A DNA stretch of 64,000 nucleotides from an uncultured delta proteobacterium. GTDB lineage: Bacteria > Desulfobacterota > Desulfovibrionia > Desulfovibrionales > Desulfovibrionaceae. Shown piece by piece: positions 1 through 64,000 of this stretch. The stretch lies in assembly GCA_900079685.1 (NCBI GenBank), contig LT599020.1, positions 52,217 to 116,216 on the forward strand, written 5' to 3'. The notes below the pieces were generated by a model, which did no database searches, was not told the origin of the DNA, and saw only the letters and a program-made list of their open reading frames with translations. Both the position numbers and the translations under genes were made by a program. The first letter of the stretch is position 1, and every line of letters starts with the position of its first letter.

Positions 1-30
1 TATTTAACGCACCTTAGCCGGACAGCATTG
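1..30 (-). mobile_element. Terminal 30 bp of an IS4-family element (copy 1, truncated by window edge)
   Basis: The first 30 bases are identical to the transposase-start end of the full IS4-family copies (11455-11484, and in reverse complement 56718-56747 apart from its outermost base). The element ends with the inverted repeat CAATGCTGTCCGG read inward. The rest of this copy lies left of the window. It abuts an open reading frame with no convincing start of its own, so this copy probably cut off the 5' part of that gene. Confidence 0.9.
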
Positions 31-56
31 ATCCACTGGCAACTATAGAAGGCGAT

Positions 57-1472
57 TTGGCAAAGAAATGGTTAGAAGATTGGGGTACTGAATTCGCAAA
101 TACTTTAGAACAAATTTATTCTTTAAGTTTAAGTGGAAAATTAAGTTCCGTTACAATGACTGCGATTGGGCAAATAGTTCGCAGACATGCTCGTTACTCA
201 AATGGAAAAATTAAAGAATTTGCAACACTAATACTTGAGCACATTGAGACTTCTGTACATACCCGAACTATAGCGGCCCTCATCAATGGCTGGAGCGTTG
301 TTTGGGAAATGAGCGACCACAAAGCCGCTGAAGCCGAATATGGCAAAAGAATAGATGCACTTATTGAACGGCTGTATTCAATTCATAAGACGGACAAAAA
401 ACTACTTGAGTATATAAAACAATCTCTTATTGAAATTAGCGCTGCGGAAATTCCCAGTAATGAATTCAGGCCGGACATGCTAATAGGAAGAATACAGGAC
501 AAGTCGAACACCTTTTCCTGGCTCCTGTTAAAAGATGCCTACGATGATACGTCTTCCCCCATTTATGACCATGCTGGGCAAGCCCTAGCGATCTTATTAA
601 GTAAAAAGCATAAAGACGCAGAGAATATGCGCAATGCTCTTAGCAATGATGAAGATCGCCTAAGGAAAGGCATCATAGCATCTGCTTATGCCCGATATTA
701 CCCTGAAAAGTATACTGATGAAGATATCTATTCATTATCGCAAGTCTTGAAAAGTAAAGTAAAAAATATACTAAGCAAAATTGAAAAAATTAAAGAGATT
801 GCTGACTATCATATTACTAAATTTTTAAGGTATGTAGCCCACAAATTTACCCAGATTACGATTGAATATTTTCATAGACGAGTGGAAAGTTCTTTGGCAG
901 GCGAAGATCCTTATTTCAGGGTGATAGACTTGGAACTTGATCGGGCGAAATCCCTTGAGCTTTATCAACACCCTGAAGCGCGAAAGTGGTTTTTTTATTC
1001 GTTGGATTGGGCAACAGGACTTATTGGTAAGGATTTTTTCAAGCATATCTTTGGAAAGATGATGCAGATTTTTTATTATCCTTTCCCCTATCCAATGACT
1101 CAAGACTTACTGCTATGGCTTGGTTCCGGGGACAAGAAGCGGTTTGCAGTCATTGCGTACCTATTACGTGTGCTTCCAGAAAACTTTGTTTTCGATAATC
1201 AAGATTTTGTACAAGCGATAATGCAGAAGGCGCAAGAATACGGAGAGAAAGAGGTCGAGCAAGCTAGTAGAGGATTATGCCAAACTCTCGAAAAGGTGAG
1301 CTGGATTGACGGAGAAGACTCCGGACAACAGCAGATTATTGAAAAAGCAAAGGCTATCGTTGAAGAAATTGGTTGTTTTTCCCCCGCTTCGGCTCTTTAT
1401 GCCAGCATAATAGAAAAGGCTGAACGCCTATTAGTCTGCCGCCAAGAATGGGATGAAGAAGATTTTGATTAA
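57..1472 (+). CDS. Hypothetical helical protein, probably N-terminally truncated by the IS4 copy
   Basis: The 471-residue product is not recognised. It is rich in alternating charged and leucine residues, has no signal peptide or membrane segment, and looks like an all-helical repeat-type protein. The only early start is TTG at 57 without a good ribosome binding site. The frame stays open leftward to base 18, inside the IS terminus, so the visible part is probably the C-terminal portion of a longer protein interrupted by IS insertion. Base composition is clearly more AT-rich than the sugar genes that follow, suggesting separate acquisition. Large helical proteins of this kind occur in accessory and defence loci, but nothing seen here proves such a role. 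Confidence 0.6.
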   Translation: MAKKWLEDWGTEFANTLEQIYSLSLSGKLSSVTMTAIGQIVRRHARYSNGKIKEFATLILEHIETSVHTRTIAALINGWSVVWEMSDHKAAEAEYGKRIDALIERLYSIHKTDKKLLEYIKQSLIEISAAEIPSNEFRPDMLIGRIQDKSNTFSWLLLKDAYDDTSSPIYDHAGQALAILLSKKHKDAENMRNALSNDEDRLRKGIIASAYARYYPEKYTDEDIYSLSQVLKSKVKNILSKIEKIKEIADYHITKFLRYVAHKFTQITIEYFHRRVESSLAGEDPYFRVIDLELDRAKSLELYQHPEARKWFFYSLDWATGLIGKDFFKHIFGKMMQIFYYPFPYPMTQDLLLWLGSGDKKRFAVIAYLLRVLPENFVFDNQDFVQAIMQKAQEYGEKEVEQASRGLCQTLEKVSWIDGEDSGQQQIIEKAKAIVEEIGCFSPASALYASIIEKAERLLVCRQEWDEEDFD

Positions 1473-1808
1473 AAATAAGTGGATACATAAACAATTGGCA
1501 GCGAGAGCGCTGGCGAATTTCCGTTTGGAATCGGGGGAGGTTGTACAAGCGCGGCAGGATCAAAGACAGCTTCGGCCCGTCGTGGACAGCCTGGAAAATG
1601 GGCTTGGCATTGATATCAGCATCCTGAGCATTAGTTGACGGGAATGCAAATAGTTTATTGCCATTGCGGGGAAGAAAGATTAGTTTCCCCAAAGGATTTT
1701 TATGTCGCTATCTGATAGGGCAGTCAGAAAAAATGTGGGTAACTTTACGGGTAACTCAATCTCTTTGTTCTTCGACAATCAAATAAAATTGCATAGTTGC
1801 CTTGTAAC

Positions 1809-1830
1809 TTCAAGTCCTGTACTGCCACCA
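1809..1830 (+). other. tRNA 3'-end-like fragment (possible attachment core)
   Basis: The 22 bases include TTCAAGTC, which fits the T-loop consensus TTCRANYC, and end in CCACCA. The preceding bases do not form the matching T-stem and no tRNA body lies upstream. The distance from T54 to the CCA end is one base short of standard. It could be the short 3' tRNA copy left at one junction of a tRNA-integrated element, or a chance match. Confidence 0.3.
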
Positions 1831-1838
1831 TAAATTTC

Positions 1839-1873
1839 AAGGGGTTACGATGGAGAGCGTCGTAGCCCCTTTG
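1839..1873 (+). terminator. Hairpin of Rho-independent terminator type
   Basis: Arms 1839-1850 and 1860-1871 pair over 12 bases with one G-U wobble around a 9-base loop, and three Ts follow the stem start of the tail. The tail is weak (TTT then G). It lies just after the tRNA-like fragment, as terminators often do after tRNA genes. Confidence 0.5.
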
Positions 1874-1876
1874 TGC

Positions 1877-1899
1877 TTCCCCACACCATTCCCCACACG
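1877..1899 (+). repeat. 23-bp direct repeat, left copy (two CCCCACAC boxes)
   Basis: The 23 bases consist of two TTCCCCACAC-type boxes in tandem and recur exactly at 62288-62310 in the same orientation. Such paired boxes resemble arm-type binding sites of tyrosine integrases, and a tyrosine integrase gene lies at 55018-56229. The assignment as an integration-related site is inferred. Confidence 0.6.
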
Positions 1900-2040
1900 G
1901 ATGGCAAAGGACAGTCGCCCTCAAAGCATAAAAACTATCCGCCGAATATAACGCCAGGCGGTTTTACATCGCGTTAGAGGCATGATAGTGACAAGACGTT
2001 TAGAACGTACCAGACAGTGGACGAGCAGGGGACTTGGAGC

Positions 2041-3246
2041 ATGAAAAAAGCTTTGATCACGGGCATCACCGGGCAGGACGGCGCGTATCTTGCCCGGTTT
2101 CTGTTAGACAAAGGCTATGAGGTCCACGGCATCAAGCGCCGTTCCTCCCTGTTCAACACCCAGCGCGTGGACGGCATCTACCAGGGCGTGCACGTCAAGG
2201 ATAAGCGCTTCTTCCTGCACTACGGCGACCTGACCGACAGCACCAACATCATCCGCCTGGTCCAGAAAATCCAGCCCGACGAAATTTACAACCTCGGCGC
2301 GCAGAGCCACGTGCAGGTTTCCTTTGAAGCGCCGGAATACACCGCCGACGTTGACGCTCTCGGCACCCTGCGGGTGCTGGAAGCCGTCCGCCTCCTGGGG
2401 CTGGAAAAGAAAACCCGCGTCTACCAAGCGTCCACCTCCGAGTTGTACGGTCTTGTCCAGGAAGTGCCGCAGAAGGAAACCACGCCGTTTTATCCCCGCT
2501 CTCCCTACGCCTGCGCCAAACTGTACGGCTATTGGATAACTGTTAATTATCGTGAAGCCTATAACATGTATGCCTGCAACGGCATCCTCTTCAACCACGA
2601 ATCGCCCATGCGCGGCGAAACCTTCGTTACCCGCAAGGTCACGCGCGCGCTGCCGCGCATCGTGCTCGGCATGGACGACTGCCTGTACATGGGCAACGTC
2701 AACGCCCTGCGCGACTGGGGCCACGCCCGCGACTACGTGCGCATGATGTGGCTGATGCTCCAGCAGGACAAGCCCGAGGACTTCGTTATCGCCACGGGTG
2801 AGCAGCATTCCGTGCGGGAGTTCATCGAAGAGACCGCCAAGAACCTCGGCCTGACCCTGGGCTGGGAAGGGCAGGGCGTTAACGAAGTCGGCAAGGTGGC
2901 GTCCTTTGACAAAAGCGTGCTGGTTGCCTTGTTGCGACAGCAAATGCAAGGCGAGGCGTCCGCCACTAAAGACGCTTTCATTGAAGAGACGCTGAAGACC
3001 ATCGTTTCTAACCCACTCCTGAAACCGGGTAGCGTGATCGTACGCATCGACCCGCGCTATTTCCGCCCCACGGAAGTGGAAACCCTGCTTGGCGATGCCG
3101 CCAAAGCCAAAGCCAAGCTCGGCTGGGAGCCGGAAGTCCGGTTCGCGGAACTGGTCAAGGAAATGGTGGAGGAAGATTTCGCCGCCGCCCAGCGGGACAG
3201 CCTGTGCTTGCAGGCCGGCTTCGACGTGCACGAGGTGCGGGAATGA
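2041..3246 (+). CDS. gmd: GDP-mannose 4,6-dehydratase
   Basis: This enzyme dehydrates GDP-D-mannose (or, in some loci, GDP-manno-heptose) to the 4-keto-6-deoxy sugar with bound NADP. The N-terminal Rossmann motif TGITGQDG, the catalytic segment TSELYG and the YACAK motif are all present, as is the family-typical [16 protein letters not shown] near the C-terminus. ATG 2041 is chosen because the family begins [11 protein letters not shown] 2017 adds an untypical leader. At 401 residues it is about 30 longer than E. coli Gmd. The extra residues form an insertion between the GVNEVGKV segment and the DPRYFRP motif. Its stop overlaps the start of the fcl gene, which takes the next step. Confidence 0.95.
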
Positions 3247-4202
3247 ACGTCAAGAAAGCGCCGCCCATGCAGCCGGATAGTAAGATCTATGTGGCGGGTC
3301 ATCGAGGACTTGCAGGCAGTGCTATTGTCCGGGCTCTGCAGGCGCAAGGATTCCATAATCTAGTTTTACGGATGCACGCCGAACTGGACTTGTGCGACCA
3401 GCAGGCGACAAACGCTTTTTTTGCCTCGGAAAAGCCGGAATATGTCTTCCTCGCGGCAGCCAAAGTCGGCGGCATCCACGCCAACGACACTTACCCGGCG
3501 GAGTTCATCCGCGACAATCTGCTTATTCAGACCAACGTCATCGACGCCGCTTATCACAACGGCTGTAAAAAGCTGCTGTTTCTCGGGTCGTCCTGTATCT
3601 ATCCTAGAGACTGCCCACAGCCCATCAAGGAGGAATATCTCCTGACCGGCCCCCTGGAGCCGACCAACGAGTGGTACGCGATCGCCAAGATCGCAGGCAT
3701 CAAGATGTGTCAGGCATACCGCAAGCAGTATGGTTTTGACGCAATATCCGCCATGCCGACGAATCTGTATGGGCCGGGAGACAATTTTCATCCGGAGAAC
3801 AGCCACGTGCTGCCGGCGCTAATCCGGCGGTTCCATGAGGCGAAGGTGGCGGGCGCGTCGGAAGTGACTATATGGGGGACAGGGACGCCGAGGCGGGAGT
3901 TTTTGTATGTGGATGATTTGGCGGAAGCTCTTGTATTTTTGATGCAAAATTATTCCGATGCAGAACACATGAATGTGGGATGTTGCGAGGATTTGACCAT
4001 TATGGAACTGGCGGAACTGGTGGCTGAAGCGGTCGGTTATACGGGCGAAATCCAGACAGATCCTTCCCAGCCAGATGGTACTCCTAGGAAGCTTCTTGAC
4101 GTAGCGAAGCTCCGTAACCTTGGCTGGACAGCCAAAACGGGCATAAGGGAAGGATTGTATTCAGTCTGTAGGTGGTATGTTGCACAGGTTTGCCGAAAGT
4201 AG
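3243..4202 (+). CDS. fcl: GDP-L-fucose synthase (GDP-4-keto-6-deoxymannose 3,5-epimerase/4-reductase)
   Basis: The 319-residue SDR protein converts the Gmd product to GDP-L-fucose. It shows [16 protein letters not shown] near residue 15, the catalytic serine-cysteine region [14 protein letters not shown] and the YAIAKIAG tyrosine-lysine pair, all typical of Fcl/WcaG. The ATGA overlap with gmd (3243-3246) decides the start and indicates translational coupling. A GT11-type fucosyltransferase at 43471 would use its product. If the dehydratase acts on GDP-heptose, this enzyme could instead make a 6-deoxy-heptose. Confidence 0.93.
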
Positions 4203-4204
4203 CA

Positions 4205-5041
4205 ATGGATATTATGGAAACAGTATCAGTAAAAATTATTGTGCCGAAGTCAAGGTGGTGGAAGCCCGATTTTGAGGGCCTTGCAAAGTCGGGTGAGCTT
4301 TTTCTGATGTTGGTCAGGCGACAGTTTCTTGCCCGATATCAGCAGTCGGTGCTCGGTATCGCCTGGGCCGTGCTGAACCCATTGGCGCAACTGTTTATTT
4401 TTTGGTTGCTGTTCGGTCTCATTCTGAAAGTTCCCAGCAATAACTATCCGTATGTACCCTTTGCGTTCGCGGGCGTGGTGCTCTGGAGCATATTTTCCAG
4501 CGCGACTCTCAGCGTATCCTCATCGCTGCAAGAGCAGATGAGTATTGTTTCCAAGGTGTACTTCCCTCGGATAATACTTCCCTTTGTGAACCTGTGCCGG
4601 GCAGGTATTGATGCCTTGATTGGCCTCTTGCTGTTGTTTATCGTAAATGCTTGCTACGGCTTTTTGCCCGGCTGGCGGTTGCTGTTTATTCCCTTTCTGC
4701 TTTTTGCCGCCCTGTTGTGCGGCCTTGCCTTGGGGCTCATTCTTGCGGGCCCCATTGTGCGCTTCCGCGATCTTTCTGTTCCGCTCACGTATACGCTGCA
4801 GTTGATGATGTATATCACGCCGGTGATGTACCCGATTTCCATTGTGCCTTCCTCCCTCACCTGGGTTATCATGCTGAATCCCATGTACTGGGTTATCGAG
4901 TGGGGCCGGTGGATTTTTCTGGGACAGGCGGTCGTTTTTTCATCATACTTATGGGTCTCCGCCTTTTTTGTAGTGTGCGCTTTGGTTAGTGGCTGGTTTA
5001 TTTTTTCAATGACAGAAAGATTCATCGTTGATGTGCAGTAA
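4205..5041 (+). CDS. wzm: O-polysaccharide ABC transporter permease (Wzm-like)
   Basis: The 278-residue inner-membrane protein has about six hydrophobic segments and the ABC-2 permease entry motif RRQFLARYQQSVLGIAWAVL after a short cytoplasmic N-terminus. With the ATPase encoded 23 bases downstream it would export the completed polysaccharide on its lipid carrier across the inner membrane. ATG 4205 follows the fcl stop by two bases; a second ATG at 4214 is also possible. No Wzx/Wzy pair is seen in the window, which supports the ABC-dependent route. Confidence 0.9.
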   Translation: MDIMETVSVKIIVPKSRWWKPDFEGLAKSGELFLMLVRRQFLARYQQSVLGIAWAVLNPLAQLFIFWLLFGLILKVPSNNYPYVPFAFAGVVLWSIFSSATLSVSSSLQEQMSIVSKVYFPRIILPFVNLCRAGIDALIGLLLLFIVNACYGFLPGWRLLFIPFLLFAALLCGLALGLILAGPIVRFRDLSVPLTYTLQLMMYITPVMYPISIVPSSLTWVIMLNPMYWVIEWGRWIFLGQAVVFSSYLWVSAFFVVCALVSGWFIFSMTERFIVDVQ

Positions 5042-5064
5042 TTGCATGTATCCAGGATCCAATA

Positions 5065-6330
5065 ATGCACGACACTGAAATTGCGATAACAGTCGAGGGA
5101 TTGGGCAAGCGGTACTACACTCCCCAGCGGAACAAATGCAAACGTAACCGCGTGCTTAGTCACTTGCGCAACATGGGGATTGTAAAAGGCGCACAAGAAG
5201 AAGACTATTTTTGGGCATTACGCGATGTCTCCTTCGAGGTGCCTCGTGGTCAAATCCTTGGCATAATGGGGAAAAATGGATCGGGTAAAAGTACGCTGCT
5301 CAAGCTTCTGACGGGCGTGACGCCTCCGACAACCGGACGGGCTGTGTTGAAGGGGCGTATCGGTTCGTTGCTGGAGGTCGGTACGGGGTTTCATCCGGAT
5401 ATGTCCGGCAGGGAAAATGTTTTTATGAGTGGTACCCTGTTGGGTATTCCCAAGGCTGAAATCCGGGCAAAGTTCGATGAGTTAGTGGCTTTTGCGGGTA
5501 TAGAGGAATTCATTGACATGCCGGTCAAGCGTTACTCCTCCGGCATGTATGTGCGCCTTGCCTACGCGGTGGCAAGCATGCTCCAGTCTGACATATTGAT
5601 CCTTGACGAGGTGCTCGCGGTTGGCGACAGCGCCTTTCAGGACAAGGCTCGCAAGAACATGAAGGAGATTGTCTCTTCCGGGCGGACGATTTTGTTTGTC
5701 AGCCATAACGCGCGCTTGCTGAGCCAGATATGCACCAAGGGAATTATTCTTGATCGAGGTGAGGTGACGCATGCGGGACACATTGCGGAGATACTTCCGA
5801 TTTATTTGCGTAAAATTCTAAACATCGATGATGTATCTGCGGGAGACTGCACGGAAGCTTACATTGGCGACATGCCGCGTTTTGAACATGCAGAGCGCAA
5901 TATTTTGAAAAAAATTTGGTTGATTAATGGGAATGGAAACCCGTGCTCGACGTTCAAAACAGGCGCTCCGTTTGGTGTACGGATTCAATATGAGGGAGCG
6001 GATATGCCGTTTCCTGCTTTTGAACTTTTTATCGCCAACGAATTTGGCGAACGCGTTACAACAATAAGCAGCACTCATGTGAAGGAGCCTCTGTTAATTC
6101 CTGAAAATGGTGTGATTCAATGTTTTGTTGACGATTTAAGATTGGGCGAAGGTATGTACAATTTGGGTCTGGATATTGCGAATTGCTCCGGAACGGCTGC
6201 GACGTATACAAGTTTTGATTCCGTGATGGCTCTAAAGTTTAAAGTCCATCTTAATGGATATGTTACGGGGATGGGAGTCACGTCCACACAAGGTGCTGTC
6301 CATAAAAGCCGCTGGGAAGTGATTGCCTGA
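5065..6330 (+). CDS. wzt: O-polysaccharide ABC transporter ATP-binding protein with C-terminal Wzt-type domain
   Basis: The 421-residue ATPase has Walker [11 protein letters not shown] (about residue 70), the family signature [14 protein letters not shown], Walker [13 protein letters not shown] and the switch histidine in FVSHNARLL. Residues from about 270 on form an extra domain resembling the Wzt carbohydrate-binding domain, which in characterised systems recognises the modified non-reducing end of the glycan. The methyltransferases in this locus could supply such an end cap, but that is inferred. It partners the permease encoded immediately upstream. Confidence 0.92.
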
Positions 6331-6348
6331 CAATCGCAACAAGGATTC

Positions 6349-8673
6349 GTGGTGAAGATACTCCCTTTTTCGGAAATTGATCCTTCAGATTGGGATGCGC
6401 TCGTTGCATCCTCGCCTGACGGCTTTTTGTGGGCGACAGCGGCCTGGAGAGAGGTCGTCCTCGGCGTTGAGCGATGGGGGCTTGTTGACCACAGCTTCGG
6501 CATTTATGACGGAGGGCGGCTGGTCGCTGTTACGCCGCTGCAATATATCCCTGCAATCCAACAGCTCGCTTCGGGCGGCTGGAGTCTTTCCGGCCCGGTT
6601 GTCATAGCCGGAGCCGAGAGCAAGTATCGCCGAAAAATCATCCAATACGCTATGATGCATATTGAAGGCCTTGCACACGATTTAGGCGCTTCAAGCATTT
6701 CATTCGGCGCTCCCGCCATGAACGAAACGTCTCTCAAAGCCCCTTGGGGGGTCAACCCCTGGCTGGAATATGGCTTTGATGACTGTTCAGGAACTACCAG
6801 AATTGTGGACTTGGCGCCGGATGAAGATGTTTTATGGAAGAACGTATCCTCTACAGCCAAACATGCCATACGAAAAGCGCGGGAAGAAGGCCTTAGTGTT
6901 TCCCGTGAGCGTTGGGCTGATATGCTTGATGCCTATTATGCCGCCCATGTCGAGACATATACCAGGACGGGAGTGCCTCCGCACCCAAGGGCGTATTTCG
7001 AGAATATCGCGATTTACAGCGCACCTGCGGGAACTAGCGTCCTTTGGGTGTGCCGGGATATGGAGGGAAAGGCGGTAGCATTTCATAACAGCGCGCTTTT
7101 TAAGGAAGCCGGAATGTATCATACAGGCTGTTCCATCGGGACGGCCTCGCGAAGCGGAGCTGGGTATCTGCTTTTTTGGGAAGCCTTGCGGGGTGTCAAG
7201 CAATTAGGGTGCCGCTGGTATGAATGTGGTGAAACCTTCCCCGCGAAACGAGCTGCGCATGCGGAAAAGGATAAAACCTTTGGCTTGACGGTATTCAAAA
7301 GCAAGTTCGGCGGCGAGGATCATCGAGTTTTTAAATGTATACGTCATTTGGAGCATAACATAGAGAAGAGAGTTGCAGAGCCTTTGAAGAGAGAATTACT
7401 GAAGAACTTTATGCGGTCGGGAAAGCAGTTGGTTCGCGCAATCCTTGGACGCGACGCCACGGAAAGGCTTGCCGGATGGTTGTGGGGGGGATACCGTTTC
7501 GTGCAATGGGCCAAGCGGCCGCGCCGGACGAGCTTTATTCGCCCGTACTGGGGAGGCAGGGAGCTGGCTGCGCTGTGTACTCCGTCGGCGTACAACCGCG
7601 CTCTCGACAGATGCAGAGCTGTTCTGCGCCGGGATCTGGCCCTTGAAACCGGCGATGATGTTGTTTTGACCAGCAGCGGAAGAACTGCCTTGGAAGTGTG
7701 CCTGCGGGGACTCGCGCAAAAGTATCCCGGCCGCCGGGTCGTCGTTATCCCAAGTTACAGCTGTAAAGGCGTTCTAGACCCAGTGGAACGGGCCGGGTTG
7801 ATCCCTTTGTATGTGGACAGCACCAGTGCTCTCAATCCAGACCAGGGCGTTGTGCGCGAAGTACTGGATGAAACCGTGCTGGCCTGCGTCTATCCGCATT
7901 TGTGTGGTAATGTGGATGAGGTTTCGCAATTGCGCGGCTTGGCACAAGAACACGGTATAGCTTGGATAGATGATTACTGCCAGGGGTACGCGCCTGGCCT
8001 GGACATCGCCCATAACGGATTTGCTGTCTTTTCTTTCGGGATGGGGAAAAACCTGATGGCGACCGCCGGGGGAGCTCTGGTCGCGCGTGGGGTAAAAAAC
8101 AACAACGACATCAGCCATGTCTTGTCTACCGAAACAAGTAAGCACGCGGGCGTCCGGCTTTTGGTTATTCTCCTGCGGCACTTTTTGCGGTTTTCCGTGC
8201 CTGATCGTTTTCTTGGGAAGCCAAGGGCATTGGGGGCGCAATATGAATATAAAGGAATGTCGAAGCTGGATGCCGTTCTTTTGAACGTACAACTGGCTAA
8301 GGCTCCGGAGATTATCCGGGTGCGGCGGGAGAACGGCCAAAATCTGCTGGAGGTTATGCCTTCCGATGTTCCAGGAGGCATAACGGCCCCCAGGCATTTG
8401 TTCACCAAGTTTCCCCTGGTATGTAAGGATGATACGGAAGTAGAGCGTTTATGTGCGGTTTTCTGGAAGTATAATATTGAATTGGAGAATATGTATATTC
8501 CACTGCATATGCGTTTTGATAGATTTTGCGTTTCAGAGTATTGCCCCCCCTGTTGTGAAAAACTTAAAGGGCACGTATTTAATGTTCCTGTTCGGCCCAA
8601 TATGAGCAATCGGGAAAAGATTCGTGTCCGCAGGGCGCTTTCTGAGTTTTTTGGGGAAAGAGATAATGGCTGA
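6349..8673 (+). CDS. Fusion protein: FemAB/GNAT-like acyltransferase plus DegT-type PLP aminotransferase domain
   Basis: The 774-residue protein joins two enzymes. Residues 1-350 resemble FemAB-like (Acetyltransf_6) proteins, with the family-like YHTGCSIG and GAGYLLFWEALRGVKQLG segments. Residues about 385-774 resemble DegT/DnrJ/EryC1 sugar aminotransferases, with SSGRTALEVCLRGL, a DDYCQG segment and the likely PLP-binding lysine in FSFGMGKNLMATAGG. An obvious role is making an amino sugar and acylating or aminoacylating it, but substrates are unknown. The start is the GTG pair at 6349/6352 after AAGGA. The stop overlaps the next gene. This domain pairing is unusual. Confidence 0.82.
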   Translation: MVKILPFSEIDPSDWDALVASSPDGFLWATAAWREVVLGVERWGLVDHSFGIYDGGRLVAVTPLQYIPAIQQLASGGWSLSGPVVIAGAESKYRRKIIQYAMMHIEGLAHDLGASSISFGAPAMNETSLKAPWGVNPWLEYGFDDCSGTTRIVDLAPDEDVLWKNVSSTAKHAIRKAREEGLSVSRERWADMLDAYYAAHVETYTRTGVPPHPRAYFENIAIYSAPAGTSVLWVCRDMEGKAVAFHNSALFKEAGMYHTGCSIGTASRSGAGYLLFWEALRGVKQLGCRWYECGETFPAKRAAHAEKDKTFGLTVFKSKFGGEDHRVFKCIRHLEHNIEKRVAEPLKRELLKNFMRSGKQLVRAILGRDATERLAGWLWGGYRFVQWAKRPRRTSFIRPYWGGRELAALCTPSAYNRALDRCRAVLRRDLALETGDDVVLTSSGRTALEVCLRGLAQKYPGRRVVVIPSYSCKGVLDPVERAGLIPLYVDSTSALNPDQGVVREVLDETVLACVYPHLCGNVDEVSQLRGLAQEHGIAWIDDYCQGYAPGLDIAHNGFAVFSFGMGKNLMATAGGALVARGVKNNNDISHVLSTETSKHAGVRLLVILLRHFLRFSVPDRFLGKPRALGAQYEYKGMSKLDAVLLNVQLAKAPEIIRVRRENGQNLLEVMPSDVPGGITAPRHLFTKFPLVCKDDTEVERLCAVFWKYNIELENMYIPLHMRFDRFCVSEYCPPCCEKLKGHVFNVPVRPNMSNREKIRVRRALSEFFGERDNG

Positions 8674-9448
8674 ATCTCCCTACAAAAACTCATCATTGTA
8701 TGATGCCAGGACGATCTCCGTTCCCGCGGAGGCGATCGCCGATGGGCCGTCGTACATGGACAGGCTTTTATATGACCGGGTCTCTGCCGTGAGAAAATAT
8801 CGGGTGCATGGAGGGACTGTTGTCGACATAGGCTGCGCCACTGGTGAAGCTCTAAGGGTTTTTGATGGGTTTGCAGTAAAAATAGGGGTGGACTTCAGCC
8901 AGCGATACCTTGTCGAGGCTTCACAAAGAAACAAGGCGAAAGGATCGACAGGATATTTTGTCACTGGTGATGTAACAGCGTTACCGCTTGCCGACCAAAT
9001 ATGTGATGTCGTTTATTCATTTTCCACGTTATACTATATAACAGACGTGTTGGGAACGTATAGGAACATCTTCCGCATTCTCCGCCCAGGTGGAGTGGCG
9101 GTGCTTGATGTTGGCAATATCCAATCCCTGAATGCCATTTGTTGTCGTCGCTACAAGATAGATGACGGGTACGCGGCTTTGGAATGCCCCAGGATTAATG
9201 ATACGTTGTCGGCCCTCCTGGAGAGCGGGTTTGAAATACTTGAGCATCGCTCGTTTCAACTCTTGCCGCTTTGGGCCGCCAAGCCTCGGTTGTTGTGGCC
9301 CTTGTTGCACCCTAAATGGAACAGTCTGATGAAAATAAGAATAATGGGTAAAATGATTGATGAATGGATAAGCTCTTTACCCGGATTGAAGAGGTTTGCT
9401 TTTAGGCATCTTGTGGTATGTCGTAGGCCGAAGCCTTTTGGGGGATGA
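8666..9448 (+). CDS. SAM-dependent methyltransferase, class I
   Basis: The 260-residue protein has the class I SAM-binding motif VVDIGCATGEALRVFDG at about residue 50 and a RILRPGGVAVLDVGN segment, typical of Methyltransf_11 enzymes. ATG 8666 overlaps the stop of the fusion gene and has GGGGAAAGAG upstream. It probably methylates a sugar hydroxyl or an end group of the glycan; the acceptor cannot be told. It overlaps the acyltransferase gene by four bases. Confidence 0.85.
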   Translation: MAESPYKNSSLYDARTISVPAEAIADGPSYMDRLLYDRVSAVRKYRVHGGTVVDIGCATGEALRVFDGFAVKIGVDFSQRYLVEASQRNKAKGSTGYFVTGDVTALPLADQICDVVYSFSTLYYITDVLGTYRNIFRILRPGGVAVLDVGNIQSLNAICCRRYKIDDGYAALECPRINDTLSALLESGFEILEHRSFQLLPLWAAKPRLLWPLLHPKWNSLMKIRIMGKMIDEWISSLPGLKRFAFRHLVVCRRPKPFGG

Positions 9449-10158
9449 GCATGGGCCACCTTTCTTTTTCGCGTTATCTAGATACCATTGCTAACTTTTT
9501 GATACAAATTCCATTTTTTAGCGCTTGCTTTCGGGGAAAACTTATACGGCTTCTATTAAACAACCCTAAAGGAACGATTGTCATAGAGCATGGAGTTAAG
9601 CTGTTTGGGTTGCGAAATATTGAAGTTAGAGGAAATATTGTTTTACAGAAAAATACCGTTATAGACGCCACAAATGGGTATGTATCTTTAGGGCCAGAGT
9701 TTAATGCATTTCCCAATACAACAATCTTGGCGATGTCCGGAAAATTTATCACCAAAGACCATGTATGGACAGCTCGCGATGTAGATATCTATTGCGCTGG
9801 GGGAGAAATTATCCTTGGAAATAATTTTTCATTGAACCAGAGATCATTACTTCATGCAGGGCATTCGAGTATTTCCATCGGAGACGATTGTCTTTTAGGT
9901 TATGACGTCAAAATTTTTTGTGGGGTCCATGACCATGGAGCAGCAGATACTCTTTTGCGTGAAGCCGGTATGCGTTTTTTGCCCGTTATAGTTGGAGATG
10001 ATGTTTGGATTGCCTCAAATGTTTTAATAAACCCTGGTGTGGCTATTGGCTCTCATTGCGTAATTGGGGCATATTCTGTTGTTCTAGATGATATTCCAGA
10101 CTATTCCTTTTGCGCTGGCATACCGGCAAGAGTGAAAAAAAGCAGAATAATTCTGTAG
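9445..10158 (+). CDS. Hexapeptide-repeat (left-handed beta-helix) O-acyltransferase, WcaF/LacA-like
   Basis: The 237-residue protein shows isoleucine-rich hexapeptide repeats from about residue 50 and the C-terminal acetyltransferase signature GDDVWIASNVLINPGV followed by IGAYSVVLDDIP and AGIPARVKK. Such enzymes acetylate sugar hydroxyls from acetyl-CoA. The GVHDHG segment carries the expected histidine. The gene is noticeably AT-rich compared with its neighbours, suggesting independent acquisition. Starts at 9445 or 9451 are both possible; 9445 overlaps the methyltransferase stop. Confidence 0.85.
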   Translation: MSMGHLSFSRYLDTIANFLIQIPFFSACFRGKLIRLLLNNPKGTIVIEHGVKLFGLRNIEVRGNIVLQKNTVIDATNGYVSLGPEFNAFPNTTILAMSGKFITKDHVWTARDVDIYCAGGEIILGNNFSLNQRSLLHAGHSSISIGDDCLLGYDVKIFCGVHDHGAADTLLREAGMRFLPVIVGDDVWIASNVLINPGVAIGSHCVIGAYSVVLDDIPDYSFCAGIPARVKKSRIIL

Positions 10159-10221
10159 AGTAATAAATAACTAGGTTGGGAATATTACTATAAAATTTAT
10201 GAATAATAGTTAGATTGATAG

Positions 10222-11484
10222 CAATGCTGTCCGGTTAAGCTGCCAAGGATAACAGACTGAGGTTATAGAGGTTTTCATTTTTTCGTCGTCGGGGCTTCAG
10301 GAGTTCTTCCAGCGAGTCTGTTCCGAGGATGTTCAGTGAGGCGATTTGGAAAAGTTGCTGCACGGACAGCCCTGTTTTACTCAGGAATTTCTGGTAGGCC
10401 AGGAGCAGGTAGACGGTCAGCGCGGTATAAATCTGAATCAATACAGCATTTTCCGTGTTCCCGACAAAGCTTTTGATGCGTAGATTCTGTTTGATTTCGC
10501 GAAAAAAGAGTTCGATTTTCCAGCGTTCTTTGTAAATATCGGCGATGGTGCGGGCGGACAGGCGAAAGTGATTTGTCAGAAATTCGTAACGCTTGCCTGT
10601 TTCGGCGTCCCGGTAGCCGATGCGACGCAGGCGCAAGACTTTTCCCCGGCTGTGCTTCACTTCGATAATGTGGTCGGAAGTAACCCCGCTTGTGCGGTTC
10701 ACCGGGCGGCGCTCCAGCAGTTTGTAAACAGCGTTGTCCTTCAGGCGGGTGACGAAAAAGATGCCATTTTCGAGCAGGGTCTGAAACCAGGGGTAACTGA
10801 CATAGCCTTTGTCGAAGGTCACGATGGAGCCTTTGGGCAGAGAAAGACTTTTCGCCATACGGCTTTCGTGCGTTTTGGCCACATCAACGGTGACAAATGC
10901 CGGGATATGACCATCGTGGTCAAGCACTGTGTTCATTTTGACGCCGCCCTTGTTTTGGCGGAACGTGGCCCAGGGAAACAGCGACAAACACAGGCTGATG
11001 GTGGTGGCGTCCATGCTGTAAAGTTTGCATTTGAAATGAAATTTGTGTTTGGAGGCCTTGGGAACACACAGGCTGTACATGTCGGCAAATAGATCTTTGA
11101 AAAAGCCCACAGGCCGGGAGTTGTTGGCATCGGAGAAAGTGGAACGTGCAACGGGAAAAAGGCCAAAATGATACAGCCTCTTGCCGCAGGCGGCCAAACA
11201 GCGCAATCCGTCACGCATGGAGCGCCTTGCTGCAAGCTGGATAAAAGCCATGACCGTAAACTGTTCCTTAAAGCCGAATTGTCGAGAAGAACGACCTGTT
11301 TTATGCCGGGCTTCCAGTTTCTGAAAAACATGTCTGGGAATCAATGATAGCATTTGAGAAAAGAGTGTATTATGATGGCTCATGTTCAAAATCTCCTTGG
11401 GCTGCAATGGGTTATGCAACTGTTTTGTAGCATAAACCTCGGAGATTTTGAACATATTTAACGCACCTTAGCCGGACAGCATTG
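10222..11484 (-). mobile_element. IS4-family insertion sequence, complete (copy 2)
   Basis: The element is 1263 bp with terminal inverted repeats beginning CAATGCTGTCCGG at both ends. It is flanked by a 9-bp direct repeat GATTGATAG (10213-10221 and 11485-11493), a size usual for IS4-family transposition and a sign of simple insertion. It carries one transposase gene on the minus strand. It lies between the acyltransferase and a methyltransferase gene and does not interrupt a recognisable gene. Confidence 0.95.
10235..11383 (-). CDS. IS4-family transposase (DUF4372/DDE type)
   Basis: The 382-residue DDE transposase has an N-terminal DUF4372-like region and a catalytic core with YSMDATTISLCLSLF (first Asp), IVTFDKGYVSYPWF (second Asp) and the IS4 signature YKERWKIELFFREIKQNL carrying the Glu. 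The ATG at 11383 is preferred over the longer frame to 11455 because AAGGAG stands about nine bases upstream. The protein is the same as that of the copy at 56819-57967, so both may be active. Confidence 0.93.
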   Translation of the reverse strand: MSHHNTLFSQMLSLIPRHVFQKLEARHKTGRSSRQFGFKEQFTVMAFIQLAARRSMRDGLRCLAACGKRLYHFGLFPVARSTFSDANNSRPVGFFKDLFADMYSLCVPKASKHKFHFKCKLYSMDATTISLCLSLFPWATFRQNKGGVKMNTVLDHDGHIPAFVTVDVAKTHESRMAKSLSLPKGSIVTFDKGYVSYPWFQTLLENGIFFVTRLKDNAVYKLLERRPVNRTSGVTSDHIIEVKHSRGKVLRLRRIGYRDAETGKRYEFLTNHFRLSARTIADIYKERWKIELFFREIKQNLRIKSFVGNTENAVLIQIYTALTVYLLLAYQKFLSKTGLSVQQLFQIASLNILGTDSLEELLKPRRRKNENLYNLSLLSLAA

Positions 11485-11623
11485 GATTGATAGCTATACC
11501 CAAATTACAACAGGCGTTTTGATACGGTTCATATATGCCGAAAATGGGTTAGAATTTCTTGTGAATTGTAAGATGGTTAACTTGTTTTAAGAATTTTTTC
11601 AGCCAGGACTGGGTTTAAAAAAC

Positions 11624-12457
11624 ATGCATTCAGATGAAGACAGACTGCTTCACATATATTCGCATGAAGAACAGTCGGCTATTCATAGGTATTTTAGCGC
11701 GCTATATGATCGTGTTTTTCCGCAGGGAGGCCTTGCCTCCCACTTTACCGACTATGTCGGTTCGCCGTTTGCGCGAACGGCTATGTCATTTCTCAGTAAA
11801 CTGTTGCCGGAAGGAGCCGCCATCCAAGATATTGGATCGGGGTTTGGCTCGTTTGTTCTGCTTGCCCGTGAGGCCGGGTATGACGCGAGGGGAGTGGAAC
11901 TTTCAAACTTCGAGGTTGAGTATGCCAAATTGAGATTGTCCAGGCTCCGTCCGCAAGATTTGCCGGATAGCGTTTACAGGAGCGGTGACGCATATCCTGT
12001 TTTAGAAGCAGGAGGTCTTTTCGGAAGGCCTGTGGATGCAGTTACGCTTTGGAATGTTTTGGAACATTTATCTGATACGCGCCGCCTTTTTGCTTTGTGC
12101 CATTCACTGCTTAAGCCCGGCGGCCGTTTGTTTATCATTTGTCCTAACTATTTAGCTTGGCGCCCTGAAGCGCATTATCAACTTCCTTGGAGCCCTTTTG
12201 ATTGGATACTTCCAAATCGCTTTGCCAAACGTATATCCGGGGAAGGCAGGGATCCGGATTATTTCAAGAAACAAACAGTCCTTGTTACGAATTGGGGTAT
12301 CCTGAGAGGGTTGGCTCGATGCGGGTTTTCTCTCTCGGATCTGTACGGGACACCAATGCCGCTCCGCCCCGGCCGTTCTTGGGAAACTACAAAAACACGC
12401 CTGCGTTTTTTTAATCCTTTTGCTCAGGCCGCACTTGTCTGCGCAGAGAAAATGTGA
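11624..12457 (+). CDS. SAM-dependent methyltransferase, class I
   Basis: The 277-residue protein has motif I IQDIGSGFGSFVLLAREAG, the acidic end of strand two in RGVELS, and NVLEHLSDTRRLF plus LLKPGGRLFIICPNY, typical of Methyltransf_23-type enzymes. It opens the run of genes after IS4 copy 2, 139 bases from the element end. The target is unknown, probably a sugar or phosphate group of the polysaccharide. A poorly supported ribosome site precedes ATG 11624. Confidence 0.83.
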   Translation: MHSDEDRLLHIYSHEEQSAIHRYFSALYDRVFPQGGLASHFTDYVGSPFARTAMSFLSKLLPEGAAIQDIGSGFGSFVLLAREAGYDARGVELSNFEVEYAKLRLSRLRPQDLPDSVYRSGDAYPVLEAGGLFGRPVDAVTLWNVLEHLSDTRRLFALCHSLLKPGGRLFIICPNYLAWRPEAHYQLPWSPFDWILPNRFAKRISGEGRDPDYFKKQTVLVTNWGILRGLARCGFSLSDLYGTPMPLRPGRSWETTKTRLRFFNPFAQAALVCAEKM

Positions 12458-12465
12458 GGTCTGCC

Positions 12466-13644
12466 ATGCGTCTTCTTGTTATTATTCCTGATATGATAAC
12501 GGACATACTTAAGAAAGGGGAATATCAACCCCTATACTATAACCCTGGCGAATTCGCAGACGAGGTGCATCTTCTTCTGACAAATACGGACACCCCCCCC
12601 CTGGGCGATTTGCAGCGTACCGTCGGCAAGGCTCGCCTTTTTCTGCACAATCTTCCGGTGCGGGAAGCCTGGGCCTCCAGCCGTCTCAGTTTTCTCACTT
12701 CCTCGCGGCTCAAGCGATGGGCACAGCCTGGTGTCGAGTTGGCCCGCAACATACAGCCAGACTTGATCCGCTGCCACAGTGCGGACTGGAATGCCTATTT
12801 GGCCGCGCGGATAAAAAAAGAGATCGGTATTCCTTACTGCGTTTCATTGCACATCAACCCAGATACCAATCCGTTGCACCGTCATTTCCCCGCGGTTACC
12901 GCTGCCCAAAAGAGACGTAATGCGTTTTATGAATTTCTTGAAGGGGAAGGGCTGCGTGGTGCCGATAAAATATTGCCGGTGTATAAACCCATTTTGCCGT
13001 ACCTTGAGCGACACGGAATCCCTGAAGATAGAATTCAGGTTGCGTACAATATATTGAATATTTATCATCTTTCAGAGAAAACTAGTTATGAGCCACATCA
13101 TCCGTTTCGCCTTGTTTGCGTGGGGCGGCTTTTCGATTTGAAAAATCCGGATAACATTATCAAAGCCGTTGCAGCAATTCCGGATACGGTTTTGACCATA
13201 ATTGGTGACGGGCCCGCTCGTCCCGCTCTTGAATCTTTGACTGCTGGCCTGGGGATTTCTGACCGGGTTGTTTTCATTCCCGCCATGGAAAATGACGCTT
13301 TATGCGGATTTTTGCCTGAGCAGGACGCTTTTGTCGTGCATACGGAGCATTTTGAGATTAACAAGTCCGTGCTGGAAGCGCTCCTTACCGGCTTGCCGGT
13401 GATAATCAATCGAAGGGAGGGAGCGCAGGTTCCCGAGTTTGAGGAAGGCGAGTTCGTTTGGCTGGTGGAAAATACCCCGGAAGCATACCAGAAAGCCATT
13501 CAAATCATCATGGATAATGATGATTCACGGGAAGCCTTGGGCAGAAAGGCGTATGCCCATTCCCGTGAACGTTGGGCGCCCCGAAAAACCGAAGCGGAGT
13601 ACGTTGCAATCTATAACGCGATTCTGGGGCAAAGTCATGGCTGA
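12466..13644 (+). CDS. Glycosyltransferase family 4
   Basis: The 392-residue cytoplasmic GT-B enzyme has the C-terminal nucleotide-sugar domain VCVGRLFDLKNPDNIIKA, IIGDGPARPALE and an EX7E-like region HTEHFEINKSVLEALLTGLP. It would transfer a sugar to the growing glycan, with donor unknown. ATG 12466 is chosen because MRLLVIIPDM is a natural first strand; the frame stays open to 12454. The stop overlaps the next methyltransferase start. Confidence 0.87.
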   Translation: MRLLVIIPDMITDILKKGEYQPLYYNPGEFADEVHLLLTNTDTPPLGDLQRTVGKARLFLHNLPVREAWASSRLSFLTSSRLKRWAQPGVELARNIQPDLIRCHSADWNAYLAARIKKEIGIPYCVSLHINPDTNPLHRHFPAVTAAQKRRNAFYEFLEGEGLRGADKILPVYKPILPYLERHGIPEDRIQVAYNILNIYHLSEKTSYEPHHPFRLVCVGRLFDLKNPDNIIKAVAAIPDTVLTIIGDGPARPALESLTAGLGISDRVVFIPAMENDALCGFLPEQDAFVVHTEHFEINKSVLEALLTGLPVIINRREGAQVPEFEEGEFVWLVENTPEAYQKAIQIIMDNDDSREALGRKAYAHSRERWAPRKTEAEYVAIYNAILGQSHG

Positions 13645-14473
13645 TTTACGGTCCCCACTGGAGGTGCCGGAAGCTTTGCGGGCTATTCCTTCTTGTGAAG
13701 ATCCGCGGCAATTAACTGAATGGGAGTTTGCTGTAAGCGACTATCTTAGCCCGCATCATGCACTGTTTACTTCGTTCGAACGGTATTTCGAGTACAGGAC
13801 AATCCTGTTCCAAATGACCCGGCAGTTACTTCCTGCTTATTTTTCGAAACAATATGACACTGTGCTTGAAGTTGGCTGCGGCTTCGGTTTTCATCTGTTG
13901 ATGATGCGTCCCTATGCCAAACGGCACATAGGTGTGGATATTCCTGGGAAATATGAGGGGTATGTACAGGCTGATTTTCAGTCTTCGATCGAACAGGCCG
14001 ACTACCTTCTCAATAAGAGTTTCGGATTCGGCGTCGAGCTTTTGGGGGCATATCCTGATCAGTTGGGCATGCTGGCTGACGATTCCATAGATTTTATGTT
14101 TTCCTGGTGCCTTCTAGAGCATATTCCAGAGCTTGCAGCTTCGGCCCGGGAGTGGCGCAGGGTGTTGAAACCCGGGGGCATCATGTTCCATGTGGTCCCC
14201 ACCGTCCTGAACGCAGTGGAGTCGTTGCTGCGAACAAATCTTGTGGAGGAGCCGGTTACCATGAATATACGGCGGCTTTTGTCGGGAGTGCCTGTTCCCG
14301 GAACACTTGTTGCCCCTGAGTGCCATTCCGAATATATATCTTCTTTTTCGCAGCAGTTTGATGTCTACACAGGGGATTCCTACGCGAAGCATTTTTTACG
14401 CAACGGTTTTACCTTGGAAGCGAATGTAATGATCCGTGATTTTGAGAACGCTATGGTTTTTTGTAAAATATAA
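13637..14473 (+). CDS. SAM-dependent methyltransferase, class I
   Basis: The 278-residue protein has motif I VLEVGCGFGFHLLMM and a SWCLLEHIPELAASAREWRR segment followed by LKPGGIMFHVVPT, typical of Methyltransf_11. ATG 13637 overlaps the end of the upstream glycosyltransferase gene by eight bases and is far better supported than the open frame upstream, which lies inside that gene. It is the third free-standing methyltransferase of the locus. Acceptor unknown. Confidence 0.84.
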   Translation: MADLRSPLEVPEALRAIPSCEDPRQLTEWEFAVSDYLSPHHALFTSFERYFEYRTILFQMTRQLLPAYFSKQYDTVLEVGCGFGFHLLMMRPYAKRHIGVDIPGKYEGYVQADFQSSIEQADYLLNKSFGFGVELLGAYPDQLGMLADDSIDFMFSWCLLEHIPELAASAREWRRVLKPGGIMFHVVPTVLNAVESLLRTNLVEEPVTMNIRRLLSGVPVPGTLVAPECHSEYISSFSQQFDVYTGDSYAKHFLRNGFTLEANVMIRDFENAMVFCKI

Positions 14474-14526
14474 CGTGAGCTCTCGGGTTTTGTTATGCTT
14501 CGCATATCAGTTGGAGAATTCTGATC

Positions 14527-15624
14527 GTGTCAACACGTATTCACATTGTGGTCGCGGCCCGACCCAATTTTATGAAAGCAGCCCCCCTTTGGCATGCACT
14601 CGCCTCGAAGCCTTGGGCTAAACCTATTCTTGTTCATACCGGCCAGCATTACGACCATGGAATGTCCGATGTCTTTTTTGAAGAGCTCGGCATGCCCGAA
14701 CCCAATGTGAACCTGGGCATCGGGGGAGGCACGCACGGTATGCAGACAGGCCGCGTATTGGAGGCGTACGAATCTCTCCTACTTGAAAACCGGCCTGAGC
14801 TTGTGGTTGTATGCGGCGACGTTAACGCTACCCCGGCGGCGGCTCTTGCCGCTGTGAAGCTGGGGATTCCCGTAGCACATCTTGAGGCGGGATTGCGTTC
14901 TTTCGACCGGACCATGCCGGAAGAAATCAATCGGCTTATTACCGATACAATCTGTGATGAGCTTTGGACGCCTTCAGAAGACGCGGATGAGCATCTGCTA
15001 CGCGAGGGAATTCCGCCTGAAAGGATACAACGTGTTGGCAACATCATGATTGATACGCTTGAGATGCTTCGACCGCGCATTGAGTCGGATGCCACCAGAA
15101 CGCGGCTCGGTTTGACGGATCATGAATATGCCGTGGTAACAGTGCACCGCCCCTCAAACGTGGACGATCCCCGGCAGTTGCAGCGCGTCTGCACGGCGAT
15201 GTTCGCCTGCTCCGAGGTGATGCCTCTGATATTCCCATTGCATCCGCGAACAAGGACGCGGTTGGCAGATGCCGGCCTGCTGGGAGTGTTAAAATCTCAT
15301 CCCCGGATTTTTTTAGCGGAACCTTTGCCGTATATCGCGTTCATGAATCTTATTTTTGGCTGTGCGGTAGTTGTGACCGATTCAGGCGGCGTGCAGGAGG
15401 AAACAAGCTATCTCGGCATACCCTGCTTAACCTTGCGGGAAAATACGGAACGGCCTATAACTGTCACGCGCGGCACGAACCGGCTGGTTACTGTGGACAA
15501 TGTCCTATCTCATTTTTCCTCTGTTCCGGAGGCTGAACCGACTTCTGGTGCCATTCCCTTGTGGGATGGAAAAACGGCCGGACGAATCGTGGATCTGATT
15601 CATGCAAAGTGGTGTCCAGCGTAA
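14527..15624 (+). CDS. wecB: UDP-N-acetylglucosamine 2-epimerase (non-hydrolysing)
   Basis: The 365-residue enzyme interconverts UDP-GlcNAc and UDP-ManNAc. Family marks are AARPNFMKAAPLWHAL, HTGQHYDHGMSD, HLEAGLRSFDRTMPEEINR and the TDSGGVQEET substrate loop. The start is GTG 14527, with GGAG 11 bases upstream; no good ATG is near. A second, divergent 2-epimerase lies at 40139 in the QuiNAc/FucNAc module, so this copy probably serves another sugar such as ManNAc. No normal UDP-ManNAc dehydrogenase is seen nearby. Confidence 0.92.
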   Translation: MSTRIHIVVAARPNFMKAAPLWHALASKPWAKPILVHTGQHYDHGMSDVFFEELGMPEPNVNLGIGGGTHGMQTGRVLEAYESLLLENRPELVVVCGDVNATPAAALAAVKLGIPVAHLEAGLRSFDRTMPEEINRLITDTICDELWTPSEDADEHLLREGIPPERIQRVGNIMIDTLEMLRPRIESDATRTRLGLTDHEYAVVTVHRPSNVDDPRQLQRVCTAMFACSEVMPLIFPLHPRTRTRLADAGLLGVLKSHPRIFLAEPLPYIAFMNLIFGCAVVVTDSGGVQEETSYLGIPCLTLRENTERPITVTRGTNRLVTVDNVLSHFSSVPEAEPTSGAIPLWDGKTAGRIVDLIHAKWCPA

Positions 15625-15668
15625 CGTCTGTTGACTTTTTATATCGTTGCGGCAATCGCACACAAAGT

Positions 15669-16556
15669 ATGCTTGCGAAAATATACTCTCTGCTGAAACG
15701 GCGCTTCATTCCCCCGGTTTGGCGACGCTATACTAATTATCTCTTCAGGAACGGCATTTCCTCGCCCTGTTTTTTTCTGTCTTTTGATTGTGATACCGAT
15801 GCGGATGCTGCAGCTGGTATTGAAGTGGTTGAGTTTCTTTCCGAACTCGGCATCAAAGCATCTTTTGCCGTTCCGGGAACACAGTTGGTAAACAATAGGG
15901 ACATTTACAGGCACTTGGCCGCATCCGGCATTGAGTTCCTCAACCACGGGTATTTGCCGCATACCGAATGGGACGGCGAGAAATATATCGCCAGAACTTT
16001 TTACAATGAAATGCCGCGTGATGCGGTGGAGGAAGACATTCGCAAGGCCGACGCAACCATTAGGGATATTTTGGGCTGCCCGCCCAAAGGGTTCCGCGCC
16101 CCGCATTTTGGGTATTTCCAAAAAACGGACGAGGTCGCTTTCATGCACACGGTCTGTGCATCCCTCGGGTATACTTACGCCTCCACCACCTTGCCGGCCT
16201 ATGCTTTTGAAAATGGCCCGGCATTTTTGTCCCATGGCATTGTTGAACTGCCCGTTATCGGCTCATGGTCTTCGCCGCATACCATTCTGGACTCCTGGAA
16301 TTATTTGGCCGATAGGGTGCACTATACACTTTCCGATACATACTATGAGCTTTTTGCGGAAACCCTTATAATGGCTGAAAAGTACGCTTTGCCCATGTTG
16401 TTTTGCTGGTATGCCGATCCGAGCCATGTCGTGGGCCAGTCGCCTTTTATGAAGGCGATGGAACTTGTGGCGGGAAAAGGCCTTGCCACCTATTCCGGAA
16501 GCGAATGCGCCGCCCTGTGGGCCGGTCGCTTGGCGGGGGCGTCATGTGCGGTATAG
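15669..16556 (+). CDS. Polysaccharide deacetylase (NodB-like)
   Basis: The 295-residue protein has a carbohydrate esterase 4 (NodB) fold: SFDCDTD takes the place of the TFDDG motif, IEFLNHGY carries the metal-binding histidine, and GFRAPHFGYF matches motif 3. It would remove an N-acetyl group from a GlcNAc-type sugar or a nucleotide sugar. Its ATG is in frame after an open stretch within the 2-epimerase tail. The gene lies directly after the 2-epimerase and overlaps the asparagine-synthase-like gene by 13 bases, suggesting that its product is amidated or further modified. Confidence 0.83.
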   Translation: MLAKIYSLLKRRFIPPVWRRYTNYLFRNGISSPCFFLSFDCDTDADAAAGIEVVEFLSELGIKASFAVPGTQLVNNRDIYRHLAASGIEFLNHGYLPHTEWDGEKYIARTFYNEMPRDAVEEDIRKADATIRDILGCPPKGFRAPHFGYFQKTDEVAFMHTVCASLGYTYASTTLPAYAFENGPAFLSHGIVELPVIGSWSSPHTILDSWNYLADRVHYTLSDTYYELFAETLIMAEKYALPMLFCWYADPSHVVGQSPFMKAMELVAGKGLATYSGSECAALWAGRLAGASCAV

Positions 16557-18394
16557 CCGGCTGGTACGGTTGGGATATGGAGGAGGTCGAACGCCTTCCC
16601 CGCTTGTGCGCCATGTGTGATACGATCCGCCATCGAGGGCCGGATGATGATGGTTTTTTCACCACATCCAAGGTTGCTTTAGGCATGCGGCGCTTGGCGA
16701 TCGTCGATATTGAGGGCGGCCGCCAGCCCATGCGGAGCGAGGATGGCTCGGTCACGTTGGTTTTTAACGGTGAAATTTACAATCACAGGGAACTGCGTCG
16801 AGAATTGGAGCAGCAGGGCGTAAGGTTTAAAACCGCTCATTCCGATACGGAAGTTCTCTTGGCAATGTACCTGCGGCACGGGCTTGATCTCCTCCCGCGG
16901 CTGAACGGCATGTTCGGCATCGCGGTCTGGGATGCAAGGGAACGGGCTCTGCACCTGATGCGCGACCGTTTGGGCGTCAAGCCGCTGTACTATTATCATG
17001 ACGGAAAACGGCTGCTTTTCGCGTCTGAAATCAAGGCCGTTCTCGCCGCGAACGCCTTCACTCCCGAAGTTAATCCAAAAGCTGTTTGGGACTACCTTAC
17101 CTTTCGCTACGTGCCCGCACCCGAAACGATCTGGCAGAACGTCTATAAACTGCCTCCGGGGCATAGCCTGACAATCCGGGAGGGAGAGGCCGAGCCGGAG
17201 GTTGTTCGCTGGTGGGATATTCCCTATAGATTTCCTTCACGGGAGATACGTCTGGAGGACGCGGACGCTGAGTTCGACGCCCTGCTGAACGACGCGGTCG
17301 ATTTGCGCATGGTGGCCGACGTGCCTGTGGGCATTTTGCTGAGTGGCGGACTCGACAGTTCGACAGTAGCCGCCTTGGCGGCGCGTCACGCCACGCGGCC
17401 CATCAAGACGTTTTCCGTGGCGTTCGAAGATGCTCCGGGAATAGACGAGCGCCCCTTCGCGCGGGAAGTTGCCGCGCATCTACACACGGAACACGCGGAG
17501 GTAGTTATTGGAAAAAAAGATTTCCAGAGTTTTCTTGAAGACTTTGTCTATTATACGGACGAACCGCTGGCAGATCTTGCCAGCGTGCCCCTCTGGCACG
17601 TATGCCGTCTGGCTCACGAAGAGGTGAAGGTAGTACTTTCCGGCGAGGGAAGTGATGAAATTCTCGGCGGGTATGATTTCGAGCTTTACGCACGGGACTG
17701 GCTCGAGAAAGAAAAACCTCGTTCCGGAATGCGCGGTCTTTGGGACAGATTGTACGGGCGTGACCCGGTCGATATGCGGACCTGGAACGCTCCGTTTACC
17801 ATGACCAATTACCTGTCATCGGAAACCAAACGCTCCCTGATGCGCCAGGGACCGTACCCCGACAGTCTGCAGCCGCTTCGGGAGAGGCTCGCCGCCCTCG
17901 GCAGGCAGGATCCGCTGCATCAGACGCTCTACTGTTTTTCACAGGACTGGCTGACAGAGGACCTGCTGATGAAAGCGGATCGCATGAGTATGGCCGTTTC
18001 TCTTGAATTGCGCACACCGTTTTTAGATTACCGCTTGGTCGAATGGGCTGCTGCCATCCCAGCGGCATACAAAGCTGGCCCAGATCAGGATGGAGTCTGG
18101 AAGAGCAAGCTCATTTTGCGGCGTATTGCTGAAAAGCTTTTGCCGCAGAGCATACTTGCCCGCCCCAAACAGGGGTTTCCTGTCCCGGTTTACGAGTGGC
18201 TTTCCGGCAATATGGCGGACTTTGTCCGAGACATGCTGGGCAGTCGGCAAACCCGGGTAACTACCTGGCTCCAGGAAACCGGAATCCGGAAAACCGTGTC
18301 TACCGGGGTGGCCCCTGACGCGCACATTCTGGACAAACACCGCCTGTGGAATCTTCTGATCCTAGAATGCTGGGCCAGGCGGTGGCAAGCATGA
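16544..18394 (+). CDS. asnB: Asparagine synthase-like glutamine amidotransferase (first copy)
   Basis: The 616-residue protein begins MCGIAGWYG, placing the catalytic Cys2 of the class II glutaminase directly after the start, which fixes ATG 16544. DTIRHRGPDDDG and NGEIYNHRELR belong to that domain. The synthetase domain carries the PP-loop LSGGLDSSTVAAL and SGEGSDEILGGY. Members inside polysaccharide loci often amidate uronic acids rather than make free asparagine. The adjacent GT/methyltransferase fusion gene overlaps its stop. Confidence 0.9.
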   Translation: MCGIAGWYGWDMEEVERLPRLCAMCDTIRHRGPDDDGFFTTSKVALGMRRLAIVDIEGGRQPMRSEDGSVTLVFNGEIYNHRELRRELEQQGVRFKTAHSDTEVLLAMYLRHGLDLLPRLNGMFGIAVWDARERALHLMRDRLGVKPLYYYHDGKRLLFASEIKAVLAANAFTPEVNPKAVWDYLTFRYVPAPETIWQNVYKLPPGHSLTIREGEAEPEVVRWWDIPYRFPSREIRLEDADAEFDALLNDAVDLRMVADVPVGILLSGGLDSSTVAALAARHATRPIKTFSVAFEDAPGIDERPFAREVAAHLHTEHAEVVIGKKDFQSFLEDFVYYTDEPLADLASVPLWHVCRLAHEEVKVVLSGEGSDEILGGYDFELYARDWLEKEKPRSGMRGLWDRLYGRDPVDMRTWNAPFTMTNYLSSETKRSLMRQGPYPDSLQPLRERLAALGRQDPLHQTLYCFSQDWLTEDLLMKADRMSMAVSLELRTPFLDYRLVEWAAAIPAAYKAGPDQDGVWKSKLILRRIAEKLLPQSILARPKQGFPVPVYEWLSGNMADFVRDMLGSRQTRVTTWLQETGIRKTVSTGVAPDAHILDKHRLWNLLILECWARRWQA

Positions 18395-20559
18395 GCAAGC
18401 GCCTTCTTGCCCTCTCCTGGTGTATGCCTCCCATGGTGACCCCCAGGGCTATCAACGTTTCCCGCTCCCTTGCTGCGCTTAAATCTTTCGGGTGGCAGGC
18501 TGAGGTCATTGCGGGCGATCTGCCGGAATCTGAGCGTGCCCAGTTCACCTGGGGGCGATCGTTGGCTGAAAAATATAAAGACAGTTTTGCCATCCACTAT
18601 GCGCCATATGGAATGGGCAATGCGCCCGCTTTGTGGATTGACGCCGCTTTTTTAGCTGTTGCGGACAGGATTAGACAGACTGCTCCCCACGTTTTTGTCA
18701 CCTTTGCTCAACCCTTTTCCGATCATATCGTTGGCCTCAAAATCAAGTACTCTTTCCCTTCCTTGCCTTGGGTTGCACATTTCAGCGATCCCTGGACGGA
18801 CAATCCTTACGAGTCTCCGGGAGAGCGGGAATTTTTTCTGGAATGCCAGGTGGCGGAGAAGGCTGACGCCCTCGTTTTTACCACGGCGCGGACTCAAGAC
18901 CTGGTTATGAAAAAGTATCCATCCTCCTGGCTTAAGAAGTGCATTGTCGTTCCCCACGGCTTTGAAGGGCCTATTCTGATGGCTCCATCAAGGCGCGAGG
19001 GGCCGTTGCATCTTGTGCATGCCGGAGGCATTTACGGCAAGCGCGTTCCCTATGCGCTGCTTGATTCTTTGGCAACGGTCGACGCTTCCGGCAAGGTCTG
19101 CCTCCTCAGTTTCGTCGGTCCAGTGGATGCCGCTTTTATGCAACGGGCGGCAATAGTGAAGGATGCGGTGGAATTCATCCCCCCCACAACACCGGAAGTC
19201 GCCGAACGCATTGCGCAAGAAGCGGATGTGCTGCTAGTGTGTGACGCTCCGGCCCAGGAAAGTGTTTTCCTTCCAAGCAAGTTGATAGACTACCTCCCCT
19301 TGGGAATCCCTATTCTCGCGCTCACGCCAGCCAATGGAAGCTCTGCCGACCTTCTCTCGGAAGTCGGCGGCATATGCGTCGATCCCCTTGACGTTACCGC
19401 GCAAGTGGAGGTGCTACGCTATCTCGCGGCGCGCAAAACCGAAGGAACGTTGTCCAGTCTCGTTCCTGATCCCGATGTCGCGCAAAAGTATTCCATTAAA
19501 CAAACGACACGGACCCTCGCTACAATGCTGGAAAGGATGGCTTCCGATGTCCTCATCCCGGACCATCCTAAAACTTGTTTGGTCGGGGAATACGTCTGCC
19601 CGCGACATGGGGTGGCCCTCATGGCGGACGAAAGGGGGGGATGGTTATTGTGCGGACGGAATTGCACGTTCCCCGTTCAGGACGGCGTTCCCCGTTTTGT
19701 TCCAGAAGGGCCACACGCCTCGCCTTCCGAGAACCTGTGGACGACGCTTCGCAAAACACAATTGGATTCTTGGAGCGGTACCACCGTCAGTCGTGACCGT
19801 CTGACACGAATTTTGGGCAGTCTGGATCAGTTGCACGGGAAAAAGGTTCTGGAGGCGGGTTGTGGCATTGGGCGTTTCAGCGAGGTCATGCTACAGGCAG
19901 GGGCCTCATTGTATTCCTTTGATTTGTCCTCTGCGGTAGTTGCGGCTAGGGAAAACTGCATTTTTTTCCCGGATCACCACGTCTGCCAGGCAAGCATCCT
20001 TGCCATGCCGTTCAAATCGGGTTCTTTCGATGTAGTCGTCTGCATTGGCGTGGTGCAACAGACGCCCAACCCGGAAGAGACGATTGCCGCCCTCGCTGTA
20101 ATGGTCAAACCCGGTGGACGGCTTTTCATTGGTCACTACGCGCCGGACTACCCCATGTTTTTTACACGCCGGGTATTCAGATGCTTTTTGATGTGCATGC
20201 CACTGACGTTTCGTTTGCCCGTTTGCAGTAAATTACGGAAATGGTTGTGGCCGCTCCATGTAAAATTGTATGCATTGAGACGCAAACGTTTTTGGAGCCG
20301 CATATACCGATGGCTGTGCGTTGCTTCGCCTTTGGTCGACTACCAGGAGGCATATCCCCAACTTTCATCGGAAGCTTTGAGAGAGTGGGCATTTCTTGAT
20401 ATGTATGATTATTTGACGGACATGTACAAGCACCTTCGGACGACCAGTGACATCCGCAAAACACTTGAAGGGCTCGGGTTCGTTGTAGAGAGGTGCGAGT
20501 ACGCGGGAAACGGTGTCGAAGCTTCCGCGCGTAGGCCACAAGTGGGAGAGACTGCCTGA
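18391..20559 (+). CDS. Fusion protein: GT-B glycosyltransferase, zinc-ribbon-like segment and SAM methyltransferase
   Basis: The 722-residue protein has a GT4-like N-terminal half (to about 395) with HFSDPWTDNPYESP and VVPHGFEG. A Trm112-like short segment follows, with cysteines at CPRHGVAL and LLCGRNC and the phrase VQDGVPRFVPEG. The last 270 residues are a class I methyltransferase with KVLEAGCGIGRFSEVML and VVCIGVVQQTPN. One polypeptide may add a sugar and then methylate it, possibly as an end cap. ATG 18391 overlaps the upstream stop (ATGA). Start and stop both overlap asparagine-synthase genes. Confidence 0.82.
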   Translation: MSKRLLALSWCMPPMVTPRAINVSRSLAALKSFGWQAEVIAGDLPESERAQFTWGRSLAEKYKDSFAIHYAPYGMGNAPALWIDAAFLAVADRIRQTAPHVFVTFAQPFSDHIVGLKIKYSFPSLPWVAHFSDPWTDNPYESPGEREFFLECQVAEKADALVFTTARTQDLVMKKYPSSWLKKCIVVPHGFEGPILMAPSRREGPLHLVHAGGIYGKRVPYALLDSLATVDASGKVCLLSFVGPVDAAFMQRAAIVKDAVEFIPPTTPEVAERIAQEADVLLVCDAPAQESVFLPSKLIDYLPLGIPILALTPANGSSADLLSEVGGICVDPLDVTAQVEVLRYLAARKTEGTLSSLVPDPDVAQKYSIKQTTRTLATMLERMASDVLIPDHPKTCLVGEYVCPRHGVALMADERGGWLLCGRNCTFPVQDGVPRFVPEGPHASPSENLWTTLRKTQLDSWSGTTVSRDRLTRILGSLDQLHGKKVLEAGCGIGRFSEVMLQAGASLYSFDLSSAVVAARENCIFFPDHHVCQASILAMPFKSGSFDVVVCIGVVQQTPNPEETIAALAVMVKPGGRLFIGHYAPDYPMFFTRRVFRCFLMCMPLTFRLPVCSKLRKWLWPLHVKLYALRRKRFWSRIYRWLCVASPLVDYQEAYPQLSSEALREWAFLDMYDYLTDMYKHLRTTSDIRKTLEGLGFVVERCEYAGNGVEASARRPQVGETA

Positions 20560-22373
20560 TGTGTGGTATAGCCGGTATTTTTTCTTCTTTTTTCTCCCAT
20601 GAAGACGCAGAAGTTGCCACGGCGCAGATGCTCAAGGCCATGCGGCATCGCGGTCCTGACAGCAGTGGGATATTCTCCTGTGGACCATGCACGCTCGGCC
20701 ACAACCGTCTGGCCGTTATCGACACAACCAATGCCGCTTCCCAGCCCATGACGGAATCGGGCGTAACCCTTATTTTCAACGGCGAGCTGTATAATTTTCT
20801 TGAGGAACGCCGTCGACTGGAGGAAGGTGGCGACGTTTTCAAAAGTGCTAGCGACACTGAAGTTCTTTTGAAACTGTATTTGCGGTATGGGCGAGATTGT
20901 CTGGCCCGCTTGCGAGGCATGTATGCCTTCGCCCTGTGGGACAAACGAGAAAAAACTTTTTTTTGTGCCAGGGATCCTTTGGGGATCAAACCGTTTTTGT
21001 TTTCTGCCGTGCAAGGCGGTATCATTTTCGCTTCCGAGTTGAAAGGGCTTCTGGCTTCTGGCCTTGTCTCGCGTGAGCTTTCCCGCAACGCCTTGCGCTG
21101 TCTTCTTGAGAGAGGTTCTGTCTCGCAGCCTGCATCCATCCTTGCCGATGTGCTTTGGTTGCTCCCAGGACAATGTATGTCACTCCGGGAAGGCGCTTCT
21201 CCGATTTTTTCACAGTTTTCCACATTGAAGGCCGGTAAAATAAACCTAACCGGTATGCATTGGGAAGAGGTTCTTGCCTTGGGGCGCAGGTATGTTGAGA
21301 CAGCGCTTGAACGGCAGCTCATTGCTGATGTGCCGCTTGGCGCATTCCTTTCGGGAGGCGTTGATTCTTCATTACTGGTCGCTTTGATGGCTCAGCGCCA
21401 CAGTAATGTGAGCACGTTTTCTGTTGGATTTGAAAGCGGTCTTGAGACAGCCAGTGATGATGAAACAGACGATGCTGTTGAGGTGGCTCGCCACCTTGGG
21501 GTGAGGCATACAAAGGTTGTTGTCCGACAATCAGAAGTGGCTGAAGATTTGCGTGCTGTTGCAAAAGGGCTCGATCACCCTACTGTGGATGGAGTTAACT
21601 CCTGGTTTATAGCAAAAGCGGTGCGTAATGAGTTGACGGTAGCAGTCTCCGGAACTGGCGGCGACGAGTTATTTGCGGGATATCCTTGGTTTGGCGCGAT
21701 GCGGGAGTGGGAAAACGCCGCTTGGTGGCGCAAATTGCCCCGGAGCTTGCGGGGGGAAACCTTTCTTGACGTTTTCGATCAGCAATACCGGATATTCTCA
21801 GCGCAGGAAGCGGAGTTGCTCTGCCATGGTACCAGGAAGCCCAACCAAAGGTCTGACCCCTTGGAGACGGAAGAGGCGTTGACTCGTGTAACTGGGCTTG
21901 TGCTCCAAGGATACACCAGAGACCAACTTCTTGCGGATATAGACAACGCGACTATGTGGCATAGCCTTGAAGTTCGGGTACCCTTGCTGGACGAAGATTT
22001 GCTGGACTTCGCCCTTTCCTTGCCACCACATATGAAAGTAGGCACTGGAAGTGATGTTGCACCAGAAGGGTCCTATGCCGCCACAGGCGTGAAGCGGCTT
22101 CTGCTTGCCATGGCGGAACCGGCTTTGCCTGCTGGTTTTATGCTCAGAGCCAAGCGCGGGTTTACGTTACCGTTTGATGGCTGGCTGCGGGGGGGGCTTT
22201 TTCCTCAGATGGATTACCTACTCAGCGAAACAGTTGTCCGGAAGCGAGGATTTTTTGAGCCCGGAGCCGTTACGAGGGTTAAGAGGTCGTTCATGGAAGG
22301 ACGGTGCACGTGGGTTCAGCCCTGGCTTTTGCTCATGGCGGAATTATGGGCACAAGAGGTACTTGATGCCTGA
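20559..22373 (+). CDS. asnB: Asparagine synthase-like glutamine amidotransferase (second copy)
   Basis: The 604-residue protein starts MCGIAGIFSS with the glutaminase Cys2 and has MRHRGPDSSGIF, NGELYNFLEERR, the PP-loop LSGGVDSSLLVALM and SGTGGDELFAGYPW. It is clearly diverged from the copy at 16544, so it probably amidates a different substrate. The TGATG overlap with the upstream fusion gene decides the start. Two such enzymes separated by one gene suggest two amidated residues in the glycan. Confidence 0.9.
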   Translation: MCGIAGIFSSFFSHEDAEVATAQMLKAMRHRGPDSSGIFSCGPCTLGHNRLAVIDTTNAASQPMTESGVTLIFNGELYNFLEERRRLEEGGDVFKSASDTEVLLKLYLRYGRDCLARLRGMYAFALWDKREKTFFCARDPLGIKPFLFSAVQGGIIFASELKGLLASGLVSRELSRNALRCLLERGSVSQPASILADVLWLLPGQCMSLREGASPIFSQFSTLKAGKINLTGMHWEEVLALGRRYVETALERQLIADVPLGAFLSGGVDSSLLVALMAQRHSNVSTFSVGFESGLETASDDETDDAVEVARHLGVRHTKVVVRQSEVAEDLRAVAKGLDHPTVDGVNSWFIAKAVRNELTVAVSGTGGDELFAGYPWFGAMREWENAAWWRKLPRSLRGETFLDVFDQQYRIFSAQEAELLCHGTRKPNQRSDPLETEEALTRVTGLVLQGYTRDQLLADIDNATMWHSLEVRVPLLDEDLLDFALSLPPHMKVGTGSDVAPEGSYAATGVKRLLLAMAEPALPAGFMLRAKRGFTLPFDGWLRGGLFPQMDYLLSETVVRKRGFFEPGAVTRVKRSFMEGRCTWVQPWLLLMAELWAQEVLDA

Positions 22374-23541
22374 TCCAATCCGCATCTTGTTCGTTGGTGA
22401 GCTTCACAGCTCACACGCCCAAAGCTGGATTCGGCTGTTGCTATCCTCCGGGCAATTCATTGCACAGGGCGTCAGCTTGGCTGCGATGCCGGACACAGTA
22501 GATATTTTCGTCCGACGCGGCGCACCTGCCGGATCCTCCCTTGCCATGCGGTGTTTTCGCCGCTTGTTGCGGATACGTTATAAAACCTGGGCCGACTCTA
22601 TTCGTCCGGTCTATGCCTATGGAACCCCGGAAGTGGAGTTTCACGGTTTAGTAAAAAGCCTGCGGCAATTCAACCCGCAAATTGTTCATACGTTTGGCTT
22701 CACTCCAGCAGCTTTGCTGTATGAAAGCCTTCCGGAATCATGGCGCAAGGGGCGACGTTGGGTTTTGCAAACCAGGGGCGGCTCCGACGTGGCCTACACC
22801 CATAAGGACCCTGTTTGGCAAGAGTTATTCCACCGTCTGTTGCCGCAGGCTTCTGTCGTTCTCTGTGATAACTTGGAAAATTACCGGATCTTCGATGCGA
22901 TGGGAATTTCATACCACCGTTCCTCCCTGTTGCCTTTTGTCCCGGGTACGGGCGGGATAGACCTTGACGCATTTGTCCCCCTTCTGCCTTGGGAAAAGAG
23001 GGAAAATTTGCTCGTGTGGCCGAAGGCCTATGAATCTCCCTGGTCAAAAGCCCTGCCCGTGCTGGAAGGGTTACGGCTTGCATGGGATGTCATAGCTCCA
23101 GTGCGTTGTGTTTTTGCCGCTGCCGATAAAGAGGTGCGCGACCATGTCCGCCTGTTGCCGGATGCGATGCAACACAATATTTCGATTATGGAACGCATCC
23201 CTCGTGAAGATATGTTGTACCTCTTGCGGCAGGCAAAAGTTTTGCTGGCACCGTCATTGGTTGATGGTATTCCCAACAGCCTCTATGAGGCGATGGCCGC
23301 AGGAGTTGTTCCTGTGGTTTCCCCTCTGGACAGCATTAGGCCCCATTTTGCAGAAGAGGAGAATGTTTTTTATGCGCACAATCTTTACCCGGAAGAGATA
23401 GCTAGGGCTATAACCAGGGCTTTTGCTCCCCAGGGGAAGGAGTCTATTTTGCGTGCCAACAGAGAAAAGGTGGCAATTATTGCGGACAGGTCTGTTATAA
23501 CCTCAAAAGTTGTGGCTCTTTATTCCGGGCTTGTTTCATAG
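22366..23541 (+). CDS. Glycosyltransferase family 4
   Basis: The 391-residue GT-B protein begins MPDPIRILFVGELHSSHAQ and has the GT4 C-terminal features VRCVFAAADKEV, MERIPREDMLYLLRQAKVLL and APSLVDGIPNSLYEAMAAG. ATG 22366 overlaps the stop of the amidotransferase gene by eight bases; the longer open frame upstream is inside that gene. It would add one sugar to the chain at the cytoplasmic face. Confidence 0.86.
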   Translation: MPDPIRILFVGELHSSHAQSWIRLLLSSGQFIAQGVSLAAMPDTVDIFVRRGAPAGSSLAMRCFRRLLRIRYKTWADSIRPVYAYGTPEVEFHGLVKSLRQFNPQIVHTFGFTPAALLYESLPESWRKGRRWVLQTRGGSDVAYTHKDPVWQELFHRLLPQASVVLCDNLENYRIFDAMGISYHRSSLLPFVPGTGGIDLDAFVPLLPWEKRENLLVWPKAYESPWSKALPVLEGLRLAWDVIAPVRCVFAAADKEVRDHVRLLPDAMQHNISIMERIPREDMLYLLRQAKVLLAPSLVDGIPNSLYEAMAAGVVPVVSPLDSIRPHFAEEENVFYAHNLYPEEIARAITRAFAPQGKESILRANREKVAIIADRSVITSKVVALYSGLVS

Positions 23542-23738
23542 GATGGCGGTTTTTTGTTTGCGGAATATCAGCCTTCAGAAAAAAAGGGATACTGAAGGCA
23601 CGCGGTTACGTACTTGCCTTCGTAATGTTTCATTGATAATCTCTATCGGCCGCTATGCGGGAGACAATTTTTCTGGGTTTGTACTGGAGTTGCCGGGTAA
23701 TGAATTTGGCAATAGCCTACCCAAGATAGGATGCTAAA
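23542..23738 (+). other. Short intergenic region before the heptose module
   Basis: This 197-base gap is one of the few breaks between overlapping genes. A frame at 23510-23737 gives an unrecognised peptide and is probably not a gene. The gap may hold the promoter of the heptose genes, but no convincing -35/-10 pair is visible. AGGAT stands a few bases before the gmhA-like ATG at 23739. Confidence 0.4.
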
Positions 23739-24028
23739 ATGTTTACTCAAGATTTTTTTAAAGAAGTTGCTGAAATATTTAAAATTTTAGACAGTCAAGC
23801 CATTGAGGATATGGCATCAAGGCTTGCGGATGTAAGGAATGGAGGAGGGAGACTTTTTATCTTGGGAGTTGGCGGTTCCGCAGGGTCAGCTTCCCATGCC
23901 GTTAATGATTTTAGAAAGCTGGCCGGATTTGAGGCATACTCTCCGGTAGACAATGTATCAGAACTGACCGCCAGGACAAACGATGACGGGTGGGAGAGTG
24001 AGGTAGGTCGTCAAATTCGAACGCCATG

Positions 24029-24910
24029 TTAAGCGGCAATCGGCAGCTTTGGTTTCATCATCCCGCTTCTGACAAACGCCGCCGGTGAGAGATAGCCAAG
24101 TGCTGCCTGGCGTCTTTGTCGATTATAAAAAACCTCAATATACTCTGTCACATCTGTAATTGCTTCTGCCTGTGATCTGTAGCTTTTGCGATGGACCAAC
24201 TCATTCTTCAATAAGCCCCAGAAGCTCTCCATGGGGGCGTTGTCGTAACAATCCCCTTTTTTGCTCATGGAACAGATCAGACCATATGCGTGGAGCTTTT
24301 TCTGATAAGCTGCGCTGCAATACTGGCTGCCGCGATCCGAATGCAGAATCAGTCCCACAGGTGGGCGGTGGAAACGCACCGCCTTCATCAATGCAGCCAA
24401 GACAAGCCCGGTATCCATACGCTCAGCCAGGCTGAAGCCGACAATTTCCCGGCTGTGTAAATCTTTGATTCCGGCAAGATATACCCAGCCCTGCCGTGTG
24501 GGGATATAGGTTATGTCACTCACCCACACGCGGTTGTGTTCGCCCGGCGTGAAGTCACGGTTCAGAAGATTGGAAGCGACCGGCAACGCGTGATTTGACT
24601 CCGTGGTGCGGATAACCCGTCGTTTGCGCTTACAGACGAGGCCCAGTTCACGGCGGAGCTGCTTGACCTTCCAGAGGCTGACGGCACAACCGCTTGCCAC
24701 GAGTTCCCGGTGCAACCGCTCCGCGCCGTATGTGCCGCGTGTTCTCTGGTGGGCAGCCAGAACCTCGGCCTCCAGACGAGTTGTCTTGTTTGATGGGGCA
24801 GCGTCGCGTTTGAGCCAGGCGTAGTATCCACTGACAGATGCGTGCAAAACCAGGCAAATAAAACGGACAGGATATCGGTGTCGCAAAGCACTGACTGCGG
24901 CGTACCTCAC
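24029..24910 (-). CDS. IS3-family transposase OrfB (DDE integrase core)
   Basis: The 293-residue catalytic subunit has the rve DDE core: HNRVWVSDITYIPT (Asp), LILHSDRGSQYCS (Asp) and DNAPMESFWGLLKNEL (Glu). An HTH_21-like segment with TRGTYGAERLHRELVASG comes before it. The start at 24910 is a GTG overlapping the OrfA stop by four bases. The frame is -1 to OrfA and stays open back to an A7 run, so the active OrfAB transposase is probably made by -1 ribosomal frameshifting. Confidence 0.93.
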   Translation of the reverse strand: MRYAAVSALRHRYPVRFICLVLHASVSGYYAWLKRDAAPSNKTTRLEAEVLAAHQRTRGTYGAERLHRELVASGCAVSLWKVKQLRRELGLVCKRKRRVIRTTESNHALPVASNLLNRDFTPGEHNRVWVSDITYIPTRQGWVYLAGIKDLHSREIVGFSLAERMDTGLVLAALMKAVRFHRPPVGLILHSDRGSQYCSAAYQKKLHAYGLICSMSKKGDCYDNAPMESFWGLLKNELVHRKSYRSQAEAITDVTEYIEVFYNRQRRQAALGYLSPAAFVRSGMMKPKLPIAA

Positions 24911-25203
24911 AGCGACTCTTTGGCAAAGTACGCCGCCGCTTTTTTTAGAATGTCGCGCTCCATACGCAGCAGGGCGTTTTCTTTCTTCAACCGCGCCAAC
25001 TCCGCATCCTGCTCACTCACGCCCGGCTTCAAGGCGAACTCGTGCTTGTCCAGTCGGTACTGCGTAACCCAATTCGCTAAAGTTTTCATAGGAACAGACA
25101 ACCTTCGCGCTGTTTCCGTTACGCCGAAGCCATCCTCAACCGCCATGGTGACGGCTTGCTGCCTCAATTCCTGTGAATAACGTCCTCGTGGTGTTTTCGT
25201 CAT
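24907..25203 (-). CDS. IS3-family transposase OrfA (helix-turn-helix)
   Basis: The 98-residue protein has an HTH_Tnp_1 fold with GRYSQELRQQAVTMAVEDG and ETARRLSVPMKTLANWV, followed by a leucine-zipper-like C-terminus ELARLKKENALLRMERDILK. It binds the element ends and forms the N-terminal half of the OrfAB fusion. A run of seven A (complement of 24940-24946) in the codons CTA-AAA-AAA-GCG is the probable slippery site. GGAGG stands just before the ATG. Confidence 0.93.
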   Translation of the reverse strand: MTKTPRGRYSQELRQQAVTMAVEDGFGVTETARRLSVPMKTLANWVTQYRLDKHEFALKPGVSEQDAELARLKKENALLRMERDILKKAAAYFAKESL

Positions 25204-25594
25204 AGAACCTCCTCATATGGATATGAACTATGGCGTCCGTTTTTTCCAGCCTACCTCAGAGTGTGTTTGCCGCATGGCTGCAGGGATCACGCTTGGCCAG
25301 CAACGATGGACTGCTGATTTTGTCCGTAGGAGGAGGGGACGCCGAACGTAACATTAGCTCCAACCTTGTGCATGCTATCGACTATGCTAAAGCGATCGGG
25401 GCGGCAGTTACCGGAATAGTCGGGAAAGACGGCGGATATACAGCCAAACAAGCTGATGTGGTTGTTGTGGTTCCCACTGTGAACCCTGCTCACGTCACTC
25501 CTCATACAGAGTCTTGCCATTCGTACATTTGCCACTTACTGGTATCGCACCCGAAGCTGAAAATGGCGCCTACCAAATGGGAATCCGTTCTCTA

Positions 25595-26146
25595 ATGACC
25601 TGCAAGGCGGTTTTTCTCGATCGGGACGGGGTTCTGAATGTTGCCGTTATTCGGAATGGAAAAAGTTTTCCCCCTGCGGATGCGGCGAGCTTGGTGTTGA
25701 CCCCCGGCGCGAAAGAGGCAATAGAACGGATGCGTCGAGCCGGTTATTTATGTATTTGCGTTACAAATCAGCCAGATGTTGCCAGAGGCTCTCGTACTCT
25801 GGAAAATGTCGCGGCCATGAATGAAAAGGTTGCTGCCGCGCTGGCCCTTGATGACCTTTTTATGTGCACCCATGACAACGACGACCATTGCGCGTGTCGC
25901 AAGCCCAAACCCGGAATGCTTTTGGATGCAGCGGCAAAATGGGGTATTAATCTGCGAGCGAGCATCATGATCGGAGATCGAGCAAGTGATATGGAGGCCG
26001 GATTTGCGGCGGGCTGCCAGACAGTGTTTATCCCAAATCCCGAAATACTTGGGCAGAAAATCCCATCCTTTACAGTAGTGTGCAAAACACTCACCGATGC
26101 AGCGGAGTATGTCGCGATGTCGGGAAACAAAGAGAATGTATTATGA
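25595..26146 (+). CDS. gmhB: D-glycero-D-manno-heptose bisphosphate phosphatase-like HAD enzyme
   Basis: The 183-residue HAD phosphatase begins MTCKAVFLDRDGVLN, with the two catalytic aspartates, then VTNQPDVARG and the zinc-binding C-x-C region HDNDDHCACRKPKPGML typical of GmhB, and IGDRASDMEAG. It would remove the 7-phosphate in heptose synthesis. The TAATG overlap with the isomerase stop decides the start and shows both belonged to one operon before the IS insertion. Confidence 0.9.
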   Translation: MTCKAVFLDRDGVLNVAVIRNGKSFPPADAASLVLTPGAKEAIERMRRAGYLCICVTNQPDVARGSRTLENVAAMNEKVAAALALDDLFMCTHDNDDHCACRKPKPGMLLDAAAKWGINLRASIMIGDRASDMEAGFAAGCQTVFIPNPEILGQKIPSFTVVCKTLTDAAEYVAMSGNKENVL

Positions 26147-26850
26147 ACAGCTTGAATGTTAAGATATTTGCTGATGGTGCAGACAAGGCCGGAATTCTTG
26201 CAATGTACGCAAAACCCTGGATAAAGGGTTTCACCACCAACCCCACACTCATGAAAAAGGCCGGGATTACCGATTATGCCGGATTTGCTAAAGATGTGGT
26301 CCAGGCTGTTCCCGACAGGCCGCTGTCTTTTGAGGTTTTTTCAGATGATTTTGATGAAATGGAGCAGCAGGCACGCATCATCAGTGAGTGGGGCGATAAC
26401 GTCTATGTGAAGATTCCGGTGACGAACACGAAGGGCGAGTCAGCTTGTCCTTTGATCAAACGCCTTGCCGCTGCGGGAGTAAAACAAAACGTGACTGCGC
26501 TCATGACGTTGGGACAGGTGCGTGACGTCGCCGCCGCTCTTTCCGACGGACCTTCCGCATATGTTTCCGTCTTTGCGGGGCGCATCGCGGACACGGGCCG
26601 TGATCCCGTTCCCGTTATGAGCGCGGCCGTCGCCATGCTTGCGCCGTATCCGCAGCTCGAGCTTATTTGGGCCAGTCCGCGTGAACTTCTTAATATCATC
26701 CAGGCAAATGCCATTGGGTGTCAGATTATTACCGTGACCAACGACATTCTTGGCAAGTTGGGCAATCTTGGAAAAGAGTTGGAAGACTTTTCACTTGATA
26801 CGGTCAAAATGTTCCGTAACGACGCGATACAGGCGGGTTTTTCGTTATAA
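26143..26850 (+). CDS. Transaldolase (short, TalC/FSA-type)
   Basis: The 235-residue enzyme belongs to the short transaldolase/fructose-6-phosphate aldolase family. It shows GFTTNPTLMKKAGI, the Schiff-base lysine in NVYVKIPVTNTKG and the VSVFAGRIADTG phosphate-binding segment. ATG 26143 overlaps the gmhB stop (ATGA). A transaldolase in this position could supply sedoheptulose 7-phosphate, the substrate of the split isomerase, tying it to heptose synthesis; this role is inferred from position. Confidence 0.87.
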   Translation: MNSLNVKIFADGADKAGILAMYAKPWIKGFTTNPTLMKKAGITDYAGFAKDVVQAVPDRPLSFEVFSDDFDEMEQQARIISEWGDNVYVKIPVTNTKGESACPLIKRLAAAGVKQNVTALMTLGQVRDVAAALSDGPSAYVSVFAGRIADTGRDPVPVMSAAVAMLAPYPQLELIWASPRELLNIIQANAIGCQIITVTNDILGKLGNLGKELEDFSLDTVKMFRNDAIQAGFSL

Positions 26851-26866
26851 TACGTTGAGGTAGTTC

Positions 26867-28813
26867 GTGTTCGAATTCGGCGTTTTACTGTTGTTTTTAT
26901 TTTCGCTGTGGGCTCTCGGGGTGGCTTTCCTGAGAGCCTTCGGCTGTTCGGAGGTGTTGGATTGGATTGCGGTACCTCTTGGGCTCTGTCTCACAGTTCT
27001 TGTGCACAACGCATGCTATGAACCTTTGGGATTAGCGGCGCAGACCATCCAATGCATCTTGATTGTGCTGACAGGTTTGGCTGTCGTATTCCTTTTGTAT
27101 AAAAAGGTATTTGTTCAGAAATTGTATATTTTTTTGAGTGTTGCCGCCGTTTTCTGTTTTTTGGCTTTGCCCGCCTGGATAAATGGTGAACAATACTATG
27201 TGTTCAGGGGAAATTATTGGGATCATTTCAACTACATCCATATGGCTCTGACCGTATGGGGCAATCCTCTGGATGCGTATCCCTGGCCCGCAAGCGACCT
27301 CTCATGGTACGCGGGAAAAGACCTGTTTCTTGAAGGGAGGTCGATCCTGTTGGTGCGACCTGGGGTTTCGCAGGTTTTGGCAGGATTGCTTTGCAGCGGG
27401 ATCCCCAACCTTCATCTGGCGGTCTATTTATATTTAATGGCCTTATGGGCTGTTTCGTACTCTTCTATTTATTTCGCCTGGCAGCTGATCCTTCACGCGC
27501 GCAAAGAGTCGGACATTCCTTCATTGTGGCTCCGCATCCTGCCCCCGCTGGCAGTGACCATCGGCTTTTGGGGACAGTATGTTTTCGATATAAACGCCTG
27601 GAGTCAGCTGGCTTCCGTCGCGCCCCTGGTCGCTATCACATTTCTTTATATGGCGTGGTTGGCATACCGGCTGGGCCTTTCCAACATGGACATAGGCAGG
27701 CCCGCATACCCGTCCCTCATGGTTTTGGGGGCTGGCGGCATGGTTTTTTATCCCGAATCCGCAGGGCTCCATGCCTGTGTATTGGGGCTTGCCACCATCT
27801 TGCTGCTGGTAATCTGCCGACAACGAATACGGTTTTCCCGGAACCTGTGCGTTGCGCTGCTCCTGTTGCCAGCCGGCATGGTGCTGCTATTCTCACCCGC
27901 GTTCTCCACGGTGATGTCGACAGCGTACAATCAAATCCGTGGATCTGCCCTGAACGTTGTTGATTGGTGGCAGTATTTTGACAATTACTGGTGGGGGCTA
28001 CATGGCGCGCCCAAAAAGATTTTGCGAGCTCTGCAAGTGGTCCCTTCAGTGTTGGGCATGTATTTCATCACCCCGCAGTATACGTTGCCGCGCCTTATTG
28101 TGATCCCTTGGGTTGCTGCGGTTGCGTTATTCGCCCTTGCCGCCATGCACCGATTTTCCGCTTTATTCAGGCGCCCGTCTCCCGATGAGCCTGTGCTTCT
28201 TGTCTTTTTGCGGATGCTGTGCATCAGCGCCTGCGTCCCTATGGTGTATTATCTTGCATCAAGGAATTTTTGGCCTCTCGGGAAAGCTCTTTCGTTTGTT
28301 GCTCCGTACTTTTTGTTTTTCCTTCTTGCCCCCCTTGCAGCCAAAAATTTTTGGCGAGAAAACAGTAACATGCGCCGGTCCTGGTATGTTCTTGCGCTGA
28401 TTATCCTTGTTGGGCATCTCTCTTTCGGGCTTATAGCCAGGCCTGTTTCCGCTATTGCGGCGCAAGGTATTGGATATGACGCCAGATCATATCCTTCCAT
28501 TCAAGGAAAAAAGAACAAAAAAGACTATCGTTGGCAATTGGATATTTCTTCGTTTTCCCCCCGTAGCAACGTGTGCATAGTGGATCAGGACAATCCGTTT
28601 TATCATCAATATATCAAGCAGAAGCTGACATATGCCGGGATTCCCTACTATTACTCCGAGCAGCGGAAAACGCAGCAGAATCATGGGGGGTATACCTATC
28701 CTCCGATTCCCAAGCGGGAAATAACCGACTATATCGTTGCCAGGGAAAACACTGCGGGTGTTTTTGAGCTTCACGTTATTCCGGCATCTGGGTGGACCGG
28801 CGACGGGCAATGA
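26867..28813 (+). CDS. Large polytopic membrane protein, possible GT-C type glycosyltransferase
   Basis: The 648-residue protein has about a dozen hydrophobic segments from residue 1 to about 540, then a soluble tail of some 100 residues. The first periplasmic loop contains NYWDHFNYIHMALTVWGNP and WYAGKD. The architecture resembles GT-C enzymes that move sugars from a polyprenyl phosphate in the periplasm, but no motif proves it. GTG 26867 with GAGGTAG upstream is the likely start. GtrA- and GtrB-like genes at 35390 and 35864 could supply its lipid-linked donor. An oligosaccharide polymerase is another possibility. Confidence 0.65.
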   Translation: MFEFGVLLLFLFSLWALGVAFLRAFGCSEVLDWIAVPLGLCLTVLVHNACYEPLGLAAQTIQCILIVLTGLAVVFLLYKKVFVQKLYIFLSVAAVFCFLALPAWINGEQYYVFRGNYWDHFNYIHMALTVWGNPLDAYPWPASDLSWYAGKDLFLEGRSILLVRPGVSQVLAGLLCSGIPNLHLAVYLYLMALWAVSYSSIYFAWQLILHARKESDIPSLWLRILPPLAVTIGFWGQYVFDINAWSQLASVAPLVAITFLYMAWLAYRLGLSNMDIGRPAYPSLMVLGAGGMVFYPESAGLHACVLGLATILLLVICRQRIRFSRNLCVALLLLPAGMVLLFSPAFSTVMSTAYNQIRGSALNVVDWWQYFDNYWWGLHGAPKKILRALQVVPSVLGMYFITPQYTLPRLIVIPWVAAVALFALAAMHRFSALFRRPSPDEPVLLVFLRMLCISACVPMVYYLASRNFWPLGKALSFVAPYFLFFLLAPLAAKNFWRENSNMRRSWYVLALIILVGHLSFGLIARPVSAIAAQGIGYDARSYPSIQGKKNKKDYRWQLDISSFSPRSNVCIVDQDNPFYHQYIKQKLTYAGIPYYYSEQRKTQQNHGGYTYPPIPKREITDYIVARENTAGVFELHVIPASGWTGDGQ

Positions 28814-28830
28814 AAAGAAGGGCAAGGATC

Positions 28831-29796
28831 ATGCAAACAACACATTTTATCACCGGCGGCGCGGGCTTTATCGGGTCAACGCTGGCAGACAGATTGCTGG
28901 TTGAGGGCCACCGGGTCATTGTTTTTGATAACCTCTCTACCGGACAGCGCGCATTCTTGGCCGACGCTTCGCGCAGTGACCGCTTCACTCTTGTTGAAGC
29001 CGACCTTCTTGATCTGGACGTTTTGGTGAAAACCATGGCCGGGGCGGCAATGGTGTGGCATTTAGCGGCCAACGCTGATGTGCGCTTCGGTCTGGAGCAT
29101 CCCCGCAAGGATTTGGAGCAAAATACCATTGCTACGCATAATGTTCTGGAAGCGATGCGCGCCAACAACGTAAAGAAGATAGCCTTTTCATCTACCGGCT
29201 CAATTTACGGCGAACCAGAGGTGCATCCCACGCCGGAGAATGCTCCCTTTCCCATCCAAACTTCCCTATATGGAGCTTCAAAGCTGGCATGCGAAGCTCT
29301 TATCCAGGCATATTGCGAGGGATTCGGTTTTTCTGGGTATATTTTCCGGTTCGTTTCAGTTCTTGGGGAACGCTATACTCACGGCCATGTTTTTGATTTT
29401 TGTCAAAAGCTTCTTGCGGACTCCTCTGTGCTTCCGGTCCTCGGCAATGGGCGCCAGCGCAAGTCGTATATGTATGTACAGGATTGCATTGACGCCATGT
29501 TGCTTGCTGTCATCCAGGGCACGGCCAAGGTTAATATTTTTAACCTCGGTGTTGACGATTACGTGGAAGTGAATGATTCCATTGCCGTGATTACAAGAGA
29601 AATGCGGGTACGCCCACGCCTGGAATACAGCGGCGGTGAAAGAGGGTGGGTGGGAGACAGTCCGTTTATTTGGCTGGATACGGCCCGTATCCGTGCGCTT
29701 GGTTGGGAGCCGAAAGTGTCTATCCGGGATGCAGTGGGCTTGACTGTGCAATGGCTGCTGCGGAATGATTGGGTTTTTTCCGCGCGCAATGCGTAA
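28831..29796 (+). CDS. NAD-dependent nucleotide-sugar epimerase/dehydratase (extended SDR)
   Basis: The 321-residue protein begins with the Rossmann segment HFITGGAGFIGSTLADRLL, followed by FDNLSTGQRAFL, FSSTGSIYGEPEVHPTPE and the catalytic YGASKLACE, all typical of UDP-glucose 4-epimerase-like SDRs. The substrate is uncertain; in this setting it could be GDP-heptose or another nucleotide sugar. ATG 28831 gives the normal family start; ATG 28810, which overlaps the upstream stop, would add seven residues. Confidence 0.87.
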   Translation: MQTTHFITGGAGFIGSTLADRLLVEGHRVIVFDNLSTGQRAFLADASRSDRFTLVEADLLDLDVLVKTMAGAAMVWHLAANADVRFGLEHPRKDLEQNTIATHNVLEAMRANNVKKIAFSSTGSIYGEPEVHPTPENAPFPIQTSLYGASKLACEALIQAYCEGFGFSGYIFRFVSVLGERYTHGHVFDFCQKLLADSSVLPVLGNGRQRKSYMYVQDCIDAMLLAVIQGTAKVNIFNLGVDDYVEVNDSIAVITREMRVRPRLEYSGGERGWVGDSPFIWLDTARIRALGWEPKVSIRDAVGLTVQWLLRNDWVFSARNA

Positions 29797-29813
29797 AGGT
29801 GCTGGAGGCAGGC

Positions 29814-30527
29814 ATGTCGAAATGGCCCAAGCGTTTGCCGGAATTGACGGCCGAGCAGGAACGGATCAGTGCCGAGTTTATGGCGGCGCACCTGGATGCC
29901 ATGCAGACGAAATGGTACGGGTTTGTTGAGGGTTTTAACCATAAATATCCTCTCCGTTCGTTTTCGCCGGGTTGTCGTACGTTGGAGCTTGGAGCCGGAC
30001 TTGCAGCCCATCTCAAATATGAGCGATACACTGAGCAGGAATATTATTGCAACGAACTGTTGCCCGAGCTCTGCAAGCGCATAAAGATGGACTATCCCGG
30101 AGTGAATGTAGTGCCGGGAGATTGCCAGAAAGGTTTCCTACAATTTGAGGACGGCTTTTTTGATCGTATTTTGGCGATACACGTTCTGGAGCATTTGCCC
30201 AACCTCCCGGCGGCCGTTCGAGAAGCGTACCGTCTGCTTCGTGCGGGAGGGCAGTTTTCAGTCGTCATCCCCTGCGAGGGCGGTCTTGCCACCCGGATTG
30301 CGCGGAATATATCGGCTCGGCGACATTTTGAAAAAAGATACGGACAAAGCTACGACTGGTTTATACAGTCGCAGCACATAAACTTTCCTGAAGAAATTTT
30401 GGAAGAGCTTTTTTTGTACTTTGCTCCGATCCATAATCGCTGGTTTCCCTCAGTGTTCCCATCGGTCTCTTTCAATCTCTTTTTGGGCATGACATTGGTA
30501 AAACGCGGTGAGGGCATTTTGGCATGA
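29814..30527 (+). CDS. SAM-dependent methyltransferase, class I
   Basis: The 237-residue protein has the motif I-like RTLELGAGLAAHLKYE, LAIHVLEHLPNLPAAVREA and LLRAGGQFSVVIPCEGG, typical of Methyltransf_11. ATG 29814 has GGAGG at good spacing and replaces a longer frame from 29769. The stop overlaps the dehydrogenase-like gene (ATGA). It sits among sugar-nucleotide enzymes, so a methylated precursor or residue is likely. Confidence 0.83.
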   Translation: MSKWPKRLPELTAEQERISAEFMAAHLDAMQTKWYGFVEGFNHKYPLRSFSPGCRTLELGAGLAAHLKYERYTEQEYYCNELLPELCKRIKMDYPGVNVVPGDCQKGFLQFEDGFFDRILAIHVLEHLPNLPAAVREAYRLLRAGGQFSVVIPCEGGLATRIARNISARRHFEKRYGQSYDWFIQSQHINFPEEILEELFLYFAPIHNRWFPSVFPSVSFNLFLGMTLVKRGEGILA

Positions 30528-31831
30528 AGCTGGGCAATATGACTGTTTGTGTGCAAGGCTTGTGGCATTTGGGCAGCGTGACTGCGGCAGCCTTGGCCTC
30601 TTTGGGGTTTCACGTTGTGGGGCTTGACGAAACACCGGACACGGCTGCATTGCTGGCTCAAGGGCGCGCGCCGGTGATGGAGCCGGGCCTTGACGACCTA
30701 TTGCGCCAAGGGCTTGATGCGGGGCATCTTTCTTTTACGATTTCACGGGAAGTGGCTCTTGCCCATGCCGATGTTTTATGGGTAACGTACGACACTCCCG
30801 TGGACGAAGATGACGTTGCCGATGTAGATGCTGTGATTGCCTCTGTTCTTTCTTCAATTTCTTGCCTCCGTCCCGGTGCCGTGGTGTTGGTTTCTTCGCA
30901 GCTCCCTGTTGGTTCCATTAGCCGCCTTGAAGAGGAAAGCTTCCGTATTCGGCAAGCAAAGGACGTGTTTTTCGCCTGTTCGCCTGAGAACCTGCGCTTG
31001 GGCAATGCGTTGAAAGTATTTTTGGAACCAGACAGAATTATTGTTGGCTGTCGTGACATTTCTGCCCGAAACGTTCTCGAACGTCTGCTTTCGCCGATTT
31101 CTTCGCAACTGGAGTGGATGCGGACAGAGTCGGCGGAGATGACCAAACATGCCATTAATGCTTTTTTGGCTACATCAGTTGTTTTTGCGAACGAGATTGC
31201 TTGTCTTTGTGAAGCAACCGGAGCAGACGCCAAAGAGGTTGAGCGGGGGCTGAAGACAGAGCAGCGTATCGGTCCAAAAGCCTACTTGTCGCCGGGAGCG
31301 GCTTTCGCGGGTGGAACTCTTGCCCGGGATATTGCTTTTTTGGGAACTGTGGCCCAGATTAACCAATTGCAAGTTCCTTTGTTGCATTCCGTAAAGGTGA
31401 GCAATGACGCGCACAAGTCTTGGGTAAAAATAAAACTTGCAACACTGTTTCCGAAACTTACGGGTGTCCATATTGCAGTCTGGGGGTTAACTTACAAGGC
31501 GGGAACAGATACCTTGCGCCGTTCCGCCGCCGTGGAGTTAGTTGAGTATCTTTGTGGGCAGGGTGCAAATGTCCATGTGCATGACCCGGCCGTCCCCCAG
31601 CTGCCTGCAAACTGGGGGCCTCTGATTCAGCGGCACACCGATCCCATTTCCGCCGTGGCACGGGCACAGGTGTTGGTTGTCGGAACGGCATGGCCGGAAT
31701 ATAGAAATATTGCCCCGGAGATGGTTTTTTCCAAAAACCCGAACCTTGCCGTGATTGATGCAGATCGATTTCTCCTGGGCTGGGCCGACAAGGTTTCCAC
31801 ATACTATGCGGTTGGCAGCACAAATCAATAG
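30524..31831 (+). CDS. UDP-glucose/GDP-mannose dehydrogenase family protein lacking the catalytic cysteine
   Basis: The 435-residue protein has the family's three-domain layout: Rossmann start VQGLWHLGSVTAAALASLG, the FACSPENLRLGNAL segment, the helix with EMTKHAINAFLATSVVFANE and the C-terminal WGLTYKAGTDTLRRSAA. In normal members the oxidising cysteine sits in GGSCFPKD; here the segment reads AFAGGTLARD, with threonine instead. The usual two-step oxidation to a uronic acid through a thioester is therefore unlikely. It may do a single oxidation or another redox step on a modified sugar together with the SDR and Gfo/Idh genes downstream. Confidence 0.87.
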   Translation: MKLGNMTVCVQGLWHLGSVTAAALASLGFHVVGLDETPDTAALLAQGRAPVMEPGLDDLLRQGLDAGHLSFTISREVALAHADVLWVTYDTPVDEDDVADVDAVIASVLSSISCLRPGAVVLVSSQLPVGSISRLEEESFRIRQAKDVFFACSPENLRLGNALKVFLEPDRIIVGCRDISARNVLERLLSPISSQLEWMRTESAEMTKHAINAFLATSVVFANEIACLCEATGADAKEVERGLKTEQRIGPKAYLSPGAAFAGGTLARDIAFLGTVAQINQLQVPLLHSVKVSNDAHKSWVKIKLATLFPKLTGVHIAVWGLTYKAGTDTLRRSAAVELVEYLCGQGANVHVHDPAVPQLPANWGPLIQRHTDPISAVARAQVLVVGTAWPEYRNIAPEMVFSKNPNLAVIDADRFLLGWADKVSTYYAVGSTNQ

Positions 31832-31855
31832 TAATACGGTATTTAAGGGGGCGTG

Positions 31856-32737
31856 ATGCCACATCTTTTGCAAGGTAAATTTGGAATAGTTACAGGCGCA
31901 AATCAGGGACTTGGATTGGAAATAGCCCGGCTTTGTCTTCGCGCTGGGGTTAGTGGCTTGGCGCTATGCGCTCGGAATAGTGCCGCGCTGGATGCAGCCG
32001 TTGCAGAACTTCAACATGAAGCATCCCCACAGCAAGCGATCCTGGCACTTCAGGCAGATGTTTCAAACCAGGATCACGTGGAGCGTTTTTGCCGTACCGC
32101 CTTGGAGACGTTCGGTGATATGCATTTTTTGATAAATAACGCCGGTATTTATGGACCGGTAGGCCCGATCGAATCTGTGGACTGGAATGAATGGCAGCAG
32201 GCGTTGGCCATCAACTTAGGCGGGTCTGTCTTGATGTGCCGCGCCCTGATTCCGCATTTCAAAAAAAAGCGGGAAGGGAAAATCATCCAAATTTCCGGAG
32301 GGGGCGCCACCAATCCCATGCCCAACTTCACCGCGTATGCGGCGAGCAAGGCCGCTGTTGTGCGTTTTGTCGAGAGTTTGGCCAAAGAGCTTGCCGAGTA
32401 TGGCATTGACGTAAATTCCATTGCGCCGGGTTTGCTTGATACCCGTTTGCTGCAAGAGGTTGTTGATGCAGGACCGGATGCCGCCGGAAAAGATTTTTAC
32501 GACAAAATGATTGCTGCCAAAGAAAGTGGTAAAACAACGCCGCTTTCTTTGGGGGCGGAACTCGCCGTTTTTCTTGCCTCAGACGCAAGCAGAGGCATCA
32601 CCGGACGTCTGATAAGCGCCCAGTGGGACAAATGGCGGGAATGGCCGAACCATCTATCCGAGCTTGAAAGTTCGGATATGTATACCCTTCGCCGCATTAC
32701 CGGACGAGACCGAGGCCATGATTGGGGTGATGTATGA
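31856..32737 (+). CDS. Short-chain dehydrogenase/reductase
   Basis: The 293-residue classical SDR has the cofactor motif GIVTGANQGLGLEIARL, the NNAGIYGP segment, the catalytic serine in IIQISGGGATNP and the YAASK tyrosine-lysine pair. The substrate is probably a sugar keto group. AAGGGGG precedes ATG 31856 at good spacing. It overlaps the Gfo/Idh-type gene by four bases, so the two oxidoreductases are made together. Confidence 0.88.
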   Translation: MPHLLQGKFGIVTGANQGLGLEIARLCLRAGVSGLALCARNSAALDAAVAELQHEASPQQAILALQADVSNQDHVERFCRTALETFGDMHFLINNAGIYGPVGPIESVDWNEWQQALAINLGGSVLMCRALIPHFKKKREGKIIQISGGGATNPMPNFTAYAASKAAVVRFVESLAKELAEYGIDVNSIAPGLLDTRLLQEVVDAGPDAAGKDFYDKMIAAKESGKTTPLSLGAELAVFLASDASRGITGRLISAQWDKWREWPNHLSELESSDMYTLRRITGRDRGHDWGDV

Positions 32738-33708
32738 AATTGGGCATTATCGGATGCGGCCTTATAGGCGCCAAGCGGACGGCGGCTATGCCTGAGCTGA
32801 CCTTGGTGGCCGCCGCCGACGTGGACTATACCCGGGCGCAAGCGTTGTGCGCGCGCTATGGCGGGCAATCTTTTGACGATGCCGCAGGGGTTTTCGCCTC
32901 GGATGCCGATATCGTTGTTATAGCCGTTACCCATAATCAATTGGCTCCGCTTGCGCTTGAGGCCATCAGGGCTGGGAAGCATGTGCTATTGGAAAAGCCT
33001 GGTGCCCGCACTGCCGGTGAACTCGCGGATGTCGCCGCACTGGCGAAGGAAAAGAATCTCAAGATTAAGGTCGGCTTCAATCATCGCTTTCACCCAGCCA
33101 TTTGGAAGGCCAAGGAACTGGTGGACCAGGGCGCGGTCGGTGAAATACTCTTTGTCCGTGGGCGGTACGGGCATGGCGGAAGACCGGGATACGACAAGGA
33201 GTGGCGGTTCAGCAAAAGCCTTTCCGGTGGCGGCGAACTACTGGATCAAGGCACCCATCTTATTGATCTTTCTCGCTGGTTTCTCGGCGAATTTACCGAG
33301 GTTCGCGGAGTTCTTCCTCGCTATTTTTGGAGAGGAGAGGTCGAAGACAACTGTTTTTTGACCTTGCTCACCGCGAAAGGACAATGCGCGCATTTGCATG
33401 CCAGTTGGACCGAGTGGAAAAACATGTTCTGCCTTGAGATATACGGGAAGGACGGGAAGTTGCAGATTGACGGTCTAGGCGGCAGCTATGGGCTTGAGCA
33501 ACTGGCTTTTTACAAAATGCTGCCGGGCATGGGCCCGCCAGAAACAACCATATGGCAATACCCTTTTCCTGACTCGTCCTGGGCGTTGGAAATGCACGAA
33601 CTGGTTGATGCAATTCAAAACGACCGACAGCCTGTGGGCGACATCGCGGATGCGATCGCCAACCTGACTGTTGTGGACGCCCTTTATGCACAAGGAGCCT
33701 CGGCATGA
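32734..33708 (+). CDS. Gfo/Idh/MocA-family oxidoreductase
   Basis: The 324-residue protein starts MKLGIIGCGLIGAKRTAAM, a Rossmann fold, and carries the signature EKPGARTAGELADVAAL and VGFNHRFHPAIWKAKELV with DQGTHLIDLSRWFLG, all usual in this family of sugar dehydrogenases and reductases. The start overlaps the SDR stop and the stop overlaps the HddA-like kinase start. It probably oxidises or reduces a sugar linked to the heptose pathway. The exact carbon is unknown. Confidence 0.88.
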   Translation: MKLGIIGCGLIGAKRTAAMPELTLVAAADVDYTRAQALCARYGGQSFDDAAGVFASDADIVVIAVTHNQLAPLALEAIRAGKHVLLEKPGARTAGELADVAALAKEKNLKIKVGFNHRFHPAIWKAKELVDQGAVGEILFVRGRYGHGGRPGYDKEWRFSKSLSGGGELLDQGTHLIDLSRWFLGEFTEVRGVLPRYFWRGEVEDNCFLTLLTAKGQCAHLHASWTEWKNMFCLEIYGKDGKLQIDGLGGSYGLEQLAFYKMLPGMGPPETTIWQYPFPDSSWALEMHELVDAIQNDRQPVGDIADAIANLTVVDALYAQGASA

Positions 33709-34682
33709 TCATAGCCCGTAGCCCGCTTCGCATTACCCTCGGCGGTGGAGGGACGGATCTGCCATCCTATTACCGCTCCCATGAGGGGTTTCTTATAGCA
33801 GGGGCGATAGATAAATATGTCTATGTCACCGTGATGCGGCCGTTTACACCGGGAATATATTTGAAATATTCCCAACTAGAGAATGTTAAAACAGTTGATG
33901 AAGTGCAGCACAAGATTATCCGTGAAGCCCTGATCATGCAGCAATTGCGAACGCCGCAGATCGAAATCACCACCTTGGCGGATATCCCTGCTGGTACAGG
34001 GTTGGGGTCGTCCGGGAGTTTTACCACGGCTCTGCTCAAGGCCCTGCATACACACCGCAGGCAACTGCTTTTGCCCGGCGAATTGGCAGAAATGGCCTGC
34101 CATATAGAAATTGACCGTCTTGGCGAGCCCATAGGTAAACAGGACCAGTATATTGCAGCGTATGGCGGTTTGACATGCTTTACCTTCCACGCGGATGACA
34201 CCGTCTCTGCGCAGCCCTTGAACGTGCCTTTTCAGACGATATGCGACCTTGAAGACAAGCTCCTGTTATTTTTTACCGGTTTTTCAAGGAGTGCCGGGTC
34301 TATTTTGAAAGACCAGAATGTCAGATCGCAAAAAAGCGATCAGGATATGCTGCGGAATCTGCATTATGTTAAAGAGTTGGGCCGCCGATGTAAGGATGCG
34401 CTCGAAAATAGCGATTTGGAGGGATTTGGGTGTCTCATGCACGAGCATTGGGAGCATAAAAAAAAGCGTTCAGGCGGCATGAGTAACCCGGAAATCGATG
34501 CCTGGTACGATCTAGGCATGCGCAATGGCGCTCTCGGCGGCAAACTTGTCGGCGCGGGCGGCGGCGGATTCCTGATGTTCCTCGCTGATGATACGGTCAA
34601 GCTTCGGCGGGCCATGTGCGGCGCGGGGCTGGAGGAAGTCCGCTTCAGGTTTGATTTTGACGGCACCAAAACCATGCTGTGA
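33705..34682 (+). CDS. hddA: GHMP-family heptose 7-phosphate kinase, HddA-like
   Basis: The 325-residue kinase has MIIARSPLRITLGGGGTDLP at the N-terminus, the ATP-binding GTGLGSSGSFTTALLKAL and GKLVGAGGGGFLMFL near the C-terminus, as in HddA/GHMP sugar kinases. It would phosphorylate C1 of D-glycero-alpha-D-manno-heptose 7-phosphate. The nucleotidyltransferase follows after nine bases, supporting a GDP-heptose assignment. A fucokinase-like role is less likely because gmd/fcl supply GDP-fucose. Confidence 0.87.
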   Translation: MIIARSPLRITLGGGGTDLPSYYRSHEGFLIAGAIDKYVYVTVMRPFTPGIYLKYSQLENVKTVDEVQHKIIREALIMQQLRTPQIEITTLADIPAGTGLGSSGSFTTALLKALHTHRRQLLLPGELAEMACHIEIDRLGEPIGKQDQYIAAYGGLTCFTFHADDTVSAQPLNVPFQTICDLEDKLLLFFTGFSRSAGSILKDQNVRSQKSDQDMLRNLHYVKELGRRCKDALENSDLEGFGCLMHEHWEHKKKRSGGMSNPEIDAWYDLGMRNGALGGKLVGAGGGGFLMFLADDTVKLRRAMCGAGLEEVRFRFDFDGTKTML

Positions 34683-34691
34683 TGTGGCGCC

Positions 34692-35393
34692 ATGTTAACT
34701 GTTGCAATACTTGCCGGCGGCCTGGCCACGCGGATGCGCCCCGCTACCGAAACCATCCCTAAGTCTCTTTTGGATGTCGCCGGCGAGCCCTTTGTTTATC
34801 ACCAGCTCCGCTTGTTGCAACGGCGAGGAATTACACGGGTTGTCTTCTGTCTTGGCTATTTAGGGGGACAGATCGAGTCGGCCGTGGGCGACGGTTCCCA
34901 GTTCGGGTTGAGCGTTTCCTACTCATATGACGGCCCTGAACTATTGGGAACGGGCGGCGCTCTCCGCCGTGCGCTTCCTCTGTTTGGCGAATCTTTTTTT
35001 GTTTTGTACGGAGACTCCTATTTGCCCTGTGATTTCGCCACGGTGCAGGCGGCTTTCAGAGAGAGCGGCAAACCCGCCCTGATGACGGTTTTTCGCAATG
35101 AGGGACGGTTCGACGCAAGCAACGTCATATTTGAGAACGGGATCATTGTCCGTTACGATAAAAAAGAAAAAAATCCGAGAATGCAGCATATTGATTACGG
35201 CTTGGGCATTCTTACGGCGAATGATCTTGAGTACTGTATTCCTGCGGGAACGAAATATGACCTTGCGGACCTATATCGCGTATTGCTTGAAAGAGGGCAC
35301 TTGGCCGGATATGAAGTTTTTGAACGATTTTATGAAATAGGCTCACCGCAAGGTTTGCGCGAATTGGCGGAGCGAATAGGTTTTTTGCCGTGA
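34692..35393 (+). CDS. hddC: Sugar-1-phosphate nucleotidyltransferase, HddC-like
   Basis: The 233-residue enzyme has the nucleotidyltransferase signature LAGGLATRMRPATETIPKSL, LLGTGGALRRAL and FFVLYGDSYLPCD, typical of HddC and related GTP- or CTP-sugar transferases. Following the HddA-like kinase it would make GDP-D-glycero-alpha-D-manno-heptose. Nucleotide choice cannot be read from the sequence alone. The stop overlaps the GtrA-like start. Confidence 0.86.
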   Translation: MLTVAILAGGLATRMRPATETIPKSLLDVAGEPFVYHQLRLLQRRGITRVVFCLGYLGGQIESAVGDGSQFGLSVSYSYDGPELLGTGGALRRALPLFGESFFVLYGDSYLPCDFATVQAAFRESGKPALMTVFRNEGRFDASNVIFENGIIVRYDKKEKNPRMQHIDYGLGILTANDLEYCIPAGTKYDLADLYRVLLERGHLAGYEVFERFYEIGSPQGLRELAERIGFLP

Positions 35394-35848
35394 GAGAGCG
35401 ACTTGCCGTTTTTATCAATCCGATTTTGCTGAAAGGAGATATAACTAGCACATTTTCCATCGGGATTCGCCAAATATGCAGTGGAGCTATTACAACGCTT
35501 GTTGACCTTGCTGTTTTTCAGACACTGTACTTGACAAGTCCATTTCAACTTTATGTAATTATCTCATTGTCTTTTGTTGTTGCTGTCTTCACAAATTATG
35601 CAATTACATCCAGATATGTTTTTTATCATATTAAAAAGTTTAAATTGGGAGCGGCAAAGCGTATTATCGTATATTTTTTTGTTTGTTTTGTGTCTTTAGC
35701 GATAACGCAAGCCGTTGTTCATGTCCTGGTGGGTATGGTCGGGTTTTACCCTTTGTTTGCCAAATGTGTAAGTATTTTTGTCGTTTTTATCTGGACACTT
35801 TTTGCTTCAAAGACAATAGTTTTTTGCGATATAAATGCTAATTTTTGA
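35390..35848 (+). CDS. GtrA-like membrane protein (probable polyprenyl-phosphate-sugar flippase)
   Basis: The 152-residue protein has four hydrophobic segments and the GtrA-family opening FSIGIRQICSGAITTLVDLAV with a TNYAITSRYVFY segment. GtrA proteins are thought to move undecaprenyl-phosphate-linked sugars to the periplasm. The start is GTG 35390, overlapping the hddC-like stop; later starts are possible. The gene is AT-rich. The GtrB-type transferase follows, completing two of three parts of a Gtr modification set. Confidence 0.8.
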   Translation: MRERLAVFINPILLKGDITSTFSIGIRQICSGAITTLVDLAVFQTLYLTSPFQLYVIISLSFVVAVFTNYAITSRYVFYHIKKFKLGAAKRIIVYFFVCFVSLAITQAVVHVLVGMVGFYPLFAKCVSIFVVFIWTLFASKTIVFCDINANF

Positions 35849-35863
35849 AATAACGAGCTGTTT

Positions 35864-36835
35864 ATGGAAGTTGTTACTCCGGATGTTTCTTTTATGCTGA
35901 CAATTGTTGTTCCCGTGTATAACGAGGAAAAGACGCTGCCGCTTTTTTTGCAATCAATGCGCGATGTTTTGCCCAAGGTGACGGAGAACTACGAAATCAT
36001 CTTTGCTTTGGATCCCTGCACGGACAGAACCGAGGAAATGATCGAGGCCGCTCATGCAGCGGACTCCCGTATCAAACTGTTGCGGTTTTCACGCCGGTTC
36101 GGCCAGCCCGCTGCGACATGGGCCGGATTGCATTATGCCAAGGGTGACGCCGTTATTCCGATTGATTGTGACATGCAGGACCCCCCGGAGCTTATTGTTG
36201 AAATGGCCCGGTTATGGCGAGAGGAGGGATATAAGGTCGTTATCCCGCAGAGAATATCACGGGATGGCGAGAATATTTTAAAAAAATGCGTAGCGTATGC
36301 CGGCTATTGGTTTATTAACAAAACGGCGTCGGTAAATATCCCGCGTAATACCGGTGACTTCCGCTTGCTGGATCGTACTGTCGTCGATGAGCTTATGCGG
36401 TTGAGCGAAAGCCATGGTTTTTTGCGCGGCTTGACTTCCCTTGTCGGTTTTAAAACACGGCTTCTGCCTTTTAACCGTTTGGCACGGGCCGGGGGAGAGG
36501 GCAAATATAACCGGATCACCGGAAGCCTGAAAATCGGCTTTAATGGGATTGTCGCGTTTTCAGATTTTTTGCTCAACTCCATAGCCGCCGCTGGCCTTCT
36601 TTTCTCATTTTTGTCAATATTGGGTGCTGTTTTTCTTTTCTTCGCCAAGTTGTTTAATTGGTATGAATTCGCCACCGGTGTCGCAACCTTAGGTGTTCTG
36701 GTGCTTTTCCTCGCCGGCATGCAATTTTTGGCTGTCGGCGTTATGGGGGCGTATATATCCAGAATTTACGACGAAGTGAAAAGACGTCCCAAGTATATAG
36801 TAGAACGTTCTTTAGGGCTTGAGTCAGAAGCCTGA
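35864..36835 (+). CDS. GtrB/DPM1-like polyprenyl-phosphate glycosyltransferase (GT2)
   Basis: The 323-residue protein has a GT2 catalytic domain with TIVVPVYNEEKTLPLFLQ and PIDCDMQDPPELIVEMARLW, and two hydrophobic segments in the last third, as in GtrB, ArnC and DPM1. It would load a nucleotide-linked sugar on undecaprenyl phosphate. With the upstream GtrA-like protein and perhaps the membrane protein at 26867 it could add a side-chain sugar in the periplasm. Confidence 0.88.
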   Translation: MEVVTPDVSFMLTIVVPVYNEEKTLPLFLQSMRDVLPKVTENYEIIFALDPCTDRTEEMIEAAHAADSRIKLLRFSRRFGQPAATWAGLHYAKGDAVIPIDCDMQDPPELIVEMARLWREEGYKVVIPQRISRDGENILKKCVAYAGYWFINKTASVNIPRNTGDFRLLDRTVVDELMRLSESHGFLRGLTSLVGFKTRLLPFNRLARAGGEGKYNRITGSLKIGFNGIVAFSDFLLNSIAAAGLLFSFLSILGAVFLFFAKLFNWYEFATGVATLGVLVLFLAGMQFLAVGVMGAYISRIYDEVKRRPKYIVERSLGLESEA

Positions 36836-36897
36836 ACTGGAATAGCTCGACCGTGAAAGTTTTGTCTGTTTGGGCTGAAATCTGACGGAGGGATAAA

Positions 36898-38088
36898 TTG
36901 TTCATTCAAAAGATAAAAAGGCGCTTGAAGCATGCCTACTACGGGTTAATGGGAAAGTATAATTCCTTGGACTCCCTGCAAGATAGAATTGAGTCTCTTC
37001 GCGACCACATCTCTCTCACACCCCGCTCTGTAGAATATGTAATGATTTCACCATCATATATGTGTACATATGAGTGTTTTTTTTGCTCTACCCACAGCTA
37101 CCTTTTAAAGCCTGGCGAATATGCGGATGCCATCAATGCAAACTATCTTCCTGAATTCGTAAAAGATAAAAACAATTTTTTATTGCCGCTAGATACTTAC
37201 GAACGGCTTATTCGCGATTTGAAACTTTTGCGCGTTCGGCATATTGACTTTTCCGGTATTGGCGAACCATTGCTGCACCCGGATATCGTTCAGATGGTTG
37301 CTCTTGCTTCGAAAAACGGGATAGGCACCAGCATTACCTCCAACGGATCCATTTTGACGCCGGAGAAGTTTGACGCGCTCGCTTCGGCGGGCTTGGGCAC
37401 TTTGGTGCTGAGCGTAAATTCGCTGGTACCGGAACGGTATGAGCAGATTCATGGTAAAGCGGGACGTGAGGGATATAAGCGTCTGTTCGGCCTCTTTGAA
37501 CATATTGCTGCGCGGAAACAGGAAAGACTTGCCATGCCTGTTTATGCGAGTTTCGCGATAACCCCTGGCAATATGGATGAAATAGAGGCCATTGAGGCTT
37601 TCAAGCGGACATACCTCCTTGACAAGGTGAACTATACGCCAGTCAATGCGCATGAATGTTCCATGCAGTATGCATTGTCCGAAGACCATGTCAATTCTGT
37701 AGCGGCTGCGATAACGCGGTTAACGGACCAAAAGGGCGAGGAATTTAAGCATCTCTGGGAATCGACGGCAAAACGTAATGAGATGGACCTTCCCTGCTAC
37801 ACTGGAACGAAGTTTGTCTGGATTAACAGTAATGGTGACGTGATTTGCTGTTGTTTCGGTTATTACGTTCTTGGTAACATCAAAAAGCAGAGCTTCCAAT
37901 CCATATGGACATCTGACAAGTATATTCTTTTCAGGAAAAAGGCGCTTTCGATGCATTTGACAAAAAAGCCTCCGGAGATTGCGAATTGTACGCAATGCCC
38001 AATGCCTTGTGCATATCATGAAGAACTCGGCGATGATGCCGCTGGGCTTCATGAGGCGCTGCGGATACTTTATGGCGGGCTGTCCTGA
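36898..38088 (+). CDS. Radical SAM protein with SPASM-like C-terminal cysteines
   Basis: The 396-residue protein has the [4Fe-4S] motif CTYECFFC (CX3CX2C) near residue 56, then FSGIGEPLLHPD and SITSNGSILTPEKFD, hallmarks of radical SAM enzymes. A late CCCFGYYVLGN and the pair CTQCPMPC suggest an auxiliary cluster-binding SPASM domain. In polysaccharide loci such proteins could deoxygenate, epimerise or otherwise alter a sugar; no substrate can be read here. The start is TTG 36898 with GGAGGG five bases upstream. Confidence 0.85.
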   Translation: MFIQKIKRRLKHAYYGLMGKYNSLDSLQDRIESLRDHISLTPRSVEYVMISPSYMCTYECFFCSTHSYLLKPGEYADAINANYLPEFVKDKNNFLLPLDTYERLIRDLKLLRVRHIDFSGIGEPLLHPDIVQMVALASKNGIGTSITSNGSILTPEKFDALASAGLGTLVLSVNSLVPERYEQIHGKAGREGYKRLFGLFEHIAARKQERLAMPVYASFAITPGNMDEIEAIEAFKRTYLLDKVNYTPVNAHECSMQYALSEDHVNSVAAAITRLTDQKGEEFKHLWESTAKRNEMDLPCYTGTKFVWINSNGDVICCCFGYYVLGNIKKQSFQSIWTSDKYILFRKKALSMHLTKKPPEIANCTQCPMPCAYHEELGDDAAGLHEALRILYGGLS

Positions 38089-38190
38089 GAGGTTTCGGGC
38101 TGGCTCCTAAGGGCATGGGTATCTTTTCAGTGTTTTGTTTTGATACGTCTCAGCCCAAGGGCGACTGCCAAATACGATTTTGAGGAATAT

Positions 38191-39075
38191 ATGCGCATTC
38201 TCATTCTTGGTATTGGCGGCATGTTGGGTAATTCTCTCTATAGAGAACTCAACGTCCCAAGCCTTGATGTTTTCGGCTCACTTCGAAACATTAAGAAGAT
38301 CCGGGCTTTTTTCCCAACCGATGCTGGTGCTCGTCTGATTGATGGCGTGGATGCCTACAAGTTCGATTCCGTCGAACAGGCAGCTAACATGGTGAATCCT
38401 GATGTGCTTATCAATTGTATCGGCCTTATCCGCCAGCTTCCGGAAGGAAAGTTGCCGCTTCCCTGCATTGAAATCAATGCTCGCTTTCCCCACTTATTGG
38501 CGAAAATGTGTCGCGAGCGGCATATCCGGCTCATCCACTACAGCACGGATTGCGTTTTCGACGGCGCCAAGGGCGCTCCGTATACCGAGGATGATCCGCC
38601 ATCCGCCAAAGACATTTACGGCCTCAGCAAGTTTCTCGGGGAAGTGCGGGAATCTCCGGCCCTGACCATTCGCACGTCCATCATTGGGCACGAGCTGCGT
38701 AACAAGCTCAGTCTTGTGGAATGGTTCCTGGCGCAGAAAGGAACGGTCAAAGGGTATACCCAGGCAATATACAGCGGGCTGCCGGTAACGGAACATGCGC
38801 GTATCCTGCGGGAGTATGTGTTGCCCAATCCCGCCCTGACGGGCCTTTACCAGGTTGCCGGAAGGCCGATTTCCAAGTATGAGCTTTTGCAGCTCGTTGC
38901 CCGCGAATATGGAAAAAAAATATCCATTGAGCCGGAACCAACGGTTAGAGAAGACAAAAGGCTTTCGGGCGACGCCTTTTTCCGCTCTACCGGCTATGTG
39001 CCCCCCGAATGGCCGGAATTGATCCGGGCGATGCGCGCGGCACATCAGGCCGTAATGGGAGATAGCGCAGTATGA
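38191..39075 (+). CDS. RmlD-like nucleotide-sugar reductase (WbvR/FnlB-type)
   Basis: The 294-residue SDR has ILGIGGMLGNSLYRELN, INCIGLIRQLPEGKLP, HYSTDCVFDGAKGAPYTEDD and YGLSKFLGEV, as in dTDP-4-dehydrorhamnose reductases. Followed by an FnlA/WbjB-type dehydratase and a 2-epimerase, it matches the module that makes UDP-L-QuiNAc or UDP-L-FucNAc. It lacks a C-terminal cupin-like extension, so it resembles WbvR (QuiNAc) more than WbjC (FucNAc). ATG 38191 has GAGGA upstream. The stop overlaps the next start. Confidence 0.83.
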   Translation: MRILILGIGGMLGNSLYRELNVPSLDVFGSLRNIKKIRAFFPTDAGARLIDGVDAYKFDSVEQAANMVNPDVLINCIGLIRQLPEGKLPLPCIEINARFPHLLAKMCRERHIRLIHYSTDCVFDGAKGAPYTEDDPPSAKDIYGLSKFLGEVRESPALTIRTSIIGHELRNKLSLVEWFLAQKGTVKGYTQAIYSGLPVTEHARILREYVLPNPALTGLYQVAGRPISKYELLQLVAREYGKKISIEPEPTVREDKRLSGDAFFRSTGYVPPEWPELIRAMRAAHQAVMGDSAV

Positions 39076-40142
39076 ATGTTTTTCAGGATAAATACCTCGT
39101 CATTACCGGTGGGACCGGCTCCTTGGGTAAAACCCTCGTGCGGCATCTGCTGGCCGGAACTTATGGGACTCCCCGGAAAATAATTATTTTTTCCCGTGAC
39201 GAAGCCAAGCAGCATTACATGAGGGTCGCGTATTCGACGGTAAAAAATCCGACCGACGAAATTATTTATGACAACTTCCGGCGTTTGCTTGAGTTCCGAA
39301 TCGGCGACGTGCGAAATTACGCGTCGCTCTGTTCTGTTTTGAGAGGAGCGGATATCGTCATCAACGCGGCCGCGCTGAAGCAGGTTCCTTCCTGCGAGTA
39401 TTTTCCCGTGGAAGCGGCCATGACCAACGTCATCGGCGCGAGCAACATCGTGCGGGCGATCAGTGAGAACGATTTGCCCGTGGAAACGGTCGTCGGGGTT
39501 TCAACGGACAAGGCCTGCCTGCCCGTCAATGCCATGGGCATGACCAAAGCCTTGCAGGAGCGCATGTTCATCGCGGCCAACGTCACCACCCCCAAAACGC
39601 GCTTTATCTGCGTGCGGTACGGCAACGTTCTTGCCTCGCGCGGTTCCGTCATTCCATTGTTCCATGAACAGATTCTCGCGGGCGGGCCTGTTACCATCAC
39701 TACCGAAGACATGACCCGCTTCCTGCTGCCGCTTTCCCATGCGGTGACCACCATTGCTACGGCCGTTGCCGGGGCGGCCCCCGGCGAAACCTACGTGCCG
39801 AAAATTGCCGCCGCTTTGATAACGGATATTGCCAAAGCGCTTATCGGGGACCGGGATATCCCGGTAAAGGTCATCGGCATCCGGCCAGGGGAGAAAGTTC
39901 ACGAATTGATGATCGCGCCGGAAGAGGGCGTACGCGCTTATGACCGCGGCGACTTTTACGCCATCAAACCGATGCTGCCCGAGCTGGCATCCCTCAGGAA
40001 AGAAACAGATGCGCCGCGAGGCCGTTCCTACGGTTCCAACGACGATGTGATGGATTTCGCGGGCACGCTGGCGTTGTTGCAAAAATACAAGCTCATGGTC
40101 GGCGACGTCCGCGACGATAGCGACGAGGAACTGCTGTCATGA
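39072..40142 (+). CDS. fnlA: UDP-GlcNAc 4,6-dehydratase/5-epimerase (FnlA/WbjB/CapE-like)
   Basis: The 356-residue SDR has ITGGTGSLGKTLVRHLL and the CapE/FlaA1 signature VVGVSTDKACLPVNAMGMTK, in which the usual YxxxK tyrosine is replaced by methionine. RPGEKVHELMIAPEEG near the C-terminus also fits. It dehydrates and epimerises UDP-GlcNAc to a 4-keto-6-deoxy-L sugar nucleotide. It lies between the reductase and the 2-epimerase of the same pathway, with four-base overlaps on both sides. Confidence 0.9.
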   Translation: MNVFQDKYLVITGGTGSLGKTLVRHLLAGTYGTPRKIIIFSRDEAKQHYMRVAYSTVKNPTDEIIYDNFRRLLEFRIGDVRNYASLCSVLRGADIVINAAALKQVPSCEYFPVEAAMTNVIGASNIVRAISENDLPVETVVGVSTDKACLPVNAMGMTKALQERMFIAANVTTPKTRFICVRYGNVLASRGSVIPLFHEQILAGGPVTITTEDMTRFLLPLSHAVTTIATAVAGAAPGETYVPKIAAALITDIAKALIGDRDIPVKVIGIRPGEKVHELMIAPEEGVRAYDRGDFYAIKPMLPELASLRKETDAPRGRSYGSNDDVMDFAGTLALLQKYKLMVGDVRDDSDEELLS

Positions 40143-41218
40143 AAGTCATGACCGTGCTCGGCACGCGGCCCGAGATCATCCGGCTTTCGCGTGTCATTCC
40201 GCTTTTGGATTCCCTGTGCGAACATGTTGTCGTATTCACGGGGCAAAATTACGATCCCCGGTTGAGCACGCTTTTTTTTGACGACCTGGGTATACGCAAG
40301 GCGGATTATTCGCTGGAAACCCGGGCGGAATCGACCTGGGGCCAGATCGGCAACATTTTGCGGGAAACAGAAGCTGTTCTCCGCAAGGAAAAGCCTGACA
40401 GATTCCTCGTGCTCGGAGACACTAATTCGGCCTTGACCGCCATGATCGCGAAACGCCAAGGCGTTACGGTGTACCACATGGAGGCGGGCAACCGCTGCTT
40501 CGACGACCGGGTGCCGGAAGAGGTCAATCGCCGGGTCATCGACCATTCCTCGGATGTGCTGTTGCCCTATACCAACAGAAGCCGGGACCATCTCCTGCGT
40601 GAGGCGTTTCATCCCAACAGGGTTTACGTCACGGGCAATCCGATCAAGGAAGTGATGGACTATTACAGCCCGTGGGTTGAGGCCAGCGAGATACTCAAGA
40701 CGCTGGGCGTGACGGCGGGAGAATATTTCCTGGTAACCCTCCACCGTGCCGAAAACGTGGATATCCCCGAAAGGCTTGCGTCCTTCATGGCCGCTTTCGG
40801 CGCTCTTGCCGCGCGGTACGCCGTGCCGGTTCTTCTGTCGCTTCACCCGCATACCCGCGCGCGGCTTGCCGATAACGGTATTGCGACTCCCAAGGGAGTG
40901 GTCTTCCTTGACCCTCCGGGATTTTTTGATTTCGTGCGCCTGGAAAAAGACGCCAAAGCCCTGCTTTCGGACAGCGGCACAGTGCAGGAGGAAGGCTGCA
41001 TCATGGGCGTGCCCACGGTGACTTTGCGCGACGTGACGGAACGGCCGGAAACGCTGGAGTGCGGGAGCAATATCCTGAGCGGCTGCTCTTCCGAAGAAAT
41101 ACAGCGGTGTCTGGATATGGTGCTGAGCCGTAGCGCTTTCTGGACGCCGCCGGCCGAGTATCTTGAGACGGAAGTCAGCCGGACTGTCGCCAATATTGTG
41201 TTGGGGTACAGGTTGTGA
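40139..41218 (+). CDS. fnlC: UDP-HexNAc 2-epimerase (FnlC/WbjD/WbvD-like)
   Basis: The 359-residue enzyme shares the non-hydrolysing 2-epimerase fold: MTVLGTRPEIIRLSRVIPLL, LGDTNSALTA, HMEAGNRCFDDRVPEEVNRR and LSDSGTVQEEGCIMGVP. It is clearly different from the copy at 14527, with GNRCFD in place of GLRSFD. It would catalyse the last step, inverting C2 to yield UDP-L-QuiNAc or UDP-L-FucNAc. ATGA overlaps the FnlA-type stop. Confidence 0.9.
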   Translation: MKVMTVLGTRPEIIRLSRVIPLLDSLCEHVVVFTGQNYDPRLSTLFFDDLGIRKADYSLETRAESTWGQIGNILRETEAVLRKEKPDRFLVLGDTNSALTAMIAKRQGVTVYHMEAGNRCFDDRVPEEVNRRVIDHSSDVLLPYTNRSRDHLLREAFHPNRVYVTGNPIKEVMDYYSPWVEASEILKTLGVTAGEYFLVTLHRAENVDIPERLASFMAAFGALAARYAVPVLLSLHPHTRARLADNGIATPKGVVFLDPPGFFDFVRLEKDAKALLSDSGTVQEEGCIMGVPTVTLRDVTERPETLECGSNILSGCSSEEIQRCLDMVLSRSAFWTPPAEYLETEVSRTVANIVLGYRL

Positions 41219-42174
41219 CCGGCTTCCATCCTTTGGTTTCAATAATCATCCCTGTTTATAAAGGCGCTGACTATATGCGTGAGGCCATTGATTCGGCCCT
41301 CGCGCAGACATACGATAATTGCGAAGTTATTGTGGTGAATGACGGCTCTCCCGATAATGGGGAAACGGAACGCATCGCGCTTTCCTACGGGGACAGAATC
41401 CGTTACTTCGCGAAAGAAAACGGTGGAGTCGCCACGGCGCTCAATCTGGGCATACGGGAGATGCGGGGCGAGTATTTTTCCTGGCTTTCGCATGATGATC
41501 TGTATTTGCCGGAAAAGGTGGCAATGCAGGTAGAGGCTTTACGCCGCCTTCCGGACAGGCGGGTGATCCTCTACAGCGATTTCTACTATATGGACGCTCA
41601 GGGTGTGGTCACCGGCGAGTATTGTTTTCCGGACATAGAGCCGGGCGCCATGTTTTGTCACCTGTATGAAAACAGCTCTCTGCATGGCTGCTCTCTGCTT
41701 ATCCCCAGATGCGCTTTTGACCGGGTGGGCTTTTTCCCAGAGCATCTGAAGACAACCCAGGACTATGAACTCTGGTTTGCGATGGCTCGTGTTTATTCTT
41801 TCGTGCGGATACCCCACCGGTTGATACAATTCAGGTTGCACGAGGCGCAGGGAACAAACTGTCTGCCTGAACGCAACCCTGAAGAATTGGCGCTTTTTGC
41901 CCGGCATCTGGACGGGTATATGGAATGCAAAAAACGGGACTTGCCGGGCGAAAAGGATATCCTGCGTTTTTTACTGGCTCTGCGTGTGAAACAGGGGCGA
42001 TTCGCCCAGGCACGGTATATTCTTGGCCAATGCGCCAGCAAAGGCGGCGGGGTTTTTGCGGCGGAGATGCGGCTTCGCCATATCGGCCTTGTAGCTGCGG
42101 CCAGTATTTTTTCCAGAGTGTCTTTTCTTAAAAAGAGGTTGCGCCCGATAAAACGTGGACTTTGCGGCGTGTAG
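41215..42174 (+). CDS. Glycosyltransferase family 2
   Basis: The 319-residue GT-A protein starts with VSIIIPVYKGADYMREAID and has VIVVNDGSPDNGETE and a FSWLSHDDLYLPEKVA segment with the divalent-metal-binding aspartates. Its GTG start overlaps the 2-epimerase stop. It could be the transferase of the sugar made by the preceding three genes, but the donor is not provable. Confidence 0.88.
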   Translation: MTGFHPLVSIIIPVYKGADYMREAIDSALAQTYDNCEVIVVNDGSPDNGETERIALSYGDRIRYFAKENGGVATALNLGIREMRGEYFSWLSHDDLYLPEKVAMQVEALRRLPDRRVILYSDFYYMDAQGVVTGEYCFPDIEPGAMFCHLYENSSLHGCSLLIPRCAFDRVGFFPEHLKTTQDYELWFAMARVYSFVRIPHRLIQFRLHEAQGTNCLPERNPEELALFARHLDGYMECKKRDLPGEKDILRFLLALRVKQGRFAQARYILGQCASKGGGVFAAEMRLRHIGLVAAASIFSRVSFLKKRLRPIKRGLCGV

Positions 42175-42196
42175 CTTACCCCCGGGACATACGGCC

Positions 42197-43474
42197 ATGA
42201 ATGTTTTGCATGTGAATACGCATCCTTCCGGAGGAGGGGCGGCAGTCGCAGCCCGGCGGTTGCACAAGGGGCTGCGTGAGGCCGGCGTATGTTCGTCCTT
42301 TGCTTTTTTGGAAAACCACAGTGAGGAACCCGGCCTTATTCCCTTGGGCGGCAGTTTTTGGGGGCAGGTTTACCGGGCGTTCGGCGAACGCCTGGGCGGA
42401 AAATTGCGGAATATTTTTTATTCCAGGCCGGAGCATCCTTCATATTCGACGTTTTCTCTTTTTCCCAGCTTGCTGGGCGGGGCCATTAATGCGATACCCA
42501 AAGATATTCTGCACCTGCACTGGGTGAACGCCGGTTTTCTGAGCCCTTGGGATATACGCCGCCTGCGCGGTCCGGTCGTCTGGAGCCTCCATGACGCGTG
42601 GCCCTTTACCGGGGGCTGCCATTACTCCAATTGCGGCTGTCTTCGCTACGCGGAAGGATGCGGCAGGTGTCCCGAACTCTCCAGCTGGACTTTATACGAT
42701 GTATCCCGCCTGCATTGGCGGATGAAACGCCGTGCGGCAAATGACCTGCGGCCGGTGGTCGTGGCCGCGAGCCGGGAACATGCGGCGAAGGCCGCCCGTA
42801 GCGGCCTGTTTCCAGAAGACCATATACGGATCATTCCGAATGGCGTGGATGTTGCCGTTTTCCGCCCATTTCCCAAGGAACAGGCGCGTGATATTCTGAG
42901 GTTGCCGCGGGACCGGAAAATTATCCTGACCGGCGCGTTTGGAGCGATGAGCGACTATAATAAGGGCTTTGATTTGCTCCGTTTCGCCTTGGATAGGCTT
43001 GGGGCCAACGGGGAAAATGCCCTGCTTGCGGTTTTCGGTGAAAATGAGACGGATAACGCCATGTCAGTTCCCGTCCATTTTTTGGGCCGATTGCGGGATG
43101 ACGCAACACTCGCGCTCGCCTATTCCGCCGCGGATGTTTTCGTCTGCCCCTCCCGTTCGGAAAGTTTTTCACTGACAACCCTGGAAGCGCTGGCGTGCGG
43201 TACTCCTGTTGCCGCCTTTTCAGTAGGAGGCATTCCGGATATGGTTGAGCACGGCGTTTCCGGCTGTTTGGCAAAGCCAGAGGATCCGGAAGATCTGGCA
43301 AGGGGAATCGCGTATATTCTTGAAGATGAAGAGCGCGCCAGGAACATGGGGGCGGCCGGTAGAAGAAGAGTGCAGGAAGAATTTTCCCTGCCGGTCATTG
43401 CGAAGAGACATATCGCTCTTTATGAGGAAATTTCGGCTGATTCGGGGGATACGCGCAAGGGGAAGTCTCTGTGA
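42197..43474 (+). CDS. Glycosyltransferase family 4
   Basis: The 425-residue GT-B protein has MNVLHVNTHPSGGGAAVAAR at the N-terminus, HDAWPFTGGCHYSNCGCLRY with HLHWVNAGFLS, and the C-terminal RSESFSLTTLEALACGTP nucleotide-sugar motif. This cysteine-rich Gly-Gly-Cys-His region is a common variant in O-antigen GT4 enzymes. ATG 42197 gives the natural start. The stop overlaps the fucosyltransferase-like start. Confidence 0.88.
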   Translation: MNVLHVNTHPSGGGAAVAARRLHKGLREAGVCSSFAFLENHSEEPGLIPLGGSFWGQVYRAFGERLGGKLRNIFYSRPEHPSYSTFSLFPSLLGGAINAIPKDILHLHWVNAGFLSPWDIRRLRGPVVWSLHDAWPFTGGCHYSNCGCLRYAEGCGRCPELSSWTLYDVSRLHWRMKRRAANDLRPVVVAASREHAAKAARSGLFPEDHIRIIPNGVDVAVFRPFPKEQARDILRLPRDRKIILTGAFGAMSDYNKGFDLLRFALDRLGANGENALLAVFGENETDNAMSVPVHFLGRLRDDATLALAYSAADVFVCPSRSESFSLTTLEALACGTPVAAFSVGGIPDMVEHGVSGCLAKPEDPEDLARGIAYILEDEERARNMGAAGRRRVQEEFSLPVIAKRHIALYEEISADSGDTRKGKSL

Positions 43475-44277
43475 TCGTTTTGTTCCGCAAAGCCGGGAAT
43501 CACAGCAACAGGCTTTTTCAGAACCTTCATTTTGAAGCGTTGTGTCATGAATACAATATCGCGTATCTAAATCCTTCCTTTTCCGATATGGCGAAGTATT
43601 ACAAACAGCCTTGTTCCACCAAGAATACGCTGAAATCCCTTTTGCTGCAGCGAGAGCGCTGCGCGAAAGCAATGGGGCTTTTTGCGGGAAAGGATGTCTT
43701 GTCGTATGATGGCGCTGAAACCGCGCCGCTTTTGGACGTTGTTTCACAATACAATACAGCGTATGTCTGCGGATGGGGCTTCAGAAATTTTGAGTTGACA
43801 AAGAAGTATCAGGGTCTGTTTGCCGACAGGTATTCGCTGAAGGAAGTCTTTTTTCAGAAAAACGCCCTTGTGCAGACCGTTGATGCGCTGAAGAGAGACA
43901 GAGCCACTCTGGTCGGCGTCCACGTGCGGCGGGGGGACTATAAGGGATGGCAAAACGGCAGATATTACTTCTCAGATGATGTGTATGCAAAATACATGCG
44001 TTCGTTGCGTGAAATACTCCATGCAAAGTGTGGCAGTGGGTGTAAGTTTGTCGTGTTCTCAAATGAGGCCACAGATATAAAAGAGGCTGGCGACATAATC
44101 AAATCTTCGAATGATTGGTATATAGACCATCATGTCATGGGGAAGTGTGATTTCCTTATCGGTCCTCCAAGCACATTTACCTTGTGGGCGAGCTATGTCG
44201 GAAAAACGAAATATTGCCACATACAGGGCGCGTCCGGTGAGGTTTCGCTTGATGACTTTACGTATTGTTATGGATGA
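43471..44277 (+). CDS. Alpha-1,2-fucosyltransferase-like protein (GT11)
   Basis: The 268-residue protein carries the GT11 motif HVRRGDYKGWQNGRYYFSDD, close to the HxRRxDY signature that binds GDP-fucose, plus FVVFSNEA and the late DFLIGPPSTFTLWAS. It fits the gmd-fcl genes at the start of the locus, whose GDP-L-fucose it would use. The start is GTG 43471, overlapping the upstream stop. It ends in a tiny frame overlap described separately. Confidence 0.85.
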   Translation: MIVLFRKAGNHSNRLFQNLHFEALCHEYNIAYLNPSFSDMAKYYKQPCSTKNTLKSLLLQRERCAKAMGLFAGKDVLSYDGAETAPLLDVVSQYNTAYVCGWGFRNFELTKKYQGLFADRYSLKEVFFQKNALVQTVDALKRDRATLVGVHVRRGDYKGWQNGRYYFSDDVYAKYMRSLREILHAKCGSGCKFVVFSNEATDIKEAGDIIKSSNDWYIDHHVMGKCDFLIGPPSTFTLWASYVGKTKYCHIQGASGEVSLDDFTYCYG

Positions 44278-44377
44278 TTTTTTGCGGACCGAGTCAGATT
44301 TCCGCCTTGCTAGCCACTTGACGGCAGCGGGCAGGGCGACGGCTTCACTGCATGCTGATCCGGCGGGTTTTGCATGA
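44270..44377 (+). CDS. 35-residue coupled small ORF (uncertain)
   Basis: The frame begins at an ATG that overlaps the end of the GT11 gene and stops at a TGA that overlaps the ATG of the next glycosyltransferase. It fills the only gap here. The product starts MDDFLRTESDFRLASHL and is unrecognised. It could be a vestige of a lost gene or a coupling peptide that keeps ribosomes moving into the next gene. Confidence 0.35.
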   Translation: MDDFLRTESDFRLASHLTAAGRATASLHADPAGFA

Positions 44378-46278
44378 CTCCTTTTTTTACCATTATCACA
44401 AGCACGTATAACGCCGCCAACACCTTGGCCCGCCTGCTGGACTCTCTGGCAGCGCAAACTTTTCGTAATTTCGAGATTATTGTTCAGGACGGCGCTTCAA
44501 AAGATGCCACTCTTGCCGTCGTGGAATCGTACCGAGCCAAATTGCCCTGCCTTGTCGTCAACAGTGCTCCGGATAAGGGTATTTATGACGCCTGGAATTC
44601 CGCTCTCGCATTTGTTTCAGGCGAATGGGTTTTGTTTCTTGGTGCTGATGACGCACTGTACGCGCCGGATACGCTGGAAAAAGCTTTTGCCGCTCTGAAG
44701 GATGCTCCAGCGGAAACGCTTTTTGCGCCAGGCGATGCCTTGTTTGTTTCTCCAGGCGGGGTCGAAATCAAAATCCTCGCCGGAAAGGCCGAAGGGGCGA
44801 AAGGCAAATTTGCTGAAGCGATTCCCTTTTGCCATACGGCGCTTTTTCAGCGAGCGCGGGTTTTCCGAACTGCATGCTTTGATAGTTCTTTTCGTATTGC
44901 CGGCGACTATGAGTTTTTATGCCGAACATGGCGGTATGACCAGCAAGGTAAAACCCTGGGGTTCACGATCAGCCGCATGGCCGCGGGGGGGATTTCCAGC
45001 GATCCGGTAATGACGGCCCGCATGCGCTGGGAGGTTTTGCGCGTCCTTTTGCGCCACCATCCCCGAGCGGTGTCGCTCTCTCGCCATGTCATTCCCGCCT
45101 TTAAGGGGCTTTTTTTATACGCCGCGTTTTCCGCATTGGGCAAACAGCAAGCTGCCAAGGCCTTGGATCGGTTCCGGATTTCGCGTGGGTTGCCTCCCTC
45201 CTGGGAGCAACAGGCTCACGAAACCGATACGCAGGCCGCAGGTTCGGATTCTGCCGCCGAAGTCCGCCTTAAAGCCTCTGTGCTGATGCCGGTATACAAC
45301 GATGCCCGGTATATTCGCGACGCTATAGACTCCATTCTTAACCAGACATTTGCGGGCTTTGAGTTCGTCATCGTTAATGATGGCTCCACTGACGGCACAG
45401 CGGCAATCGTGAACGAGTACGCCGATCCTCGGATAAAGATAATTACGCACGAGCGGAACCTGGGACGCCCGTCCGCCCGCAACAGCGCGCTCCAGGCGGC
45501 GCAGGGCGAGTATGTTTTTTGGATGGACGCTGACGATATTGCCTTGCCGCAACGCTTGGAAAAACAGATCGCGTTCATGGATGCCCATCCTGATGTCGCT
45601 GTGTGCGGCGGAGCCGTGCAGTGTTTTCACAATTCCGGAATGACCCTTTTGCATCCGTCAGGGAGCAAGGCCATCAGTGCCGCACTTTTTTTTGCTCCCG
45701 CAATCGCCAATCCGGCATGTTGCATTCGGAAGTCCGTGCTTGACGTCAAGGGTATCCGGTTTGATGATGGCTTCCCCAGGGCGGAAGATTACGAGTTTTG
45801 GTGCAGACTGTTGCTTGACTATAAACAAAAGGCCGGCAATATTCCTGATCTTGTTTTGCTGTACCGTGTGAGAGCTTTTTTTACGGAAGAGAGCCACAAG
45901 GCGGTTCAGTGCGGAATGCTTGAGCGATTGGGCATTGCCGCGCCGGAAGAGACGACTCAGATTTATTTTGAGCTTTCTTTGGCGGAATGTGGCAAAGCGC
46001 TTTCCTTCCCGTGGCAAACGTATGTCGATTTTGCCGATGCTGTCGCAGCTGCCAACGGCGTCAAAAGAATTTTTCCCCGGAAGGCTTTGCGGCGTCGCCT
46101 GGACAGCAGACTTGCCCGACTTGCCGCGTTTGAAGGGCTATCCGTACGCCAGCTTCTTTCCCGCTGTGTGTCGGCTTTTGGGTATGGAAGGACCGCCGGA
46201 ATCGTTTGGCGTCATACTTCGCGGCGACTCCTGGAGAAACTGCGTTGCGGCTTGGACGGCCTGCTCAGGCGCGGGTAG
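44374..46278 (+). CDS. Tandem glycosyltransferase with two GT2 domains
   Basis: The 634-residue protein has two complete GT-A domains. The first (about 1-250) begins FFTIITSTYNAANTLARLLD and has VQDGASKDATL. The second (about 303-540) begins ASVLMPVYNDARYIRDAID and has VIVNDGSTDGTAAIVNEY and WMDADDIALPQRLEKQ. The two differ, so the protein probably adds two sugars in succession. The first resembles WcaA/colanic-acid-type transferases. The C-terminal 90 residues are basic. Confidence 0.87.
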   Translation: MTPFFTIITSTYNAANTLARLLDSLAAQTFRNFEIIVQDGASKDATLAVVESYRAKLPCLVVNSAPDKGIYDAWNSALAFVSGEWVLFLGADDALYAPDTLEKAFAALKDAPAETLFAPGDALFVSPGGVEIKILAGKAEGAKGKFAEAIPFCHTALFQRARVFRTACFDSSFRIAGDYEFLCRTWRYDQQGKTLGFTISRMAAGGISSDPVMTARMRWEVLRVLLRHHPRAVSLSRHVIPAFKGLFLYAAFSALGKQQAAKALDRFRISRGLPPSWEQQAHETDTQAAGSDSAAEVRLKASVLMPVYNDARYIRDAIDSILNQTFAGFEFVIVNDGSTDGTAAIVNEYADPRIKIITHERNLGRPSARNSALQAAQGEYVFWMDADDIALPQRLEKQIAFMDAHPDVAVCGGAVQCFHNSGMTLLHPSGSKAISAALFFAPAIANPACCIRKSVLDVKGIRFDDGFPRAEDYEFWCRLLLDYKQKAGNIPDLVLLYRVRAFFTEESHKAVQCGMLERLGIAAPEETTQIYFELSLAECGKALSFPWQTYVDFADAVAAANGVKRIFPRKALRRRLDSRLARLAAFEGLSVRQLLSRCVSAFGYGRTAGIVWRHTSRRLLEKLRCGLDGLLRRG

Positions 46279-46292
46279 TTTTGGAGTGTTCA

Positions 46293-47141
46293 ATGTCCGG
46301 TAAAGTTTCCATAATCATCCCTTGCTATAACGATGGCAAATACCTGCCGGAGGCTGTCGCGTCCGCCAAAGCCCAAACGTATCCGGATATTGAAATCATC
46401 ATCGTTGACGACCACTCCACTGATACGGAAACGCAGAAGGTCTTGCAACGGGCGGCGGGCGGCAATGTGGTTGTGGTAAAAACCCCGGAAGGCAAGAAGG
46501 GGCTTCCAGCCGCCAGAAATACCGGTATATCCGTTGCGGGGGGCGATTATATTTTGCCCTTGGATGCGGATGACACAATATACCCTACGTATGTGGAAAA
46601 AACCCTCGCCGTTCTGGAGGGCAACCCGGACGTGGCCGTATGCGGTTCTGGTGTGCGCTTCTTCGGGTTGCGGCACAATGACTGGCAGCAGCCTGAGTAC
46701 AGCGCTACGGGCCTTGTTCTGGAAGAATTTAAACTTGTTTGCACGGCACTGTATAGACGCCGTGACTGGGAGCGGGTCGGCGGGTATGACGAATCGCTCA
46801 CGCTCGGCAAGGAAGATATGGTTTTTTGGCTTGATATGCTTCAGGACGGCAGGCGTATCGTTATTTTGCCGGAAGTGTTGTTTTTTTACCGGATAAAACC
46901 AAATTCCATGACTGCGGCAACCGGCACAGGCCCGACAGAGCGCGACAGGCTGACGGCCATGTATGCCGCCCGTCCCGAGGTTTTCCAAAGGCACACTCTT
47001 GATTTTATGGAGCTTTGCGCGCGTTATCGGGACGAAAAAGCCCGTTTGACCTGCCTTGTTTCCTGGAATATTCTGTCTCCTCTTTTTCGCTTGGAGTGGC
47101 GCATTCGTCAGCGAATCAAACGCTGGTTCGGGAGAGCGTGA
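46293..47141 (+). CDS. Glycosyltransferase family 2
   Basis: The 282-residue GT-A protein starts MSGKVSIIIPCYNDGKYLPE and has IIIVDDHSTDTETQKVLQRA and YILPLDADDTIYPTYVEKTL. ATG 46293 has GGAG upstream, which is better than the longer frame from 46206 inside the previous gene. The chain acceptor is unknown. Confidence 0.88.
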   Translation: MSGKVSIIIPCYNDGKYLPEAVASAKAQTYPDIEIIIVDDHSTDTETQKVLQRAAGGNVVVVKTPEGKKGLPAARNTGISVAGGDYILPLDADDTIYPTYVEKTLAVLEGNPDVAVCGSGVRFFGLRHNDWQQPEYSATGLVLEEFKLVCTALYRRRDWERVGGYDESLTLGKEDMVFWLDMLQDGRRIVILPEVLFFYRIKPNSMTAATGTGPTERDRLTAMYAARPEVFQRHTLDFMELCARYRDEKARLTCLVSWNILSPLFRLEWRIRQRIKRWFGRA

Positions 47142-47142
47142 C

Positions 47143-48093
47143 GTGCCGCTTCTTCCCCCTGACGTCGCTATTGTGTTGCTTAATTACAATGGCGGTACCG
47201 ATACCACAAAGTGTCTTCAGGCTCTTTACGGCTTGTCTTCCCCTCCTGGTCAAATAATTGTTGTGGACAACGCTTCTACGGCAGAAGACCGTAATGTCAT
47301 TGAGGCTACTTGGGAACGCCTACGCAAAGTTTCAGGCAAAAACGCCATCCGCGGGCATTGGGTGTTACTCACGGAAAATAGAGGGTTTTCCGCAGGCAAC
47401 AATGCGGGTATCCAACTCGCATTACAGGACCCCGCATGCCGGGCTGTATGGATACTCAACAATGATACGGAACCGGCTGTGGAGGCTCTTGAAACCCTCT
47501 GTCGCAGGCTCAATGACAACCCGAAAGCCGGGCTCGCTGGATCAACGCTGGTTTACTCGCACGCCAGAAATACCGTCCAGTGCGCGGGAGGGTTCGTCCT
47601 TTCCAGGCTGACGGGCGCGACTCCGGCATTGCACGGAGGAGAATCGCTAGAAACCGTCGGAAGAATTCCTCCGGAATCCGTTGAAAGGAAATTGGGGTAC
47701 CTTTGCGGTGCATCCATCCTTGTCAGACGGGAAGTATTCAAGACCGCCGGTTTTTTGCCCGAGGAATATTTTTTGTACTATGAGGATGCCGCCTTTTGCC
47801 TTGATGCGCAAAGGGCTGATTACTCGTTAGTATGGGCGCCCGGTAGCATTGTTTTTCACAAGGAAGGCGGCTCGACCGGCGCGAAATCCGAGGCCGCCGA
47901 CCGAGGTTTGAAGCGGTCGCGGATCGTGGACTACCTCGCGTTGCGGAACAGAATATATCTTATCCGCCGATATTTCCCCCATTGCCTTCCTGTTGCTATC
48001 GCGAGCTATGCCGGGGTGATGCTGAACCGGCTGCGAAGAGGACAGGGCGGGCGATTGCCGCTTGTTCTTAAGGCGTTGGCGGACGGGATATGA
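47143..48093 (+). CDS. Glycosyltransferase family 2, rhamnosyltransferase-like; C-terminus cut by IS3
   Basis: The 316-residue product shows the rhamnosyltransferase-type GT2 features VAIVLLNYNGGTDTTKCLQ, VDNAS, LLTENRGFSAGNNAGIQ and WILNNDTEPAVEAL. GTG 47143 follows the previous stop by one base. The TGA stop at 48091-48093 is the first three bases of IS3 copy B, so the natural C-terminus is lost. Joining 48090 to 49354 continues the frame without a stop into the next GT4 gene, so the ancestral product may have been a GT2-GT4 fusion. Confidence 0.88.
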   Translation: MPLLPPDVAIVLLNYNGGTDTTKCLQALYGLSSPPGQIIVVDNASTAEDRNVIEATWERLRKVSGKNAIRGHWVLLTENRGFSAGNNAGIQLALQDPACRAVWILNNDTEPAVEALETLCRRLNDNPKAGLAGSTLVYSHARNTVQCAGGFVLSRLTGATPALHGGESLETVGRIPPESVERKLGYLCGASILVRREVFKTAGFLPEEYFLYYEDAAFCLDAQRADYSLVWAPGSIVFHKEGGSTGAKSEAADRGLKRSRIVDYLALRNRIYLIRRYFPHCLPVAIASYAGVMLNRLRRGQGGRLPLVLKALADGI

Positions 48094-48145
48094 GGTAGGC
48101 TGGAAAAAACGGACGCCATAGTTCATATCCATATGAGGAGGTTCT

Positions 48146-48442
48146 ATGACGAAAACACCACGAGGACGTTATTCACAGGAATTGAGGCAGCAAGCCGTCA
48201 CCATGGCGGTTGAGGATGGCTTCGGCGTAACGGAAACAGCGCGAAGGTTGTCTGTTCCTATGAAAACTTTAGCGAATTGGGTTACGCAGTACCGACTGGA
48301 CAAGCACGAGTTCGCCTTGAAGCCGGGCGTGAGTGAGCAGGATGCGGAGTTGGCGCGGTTGAAGAAAGAAAACGCCCTGCTGCGTATGGAGCGCGACATT
48401 CTAAAAAAAGCGGCGGCGTACTTTGCCAAAGAGTCGCTGTGA
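48146..48442 (+). CDS. IS3-family transposase OrfA (copy B)
   Basis: The 98-residue protein is identical to OrfA of copy A: helix-turn-helix with ETARRLSVPMKTLANWV, then a zipper-like helix. An A7 run shortly before its end is the probable -1 frameshift site leading to OrfAB. GGAGG precedes the ATG. Confidence 0.93.
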   Translation: MTKTPRGRYSQELRQQAVTMAVEDGFGVTETARRLSVPMKTLANWVTQYRLDKHEFALKPGVSEQDAELARLKKENALLRMERDILKKAAAYFAKESL

Positions 48443-49320
48443 GGTACGCCGCAGTCAGTGCTTTGCGACACCGATATCCTGTCCGTTTTATTTGCCTGGT
48501 TTTGCACGCATCTGTCAGTGGATACTACGCCTGGCTCAAACGCGACGCTGCCCCATCAAACAAGACAACTCGTCTGGAGGCCGAGGTTCTGGCTGCCCAC
48601 CAGAGAACACGCGGCACATACGGCGCGGAGCGGTTGCACCGGGAACTCGTGGCAAGCGGTTGTGCCGTCAGCCTCTGGAAGGTCAAGCAGCTCCGCCGTG
48701 AACTGGGCCTCGTCTGTAAGCGCAAACGACGGGTTATCCGCACCACGGAGTCAAATCACGCGTTGCCGGTCGCTTCCAATCTTCTGAACCGTGACTTCAC
48801 GCCGGGCGAACACAACCGCGTGTGGGTGAGTGACATAACCTATATCCCCACACGGCAGGGCTGGGTATATCTTGCCGGAATCAAAGATTTACACAGCCGG
48901 GAAATTGTCGGCTTCAGCCTGGCTGAGCGTATGGATACCGGGCTTGTCTTGGCTGCATTGATGAAGGCGGTGCGTTTCCACCGCCCACCTGTGGGACTGA
49001 TTCTGCATTCGGATCGCGGCAGCCAGTATTGCAGCGCAGCTTATCAGAAAAAGCTCCACGCATATGGTCTGATCTGTTCCATGAGCAAAAAAGGGGATTG
49101 TTACGACAACGCCCCCATGGAGAGCTTCTGGGGCTTATTGAAGAATGAGTTGGTCCATCGCAAAAGCTACAGATCACAGGCAGAAGCAATTACAGATGTG
49201 ACAGAGTATATTGAGGTTTTTTATAATCGACAAAGACGCCAGGCAGCACTTGGCTATCTCTCACCGGCGGCGTTTGTCAGAAGCGGGATGATGAAACCAA
49301 AGCTGCCGATTGCCGCTTAA
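48439..49320 (+). CDS. IS3-family transposase OrfB (copy B)
   Basis: The 293-residue DDE protein is identical to OrfB of copy A and holds the three catalytic segments HNRVWVSDITYIPT, LILHSDRGSQYCS and DNAPMESFWGLLKNEL. The frame is -1 to OrfA and starts at a GTG overlapping its stop by four bases. Confidence 0.93.
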   Translation: MRYAAVSALRHRYPVRFICLVLHASVSGYYAWLKRDAAPSNKTTRLEAEVLAAHQRTRGTYGAERLHRELVASGCAVSLWKVKQLRRELGLVCKRKRRVIRTTESNHALPVASNLLNRDFTPGEHNRVWVSDITYIPTRQGWVYLAGIKDLHSREIVGFSLAERMDTGLVLAALMKAVRFHRPPVGLILHSDRGSQYCSAAYQKKLHAYGLICSMSKKGDCYDNAPMESFWGLLKNELVHRKSYRSQAEAITDVTEYIEVFYNRQRRQAALGYLSPAAFVRSGMMKPKLPIAA

Positions 49321-49362
49321 CATGGCGTTCGAATTTGACGACCTACCTCAATACGCGGGCGG

Positions 49363-50499
49363 ATGGGAAAGCCAGACACTTTTTTTCCCACCGCAAAATC
49401 GCACAGGATGCTTTTTTTGACAGTGCGCGCTGATTTCGGGGGAGGCCCGGAACATCTGTGGTGGTTGCTCCAAAACATGCCAGAAGAAATAACCGCCTAT
49501 GTAGCGTGTCCTCATGAATATCCCTATTATGAACGATATAGGCAACTCGTAGGGGACTCCAATATCACCGAATTGCCCCACCGTACCTTTAGTATAGCCA
49601 GTCTCTGGCGTCTTCGCGCCTTCTGTAAGGAGAAGGGCATTTCCATTTTGCACTCTCACGGCAAGGGTGCTGGGCTATACTCGCGTCTTCTTGCCCTTCT
49701 GACAGGTGTGCCGTGCGTGCATACATTTCACGGCGTGCACATGGATGGGTATCGGCCGGGAAAGCGGGCAGTGTATCGTTTGTACGAGCGCGTGATGTCT
49801 TTGCTTACACAAATGGGCATAGCAGTGTCGGAAGGCGAGTTGAACCAGATTGTCGAAAGGGGGTTAATGCCCCGGAGGAAACTGCATCTCATTCCCAACG
49901 GGGTCATGATTCCGGACACAAGGGACAGGGGAGACGTTTTTACTGCCCCGCCTCCATATACCATCGTGACATTCAGCCGGTTCGACTACCAGAAGAATAG
50001 TCCCTTCCTTCTTGATATCCTTAACGCCCTGAAGGATATAGGACGGCTGGACGATTTCCGTCTTACCGCAGTCGGTGACGGAACCGACAGGCAAGGGATG
50101 CTTGATGCGGTACAAGGTACCGCCTTGGAAGACACCCTGTGCTGCCCCGGTGCATCAGAAACCCCCCATTCTTTTTTTGACGGAGCGTTATGCTATCTTT
50201 CCACCTCACGCTGGGAAGGCATGCCGCTGTCGGTCATTGAGGCGATGGCCCATGGTTTGCCGGCAATTGCAAGTGATGTGGTGGGTAACAGAGACGTGGT
50301 CCGTGATGGAGAGACGGGCTTTCTGTACCCTGAAGGAAATGCGGTGGCGGCAGCCAACCTTCTTTGCCGCTTGGCAGACGACCCCGATCTGCGGCAAACT
50401 TTAGGAGCGGCTGCTCGCAACTATGTCATAGCCAACCATGATGTTAGAATAATGGCGAAAGAGACCTTTAAAATATTGCATGATGTTGCCATGCCATAA
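49363..50499 (+). CDS. Glycosyltransferase family 4 (originally in frame with the GT2 gene upstream of IS3)
   Basis: The 378-residue frame includes a GT-B protein beginning MLFLTVRADFGGGPEHLWWL at 49408, with IVTFSRFDYQKNSPFLLDIL, TAVGDGTDRQGML and the donor-site segment STSRWEGMPLSVIEAMAHGLP. Either ATG 49363 or 49408 could start translation; 49408 fits the family better, but neither has a strong ribosome site. That is expected if the domain was once the C-terminal half of a GT2-GT4 protein now split by IS3. It is the last polysaccharide gene of the locus. Confidence 0.85.
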   Translation: MGKPDTFFPTAKSHRMLFLTVRADFGGGPEHLWWLLQNMPEEITAYVACPHEYPYYERYRQLVGDSNITELPHRTFSIASLWRLRAFCKEKGISILHSHGKGAGLYSRLLALLTGVPCVHTFHGVHMDGYRPGKRAVYRLYERVMSLLTQMGIAVSEGELNQIVERGLMPRRKLHLIPNGVMIPDTRDRGDVFTAPPPYTIVTFSRFDYQKNSPFLLDILNALKDIGRLDDFRLTAVGDGTDRQGMLDAVQGTALEDTLCCPGASETPHSFFDGALCYLSTSRWEGMPLSVIEAMAHGLPAIASDVVGNRDVVRDGETGFLYPEGNAVAAANLLCRLADDPDLRQTLGAAARNYVIANHDVRIMAKETFKILHDVAMP

Positions 50500-50574
50500 G
50501 GTGGAATAGTCAACGACTTTTGTCCTGCAAACGGCAGCCTTTTTAAAAATATTACTGTGCTTCTTCTTGGACAT
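50401..50574 (-). pseudogene. Start of a small gene downstream of the primase-like gene, cut at the locus junction (uncertain)
   Basis: A minus-strand ATG at 50574 follows GGAG at good spacing, 15 bases beyond the primase-like stop, and encodes MSKKKHSNIFKKAAV before running into the antisense of the glycosyltransferase gene. The start looks genuine, while the remainder does not. The likely explanation is a mobile-element gene truncated where it meets the polysaccharide locus at about 50500-50540. Confidence 0.4.
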
Positions 50575-50589
50575 TGTCATCTCCGCTTT

Positions 50590-51975
50590 TTATGCTTCCC
50601 CGACTTCTTCATCAGCAGCTTTCTCCTGATCTGCAAAATCCGCAGCATCGCGATCGGTCATAATTTTTTTTAAAATACTTTCCATGGAGGGCTTTTTCTG
50701 CTTGCCAAAAGTCACCGTCCCCATGGGCATGGCTATGCGAAGAAGATTTCTTGTATTTTCCTGAAACTCTTCCAAGTTAGCATCAGGTTTGATTTTTTGC
50801 AGCAGCGTTCTCAATTCTTCATTATGAGAAAGAATGGCCTCAAATTCCGTATTTATATTATTTATTGTATATTCCTTTCTTTTTTGCTCTTCTGTTTCAA
50901 ACCACCTCGTTAATAATATCCCCATGTGCGTCACGATGCCCACATGCGCTTCCCGCACCCTGACCTGGGCGTTCTTGGTCAGCGGCTCGTAATCGCCGCT
51001 GTCCCAAAAACTCCTCAGGGCCATGGAGAGCGTATTACCCTCTCGTTTCATGTTGGCCGCGGCCGCGGCAAGCTCCTCGTCCAGAACGAACAGACGCTTG
51101 TCCTCCGGCTGCCCCGCCGTGTTTTCACCCTCATCCGGCTCAGCGCCTTCCTCGCGTTCCCGCAGACGAAAAGCCAGTCCCTCTCCGCTGGAGAGCGGGC
51201 CGCCGGTATGGTCCGCAACGGGCGGGCCTTGCCTCCATTTCGCGGGAATTTCTTTGAACGCCCGAAGAATGGGCTTGGCGGACGTGCCCTTCCGCGCCCG
51301 TGAGGAAGCGCCGGCAATGGCCGCATACAGACGCGGCGGATGGCGCGTCTCCCCCACCCGGATGTACGGGCCTTTTCCCGGCGCAAAGCCGTAAATCTCC
51401 GCCCCGAACCGCGCGAGGAATGTAATCAGAACGGCGGCGGGATCCGCTTCGCTGCCGCGCGTCGCCAGGGCCACGAACTCCCCGGCAAGGCCCGGCAGCG
51501 CCTCCCGAGGCAACACCGGCCAAGGCCGTATGGCGTCATCGGTGGTTTCCACCGGCAGTTGCATGGGCGGCAGACCCGCGCGGCCAAGGTACGCGCACGG
51601 GTCAAAGCCCTTTGGCGGCGGATCCGCCAGGCTCCATTTGTCTGGCAAAGACTCGGGCAGCGGCAACAGCAAGGGATATGCACCCGCGCGCTCAAGCATG
51701 GATACAACGTCCCTTGCCGCATCGTGTCCCGGAGCATCATTGTGCGGCCAGATAATGACGTTCCGATCACGAAGAGGGGAAAAATCAGCCATGCCGACGA
51801 ACTGCGTGTCGCCATTCCAGGCCATGCAAACATAGTTGGGGAAAAGCTTTTGCGCGGCGTCCGCCGTCTTTTCGTCCTCCACCAGCAAAACCGGGCTTCC
51901 CGGCGGCATGGCGGCCAGCCTGTCCAGTCCGCACAGGGAATACGACTGTGCAGTTTGAATTTTTCCGCCATTCAT
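50590..51975 (-). CDS. Toprim/DUF3987-type primase-like protein of a mobile element
   Basis: The 461-residue protein begins with a Toprim-like region (SPVLLVEDEKTADAAQKLFP and VIIWPHNDAPGHDAARDV). A DUF3987-like part follows, with a degenerate nucleotide-binding segment AIAGASSRARKGTSAKPIL. The zinc-binding domain of full-length phage primases is absent. Such proteins serve replication or DNA processing of integrated elements. The ATG at 51975 overlaps the stop of the AlpA-like gene, giving a two-gene unit. Exact activity is unproven. Confidence 0.7.
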   Translation of the reverse strand: MNGGKIQTAQSYSLCGLDRLAAMPPGSPVLLVEDEKTADAAQKLFPNYVCMAWNGDTQFVGMADFSPLRDRNVIIWPHNDAPGHDAARDVVSMLERAGAYPLLLPLPESLPDKWSLADPPPKGFDPCAYLGRAGLPPMQLPVETTDDAIRPWPVLPREALPGLAGEFVALATRGSEADPAAVLITFLARFGAEIYGFAPGKGPYIRVGETRHPPRLYAAIAGASSRARKGTSAKPILRAFKEIPAKWRQGPPVADHTGGPLSSGEGLAFRLREREEGAEPDEGENTAGQPEDKRLFVLDEELAAAAANMKREGNTLSMALRSFWDSGDYEPLTKNAQVRVREAHVGIVTHMGILLTRWFETEEQKRKEYTINNINTEFEAILSHNEELRTLLQKIKPDANLEEFQENTRNLLRIAMPMGTVTFGKQKKPSMESILKKIMTDRDAADFADQEKAADEEVGEA

Positions 51976-52193
51976 CTGTCCAGATCTCCCGCGGGCTTGG
52001 CCGGTTTGAGTGCCGGCGTGGTTTCCACGGTGCAGGATGCGGCAAACGCCTCCAAGTCCGCAGGATCGTAGAGGATACGTCGCCCCAACTTAACATACTT
52101 CGGCCCCTTCTTATGGCACCTCCAAATTTCCAGGGTGTTGGGCTTGAGCCCGAGCATTTCCGCCGCCAGTCGCGTATTCACCAGTTTTCGCAT
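51972..52193 (-). CDS. AlpA/excisionase-like helix-turn-helix protein
   Basis: The 73-residue protein has a MerR-type winged helix (HTH_17): NTRLAAEMLGLKPNTLEIW followed by GPKYVKLGRRILYDPADLEA. This is typical of AlpA regulators and excisionases of integrated elements. AAGGAGAG precedes the ATG. It is divergent from the gene at 52469 and overlaps the primase-like gene, so it may control that operon or integrase-mediated excision. Confidence 0.85.
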   Translation of the reverse strand: MRKLVNTRLAAEMLGLKPNTLEIWRCHKKGPKYVKLGRRILYDPADLEAFAASCTVETTPALKPAKPAGDLDR

Positions 52194-52468
52194 CGATCTC
52201 TCCTTGTGCGAGTTTTGATGGTGAGCCGCGAAGATCGTCCGGGTTCGCGGCTCTTGGCGGAAAATTTACAAGAAGTTCGCGACCCCAGGGAGAAGGGGGA
52301 TGGGAAAATTCAGCAAGAAGCGGAGCAATATGCGCCAGTGAGCCCCCCTCTCGGTTCGACCGAAGGGGTTAATTTTTATGAGGAAATCGTTTTTACCTTC
52401 ACGAGTAAATGCGACATAGATAATGATTGAAAACTTCGCCATAATCCTCCGGAAAGGAGGGCCTCACC
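52194..52468. other. Divergent intergenic region with a 10-bp inverted repeat
   Basis: This 275-base region separates the AlpA-like gene (minus) from a membrane-protein gene (plus) and should hold both promoters. GAGCCGCGAA (52223-52232) and TTCGCGGCTC (52244-52253) form perfect arms around an 11-base loop. It could be an operator or an RNA hairpin; no T-run follows. No gene is seen. Confidence 0.5.
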
Positions 52469-53533
52469 ATGTTCTTGTTGCGATTGTTACGTCGATTCTT
52501 ACGTTGGCTAAAGGAGATGAGGTATGAAGAGAAGATTGCTCTGCTTCGTATAGCGGTTATTTTTACTGGATGTTCCTATCTGATCTGTCTGCTCTACGCC
52601 TCCGTGCCCGCAAACGAATGGCTATGGGGCCGGGCTGTCACGATCTTCTTCCAGTGTCTGATCGCTGTTTCCATACCAGCTGCCTTGGCTATCTGGCTGG
52701 GCAACGTGCTTCCTTCGATATGGTTTCTAAAAACCCTGAAAAAAGGCGTAGCGGCGTCCCCACTACTCAGTCAGTTAGAATTCCACAATGCCGAGTCGGT
52801 TCTTCACTTCGCCCGCCTGCACAAACTGTCTCTTTTCAGCGTTTCTGAAGAAATCCGGACTAAAACCGCTGAAAACGTCGAATGCCGTCTTGAGCCGTTA
52901 TTCCTCGCACCAGGCTATCCTCCGGGGTTACGGGAGAAGTATTACCAAAAAAACTTGCTCTGGTTTAACGAAGAACAGATCAAGACTGCCCGGGAGAAGA
53001 TTGCCGAAGGCGCTATTGCCATGGCTCCCGAACACATCCGTTCGATTGCCGATAAGAAAAAAGACAAAATCATCGAAGAGAAAGATAACGTGATTGAAAA
53101 TGTTGCGAGCAAAGGTGGAATCCCTGCAAAAAAAGCTGAGCAAGGAAAACCGTGGAGACGGCCCTTACAAGGCTTCGGCACGAACTCGATTGTTCTACAT
53201 TGTTGAACTGTACGTTGCGCTGGTTGTGATCACGATCCGGGAAGTGCGGCGCAACCTGGACGCCATGCAGATCGCCAATTCGCCGCGTACCGATGGGAAT
53301 TAAACAGGGACCGGATGGAGCTGGAAGCCGAGCGAAGCGATTTCCAGGAAGAAAAGGGAAAAGTGCTGGCATGGAAATTCGAAGTGGACGCTCTGCGCCG
53401 AAAAGCGGAAATAGCGAAGGAGAGAAGAACTTTCGTGAAACGGCACATTCGCTGGGCGATAGATGCCCTGAGCGGAGGGCCGCCTAATACGGGGCTGGCG
53501 CTCCGGCATTTGAAAAAGGCGGAAAAAGAGTGA
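52469..53533 (+). pseudogene. Membrane and coiled-coil protein gene with two compensating frameshifts
   Basis: Frame 52469-53206 opens with two membrane segments (IALLRIAVIFTGCSYLICLL and a second about 25 residues later), then a charged coiled coil ending EEKDNVIE. From about 53094 the likely coding frame changes: AKVESLQKKLSKENRG and LFYIVELYVALVVITIREV read well there and up to 53303. Near 53265 it shifts back, giving YRWELNRDRMELEAERSDFQ on to 53533. The joined protein would be about 350 residues. Family unknown. AAGGAGGG precedes the ATG. Two separate genes (52469-53206 and 53315-53533) are the alternative reading. Confidence 0.55.
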
Positions 53534-53541
53534 GTCTTCTC

Positions 53542-54342
53542 TCAGCGTTGTTCCTCCGGGATCGTCATCAGGGCCTCCATTTCGGTTTCAAAAGGAAGCC
53601 TGTCGCGCGGCACGGGCGACTCGGCCCGCCAATCCGTTTCGCCGACAGCGAAGAAGCGGTCGATCACGCGTTCGACGGTTTCTCGGTCGATCATTTCCGA
53701 ATCCACGACGACATGGAGGCCGATACCGTATTCATAACCCCGGTCAATGGAAAAGGATTCGTAGATTTCCGGCGGCTCGGAGGCGATGATCTTTTTTTCG
53801 AGTTGCGCCTCGAACTCGCGGCGGGTCATGCCGCCTAGTTCTTCATAGGTTTCGTTTCTTTCCCGCATTGTATAGGATGTCGCTTGCCCCCAAGCGTTAA
53901 AAGATACGGGCTCAAACATATCCCGGATATCAAAGGGGCCTTTCTCTCTGGGCAGCATAGCCGCCGTTCTTTTTAAGGCCATATCGCCGACCTCGTCCCA
54001 GAAAGCCTTGCGCGCCGTCGCTATCTGTACGTTCCACAGCACCCGTTTGTCCGTGCCGGGGAAAAAGACTTGCGCTTCCTGCTTGTAGAGGATTGGCCGT
54101 TCCGGATCCACAAGGTCGGACGTACCGATGAACCGGCCTCCATAAATATGCCGCCGCAGGCGCAGCTTGTTGCGGAGTTTTATCACTTCGCTGGCCCGCT
54201 TCCGGTTGGAGCGGGTGACGAAGGGCCGCAGCTTTCTGATGACGCCCATTCTTTTGCGGCGTGGGTTCCATCCTCGTCTGCGGCGGCGAAAGGGGCGACG
54301 GGGATTGAGGATTTCTTCCAGGGTCTTCAGACGGTTTTTCAT
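53542..54342 (-). CDS. Hypothetical protein with arginine-rich N-terminus
   Basis: The 266-residue protein is not recognised. The first 75 residues are very basic, with a run of arginines (RRPFRRRRRGWNPRRKRMG), suggesting nucleic-acid binding. The rest is acidic, contains FDIRDMFEPVSFNAWGQATS and SIDRGYEYGIGLHVVVDSE, and has no membrane segment. ATG 54342 follows AGGA at seven bases and is preferred to TTG 54357. It lies among mobile-element genes and probably belongs with them. Confidence 0.65.
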   Translation of the reverse strand: MKNRLKTLEEILNPRRPFRRRRRGWNPRRKRMGVIRKLRPFVTRSNRKRASEVIKLRNKLRLRRHIYGGRFIGTSDLVDPERPILYKQEAQVFFPGTDKRVLWNVQIATARKAFWDEVGDMALKRTAAMLPREKGPFDIRDMFEPVSFNAWGQATSYTMRERNETYEELGGMTRREFEAQLEKKIIASEPPEIYESFSIDRGYEYGIGLHVVVDSEMIDRETVERVIDRFFAVGETDWRAESPVPRDRLPFETEMEALMTIPEEQR

Positions 54343-54369
54343 GCGTTTTCCTGACAAGTTGAAGGAGGC

Positions 54370-54621
54370 TCAAGGGCCTGCGACATCTTTTTTAAGGCTC
54401 TCAGCCGTTGCCTGGATCATGCCCAAAGCTATTGAAATGCGTTCAAGCGCAACGATTTGTTCTTGAAGAAAACGGCAATGTATTTCACACCCTTTGGGTA
54501 AGGTCGCAACGAGCGCTTTTGTCCCTTTGTGGATGATTTCGATGTCAAAGGCAAGTCGCTCAAGAGCCGTAGCCATGGCTGCAATTCGTTCGAGAACTGA
54601 TTTAGTCAAAGGTGGCTCCAA
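54370..54621 (-). CDS. Small hypothetical helical protein
   Basis: The 83-residue frame is rich in leucine, alanine and glutamate with heptad-like spacing, as in VLERIAAMATALERLAFDIE, and is probably an all-helical protein. The start is a TTG and may be wrong. It is upstream of and on the same strand as the arginine-rich gene, and divergent from the repressor at 54721, sharing the palindrome region as a promoter. Confidence 0.5.
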   Translation of the reverse strand: MEPPLTKSVLERIAAMATALERLAFDIEIIHKGTKALVATLPKGCEIHCRFLQEQIVALERISIALGMIQATAESLKKDVAGP

Positions 54622-54663
54622 CTTACCACGGGGGGTGGGTACAAATTTGGCGAGTAGCTATAA

Positions 54664-54697
54664 TTACTTTCGAGTAGTTATAACTACTCGAAAGTAA
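54664..54697. promoter_or_regulatory. 34-bp perfect palindrome, probable repressor operator
   Basis: The two 17-base halves meet between 54680 and 54681 and match without error. A further half-site-like copy of CGAGTAGYTATAA at 54651 precedes the one at 54671 by 20 bases, two helical turns. It lies 24 bases before the XRE-type gene at 54721, in the divergent promoter region, so autoregulation by that protein is likely. Confidence 0.8.
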
Positions 54698-54720
54698 AAA
54701 ATCCAGCGCTAAAAGAAGGA

Positions 54721-54984
54721 ATGGAAAATGAAGAAAAAATTGCACGGCAGTACATGCCGGAAATAATCAAGCGCTATAGGGCACGAAGTGGTTTTTCACA
54801 GCAAGGGCTTGCAGATGCTGTGGGAGTGAGCAAAGGTTTCATATCTGCGTTGGAGGGCGGAAGGAGCGTACCTAATCTGGATATGCTCGTACTGCTTGCA
54901 GAAGCGTTGCAGGTGCGACCGGGAGAACTTGTCGACGCGATGGTAGAAGAGGCTGGAAAAAGTATACAAGAAGGCCGTCGATAA
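54721..54984 (+). CDS. XRE-family transcriptional regulator
   Basis: The 87-residue protein is a small Cro/CI-type HTH regulator: RARSGFSQQGLADAVGVSKG is followed by the recognition helix segment FISALEGGRSVPNLDMLVLL and ALQVRPGELVDAMVEE. GAAGGA adjoins the ATG very closely. It probably binds the large palindrome upstream and represses itself and the divergent hypothetical genes or controls element excision. Confidence 0.88.
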   Translation: MENEEKIARQYMPEIIKRYRARSGFSQQGLADAVGVSKGFISALEGGRSVPNLDMLVLLAEALQVRPGELVDAMVEEAGKSIQEGRR

Positions 54985-55017
54985 AAAGTCGAGAACGGCA
55001 ATTTTTCTGCCCGGTAG

Positions 55018-56229
55018 CTAGGTTACAGAGTCAGTAGGGTCTTTCAGGCGCTGCCCGGCTTGGGGAGCCATATCTTTTTCATTCTCTCCCCCCGTCGAAA
55101 CAAACAGCCTGTCCACCACGGACGCCGCCCGGTGCAGGGCCGCATCGGCCAGGTGGGCATATCGCTGGGTCATCTGGGGCGAGTTGTGGGTGAGCAGCTT
55201 CTGTAGCGTGTACAGGTCCACCTCTCCGGAGGAGGCCAGCCAGCTTGCGAAGGTGTGGCGCAGGCCGTGAAGCGGGCGGAAGTCGGCGGGGAGCCCTGCC
55301 TTTTCCTTGATGCGCTCGGCTATTTTCTTGAATTCCTTGCGTGGGCCGCCGTACTTGCCGGGAAAAACGTAGGTGACATCGATCCGGTCGATGCCGCGCA
55401 AGATTTTTCTGGCCGCGGCGGAGAGGGGGATGCGTTCGGTCCGTCTCTTTTTCGCCAGTTCGCCGCGCAGGGTGATGAAGCCGAAATCAAAATCAATGTC
55501 GTCCCAGCGCAGGCCGAGGAGGGCGCTTTTGCGCATGCCTGTGGCCAGGGCCAGGCGCAGGAAGGCGGCGGCGTTCTGGTCCGGCTCCTCGTCCAGGGCC
55601 TGGAGATACGCCCGCATCTGCCTCGCCGTCATGTTTTCGGTTCTTGCGTCGTCCACCTGAGGATAGTTGAAGTGCAGGCGGGAGATCTCCGGCATGGGGC
55701 AGAGTCCCTTTTTCGCCCCGAAGCGGACGAGTCGCTGTAAAAGATCCATGGCCCCCTTGATGGTGGAGGGCTTTTTCCCGTCCCTGGTCATCTGCGCGCG
55801 GAGCCGGTCCACATCCAGAGTAACAATATCCGCAGGGGTTTTGGCGCCGAAATGCGGCTCGATATGCAACCGGTAGCGGCTGATGTCCGAATCCCAGCGT
55901 TGCCGGTCCGGGCGGCTTTCGCGGTAGAGAGCCCACAGGCGGGCGATGGTGGGGCGTTCGGCCTCGGCCCGGCGGACGGCTTCCTCGGTTTCGCGCCGAT
56001 CCCGGTTGGACAGGGCCCGGCCCCTGGCCCGGTCCGCGCGGATGTGGCTGGCGCGGGCGGCCGTCATGCCCTCGCTCTCCCGGCCCACGCGCTCTTCAAT
56101 CAGCCTGGAACCCCTGCCGCCTAGGCGGTAACGGATGTAATACACGCGCTCATACTGGGACGGGCTGCCCAACTTCAACTCTTCCCGGTAGTATGTCCCC
56201 ACATACTGGGTCTTTTTCCGCTCAGCCAT
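55018..56229 (-). CDS. int: Tyrosine-type site-specific integrase
   Basis: The 403-residue recombinase has an N-terminal SAM-like core-binding region and a C-terminal catalytic domain. Active residues are the first arginine in ATGMRKSALLGLRW, the lysine region KKRRTERIPL, the LHGLRHTFASW HxxR box and LLTHNSPQMTQRYAHL with the nucleophilic tyrosine. All are present, so the protein could be active. It would integrate or excise an element at an attachment site such as a tRNA end. No second tRNA fragment is visible next to it. Confidence 0.93.
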   Translation of the reverse strand: MAERKKTQYVGTYYREELKLGSPSQYERVYYIRYRLGGRGSRLIEERVGRESEGMTAARASHIRADRARGRALSNRDRRETEEAVRRAEAERPTIARLWALYRESRPDRQRWDSDISRYRLHIEPHFGAKTPADIVTLDVDRLRAQMTRDGKKPSTIKGAMDLLQRLVRFGAKKGLCPMPEISRLHFNYPQVDDARTENMTARQMRAYLQALDEEPDQNAAAFLRLALATGMRKSALLGLRWDDIDFDFGFITLRGELAKKRRTERIPLSAAARKILRGIDRIDVTYVFPGKYGGPRKEFKKIAERIKEKAGLPADFRPLHGLRHTFASWLASSGEVDLYTLQKLLTHNSPQMTQRYAHLADAALHRAASVVDRLFVSTGGENEKDMAPQAGQRLKDPTDSVT

Positions 56230-56717
56230 ACTCTGGAATCCTCACACAATGAAGTAGAAAACGGCTTATCTGTATCTATAGTGGCACAAGGATAAGGTGG
56301 ATTTCATGAAATGACAATGGGGTATCCCAATAATATATTGTAATTAAATGACAATAAAAGAGTGTAAAATATGGTAAAACTTTTTTTCCACCCAACTTTG
56401 CGTTTGCGTAAGACCGGAGGCGCGGCAAAAGAAAGCGGGCTACCCAGGATAACAAGTGAACCCGCCGGATGTATGACGATTTATGCGCCATCACTGGCCG
56501 TAAATTTTTACTTCAGTCTACCGCCAACGGAACGCATCCCCGATCAGTTCCGCATCTTTTCCCGACGCTTCAGCCTTGCGGGCCACCTCACGCCATTGTT
56601 TGACGGCAGCGCCGACTTCACCAGGATGACGCCGAACATGGCTTCTGCCATGACCCACACTTTGCTAAGATGGCGCTTGATATGCGTAAAAGCGGTTTCT
56701 TGGCCAATTTAATATTC
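56230..56717 (-). pseudogene. Degraded gene remnant and non-coding DNA between integrase and IS4 copy 3
   Basis: No intact gene is seen. On the minus strand, 56716 down to about 56508 reads as a degraded C-terminal fragment: IGQETAFTHIKRHLSKVWV in one frame, then after a one-base shift EVGAAVKQWREVARKAEASG to a stop. The second part vaguely resembles C-terminal helices of HipA-like proteins, but this is weak. The remaining 280 bases near the integrase are AT-rich and may hold its promoter. Confidence 0.4.
56693..56716. repeat. Left arm of a 24-bp inverted repeat flanking IS4 copy 3
   Basis: The arm is the exact reverse complement of 57991-58014. It ends one base before the IS element, while the right arm is 10 bases from the other IS end. 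No target duplication flanks this IS copy. Confidence 0.85.
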
Positions 56718-57980
56718 AAATGCTGTCCGGCTAAGGTGCGTTAAATATGTTCAAAATCTCCGAGGTTTATGCTACAAAACAGTTGCATAACCCATTGCAG
56801 CCCAAGGAGATTTTGAACATGAGCCATCATAATACACTCTTTTCTCAAATGCTATCATTGATTCCCAGACATGTTTTTCAGAAACTGGAAGCCCGGCATA
56901 AAACAGGTCGTTCTTCTCGACAATTCGGCTTTAAGGAACAGTTTACGGTCATGGCTTTTATCCAGCTTGCAGCAAGGCGCTCCATGCGTGACGGATTGCG
57001 CTGTTTGGCCGCCTGCGGCAAGAGGCTGTATCATTTTGGCCTTTTTCCCGTTGCACGTTCCACTTTCTCCGATGCCAACAACTCCCGGCCTGTGGGCTTT
57101 TTCAAAGATCTATTTGCCGACATGTACAGCCTGTGTGTTCCCAAGGCCTCCAAACACAAATTTCATTTCAAATGCAAACTTTACAGCATGGACGCCACCA
57201 CCATCAGCCTGTGTTTGTCGCTGTTTCCCTGGGCCACGTTCCGCCAAAACAAGGGCGGCGTCAAAATGAACACAGTGCTTGACCACGATGGTCATATCCC
57301 GGCATTTGTCACCGTTGATGTGGCCAAAACGCACGAAAGCCGTATGGCGAAAAGTCTTTCTCTGCCCAAAGGCTCCATCGTGACCTTCGACAAAGGCTAT
57401 GTCAGTTACCCCTGGTTTCAGACCCTGCTCGAAAATGGCATCTTTTTCGTCACCCGCCTGAAGGACAACGCTGTTTACAAACTGCTGGAGCGCCGCCCGG
57501 TGAACCGCACAAGCGGGGTTACTTCCGACCACATTATCGAAGTGAAGCACAGCCGGGGAAAAGTCTTGCGCCTGCGTCGCATCGGCTACCGGGACGCCGA
57601 AACAGGCAAGCGTTACGAATTTCTGACAAATCACTTTCGCCTGTCCGCCCGCACCATCGCCGATATTTACAAAGAACGCTGGAAAATCGAACTCTTTTTT
57701 CGCGAAATCAAACAGAATCTACGCATCAAAAGCTTTGTCGGGAACACGGAAAATGCTGTATTGATTCAGATTTATACCGCGCTGACCGTCTACCTGCTCC
57801 TGGCCTACCAGAAATTCCTGAGTAAAACAGGGCTGTCCGTGCAGCAACTTTTCCAAATCGCCTCACTGAACATCCTCGGAACAGACTCGCTGGAAGAACT
57901 CCTGAAGCCCCGACGACGAAAAAATGAAAACCTCTATAACCTCAGTCTGTTATCCTTGGCAGCTTAACCGGACAGCATTG
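56718..57980 (+). mobile_element. IS4-family insertion sequence (copy 3), no target duplication
   Basis: The element has the same 1263-bp length and ends as copy 2 except that its first base is A rather than C. Flanks (TTAATATTC left, AATCCGCCT right) show no direct repeat, unlike copy 2. It lies in opposite orientation to copies 1 and 2 and is bracketed by a 24-bp inverted repeat. Confidence 0.93.
56819..57967 (+). CDS. IS4-family transposase (copy 3)
   Basis: The 382-residue product is identical to the transposase of copy 2, with IS4 catalytic segments YSMDATTISLCLSLF, IVTFDKGYVSYPWF and YKERWKIELFFREIKQNL. ATG 56819 follows AAGGAG; an upstream in-frame ATG at 56747 is less likely. Confidence 0.93.
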   Translation: MSHHNTLFSQMLSLIPRHVFQKLEARHKTGRSSRQFGFKEQFTVMAFIQLAARRSMRDGLRCLAACGKRLYHFGLFPVARSTFSDANNSRPVGFFKDLFADMYSLCVPKASKHKFHFKCKLYSMDATTISLCLSLFPWATFRQNKGGVKMNTVLDHDGHIPAFVTVDVAKTHESRMAKSLSLPKGSIVTFDKGYVSYPWFQTLLENGIFFVTRLKDNAVYKLLERRPVNRTSGVTSDHIIEVKHSRGKVLRLRRIGYRDAETGKRYEFLTNHFRLSARTIADIYKERWKIELFFREIKQNLRIKSFVGNTENAVLIQIYTALTVYLLLAYQKFLSKTGLSVQQLFQIASLNILGTDSLEELLKPRRRKNENLYNLSLLSLAA

Positions 57981-57990
57981 AATCCGCCTC

Positions 57991-58014
57991 AATATTAAAT
58001 TGGCCAAGAAACCG
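57991..58014. repeat. Right arm of the 24-bp inverted repeat flanking IS4 copy 3
   Basis: The reverse complement of 56693-56716. Beyond the arms the two flanks diverge at once. Confidence 0.85.
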
Positions 58015-58037
58015 TAATGGCAACTGCGTTCTGCGTG

Positions 58038-59261
58038 CTATGCACCAGCTTGGAGCGCCTGACTCGACTCCCGTTTCAATTGCTCAAAGCGGGAAAGCGC
58101 CTCCTCGGTCCGCTGGGCGGCCTCGCGCAGCATGGCGGCTGAAACGTCGGCCACCGAAGCCGCTGCCGCGAGGTCGGCATCCGTTATGTCACGGCCTTTA
58201 CCGTTGACCATGGCGCTGTGCTCGCCGCCGAAGCCGGCGGAGGGAGTAAGGTCGTAGGCTGGGGCCATCTTCCAATGATCTTGCGCGTCCAGCAGAAAGG
58301 AAAAGTTCTTGGCGTGGTCATCTCGGTTTCCGGCTTTGACGTTGAACACCATCAGCCGGACAACTTTTTCCACCTCGCGTACATCCCCGGTCAGCACCTT
58401 GGCCAGCTTGATCAGGTTCTCGTAATCCAGTGAAGCGTGGCGATGCTCCGCGTGCAGCAACCCGCAGGCCGTGTGCACATGCACTTTTTGCCCGTTCACC
58501 CTGTCGAAGCGCACCACCCCGAAAAAACCGTCCGTCGTTGCGGACGGGAAAAGCCGCGTCTCGGGCATTTCCACTCCGGAATCCTTGGCCATAAGGGAAT
58601 ACACGTATTCCACCAGGCCCTGATCACGCCCCTCTTCACGAGCATGAAACTTGATCAGCCAGGGAGAGAATTCCGGCCCTCCCGTGCCGGCAGGCAGAAT
58701 GACGGAGCCGTCGGCAGACACGTCCGCCAGGATTTTCGGTCTGGCGCCGCCCGATGACCCGCCCAGTCTGAGCAGTTCGTTCACGGTTTCCAGGGATGAG
58801 TCTTCCTCGGCCAGAATTTTTCGCGATTCTTCGGCCAGACCATCAAGGCGTAAGGGAAAACGTGAAGCCTCGTCCTCTCGCCTGTCCCCGCCGACGTATT
58901 CCAGTGCCCCCATGCCGCCCTCTGCGACCATGGCCAGCCGGCGGAACGGAGAAATGTCCTCCAGGCGCAAGCCTTTGCCCCGCAGGGCTCTGTCCAGAAG
59001 CAGCAGCCCCCAGCCGTCGGGCAGGCTGTCGTTGACCAGGCCGAACAGCCCGCCGAAGGTACGGTCTTTGTCTTCAAAGACGCCCGGGCGCAGGGGAAGC
59101 TTGAAAGGGGAAAGTTCTATGCCGGAGGCCAGAAAGGTCCGGTCATATTCAAAAAAGAGGCTTCTGCCCCTCTGTGCAAGCCTCCCGACAAAGTGCCGGA
59201 CGCCGCGCAGGTTGCAAAAAACGTCCAGGCGCTCGGAGAATGCGGCATTTTCGGGATTCAT
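58038..59261 (-). CDS. hipA: HipA-like serine/threonine kinase toxin
   Basis: The 407-residue protein has the HipA N-terminal barrel region and the kinase-like core with GGSSGGARPK, the HxxN catalytic loop DDHAKNFSF and the Mg-binding segment APAYDLTPS. HipA toxins phosphorylate targets such as tRNA synthetases and slow growth. It overlaps the XRE-type antitoxin gene by four bases (ATGA). The order, antitoxin first, is that of hipBA. The target cannot be read here. Confidence 0.9.
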   Translation of the reverse strand: MNPENAAFSERLDVFCNLRGVRHFVGRLAQRGRSLFFEYDRTFLASGIELSPFKLPLRPGVFEDKDRTFGGLFGLVNDSLPDGWGLLLLDRALRGKGLRLEDISPFRRLAMVAEGGMGALEYVGGDRREDEASRFPLRLDGLAEESRKILAEEDSSLETVNELLRLGGSSGGARPKILADVSADGSVILPAGTGGPEFSPWLIKFHAREEGRDQGLVEYVYSLMAKDSGVEMPETRLFPSATTDGFFGVVRFDRVNGQKVHVHTACGLLHAEHRHASLDYENLIKLAKVLTGDVREVEKVVRLMVFNVKAGNRDDHAKNFSFLLDAQDHWKMAPAYDLTPSAGFGGEHSAMVNGKGRDITDADLAAAASVADVSAAMLREAAQRTEEALSRFEQLKRESSQALQAGA

Positions 59262-59563
59262 ACTTTCCTCCTGCCGCTGCGCTGGCGTTTTTTGGGCTCC
59301 GGCGCGAACAGGCTGGCCGGTTCTTCCGGTTCGGCGAACAAGCGGCCGAACTCGTCCAGCCGGCCGAGCACCAGGGCGATTTCCAGAAGCGCCGACAGAG
59401 AGACGAGGCCGCTCGTTTCGAAACGCTTGACTGAACCCAGGCTGACCCCGCTGCGCTCGGCCAGCTCCTTTTGTGAAATATTCAGCGCGAGCCGTTGCGC
59501 CTTGGCTCTGGCCGCAATGCCAAAACGGACTTCTTTAGGGGTTTGCAGATTAATATGTAACAT
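59258..59563 (-). CDS. hipB: HipB-like XRE antitoxin
   Basis: The 101-residue protein has an XRE helix-turn-helix, ALNISQKELAERSGVSLGSV and KRFETSGLVSLSALLEIALV, and a basic C-terminus PKKRQRSGRRK. It would bind and block the HipA-like toxin and repress the operon. An AT-rich inverted repeat immediately upstream is its probable operator. Confidence 0.88.
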   Translation of the reverse strand: MLHINLQTPKEVRFGIAARAKAQRLALNISQKELAERSGVSLGSVKRFETSGLVSLSALLEIALVLGRLDEFGRLFAEPEEPASLFAPEPKKRQRSGRRKV

Positions 59564-59573
59564 AATAGCTATT

Positions 59574-59602
59574 ATTATCTATTTTTATAAAAAATAGATA
59601 AT
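59574..59602. promoter_or_regulatory. Inverted repeat upstream of hipBA-like operon
   Basis: Perfect 13-base arms (ATTATCTATTTTT and its complement) flank a 3-base centre 11 bases before the hipB-like start. Position and symmetry suit an autoregulatory operator. The A/T-only content also fits a promoter region. Confidence 0.65.
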
Positions 59603-59731
59603 ATATTAGTTATTGTCAATAAATGGGTGTTTTGCGGCGGGTAAGATCGCGCGCTTTCATCGCACCATACGGAAGAACCTCCTTGCGTGGCATCAAGGTA
59701 CAGCCCAACGTGGCAGGTGAGCAGTCGGATA

Positions 59732-60244
59732 TCATCCTCGCAGCTTAGCAACAATGGCCTCGGCCTGTTTTCTGTGCATCCAGAAGGAATTCGGTCTGTC
59801 CTGGAAGGGCTGGAACATCATTTTCCGGTAAAAATCCCCAGCCCGATCATGTTTGGCCTCGACAAAAAAGACCGCCCAGGCGAGTTCGGTACGGCACGAG
59901 CGAGCCAGCGCGTCGATGAGCAAAAGAGTCCCCATGTGCTTGCCCTGGTGCTCCCTGGACACCGCCAGTCTGCCCAGGCAGACGGCGGGAATGGAGGAAT
60001 ACCGGGGCATTTTTCTGCGCGCATCTTCGGGAATATCCGTCAGAGGGATCGAAGCGGCGTTCAGCGTGTAATAACCTACGATTTTTTCCGGGTCAGTGTA
60101 GGCGCACGCCGCAATGACGGTGGCAAAAGCGCGGTCCATGTCCTGTCTGGCCTGCCGGTGTAAATACGCATCAAGAGCCGGTTCCCCACAGGCGAACGCG
60201 GCCCGTTCCATGGTCGAGCGCAAGGGCTCGAAGATCAACTTCAT
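59732..60244 (-). CDS. GNAT-family acetyltransferase toxin (TacT-like)
   Basis: The 170-residue GNAT protein has the acetyl-CoA-binding region LGRLAVSREHQGKHMGTLLL and FFVEAKHDRAGDFYRKMMFQ, typical of TacT-type toxins that acetylate aminoacyl-tRNAs. It overlaps by four bases the DUF1778-type antitoxin gene, which is the classic arrangement. Confidence 0.88.
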   Translation of the reverse strand: MKLIFEPLRSTMERAAFACGEPALDAYLHRQARQDMDRAFATVIAACAYTDPEKIVGYYTLNAASIPLTDIPEDARRKMPRYSSIPAVCLGRLAVSREHQGKHMGTLLLIDALARSCRTELAWAVFFVEAKHDRAGDFYRKMMFQPFQDRPNSFWMHRKQAEAIVAKLRG

Positions 60245-60543
60245 TTGCTGACGACCCTGGAGGCGTATTCCTCAAGCGCTTCGGCAAGACGGGGGCTGGG
60301 TTCCGCCACGGTTTCCGCGATAAGCGCCCGGGCAAGCATTTCCTGATCCCTAAGAGTCAGGCGTATGATGCTGTGTTCTTCAATGACGCGCTCGGCTTTT
60401 TCCATGGCCGCGGCAATGAGAAAATCCGTGCGGGTACGACCCTGGAGGGCCGCCGCGCGGTCAATGGTTTCGCGAACCCTGACGGGAACGCGGGCGTCTA
60501 TCCGCGACATGGCGGTGTCCGTATTGGATGTATGCTGTGTCAT
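60241..60543 (-). CDS. DUF1778-family antitoxin (TacA-like)
   Basis: The 100-residue protein has a ribbon-helix-helix-like N-terminus, SRIDARVPVRVRETIDRAA followed by LQGRTRTDFLIAAAMEKAER, and a C-terminal acidic helix for toxin binding. AGGAGAAAG precedes the ATG. It would repress its own operon through the GTACGG repeat just upstream. Confidence 0.87.
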   Translation of the reverse strand: MTQHTSNTDTAMSRIDARVPVRVRETIDRAAALQGRTRTDFLIAAAMEKAERVIEEHSIIRLTLRDQEMLARALIAETVAEPSPRLAEALEEYASRVVSK

Positions 60544-60564
60544 GGTCTTTCTCCTGAATATCTA

Positions 60565-60585
60565 TGTACGGCTATTTTCCGTACA
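60565..60585. promoter_or_regulatory. Inverted repeat upstream of tacAT-like operon
   Basis: TGTACGG (60565-60571) and CCGTACA (60579-60585) form a perfect 7-base repeat with 7-base spacing, 22 bases before the antitoxin start. This is suitable as a ribbon-helix-helix operator. Confidence 0.6.
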
Positions 60586-60684
60586 AGTCAAGAGTGGCTC
60601 CACCGAAGTGTCCCATCTCGCGCCTATGTTGACGCCACAGTCAGGGGAGTTGCGTAAGACAAGAGACAGGGGGGCGTTGTGCCG

Positions 60685-62077
60685 TTATTCGCGCGTTAGT
60701 CCGAGGCGCTCCCACAGAAAGCCGATGTCAAAGGCCGGAATGCCCGAGTCCTTGGCGCGTTTCGCCTCCCCCTGCTCGATGTGTTTGAGCAGTTCTACAA
60801 GCTTGGGCCGGTAGGTTTTGAGCTTTGCCGCCTGGAGAGGGGTTTTGCCGTTCAAGGCCGGGAGCGGTATTGTGGGCCAGCTCGTGTAATGATCCGTCAT
60901 GTATTTGGATATGATCTCCCGTTGCAGTTCCAGCGGGATTTCACTCGTGTGCTTTTTCGCTGCCGGGCCTGGCCGGGAAGCTAATTCGTCTCGCAGCTTT
61001 TCGCGGGGATCCTCGGTTTTCCTGCCTGTATGGGAGAGCAAGGAGCCAGCCAAACTCTCCAGCCATTTCCTTGCTGCGTTAGCCCTGCCCGTGGTGCGGC
61101 ACTCCACTTCCATCAGGCCGGTGGAAAGGCGCTCCAGTCGCGCCAGTGAGCGGTATCGTTCCTCGTCGATGGATTCAGCCCATATCCACACGTTTTCGTC
61201 TTCCTGCTCCACGTTGTCCTGGGCGGCCAGGATGTCTTCCAGCGCCGGCCAGTCCGATACGCGGTATGTGTCCATTGTGAAGAGAAGGGGTTCCTTGGTC
61301 TGCGCGTCCATCAGCATGGGCGGGGCGGGCGGGTCCAAAATGGAATCCAGCCAGGTGCTGATGATGGCGACGGTAATGATTCCTGCGGGAGTCGCCCTGG
61401 GGCGCTTCTTCCGGGTTTCCCGCCGGATGGCCTTGAGGATGGTGGCAGCAAGCTCCTTGGCGTGCTCGCGCTCAAAAGGATAGATTCCGCCCCCGAGCGT
61501 GCAGGTATCGCCCCGACGCAGGAGACGGGCTCCCAAGGTGTCCCAGGGTACCAGCGCTTCCGTGCCTTTCTTTTCGATGCGCGAAAACAGGTTTCTCGCC
61601 GGGACGCAGCATGTCGCGCAGAAGGAGTCCTTCGTCCTTGCGGACTTCCAGGACTTCATAGAGGGAAAGCTCGCTCGCGGCCAGTTCCTCGATATGCCGT
61701 CTGCCGTTGGCGGTGAACAGGGGGCCGCCGGGGCCGAGCAGCAGATCACTGGTCCGGATCCAGTCTTCGTCGAGAATGAGATCGGCGTCGGCGATCAGCC
61801 ATTCATGCATGCAGACAAGCACCGCCATCTGCATGTGTTCCGGCAGTTCCGCGATGAGCTCGGGAGCGTCGTCGTCTTCGTCGAGGAAGAAACGATTCAT
61901 AACCGCTTCGTCTATGGCCTCTTCGTAGTGTTCCGTCAGCCATTCCACGGCGCGGATTTTCGCGTCAACTTGTTCCTGCAGTAGTTGTTCGCGCGCGTTG
62001 GCTTGGGCAAGGCAGCAGTGCTTGTACTTTTTGCCGCTGCCGCAGGGGCAGGCGTCGTTGCGTCCGATCTTGGTCAT
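60685..62077 (-). pseudogene. SEC-C motif protein gene with a frameshift
   Basis: The N-terminal part (from 62077) begins with the zinc-binding SEC-C motif GRNDACPCGSGKKYKHCC and reads to LLLRDMLRPGEKP. The natural continuation NLFSRIEKKGTEALVPWDTL lies in another frame that runs to 60685. A one-base change at about 61590-61600 would join both parts to a protein of about 460 residues. Function is unknown; SEC-C proteins are scattered in bacteria. Sequencing error or true inactivation cannot be told apart here. Confidence 0.7.
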
Positions 62078-62287
62078 GGGGCCTCGGCTATGGTGGCTGG
62101 TGTCTGTTCATGAACTATGACTACGCTACAGGGATGGCACACATGCGGGAGAGCGTCAATACGGACGGCGGATGGCAGGCTTCCCAATGCCGTTTTTTTG
62201 TGGTATTCATGTCGGTACATACTGCATGGAGGCTTTCCGGAAGATGTCAGAAAATTTTCCGTAAAGCACGGTCAAAAGCCGCATTTT

Positions 62288-62310
62288 TTCCCCACACCAT
62301 TCCCCACACG
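62288..62310 (+). repeat. 23-bp direct repeat, right copy (two CCCCACAC boxes)
   Basis: Identical to 1877-1899 in sequence and orientation. It lies between the accessory genes and the TRAP transporter genes, so the two copies bracket the polysaccharide locus and mobile region. Confidence 0.6.
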
Positions 62311-62457
62311 CAGGATCAAAGAAGGGCAAATTTCGTCAAAAATAGACAAAGTTATATTCGGGTAATTATCTGAAATTAAAGCATGGTAAAATTCAGTAAA
62401 TATCTGTAAAATAAGACTTTTATCCTTAACGCGGAAACGGCAAGGAGCTCGATCGCC

Positions 62458-62480
62458 GGTAGGAGGGGCCGCCTCCTGCC
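62458..62480. other. GC-rich hairpin
   Basis: Nine-base arms (62458-62466 and 62472-62480) with one wobble pair surround a 5-base loop. No run of T follows in either direction, so a terminator function is uncertain. Confidence 0.4.
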
Positions 62481-62614
62481 GCTGGTTTGCCCATGTAACG
62501 ATAATTCCAATTCAGCACCGCCCCTCGCGCGATAAAGCTTTTCCTTATATACACGCATAATTTTAAATGCTTATCATCACGATGTGTTAGCGCGCACCTC
62601 GCAGGGATTTCGCG

Positions 62615-62643
62615 TTGACACTTCCCGCTGGGAATATTAGTGA
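62615..62643 (+). promoter_or_regulatory. Possible promoter of the TRAP operon
   Basis: A perfect -35 TTGACA (62615-62620) is followed after 17 bases by a weak -10 TAGTGA. It lies 109 bases before the DctQ-like start. The -10 is poor, so this is tentative. Confidence 0.35.
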
Positions 62644-62751
62644 TTTTGCGGAAAACGGCCTCTGATATCCGCCTCGCCGGCCGCCGTATGACGCTTCCCG
62701 GCCCGGCCGCCGTTTTTTCAGATTCTGTCACTTGCCTGAATGAGGATTTTC

Positions 62752-63279
62752 ATGCTGCAATCACTTAAATCAATTACCGCAACGATCAACACGGCCATCG
62801 GCCTTGTGAGCGGGTTCGCCCTGTTCGTTGCGGGTATTCTCCTTTTTATCGAAGTCGTTTGCCGATACAGCGGCAATCCCACCTCCTGGATAGCCGAAAC
62901 CAGCGTCTATCTTTTTGCGGGCGCCATGTTGCTGGGCGCGGCCTACACCCTGATGCGGGAACGCCACGTCCGGGTCGAGCTCTTGATCTGCCGCTTTTCA
63001 CCCAAAGTCCAGGATGTTCTGTATTGCATAACGTCCCTCGGCGGCATGGCGTTCTGTCTTCTGGTCGTGTCCCACGGCTGGGTTGACCTGCTGGATGTCA
63101 TTGAAACCGGCGAAACAACGCCGACAAGCATGCGCATCCCGCTCTGGATCACGGATGCGCCGTTGGTCATCGGGTTCGCGCTGCTGGCCGTGCAGTTTTT
63201 CCTTTTCGCCTGTGACCGGGTGGTCAGGTTGCGGCAGGGCAGTCCCCTCGAAGGTCTGAACGCCGGAGGAGGGCACTGA
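62752..63279 (+). CDS. TRAP transporter small permease (DctQ-like)
   Basis: The 175-residue protein has four hydrophobic segments and the DctQ features EVVCRYSGNPTSWIAETSVY and LMRERHVRVELLICRF. It partners the large permease to take up an organic acid or similar solute with sodium. ATG 62752 has GAGG at good spacing and is preferred to ATG 62740. The stop overlaps the next start (TGATG). Confidence 0.9.
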   Translation: MLQSLKSITATINTAIGLVSGFALFVAGILLFIEVVCRYSGNPTSWIAETSVYLFAGAMLLGAAYTLMRERHVRVELLICRFSPKVQDVLYCITSLGGMAFCLLVVSHGWVDLLDVIETGETTPTSMRIPLWITDAPLVIGFALLAVQFFLFACDRVVRLRQGSPLEGLNAGGGH

Positions 63280-64000
63280 TGCTCAATTTTCTCGTCACCA
63301 TCGCCGTTCTTGGCGTCGTTCTGTTGCTGGGCCTGCCTGTCGCCTTCGGGCTGGGCAGCACGTCGGTCATCCTCGCCCTGTTCCAGGAGAATATTTCCTT
63401 AAGCTTCCTCACCATCACGATACTGGAGTCCGTGAACAGCTTTACCCTTCTGGCCGTGCCGCTGTTCGTCATCATGAGCCAGATCCTCCTGGTGGGAAAG
63501 GTCGGGGACAACCTTTTTGAAACCATCAACGCCTGGGTGCGCCATCTGCCCGGCGGGCTCGCGGTGGCCACGGTTTTTTCCTGCGCTGTTTTCGCCGCCA
63601 TTACCGGGTCCGGCGCGGCGACCGCCGCCACCATCGGCATGGTGGCCTACCCGGCCATGTTTTCGCGCGGGTACGACAAAAAATTCACCTGCGGCCTTCT
63701 CGCCACCGGCGGTGTGCTCGGGATTCTGATCCCGCCGTCGATTCCCATGATTATCTACTCGTCCATCACCGACGCCTCCCTGGACAAACTGTTCATGGCC
63801 GGCGTGGTGCCCGGGATTCTTCTGACTCTGGCGCTGGCCGGGTACGCGGTTGTACGGAGCATACGGGGAGGGTATACCCCCCTGCCCAAGGCGAGTTGGG
63901 GAGAGCGGTGGCAGTTGACGCGCTACAACCTGCCCGCGCTGTTTTTGCCGGTCATCATCATCGGCGGCATTTACAGCGGGCTCTTCACCCCGACCGAAGC
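63279..64000 (+). CDS. TRAP transporter large permease (DctM-like), 3' end outside window
   Basis: The first 240 residues of the DctM subunit are present: VLLLGLPVAFGLGSTSVILA, FTLLAVPLFVIMSQILLVGK, ITGSGAATAATIGMVAYPAM and GGVLGILIPPSIPMIIYSS, all typical of the family, with at least six hydrophobic segments. The start ATG overlaps the DctQ stop. No solute-binding protein gene is visible, so the substrate is unknown. Confidence 0.92.
   Translation, partial: MLNFLVTIAVLGVVLLLGLPVAFGLGSTSVILALFQENISLSFLTITILESVNSFTLLAVPLFVIMSQILLVGKVGDNLFETINAWVRHLPGGLAVATVFSCAVFAAITGSGAATAATIGMVAYPAMFSRGYDKKFTCGLLATGGVLGILIPPSIPMIIYSSITDASLDKLFMAGVVPGILLTLALAGYAVVRSIRGGYTPLPKASWGERWQLTRYNLPALFLPVIIIGGIYSGLFTPTE

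Follow-up and report, generated by a model that had tools for sequence, protein, structure and literature searches.

We consider it rather likely, by analogy with LmbL of lincomycin biosynthesis, that the 435-residue protein encoded on the forward strand at 30524..31831 of the window (the whole stretch of 64,000 nucleotides that was analyzed) is an NDP-octose dehydratase of the LmbL type, that a short-chain dehydrogenase/reductase (SDR) takes the place of LmbS in its pathway, and that the product is an NDP-8-deoxyoctose for surface polysaccharide. This cysteine-free protein with the fold of the nucleotide-sugar dehydrogenases was characterized from its open reading frame, domain matches, alignments, a tree and a structure model.

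Fold and active site of a cysteine-free clade

Pfam analysis of the open reading frame reveals PF03721, PF00984 and PF03720 at 108.5, 79.1 and 69.4 bits, all above their cut-offs (27, 25.4 and 30 bits). The general NCBIfam model TIGR03026 is passed at 280 bits (cut-off 189.8), and none of the NCBIfam equivalog models is passed. The protein is a full-length member of the UDP-glucose/GDP-mannose dehydrogenase superfamily. Its predicted structure (mean pLDDT 91.3) has the usual UGDH fold, with 3gg2_B as the best structural match (Z 41.6; 2.8 Å over 419 residues), and the solved structures listed are 22–32% identical to it in sequence. These matches rule out a new fold. Two more members of the family are encoded in the same genome, one 33% identical and possessing the normal motif, the other 26% identical and reading GGHCIGVD.

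The mark of the uronate-forming NDP-sugar 6-dehydrogenases is a catalytic cysteine within the segment GGSCFPKD, and this cysteine is absent here. In a phmmer alignment the GGSCFPKD of PDB 3gg2 pairs without gaps with AGGTLARD (residues 262–269; 31307..31330, forward strand), such that Thr265 (31316–31318) replaces the cysteine, while the cofactor loop, typically GxGYVG, reads GLWHLG (residues 12–17; 30557..30574, forward strand). Both departures had been pointed out in the initial annotation, the former as GGTLARD, and the ungapped alignment with 3gg2 confirms them. Lys208, Asn212, Asp269 and Glu155 are retained at the positions of the family's catalytic residues. By comparison with the UDP-glucose 6-dehydrogenase 3gg2, therefore, the three domains, the fold and the Lys, Asn, Asp and Glu are alike, whereas the clade described below lacks the catalytic cysteine, has Gln126 in place of a threonine and Asn in place of the Phe of NPEF, and possesses an altered cofactor loop.

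Relatives were collected by scanning public genome contigs with two peptide patterns, YDTPVD.. and FACSPEN; 80 of the 106 confirmed loci were kept, and clade rows were defined as the best match per fetched locus scoring more than 300 bits to the 30524..31831 product. Each of the 91 clade rows, which represent 84 distinct proteins, has threonine in the catalytic-cysteine column, and each of the 53 canonical rows has cysteine; one row of another type (L003), not counted as canonical, also carries cysteine. Threonine was not a selection criterion, since both patterns exclude its position; the FACSPEN pattern does bias the frequencies of Asn156 and Cys152 among the fetched loci. Thirteen positions part the clade from the canonical enzymes (W14, H15, Q126, N156, L159, H209, T265, L266, A267, R268, H297, W300 and R333), of which twelve are identical in every clade row and the remaining one, W14, is found in 89 of 91. 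The four retained residues named above are common to both groups. Two loci (L127 and L144) were left out of one clade alignment (A2), the latter on account of a stop reported in the fetched range. A pseudogene or an isolated mutation was ruled out by the presence of the same residue in all 91 rows.

By their record titles the clade loci, most of them from metagenome-assembled genomes, belong to 11 named phyla, among which Verrucomicrobiota (29) and Pseudomonadota (24) predominate; one record is labeled as an archaeon and two more are without a resolved phylum. Rhizobium (L073) and Methyloglobulus (L079) are among the genera with homologues. Among 199 genomes of its own taxonomic family the present protein and only three others (59, 49 and 46% identical) are set off from the rest; none of the matches listed after them exceeds 37% identity. 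When 395 genomes of the phylum were searched with the clade profile, four, the present genome included, scored 556–770 bits and the next 325. When the class to which the Mycolicibacterium locus belongs was searched in 394 genomes, only that locus's own genome gave a match below 1e-105. A second family match of at least 300 bits was found in seven of the eight host genomes searched, the eighth (G578) showing a partial one only. That the clade consists of degenerate or regulatory, non-catalytic paralogues is very improbable: the changed cysteine and Gln126 positions and the altered glycine-rich loop might be expected of such proteins, but Lys208, Asn212, Asp269, Glu155 and the thirteen clade residues show little or no variation across the named phyla, and Lawsonia intracellularis, with a genome of approximately 1.7 Mb, has retained the gene on its plasmid 3.

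The initial annotation considered a thioester route impossible, unless another cysteine should occupy the active site. The first part stands insofar as the classical cysteine is gone throughout the clade. As to substitutes, Cys229 is shared with the canonical enzymes (83/91 clade rows and 52/53 canonical rows), whereas Cys152, three residues before Glu155 and just ahead of the PENLRLG loop, is specific to the clade (65/91 versus 0/53) and, being close in sequence to Glu155, is a possible replacement in those members that have it. It cannot be a general one, because it is absent from 26 of the 91 clade rows, where Tyr, Ser, Val or Phe is found, and from LmbL, which has His. A further cysteine column of the clade (69/91; 0/53 canonical) corresponds to Val340 in the present protein.

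The conserved gene set

Across phyla the genes are arranged in the order epimerase, LmbL-type gene, SDR, Gfo/Idh protein, kinase, nucleotidyltransferase, isomerase, phosphatase and transaldolase. After removal of one locus (L147) encoding the same protein as another (L146), 79 loci were available, 44 of which extend at least 7.5 kb downstream; all eight partners are present in 35 of these, and each partner in 38–43, by thresholds set in the present analysis. No partner rose above threshold in 20 canonical UGDH control loci picked by hand, with flanks of up to ~10 kb, two of which gave weak sub-threshold epimerase or nucleotidyltransferase matches. The SDR lies directly downstream of the LmbL-type gene in 73 of 76 loci, and in 64 of 75 the epimerase immediately precedes it, overlapping genes counted; one locus (L097) carries the clade enzyme with no partner nearby. 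The initial annotation had raised the matter of whether the variant forms a clade with constant neighbors. It does: the threonine is invariant, the SDR almost always follows, and the Gfo/Idh protein belongs to the set.

Lawsonia intracellularis carries the set on its plasmid 3: eight of the nine genes follow one another with a single membrane-protein gene between them, and the epimerase gene is found further off. The clade gene there is annotated as "nucleotide sugar dehydrogenase," a name that implies a uronic acid, which the enzyme probably cannot make. Searches of the open-licence literature, covering deoxyoctoses, lipopolysaccharide octoses and UGDH relatives that lack the cysteine, revealed no account of the gene set except in lincosamide producers.

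At the present locus, where all of the following genes lie on the forward strand, the isomerase-phosphatase-transaldolase part precedes the remaining gene set. It consists of a GmhA/LmbN-like isomerase gene in two parts (5′ part, 23742..23999; 3′ part, 25260..25595), a GmhB/LmbK-like HAD phosphatase (25595..26146) and a small, LmbR-like transaldolase of the TIGR02134 type (26143..26850). These are followed by an NAD-dependent epimerase (28831..29796), a methyltransferase (29814..30527) that is an optional neighbor found in 7 of 44 loci, the LmbL-type gene, the SDR (31856..32737), a Gfo/Idh/MocA oxidoreductase (32734..33708), an HddA/LmbP-like GHMP sugar kinase (33705..34682) and a sugar-1-phosphate nucleotidyltransferase (34692..35393). 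The start codons of the phosphatase, epimerase, methyltransferase and SDR are approximate. The surroundings hold glycosyltransferases, methyltransferases and an exporter comprising an ABC-2 permease and a Wzt-type ATPase (4172..6327, forward strand); they form a cluster for polysaccharide synthesis and export.

Kinship with LmbL and the lincomycin octose genes

According to two papers, the transaldolase LmbR, the isomerase LmbN, the kinase LmbP, the phosphatase LmbK and the guanylyltransferase LmbO of lincomycin biosynthesis lead to GDP-octose, which LmbM, LmbL, CcbZ and CcbS convert to GDP-lincosamide (PMC4351081, PMC12945683). A lincomycin cluster was located via its transaldolase in a Streptomyces-like genus (L168), with the gene order K-L-M-N-Z-P-O-S-R. 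A glycosyltransferase ORF beside it matches PDB 8il0/8ila at 947 bits, the latter being LmbT according to PMC12945683. The LmbL of this cluster possesses the motifs GLWHLG, LSQVPA, IPENLRLG, VKHATN and SGATLRRD, with threonine at the cysteine position. A second lincosamide cluster (L170) reads SGSTLQRD, and its Z protein ends in a CcbZ-matching domain.

LmbL carries ten of the thirteen clade-separating residues, differing at A267, W300 and R333; two of the ten, L266 and H297, are also found in one Streptomyces-like canonical enzyme. At the remaining eight, which we define here as a signature (W14, H15, Q126, N156, L159, H209, T265 and R268), the 30524..31831 product and LmbL agree throughout. 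In a tree from which the five motif segments had been removed, two LmbL rows group with 27 clade rows against 17 canonical rows with a support of 100/99; the rows were hand-picked for wide coverage (besides the present protein, 26 from the clade, 13 from the 54 non-clade rows, and four Streptomyces-like canonical enzymes). A quick tree with an outgroup again unites LmbL and the clade (SH-aLRT 99), the placement of the outgroup itself being unsure because its row is very long (7.56). Pairwise scores of LmbL point the same way: 162–205 bits with nine clade members and 126–152 with canonical enzymes, those of its own genus included (n = 4–5).

The divergence is considerable. The LmbL branch amounts to 3.06 changes per column, and the protein is 36% identical to the 30524..31831 product. 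Scored with the clade profile, LmbL reaches 291 bits, fewer than any of the 17 canonical rows examined (310–366), and the profile did not raise LmbL when applied to 392 Streptomyces-like genomes, that of LmbL among them, with four candidates scored in each; the 12 matches below 1e-92 in these genomes all have the GGSC motif. Given the low profile score, the kinship rests on the common residues, the tree, the pairwise scores and the partner genes. Judged from these comparisons of sequence, LmbL is a strongly diverged relative and the closest characterized one found here.

The partner genes strengthen the comparison, in that seven of the eight (the SDR being the exception) correspond to genes of the lincomycin octose set. 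Identities to LmbK, M, N, O, P, R and Z within 25.3–35.4 kb of the window are 40, 40, 36, 37, 34, 29 and 35%, respectively, LmbN matching the 3′ isomerase fragment only (40 bits). The best LmbM match in the present genome is the epimerase at 28831..29796, and in all four non-lincosamide genomes examined it is the gene-set epimerase (175–220 bits; the next, where any passed, at most 104); the next LmbM paralogue in LmbM's own genome scores 88 bits. LmbP likewise finds the gene-set kinase first in the same four genomes, though a second kinase of Lawsonia is close (131 versus 151 bits). LmbR is nearest to the FSA/TalC model, whereas the present transaldolase is of the TIGR02134 type. Among NCBIfam models the nucleotidyltransferase scores highest with a MurU-like one, below cut-off, so that GDP is only the probable nucleotide.

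An LmbS relative was not detected by tblastn at 1e-5 in the 64-kb window, an LmbS-like gene occurs in one of 79 clade loci, and no SDR homologue is present in the five lmb-type loci fetched, from which we surmise that SDR and aminotransferase replace each other. The system resembles LmbL/CcbL in fold family, in the exchange of cysteine for threonine, in the elements GLWHLG, SQ.P, PENLRLG, KH and T-L-x-R-D, and in its counterparts of LmbK, M, N, P, O, R and Z; it differs in having an SDR where lincomycin has LmbS, and in lying in a polysaccharide rather than an antibiotic cluster. A distant DegT-type domain was noted at 6349–8670.

Proposed reaction, substrate and product

Wang et al. in 2020 reportedly distinguished four steps from GDP-octose onward, namely 6-epimerization, 6,8-dehydration, 4-epimerization and 6-transamination. 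We take these to belong, in that order, to LmbM, LmbL, CcbZ and CcbS, which would make LmbL a redox-neutral 6,8-dehydratase, with LmbM presumably acting at C6 and LmbZ at C4. The substrate, nucleotide, reactions and product that we infer for the present gene set follow this scheme. Transaldolase, isomerase, kinase, phosphatase and nucleotidyltransferase would build an NDP-octose, probably with GDP, from pentose- and hexose-phosphates, and the LmbM-like epimerase would adjust its C6. In the LmbL-type enzyme, bound NAD+ would oxidize the secondary C6 hydroxyl, the C7 proton would be taken, the C8 hydroxyl would leave and the hydride would return, giving a 6-keto-8-deoxy sugar. The LmbZ-like Gfo/Idh protein would act at C4, and the SDR, in place of LmbS, would reduce the C6 ketone to yield an NDP-8-deoxyoctose with a 6-OH instead of the 6-NH2 of lincosamine.

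Since a ketone and not an aldehyde would form at C6, neither a thiohemiacetal nor a second oxidation would be needed, and the cysteine would become dispensable. Oxidation of a secondary alcohol would likewise explain the loss of both the cysteine and the threonine at 126 with retention of the Lys, Asn and Asp. The alignments suggest T265, H209, Q126 and N156 as candidates for new catalytic groups. A comparable logic is known from 6-deoxyhexose pathways, in which SDR-type NDP-hexose 4,6-dehydratases form a transient ketone, a beta hydroxyl is lost, and reduction by a ketoreductase follows; the enzyme proposed here is unlike these in having the UGDH fold, which is related to 6-phosphogluconate dehydrogenase, and in acting at other carbon positions.

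The initial annotation predicted a different reaction performed together with the SDR and Gfo/Idh proteins, for which the kinship with LmbL and the conserved neighbors now argue, and suggested a single-step oxidation, which has become the weaker option in view of the dehydration we ascribe to LmbL. Acting on an NDP-octose or NDP-heptose, such an enzyme would oxidize the secondary C6 hydroxyl, releasing NADH and leaving a stable ketone; the SDR might then reduce the ketone from the other face, inverting C6, or the keto sugar might pass to the Gfo/Idh protein. The loss of the cysteine and of the threonine before the PVG motif fits any reaction that halts at the first oxidation, the SDR is in the right place directly downstream, and LmbL is entered only as "Dehydrogenase" in a table of a 2025 review. 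However, an epimerase is already part of the gene set, and a second inversion at C6 would be redundant. Taken with the relationship to LmbL, this makes the single-step oxidation an unlikely explanation, albeit one deserving attention, and dehydration is preferred.

A second question is whether the substrate is an octose or a heptose. Were an NDP-heptose derivative made, the transaldolase would do no more than furnish sedoheptulose 7-phosphate, with HddA as the kinase, GmhB as the phosphatase and GmhA as the isomerase. The kinase does score best to HddA and matches heptose-phosphate kinase structures, the isomerase fragment scores best to GmhA, and the phosphatase scores second to GmhB after a general histidinol-phosphatase domain; yet these heptose models are also matched by LmbP and LmbK, which act on octose. 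The NCBIfam cut-offs of GmhA, HddA, GmhB and HddC are reached by none of the gene-set proteins. That of HddA is strict, as none of 188 genomes attained its 600 bits, the kinase at 33705..34682 scoring 169. Of 46 operon loci that combine kinase, nucleotidyltransferase, isomerase and phosphatase, 44 include the dedicated transaldolase too (the other two loci span 15.9 and 11.6 kb). For comparison, 20 further loci with an HddA-type kinase were picked by hand from 33 kinase matches in the phylum sample; no transaldolase was detected in 16 of these, some of which are on short contigs, and the four that have it all carry the isomerase as well. A heptose, moreover, offers no C8 leaving group. These observations favor the octulose phosphate route and render a heptose product quite improbable; because of the transaldolase, the GDP-heptose suggested for assays in the initial annotation is less likely than an octose. 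The present set shares its isomerase, kinase, phosphatase and nucleotidyltransferase families with the GmhA-HddA-GmhB-HddC system of GDP-heptose, to which it adds the transaldolase, epimerase, LmbL-type enzyme, SDR and Gfo/Idh protein.

On a wider scale we tentatively entertain, as something short of probable, a widespread and undescribed route to 8-deoxyoctoses in surface polysaccharides, occurring in about 11 phyla and having a dehydratase of UGDH fold at its core, of which the lincomycin aminosugar pathway would be an offshoot with an aminotransferase replacing the reductase. If true, a class of eight-carbon sugars with a dedicated nine-gene operon would be hidden in many environmental bacteria as well as in Lawsonia, and the origin of lincomycin's unusual octose could be traced. 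The clade would also be an example from nature of a fold that has passed from two-step oxidation to a proposed dehydration via a defined set of residue changes.

In the present genome the operon is interrupted. The isomerase gene is divided by an insertion element of 1260 bp (23999..25258), here labeled IS3-type, with an rve-type transposase on the reverse strand (24029–24910). One other GmhA-like gene (52 bits) is present on another contig, and with the isomerase gene split and this second gene elsewhere, the operon may be either impaired or rescued. An identical, inverted copy of the element is located at 48091–49350, approximately 24 kb away.

Residue 152 and clade members with incomplete partner sets

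Alignment of the LmbL-type clade, the members of which carry Thr in place of the catalytic Cys of the canonical enzymes, reveals a cysteine at residue 152 of the window protein, shortly ahead of the PENLRLG loop. This residue is clade-specific and not universal (65 of the 91 rows). Two members of the clade were found with an incomplete set of partner genes. The clade gene of locus L097 (10001-11284) has no partner above threshold within 10 kb, while L131, a locus of only 6.2 kb labelled as archaeal, possesses the epimerase and a weak match to the nucleotidyltransferase, the full partner set being absent nearby.

Related gene clusters

The loci L170/L171 (genome G1094) represent a second lincosamide-type cluster, the Z protein of which has a C-terminal carrier domain that matches CcbZ. 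Transaldolase, isomerase, phosphatase, kinase, epimerase and nucleotidyltransferase genes are also clustered at L199, L201 and L208, where no LmbL-type gene was found in the 17 kb fetched. The transaldolases of these three loci score 119-132 bits against LmbR versus 80-90 bits against the window transaldolase, and the clusters possibly specify octoses without dehydration. The gene set of L198 is also related, comprising transaldolase, isomerase, SDR, Gfo/Idh and kinase, but its dehydrogenase contains GGSCLPKD instead; this is perhaps an octuronic or hexuronic variant.

Insertion elements and a plasmid of similar size

An insertion element of 1260 bp interrupts the isomerase gene (23742-25595) of the window operon. 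Its identical copy lies in inverted orientation at 48091-49350; the operon is thus bracketed by two copies. A second pair of transposase elements, nearly identical to each other (99.9%) and of the DDE_Tnp_1 type, is located at 10222-11486 and 56716-57980. An octose-type gene set is also carried by the 195-kb plasmid 3 of Lawsonia intracellularis (L149), a host with a small genome; the contig containing the window (195,249 bases) is similar in size to this plasmid.
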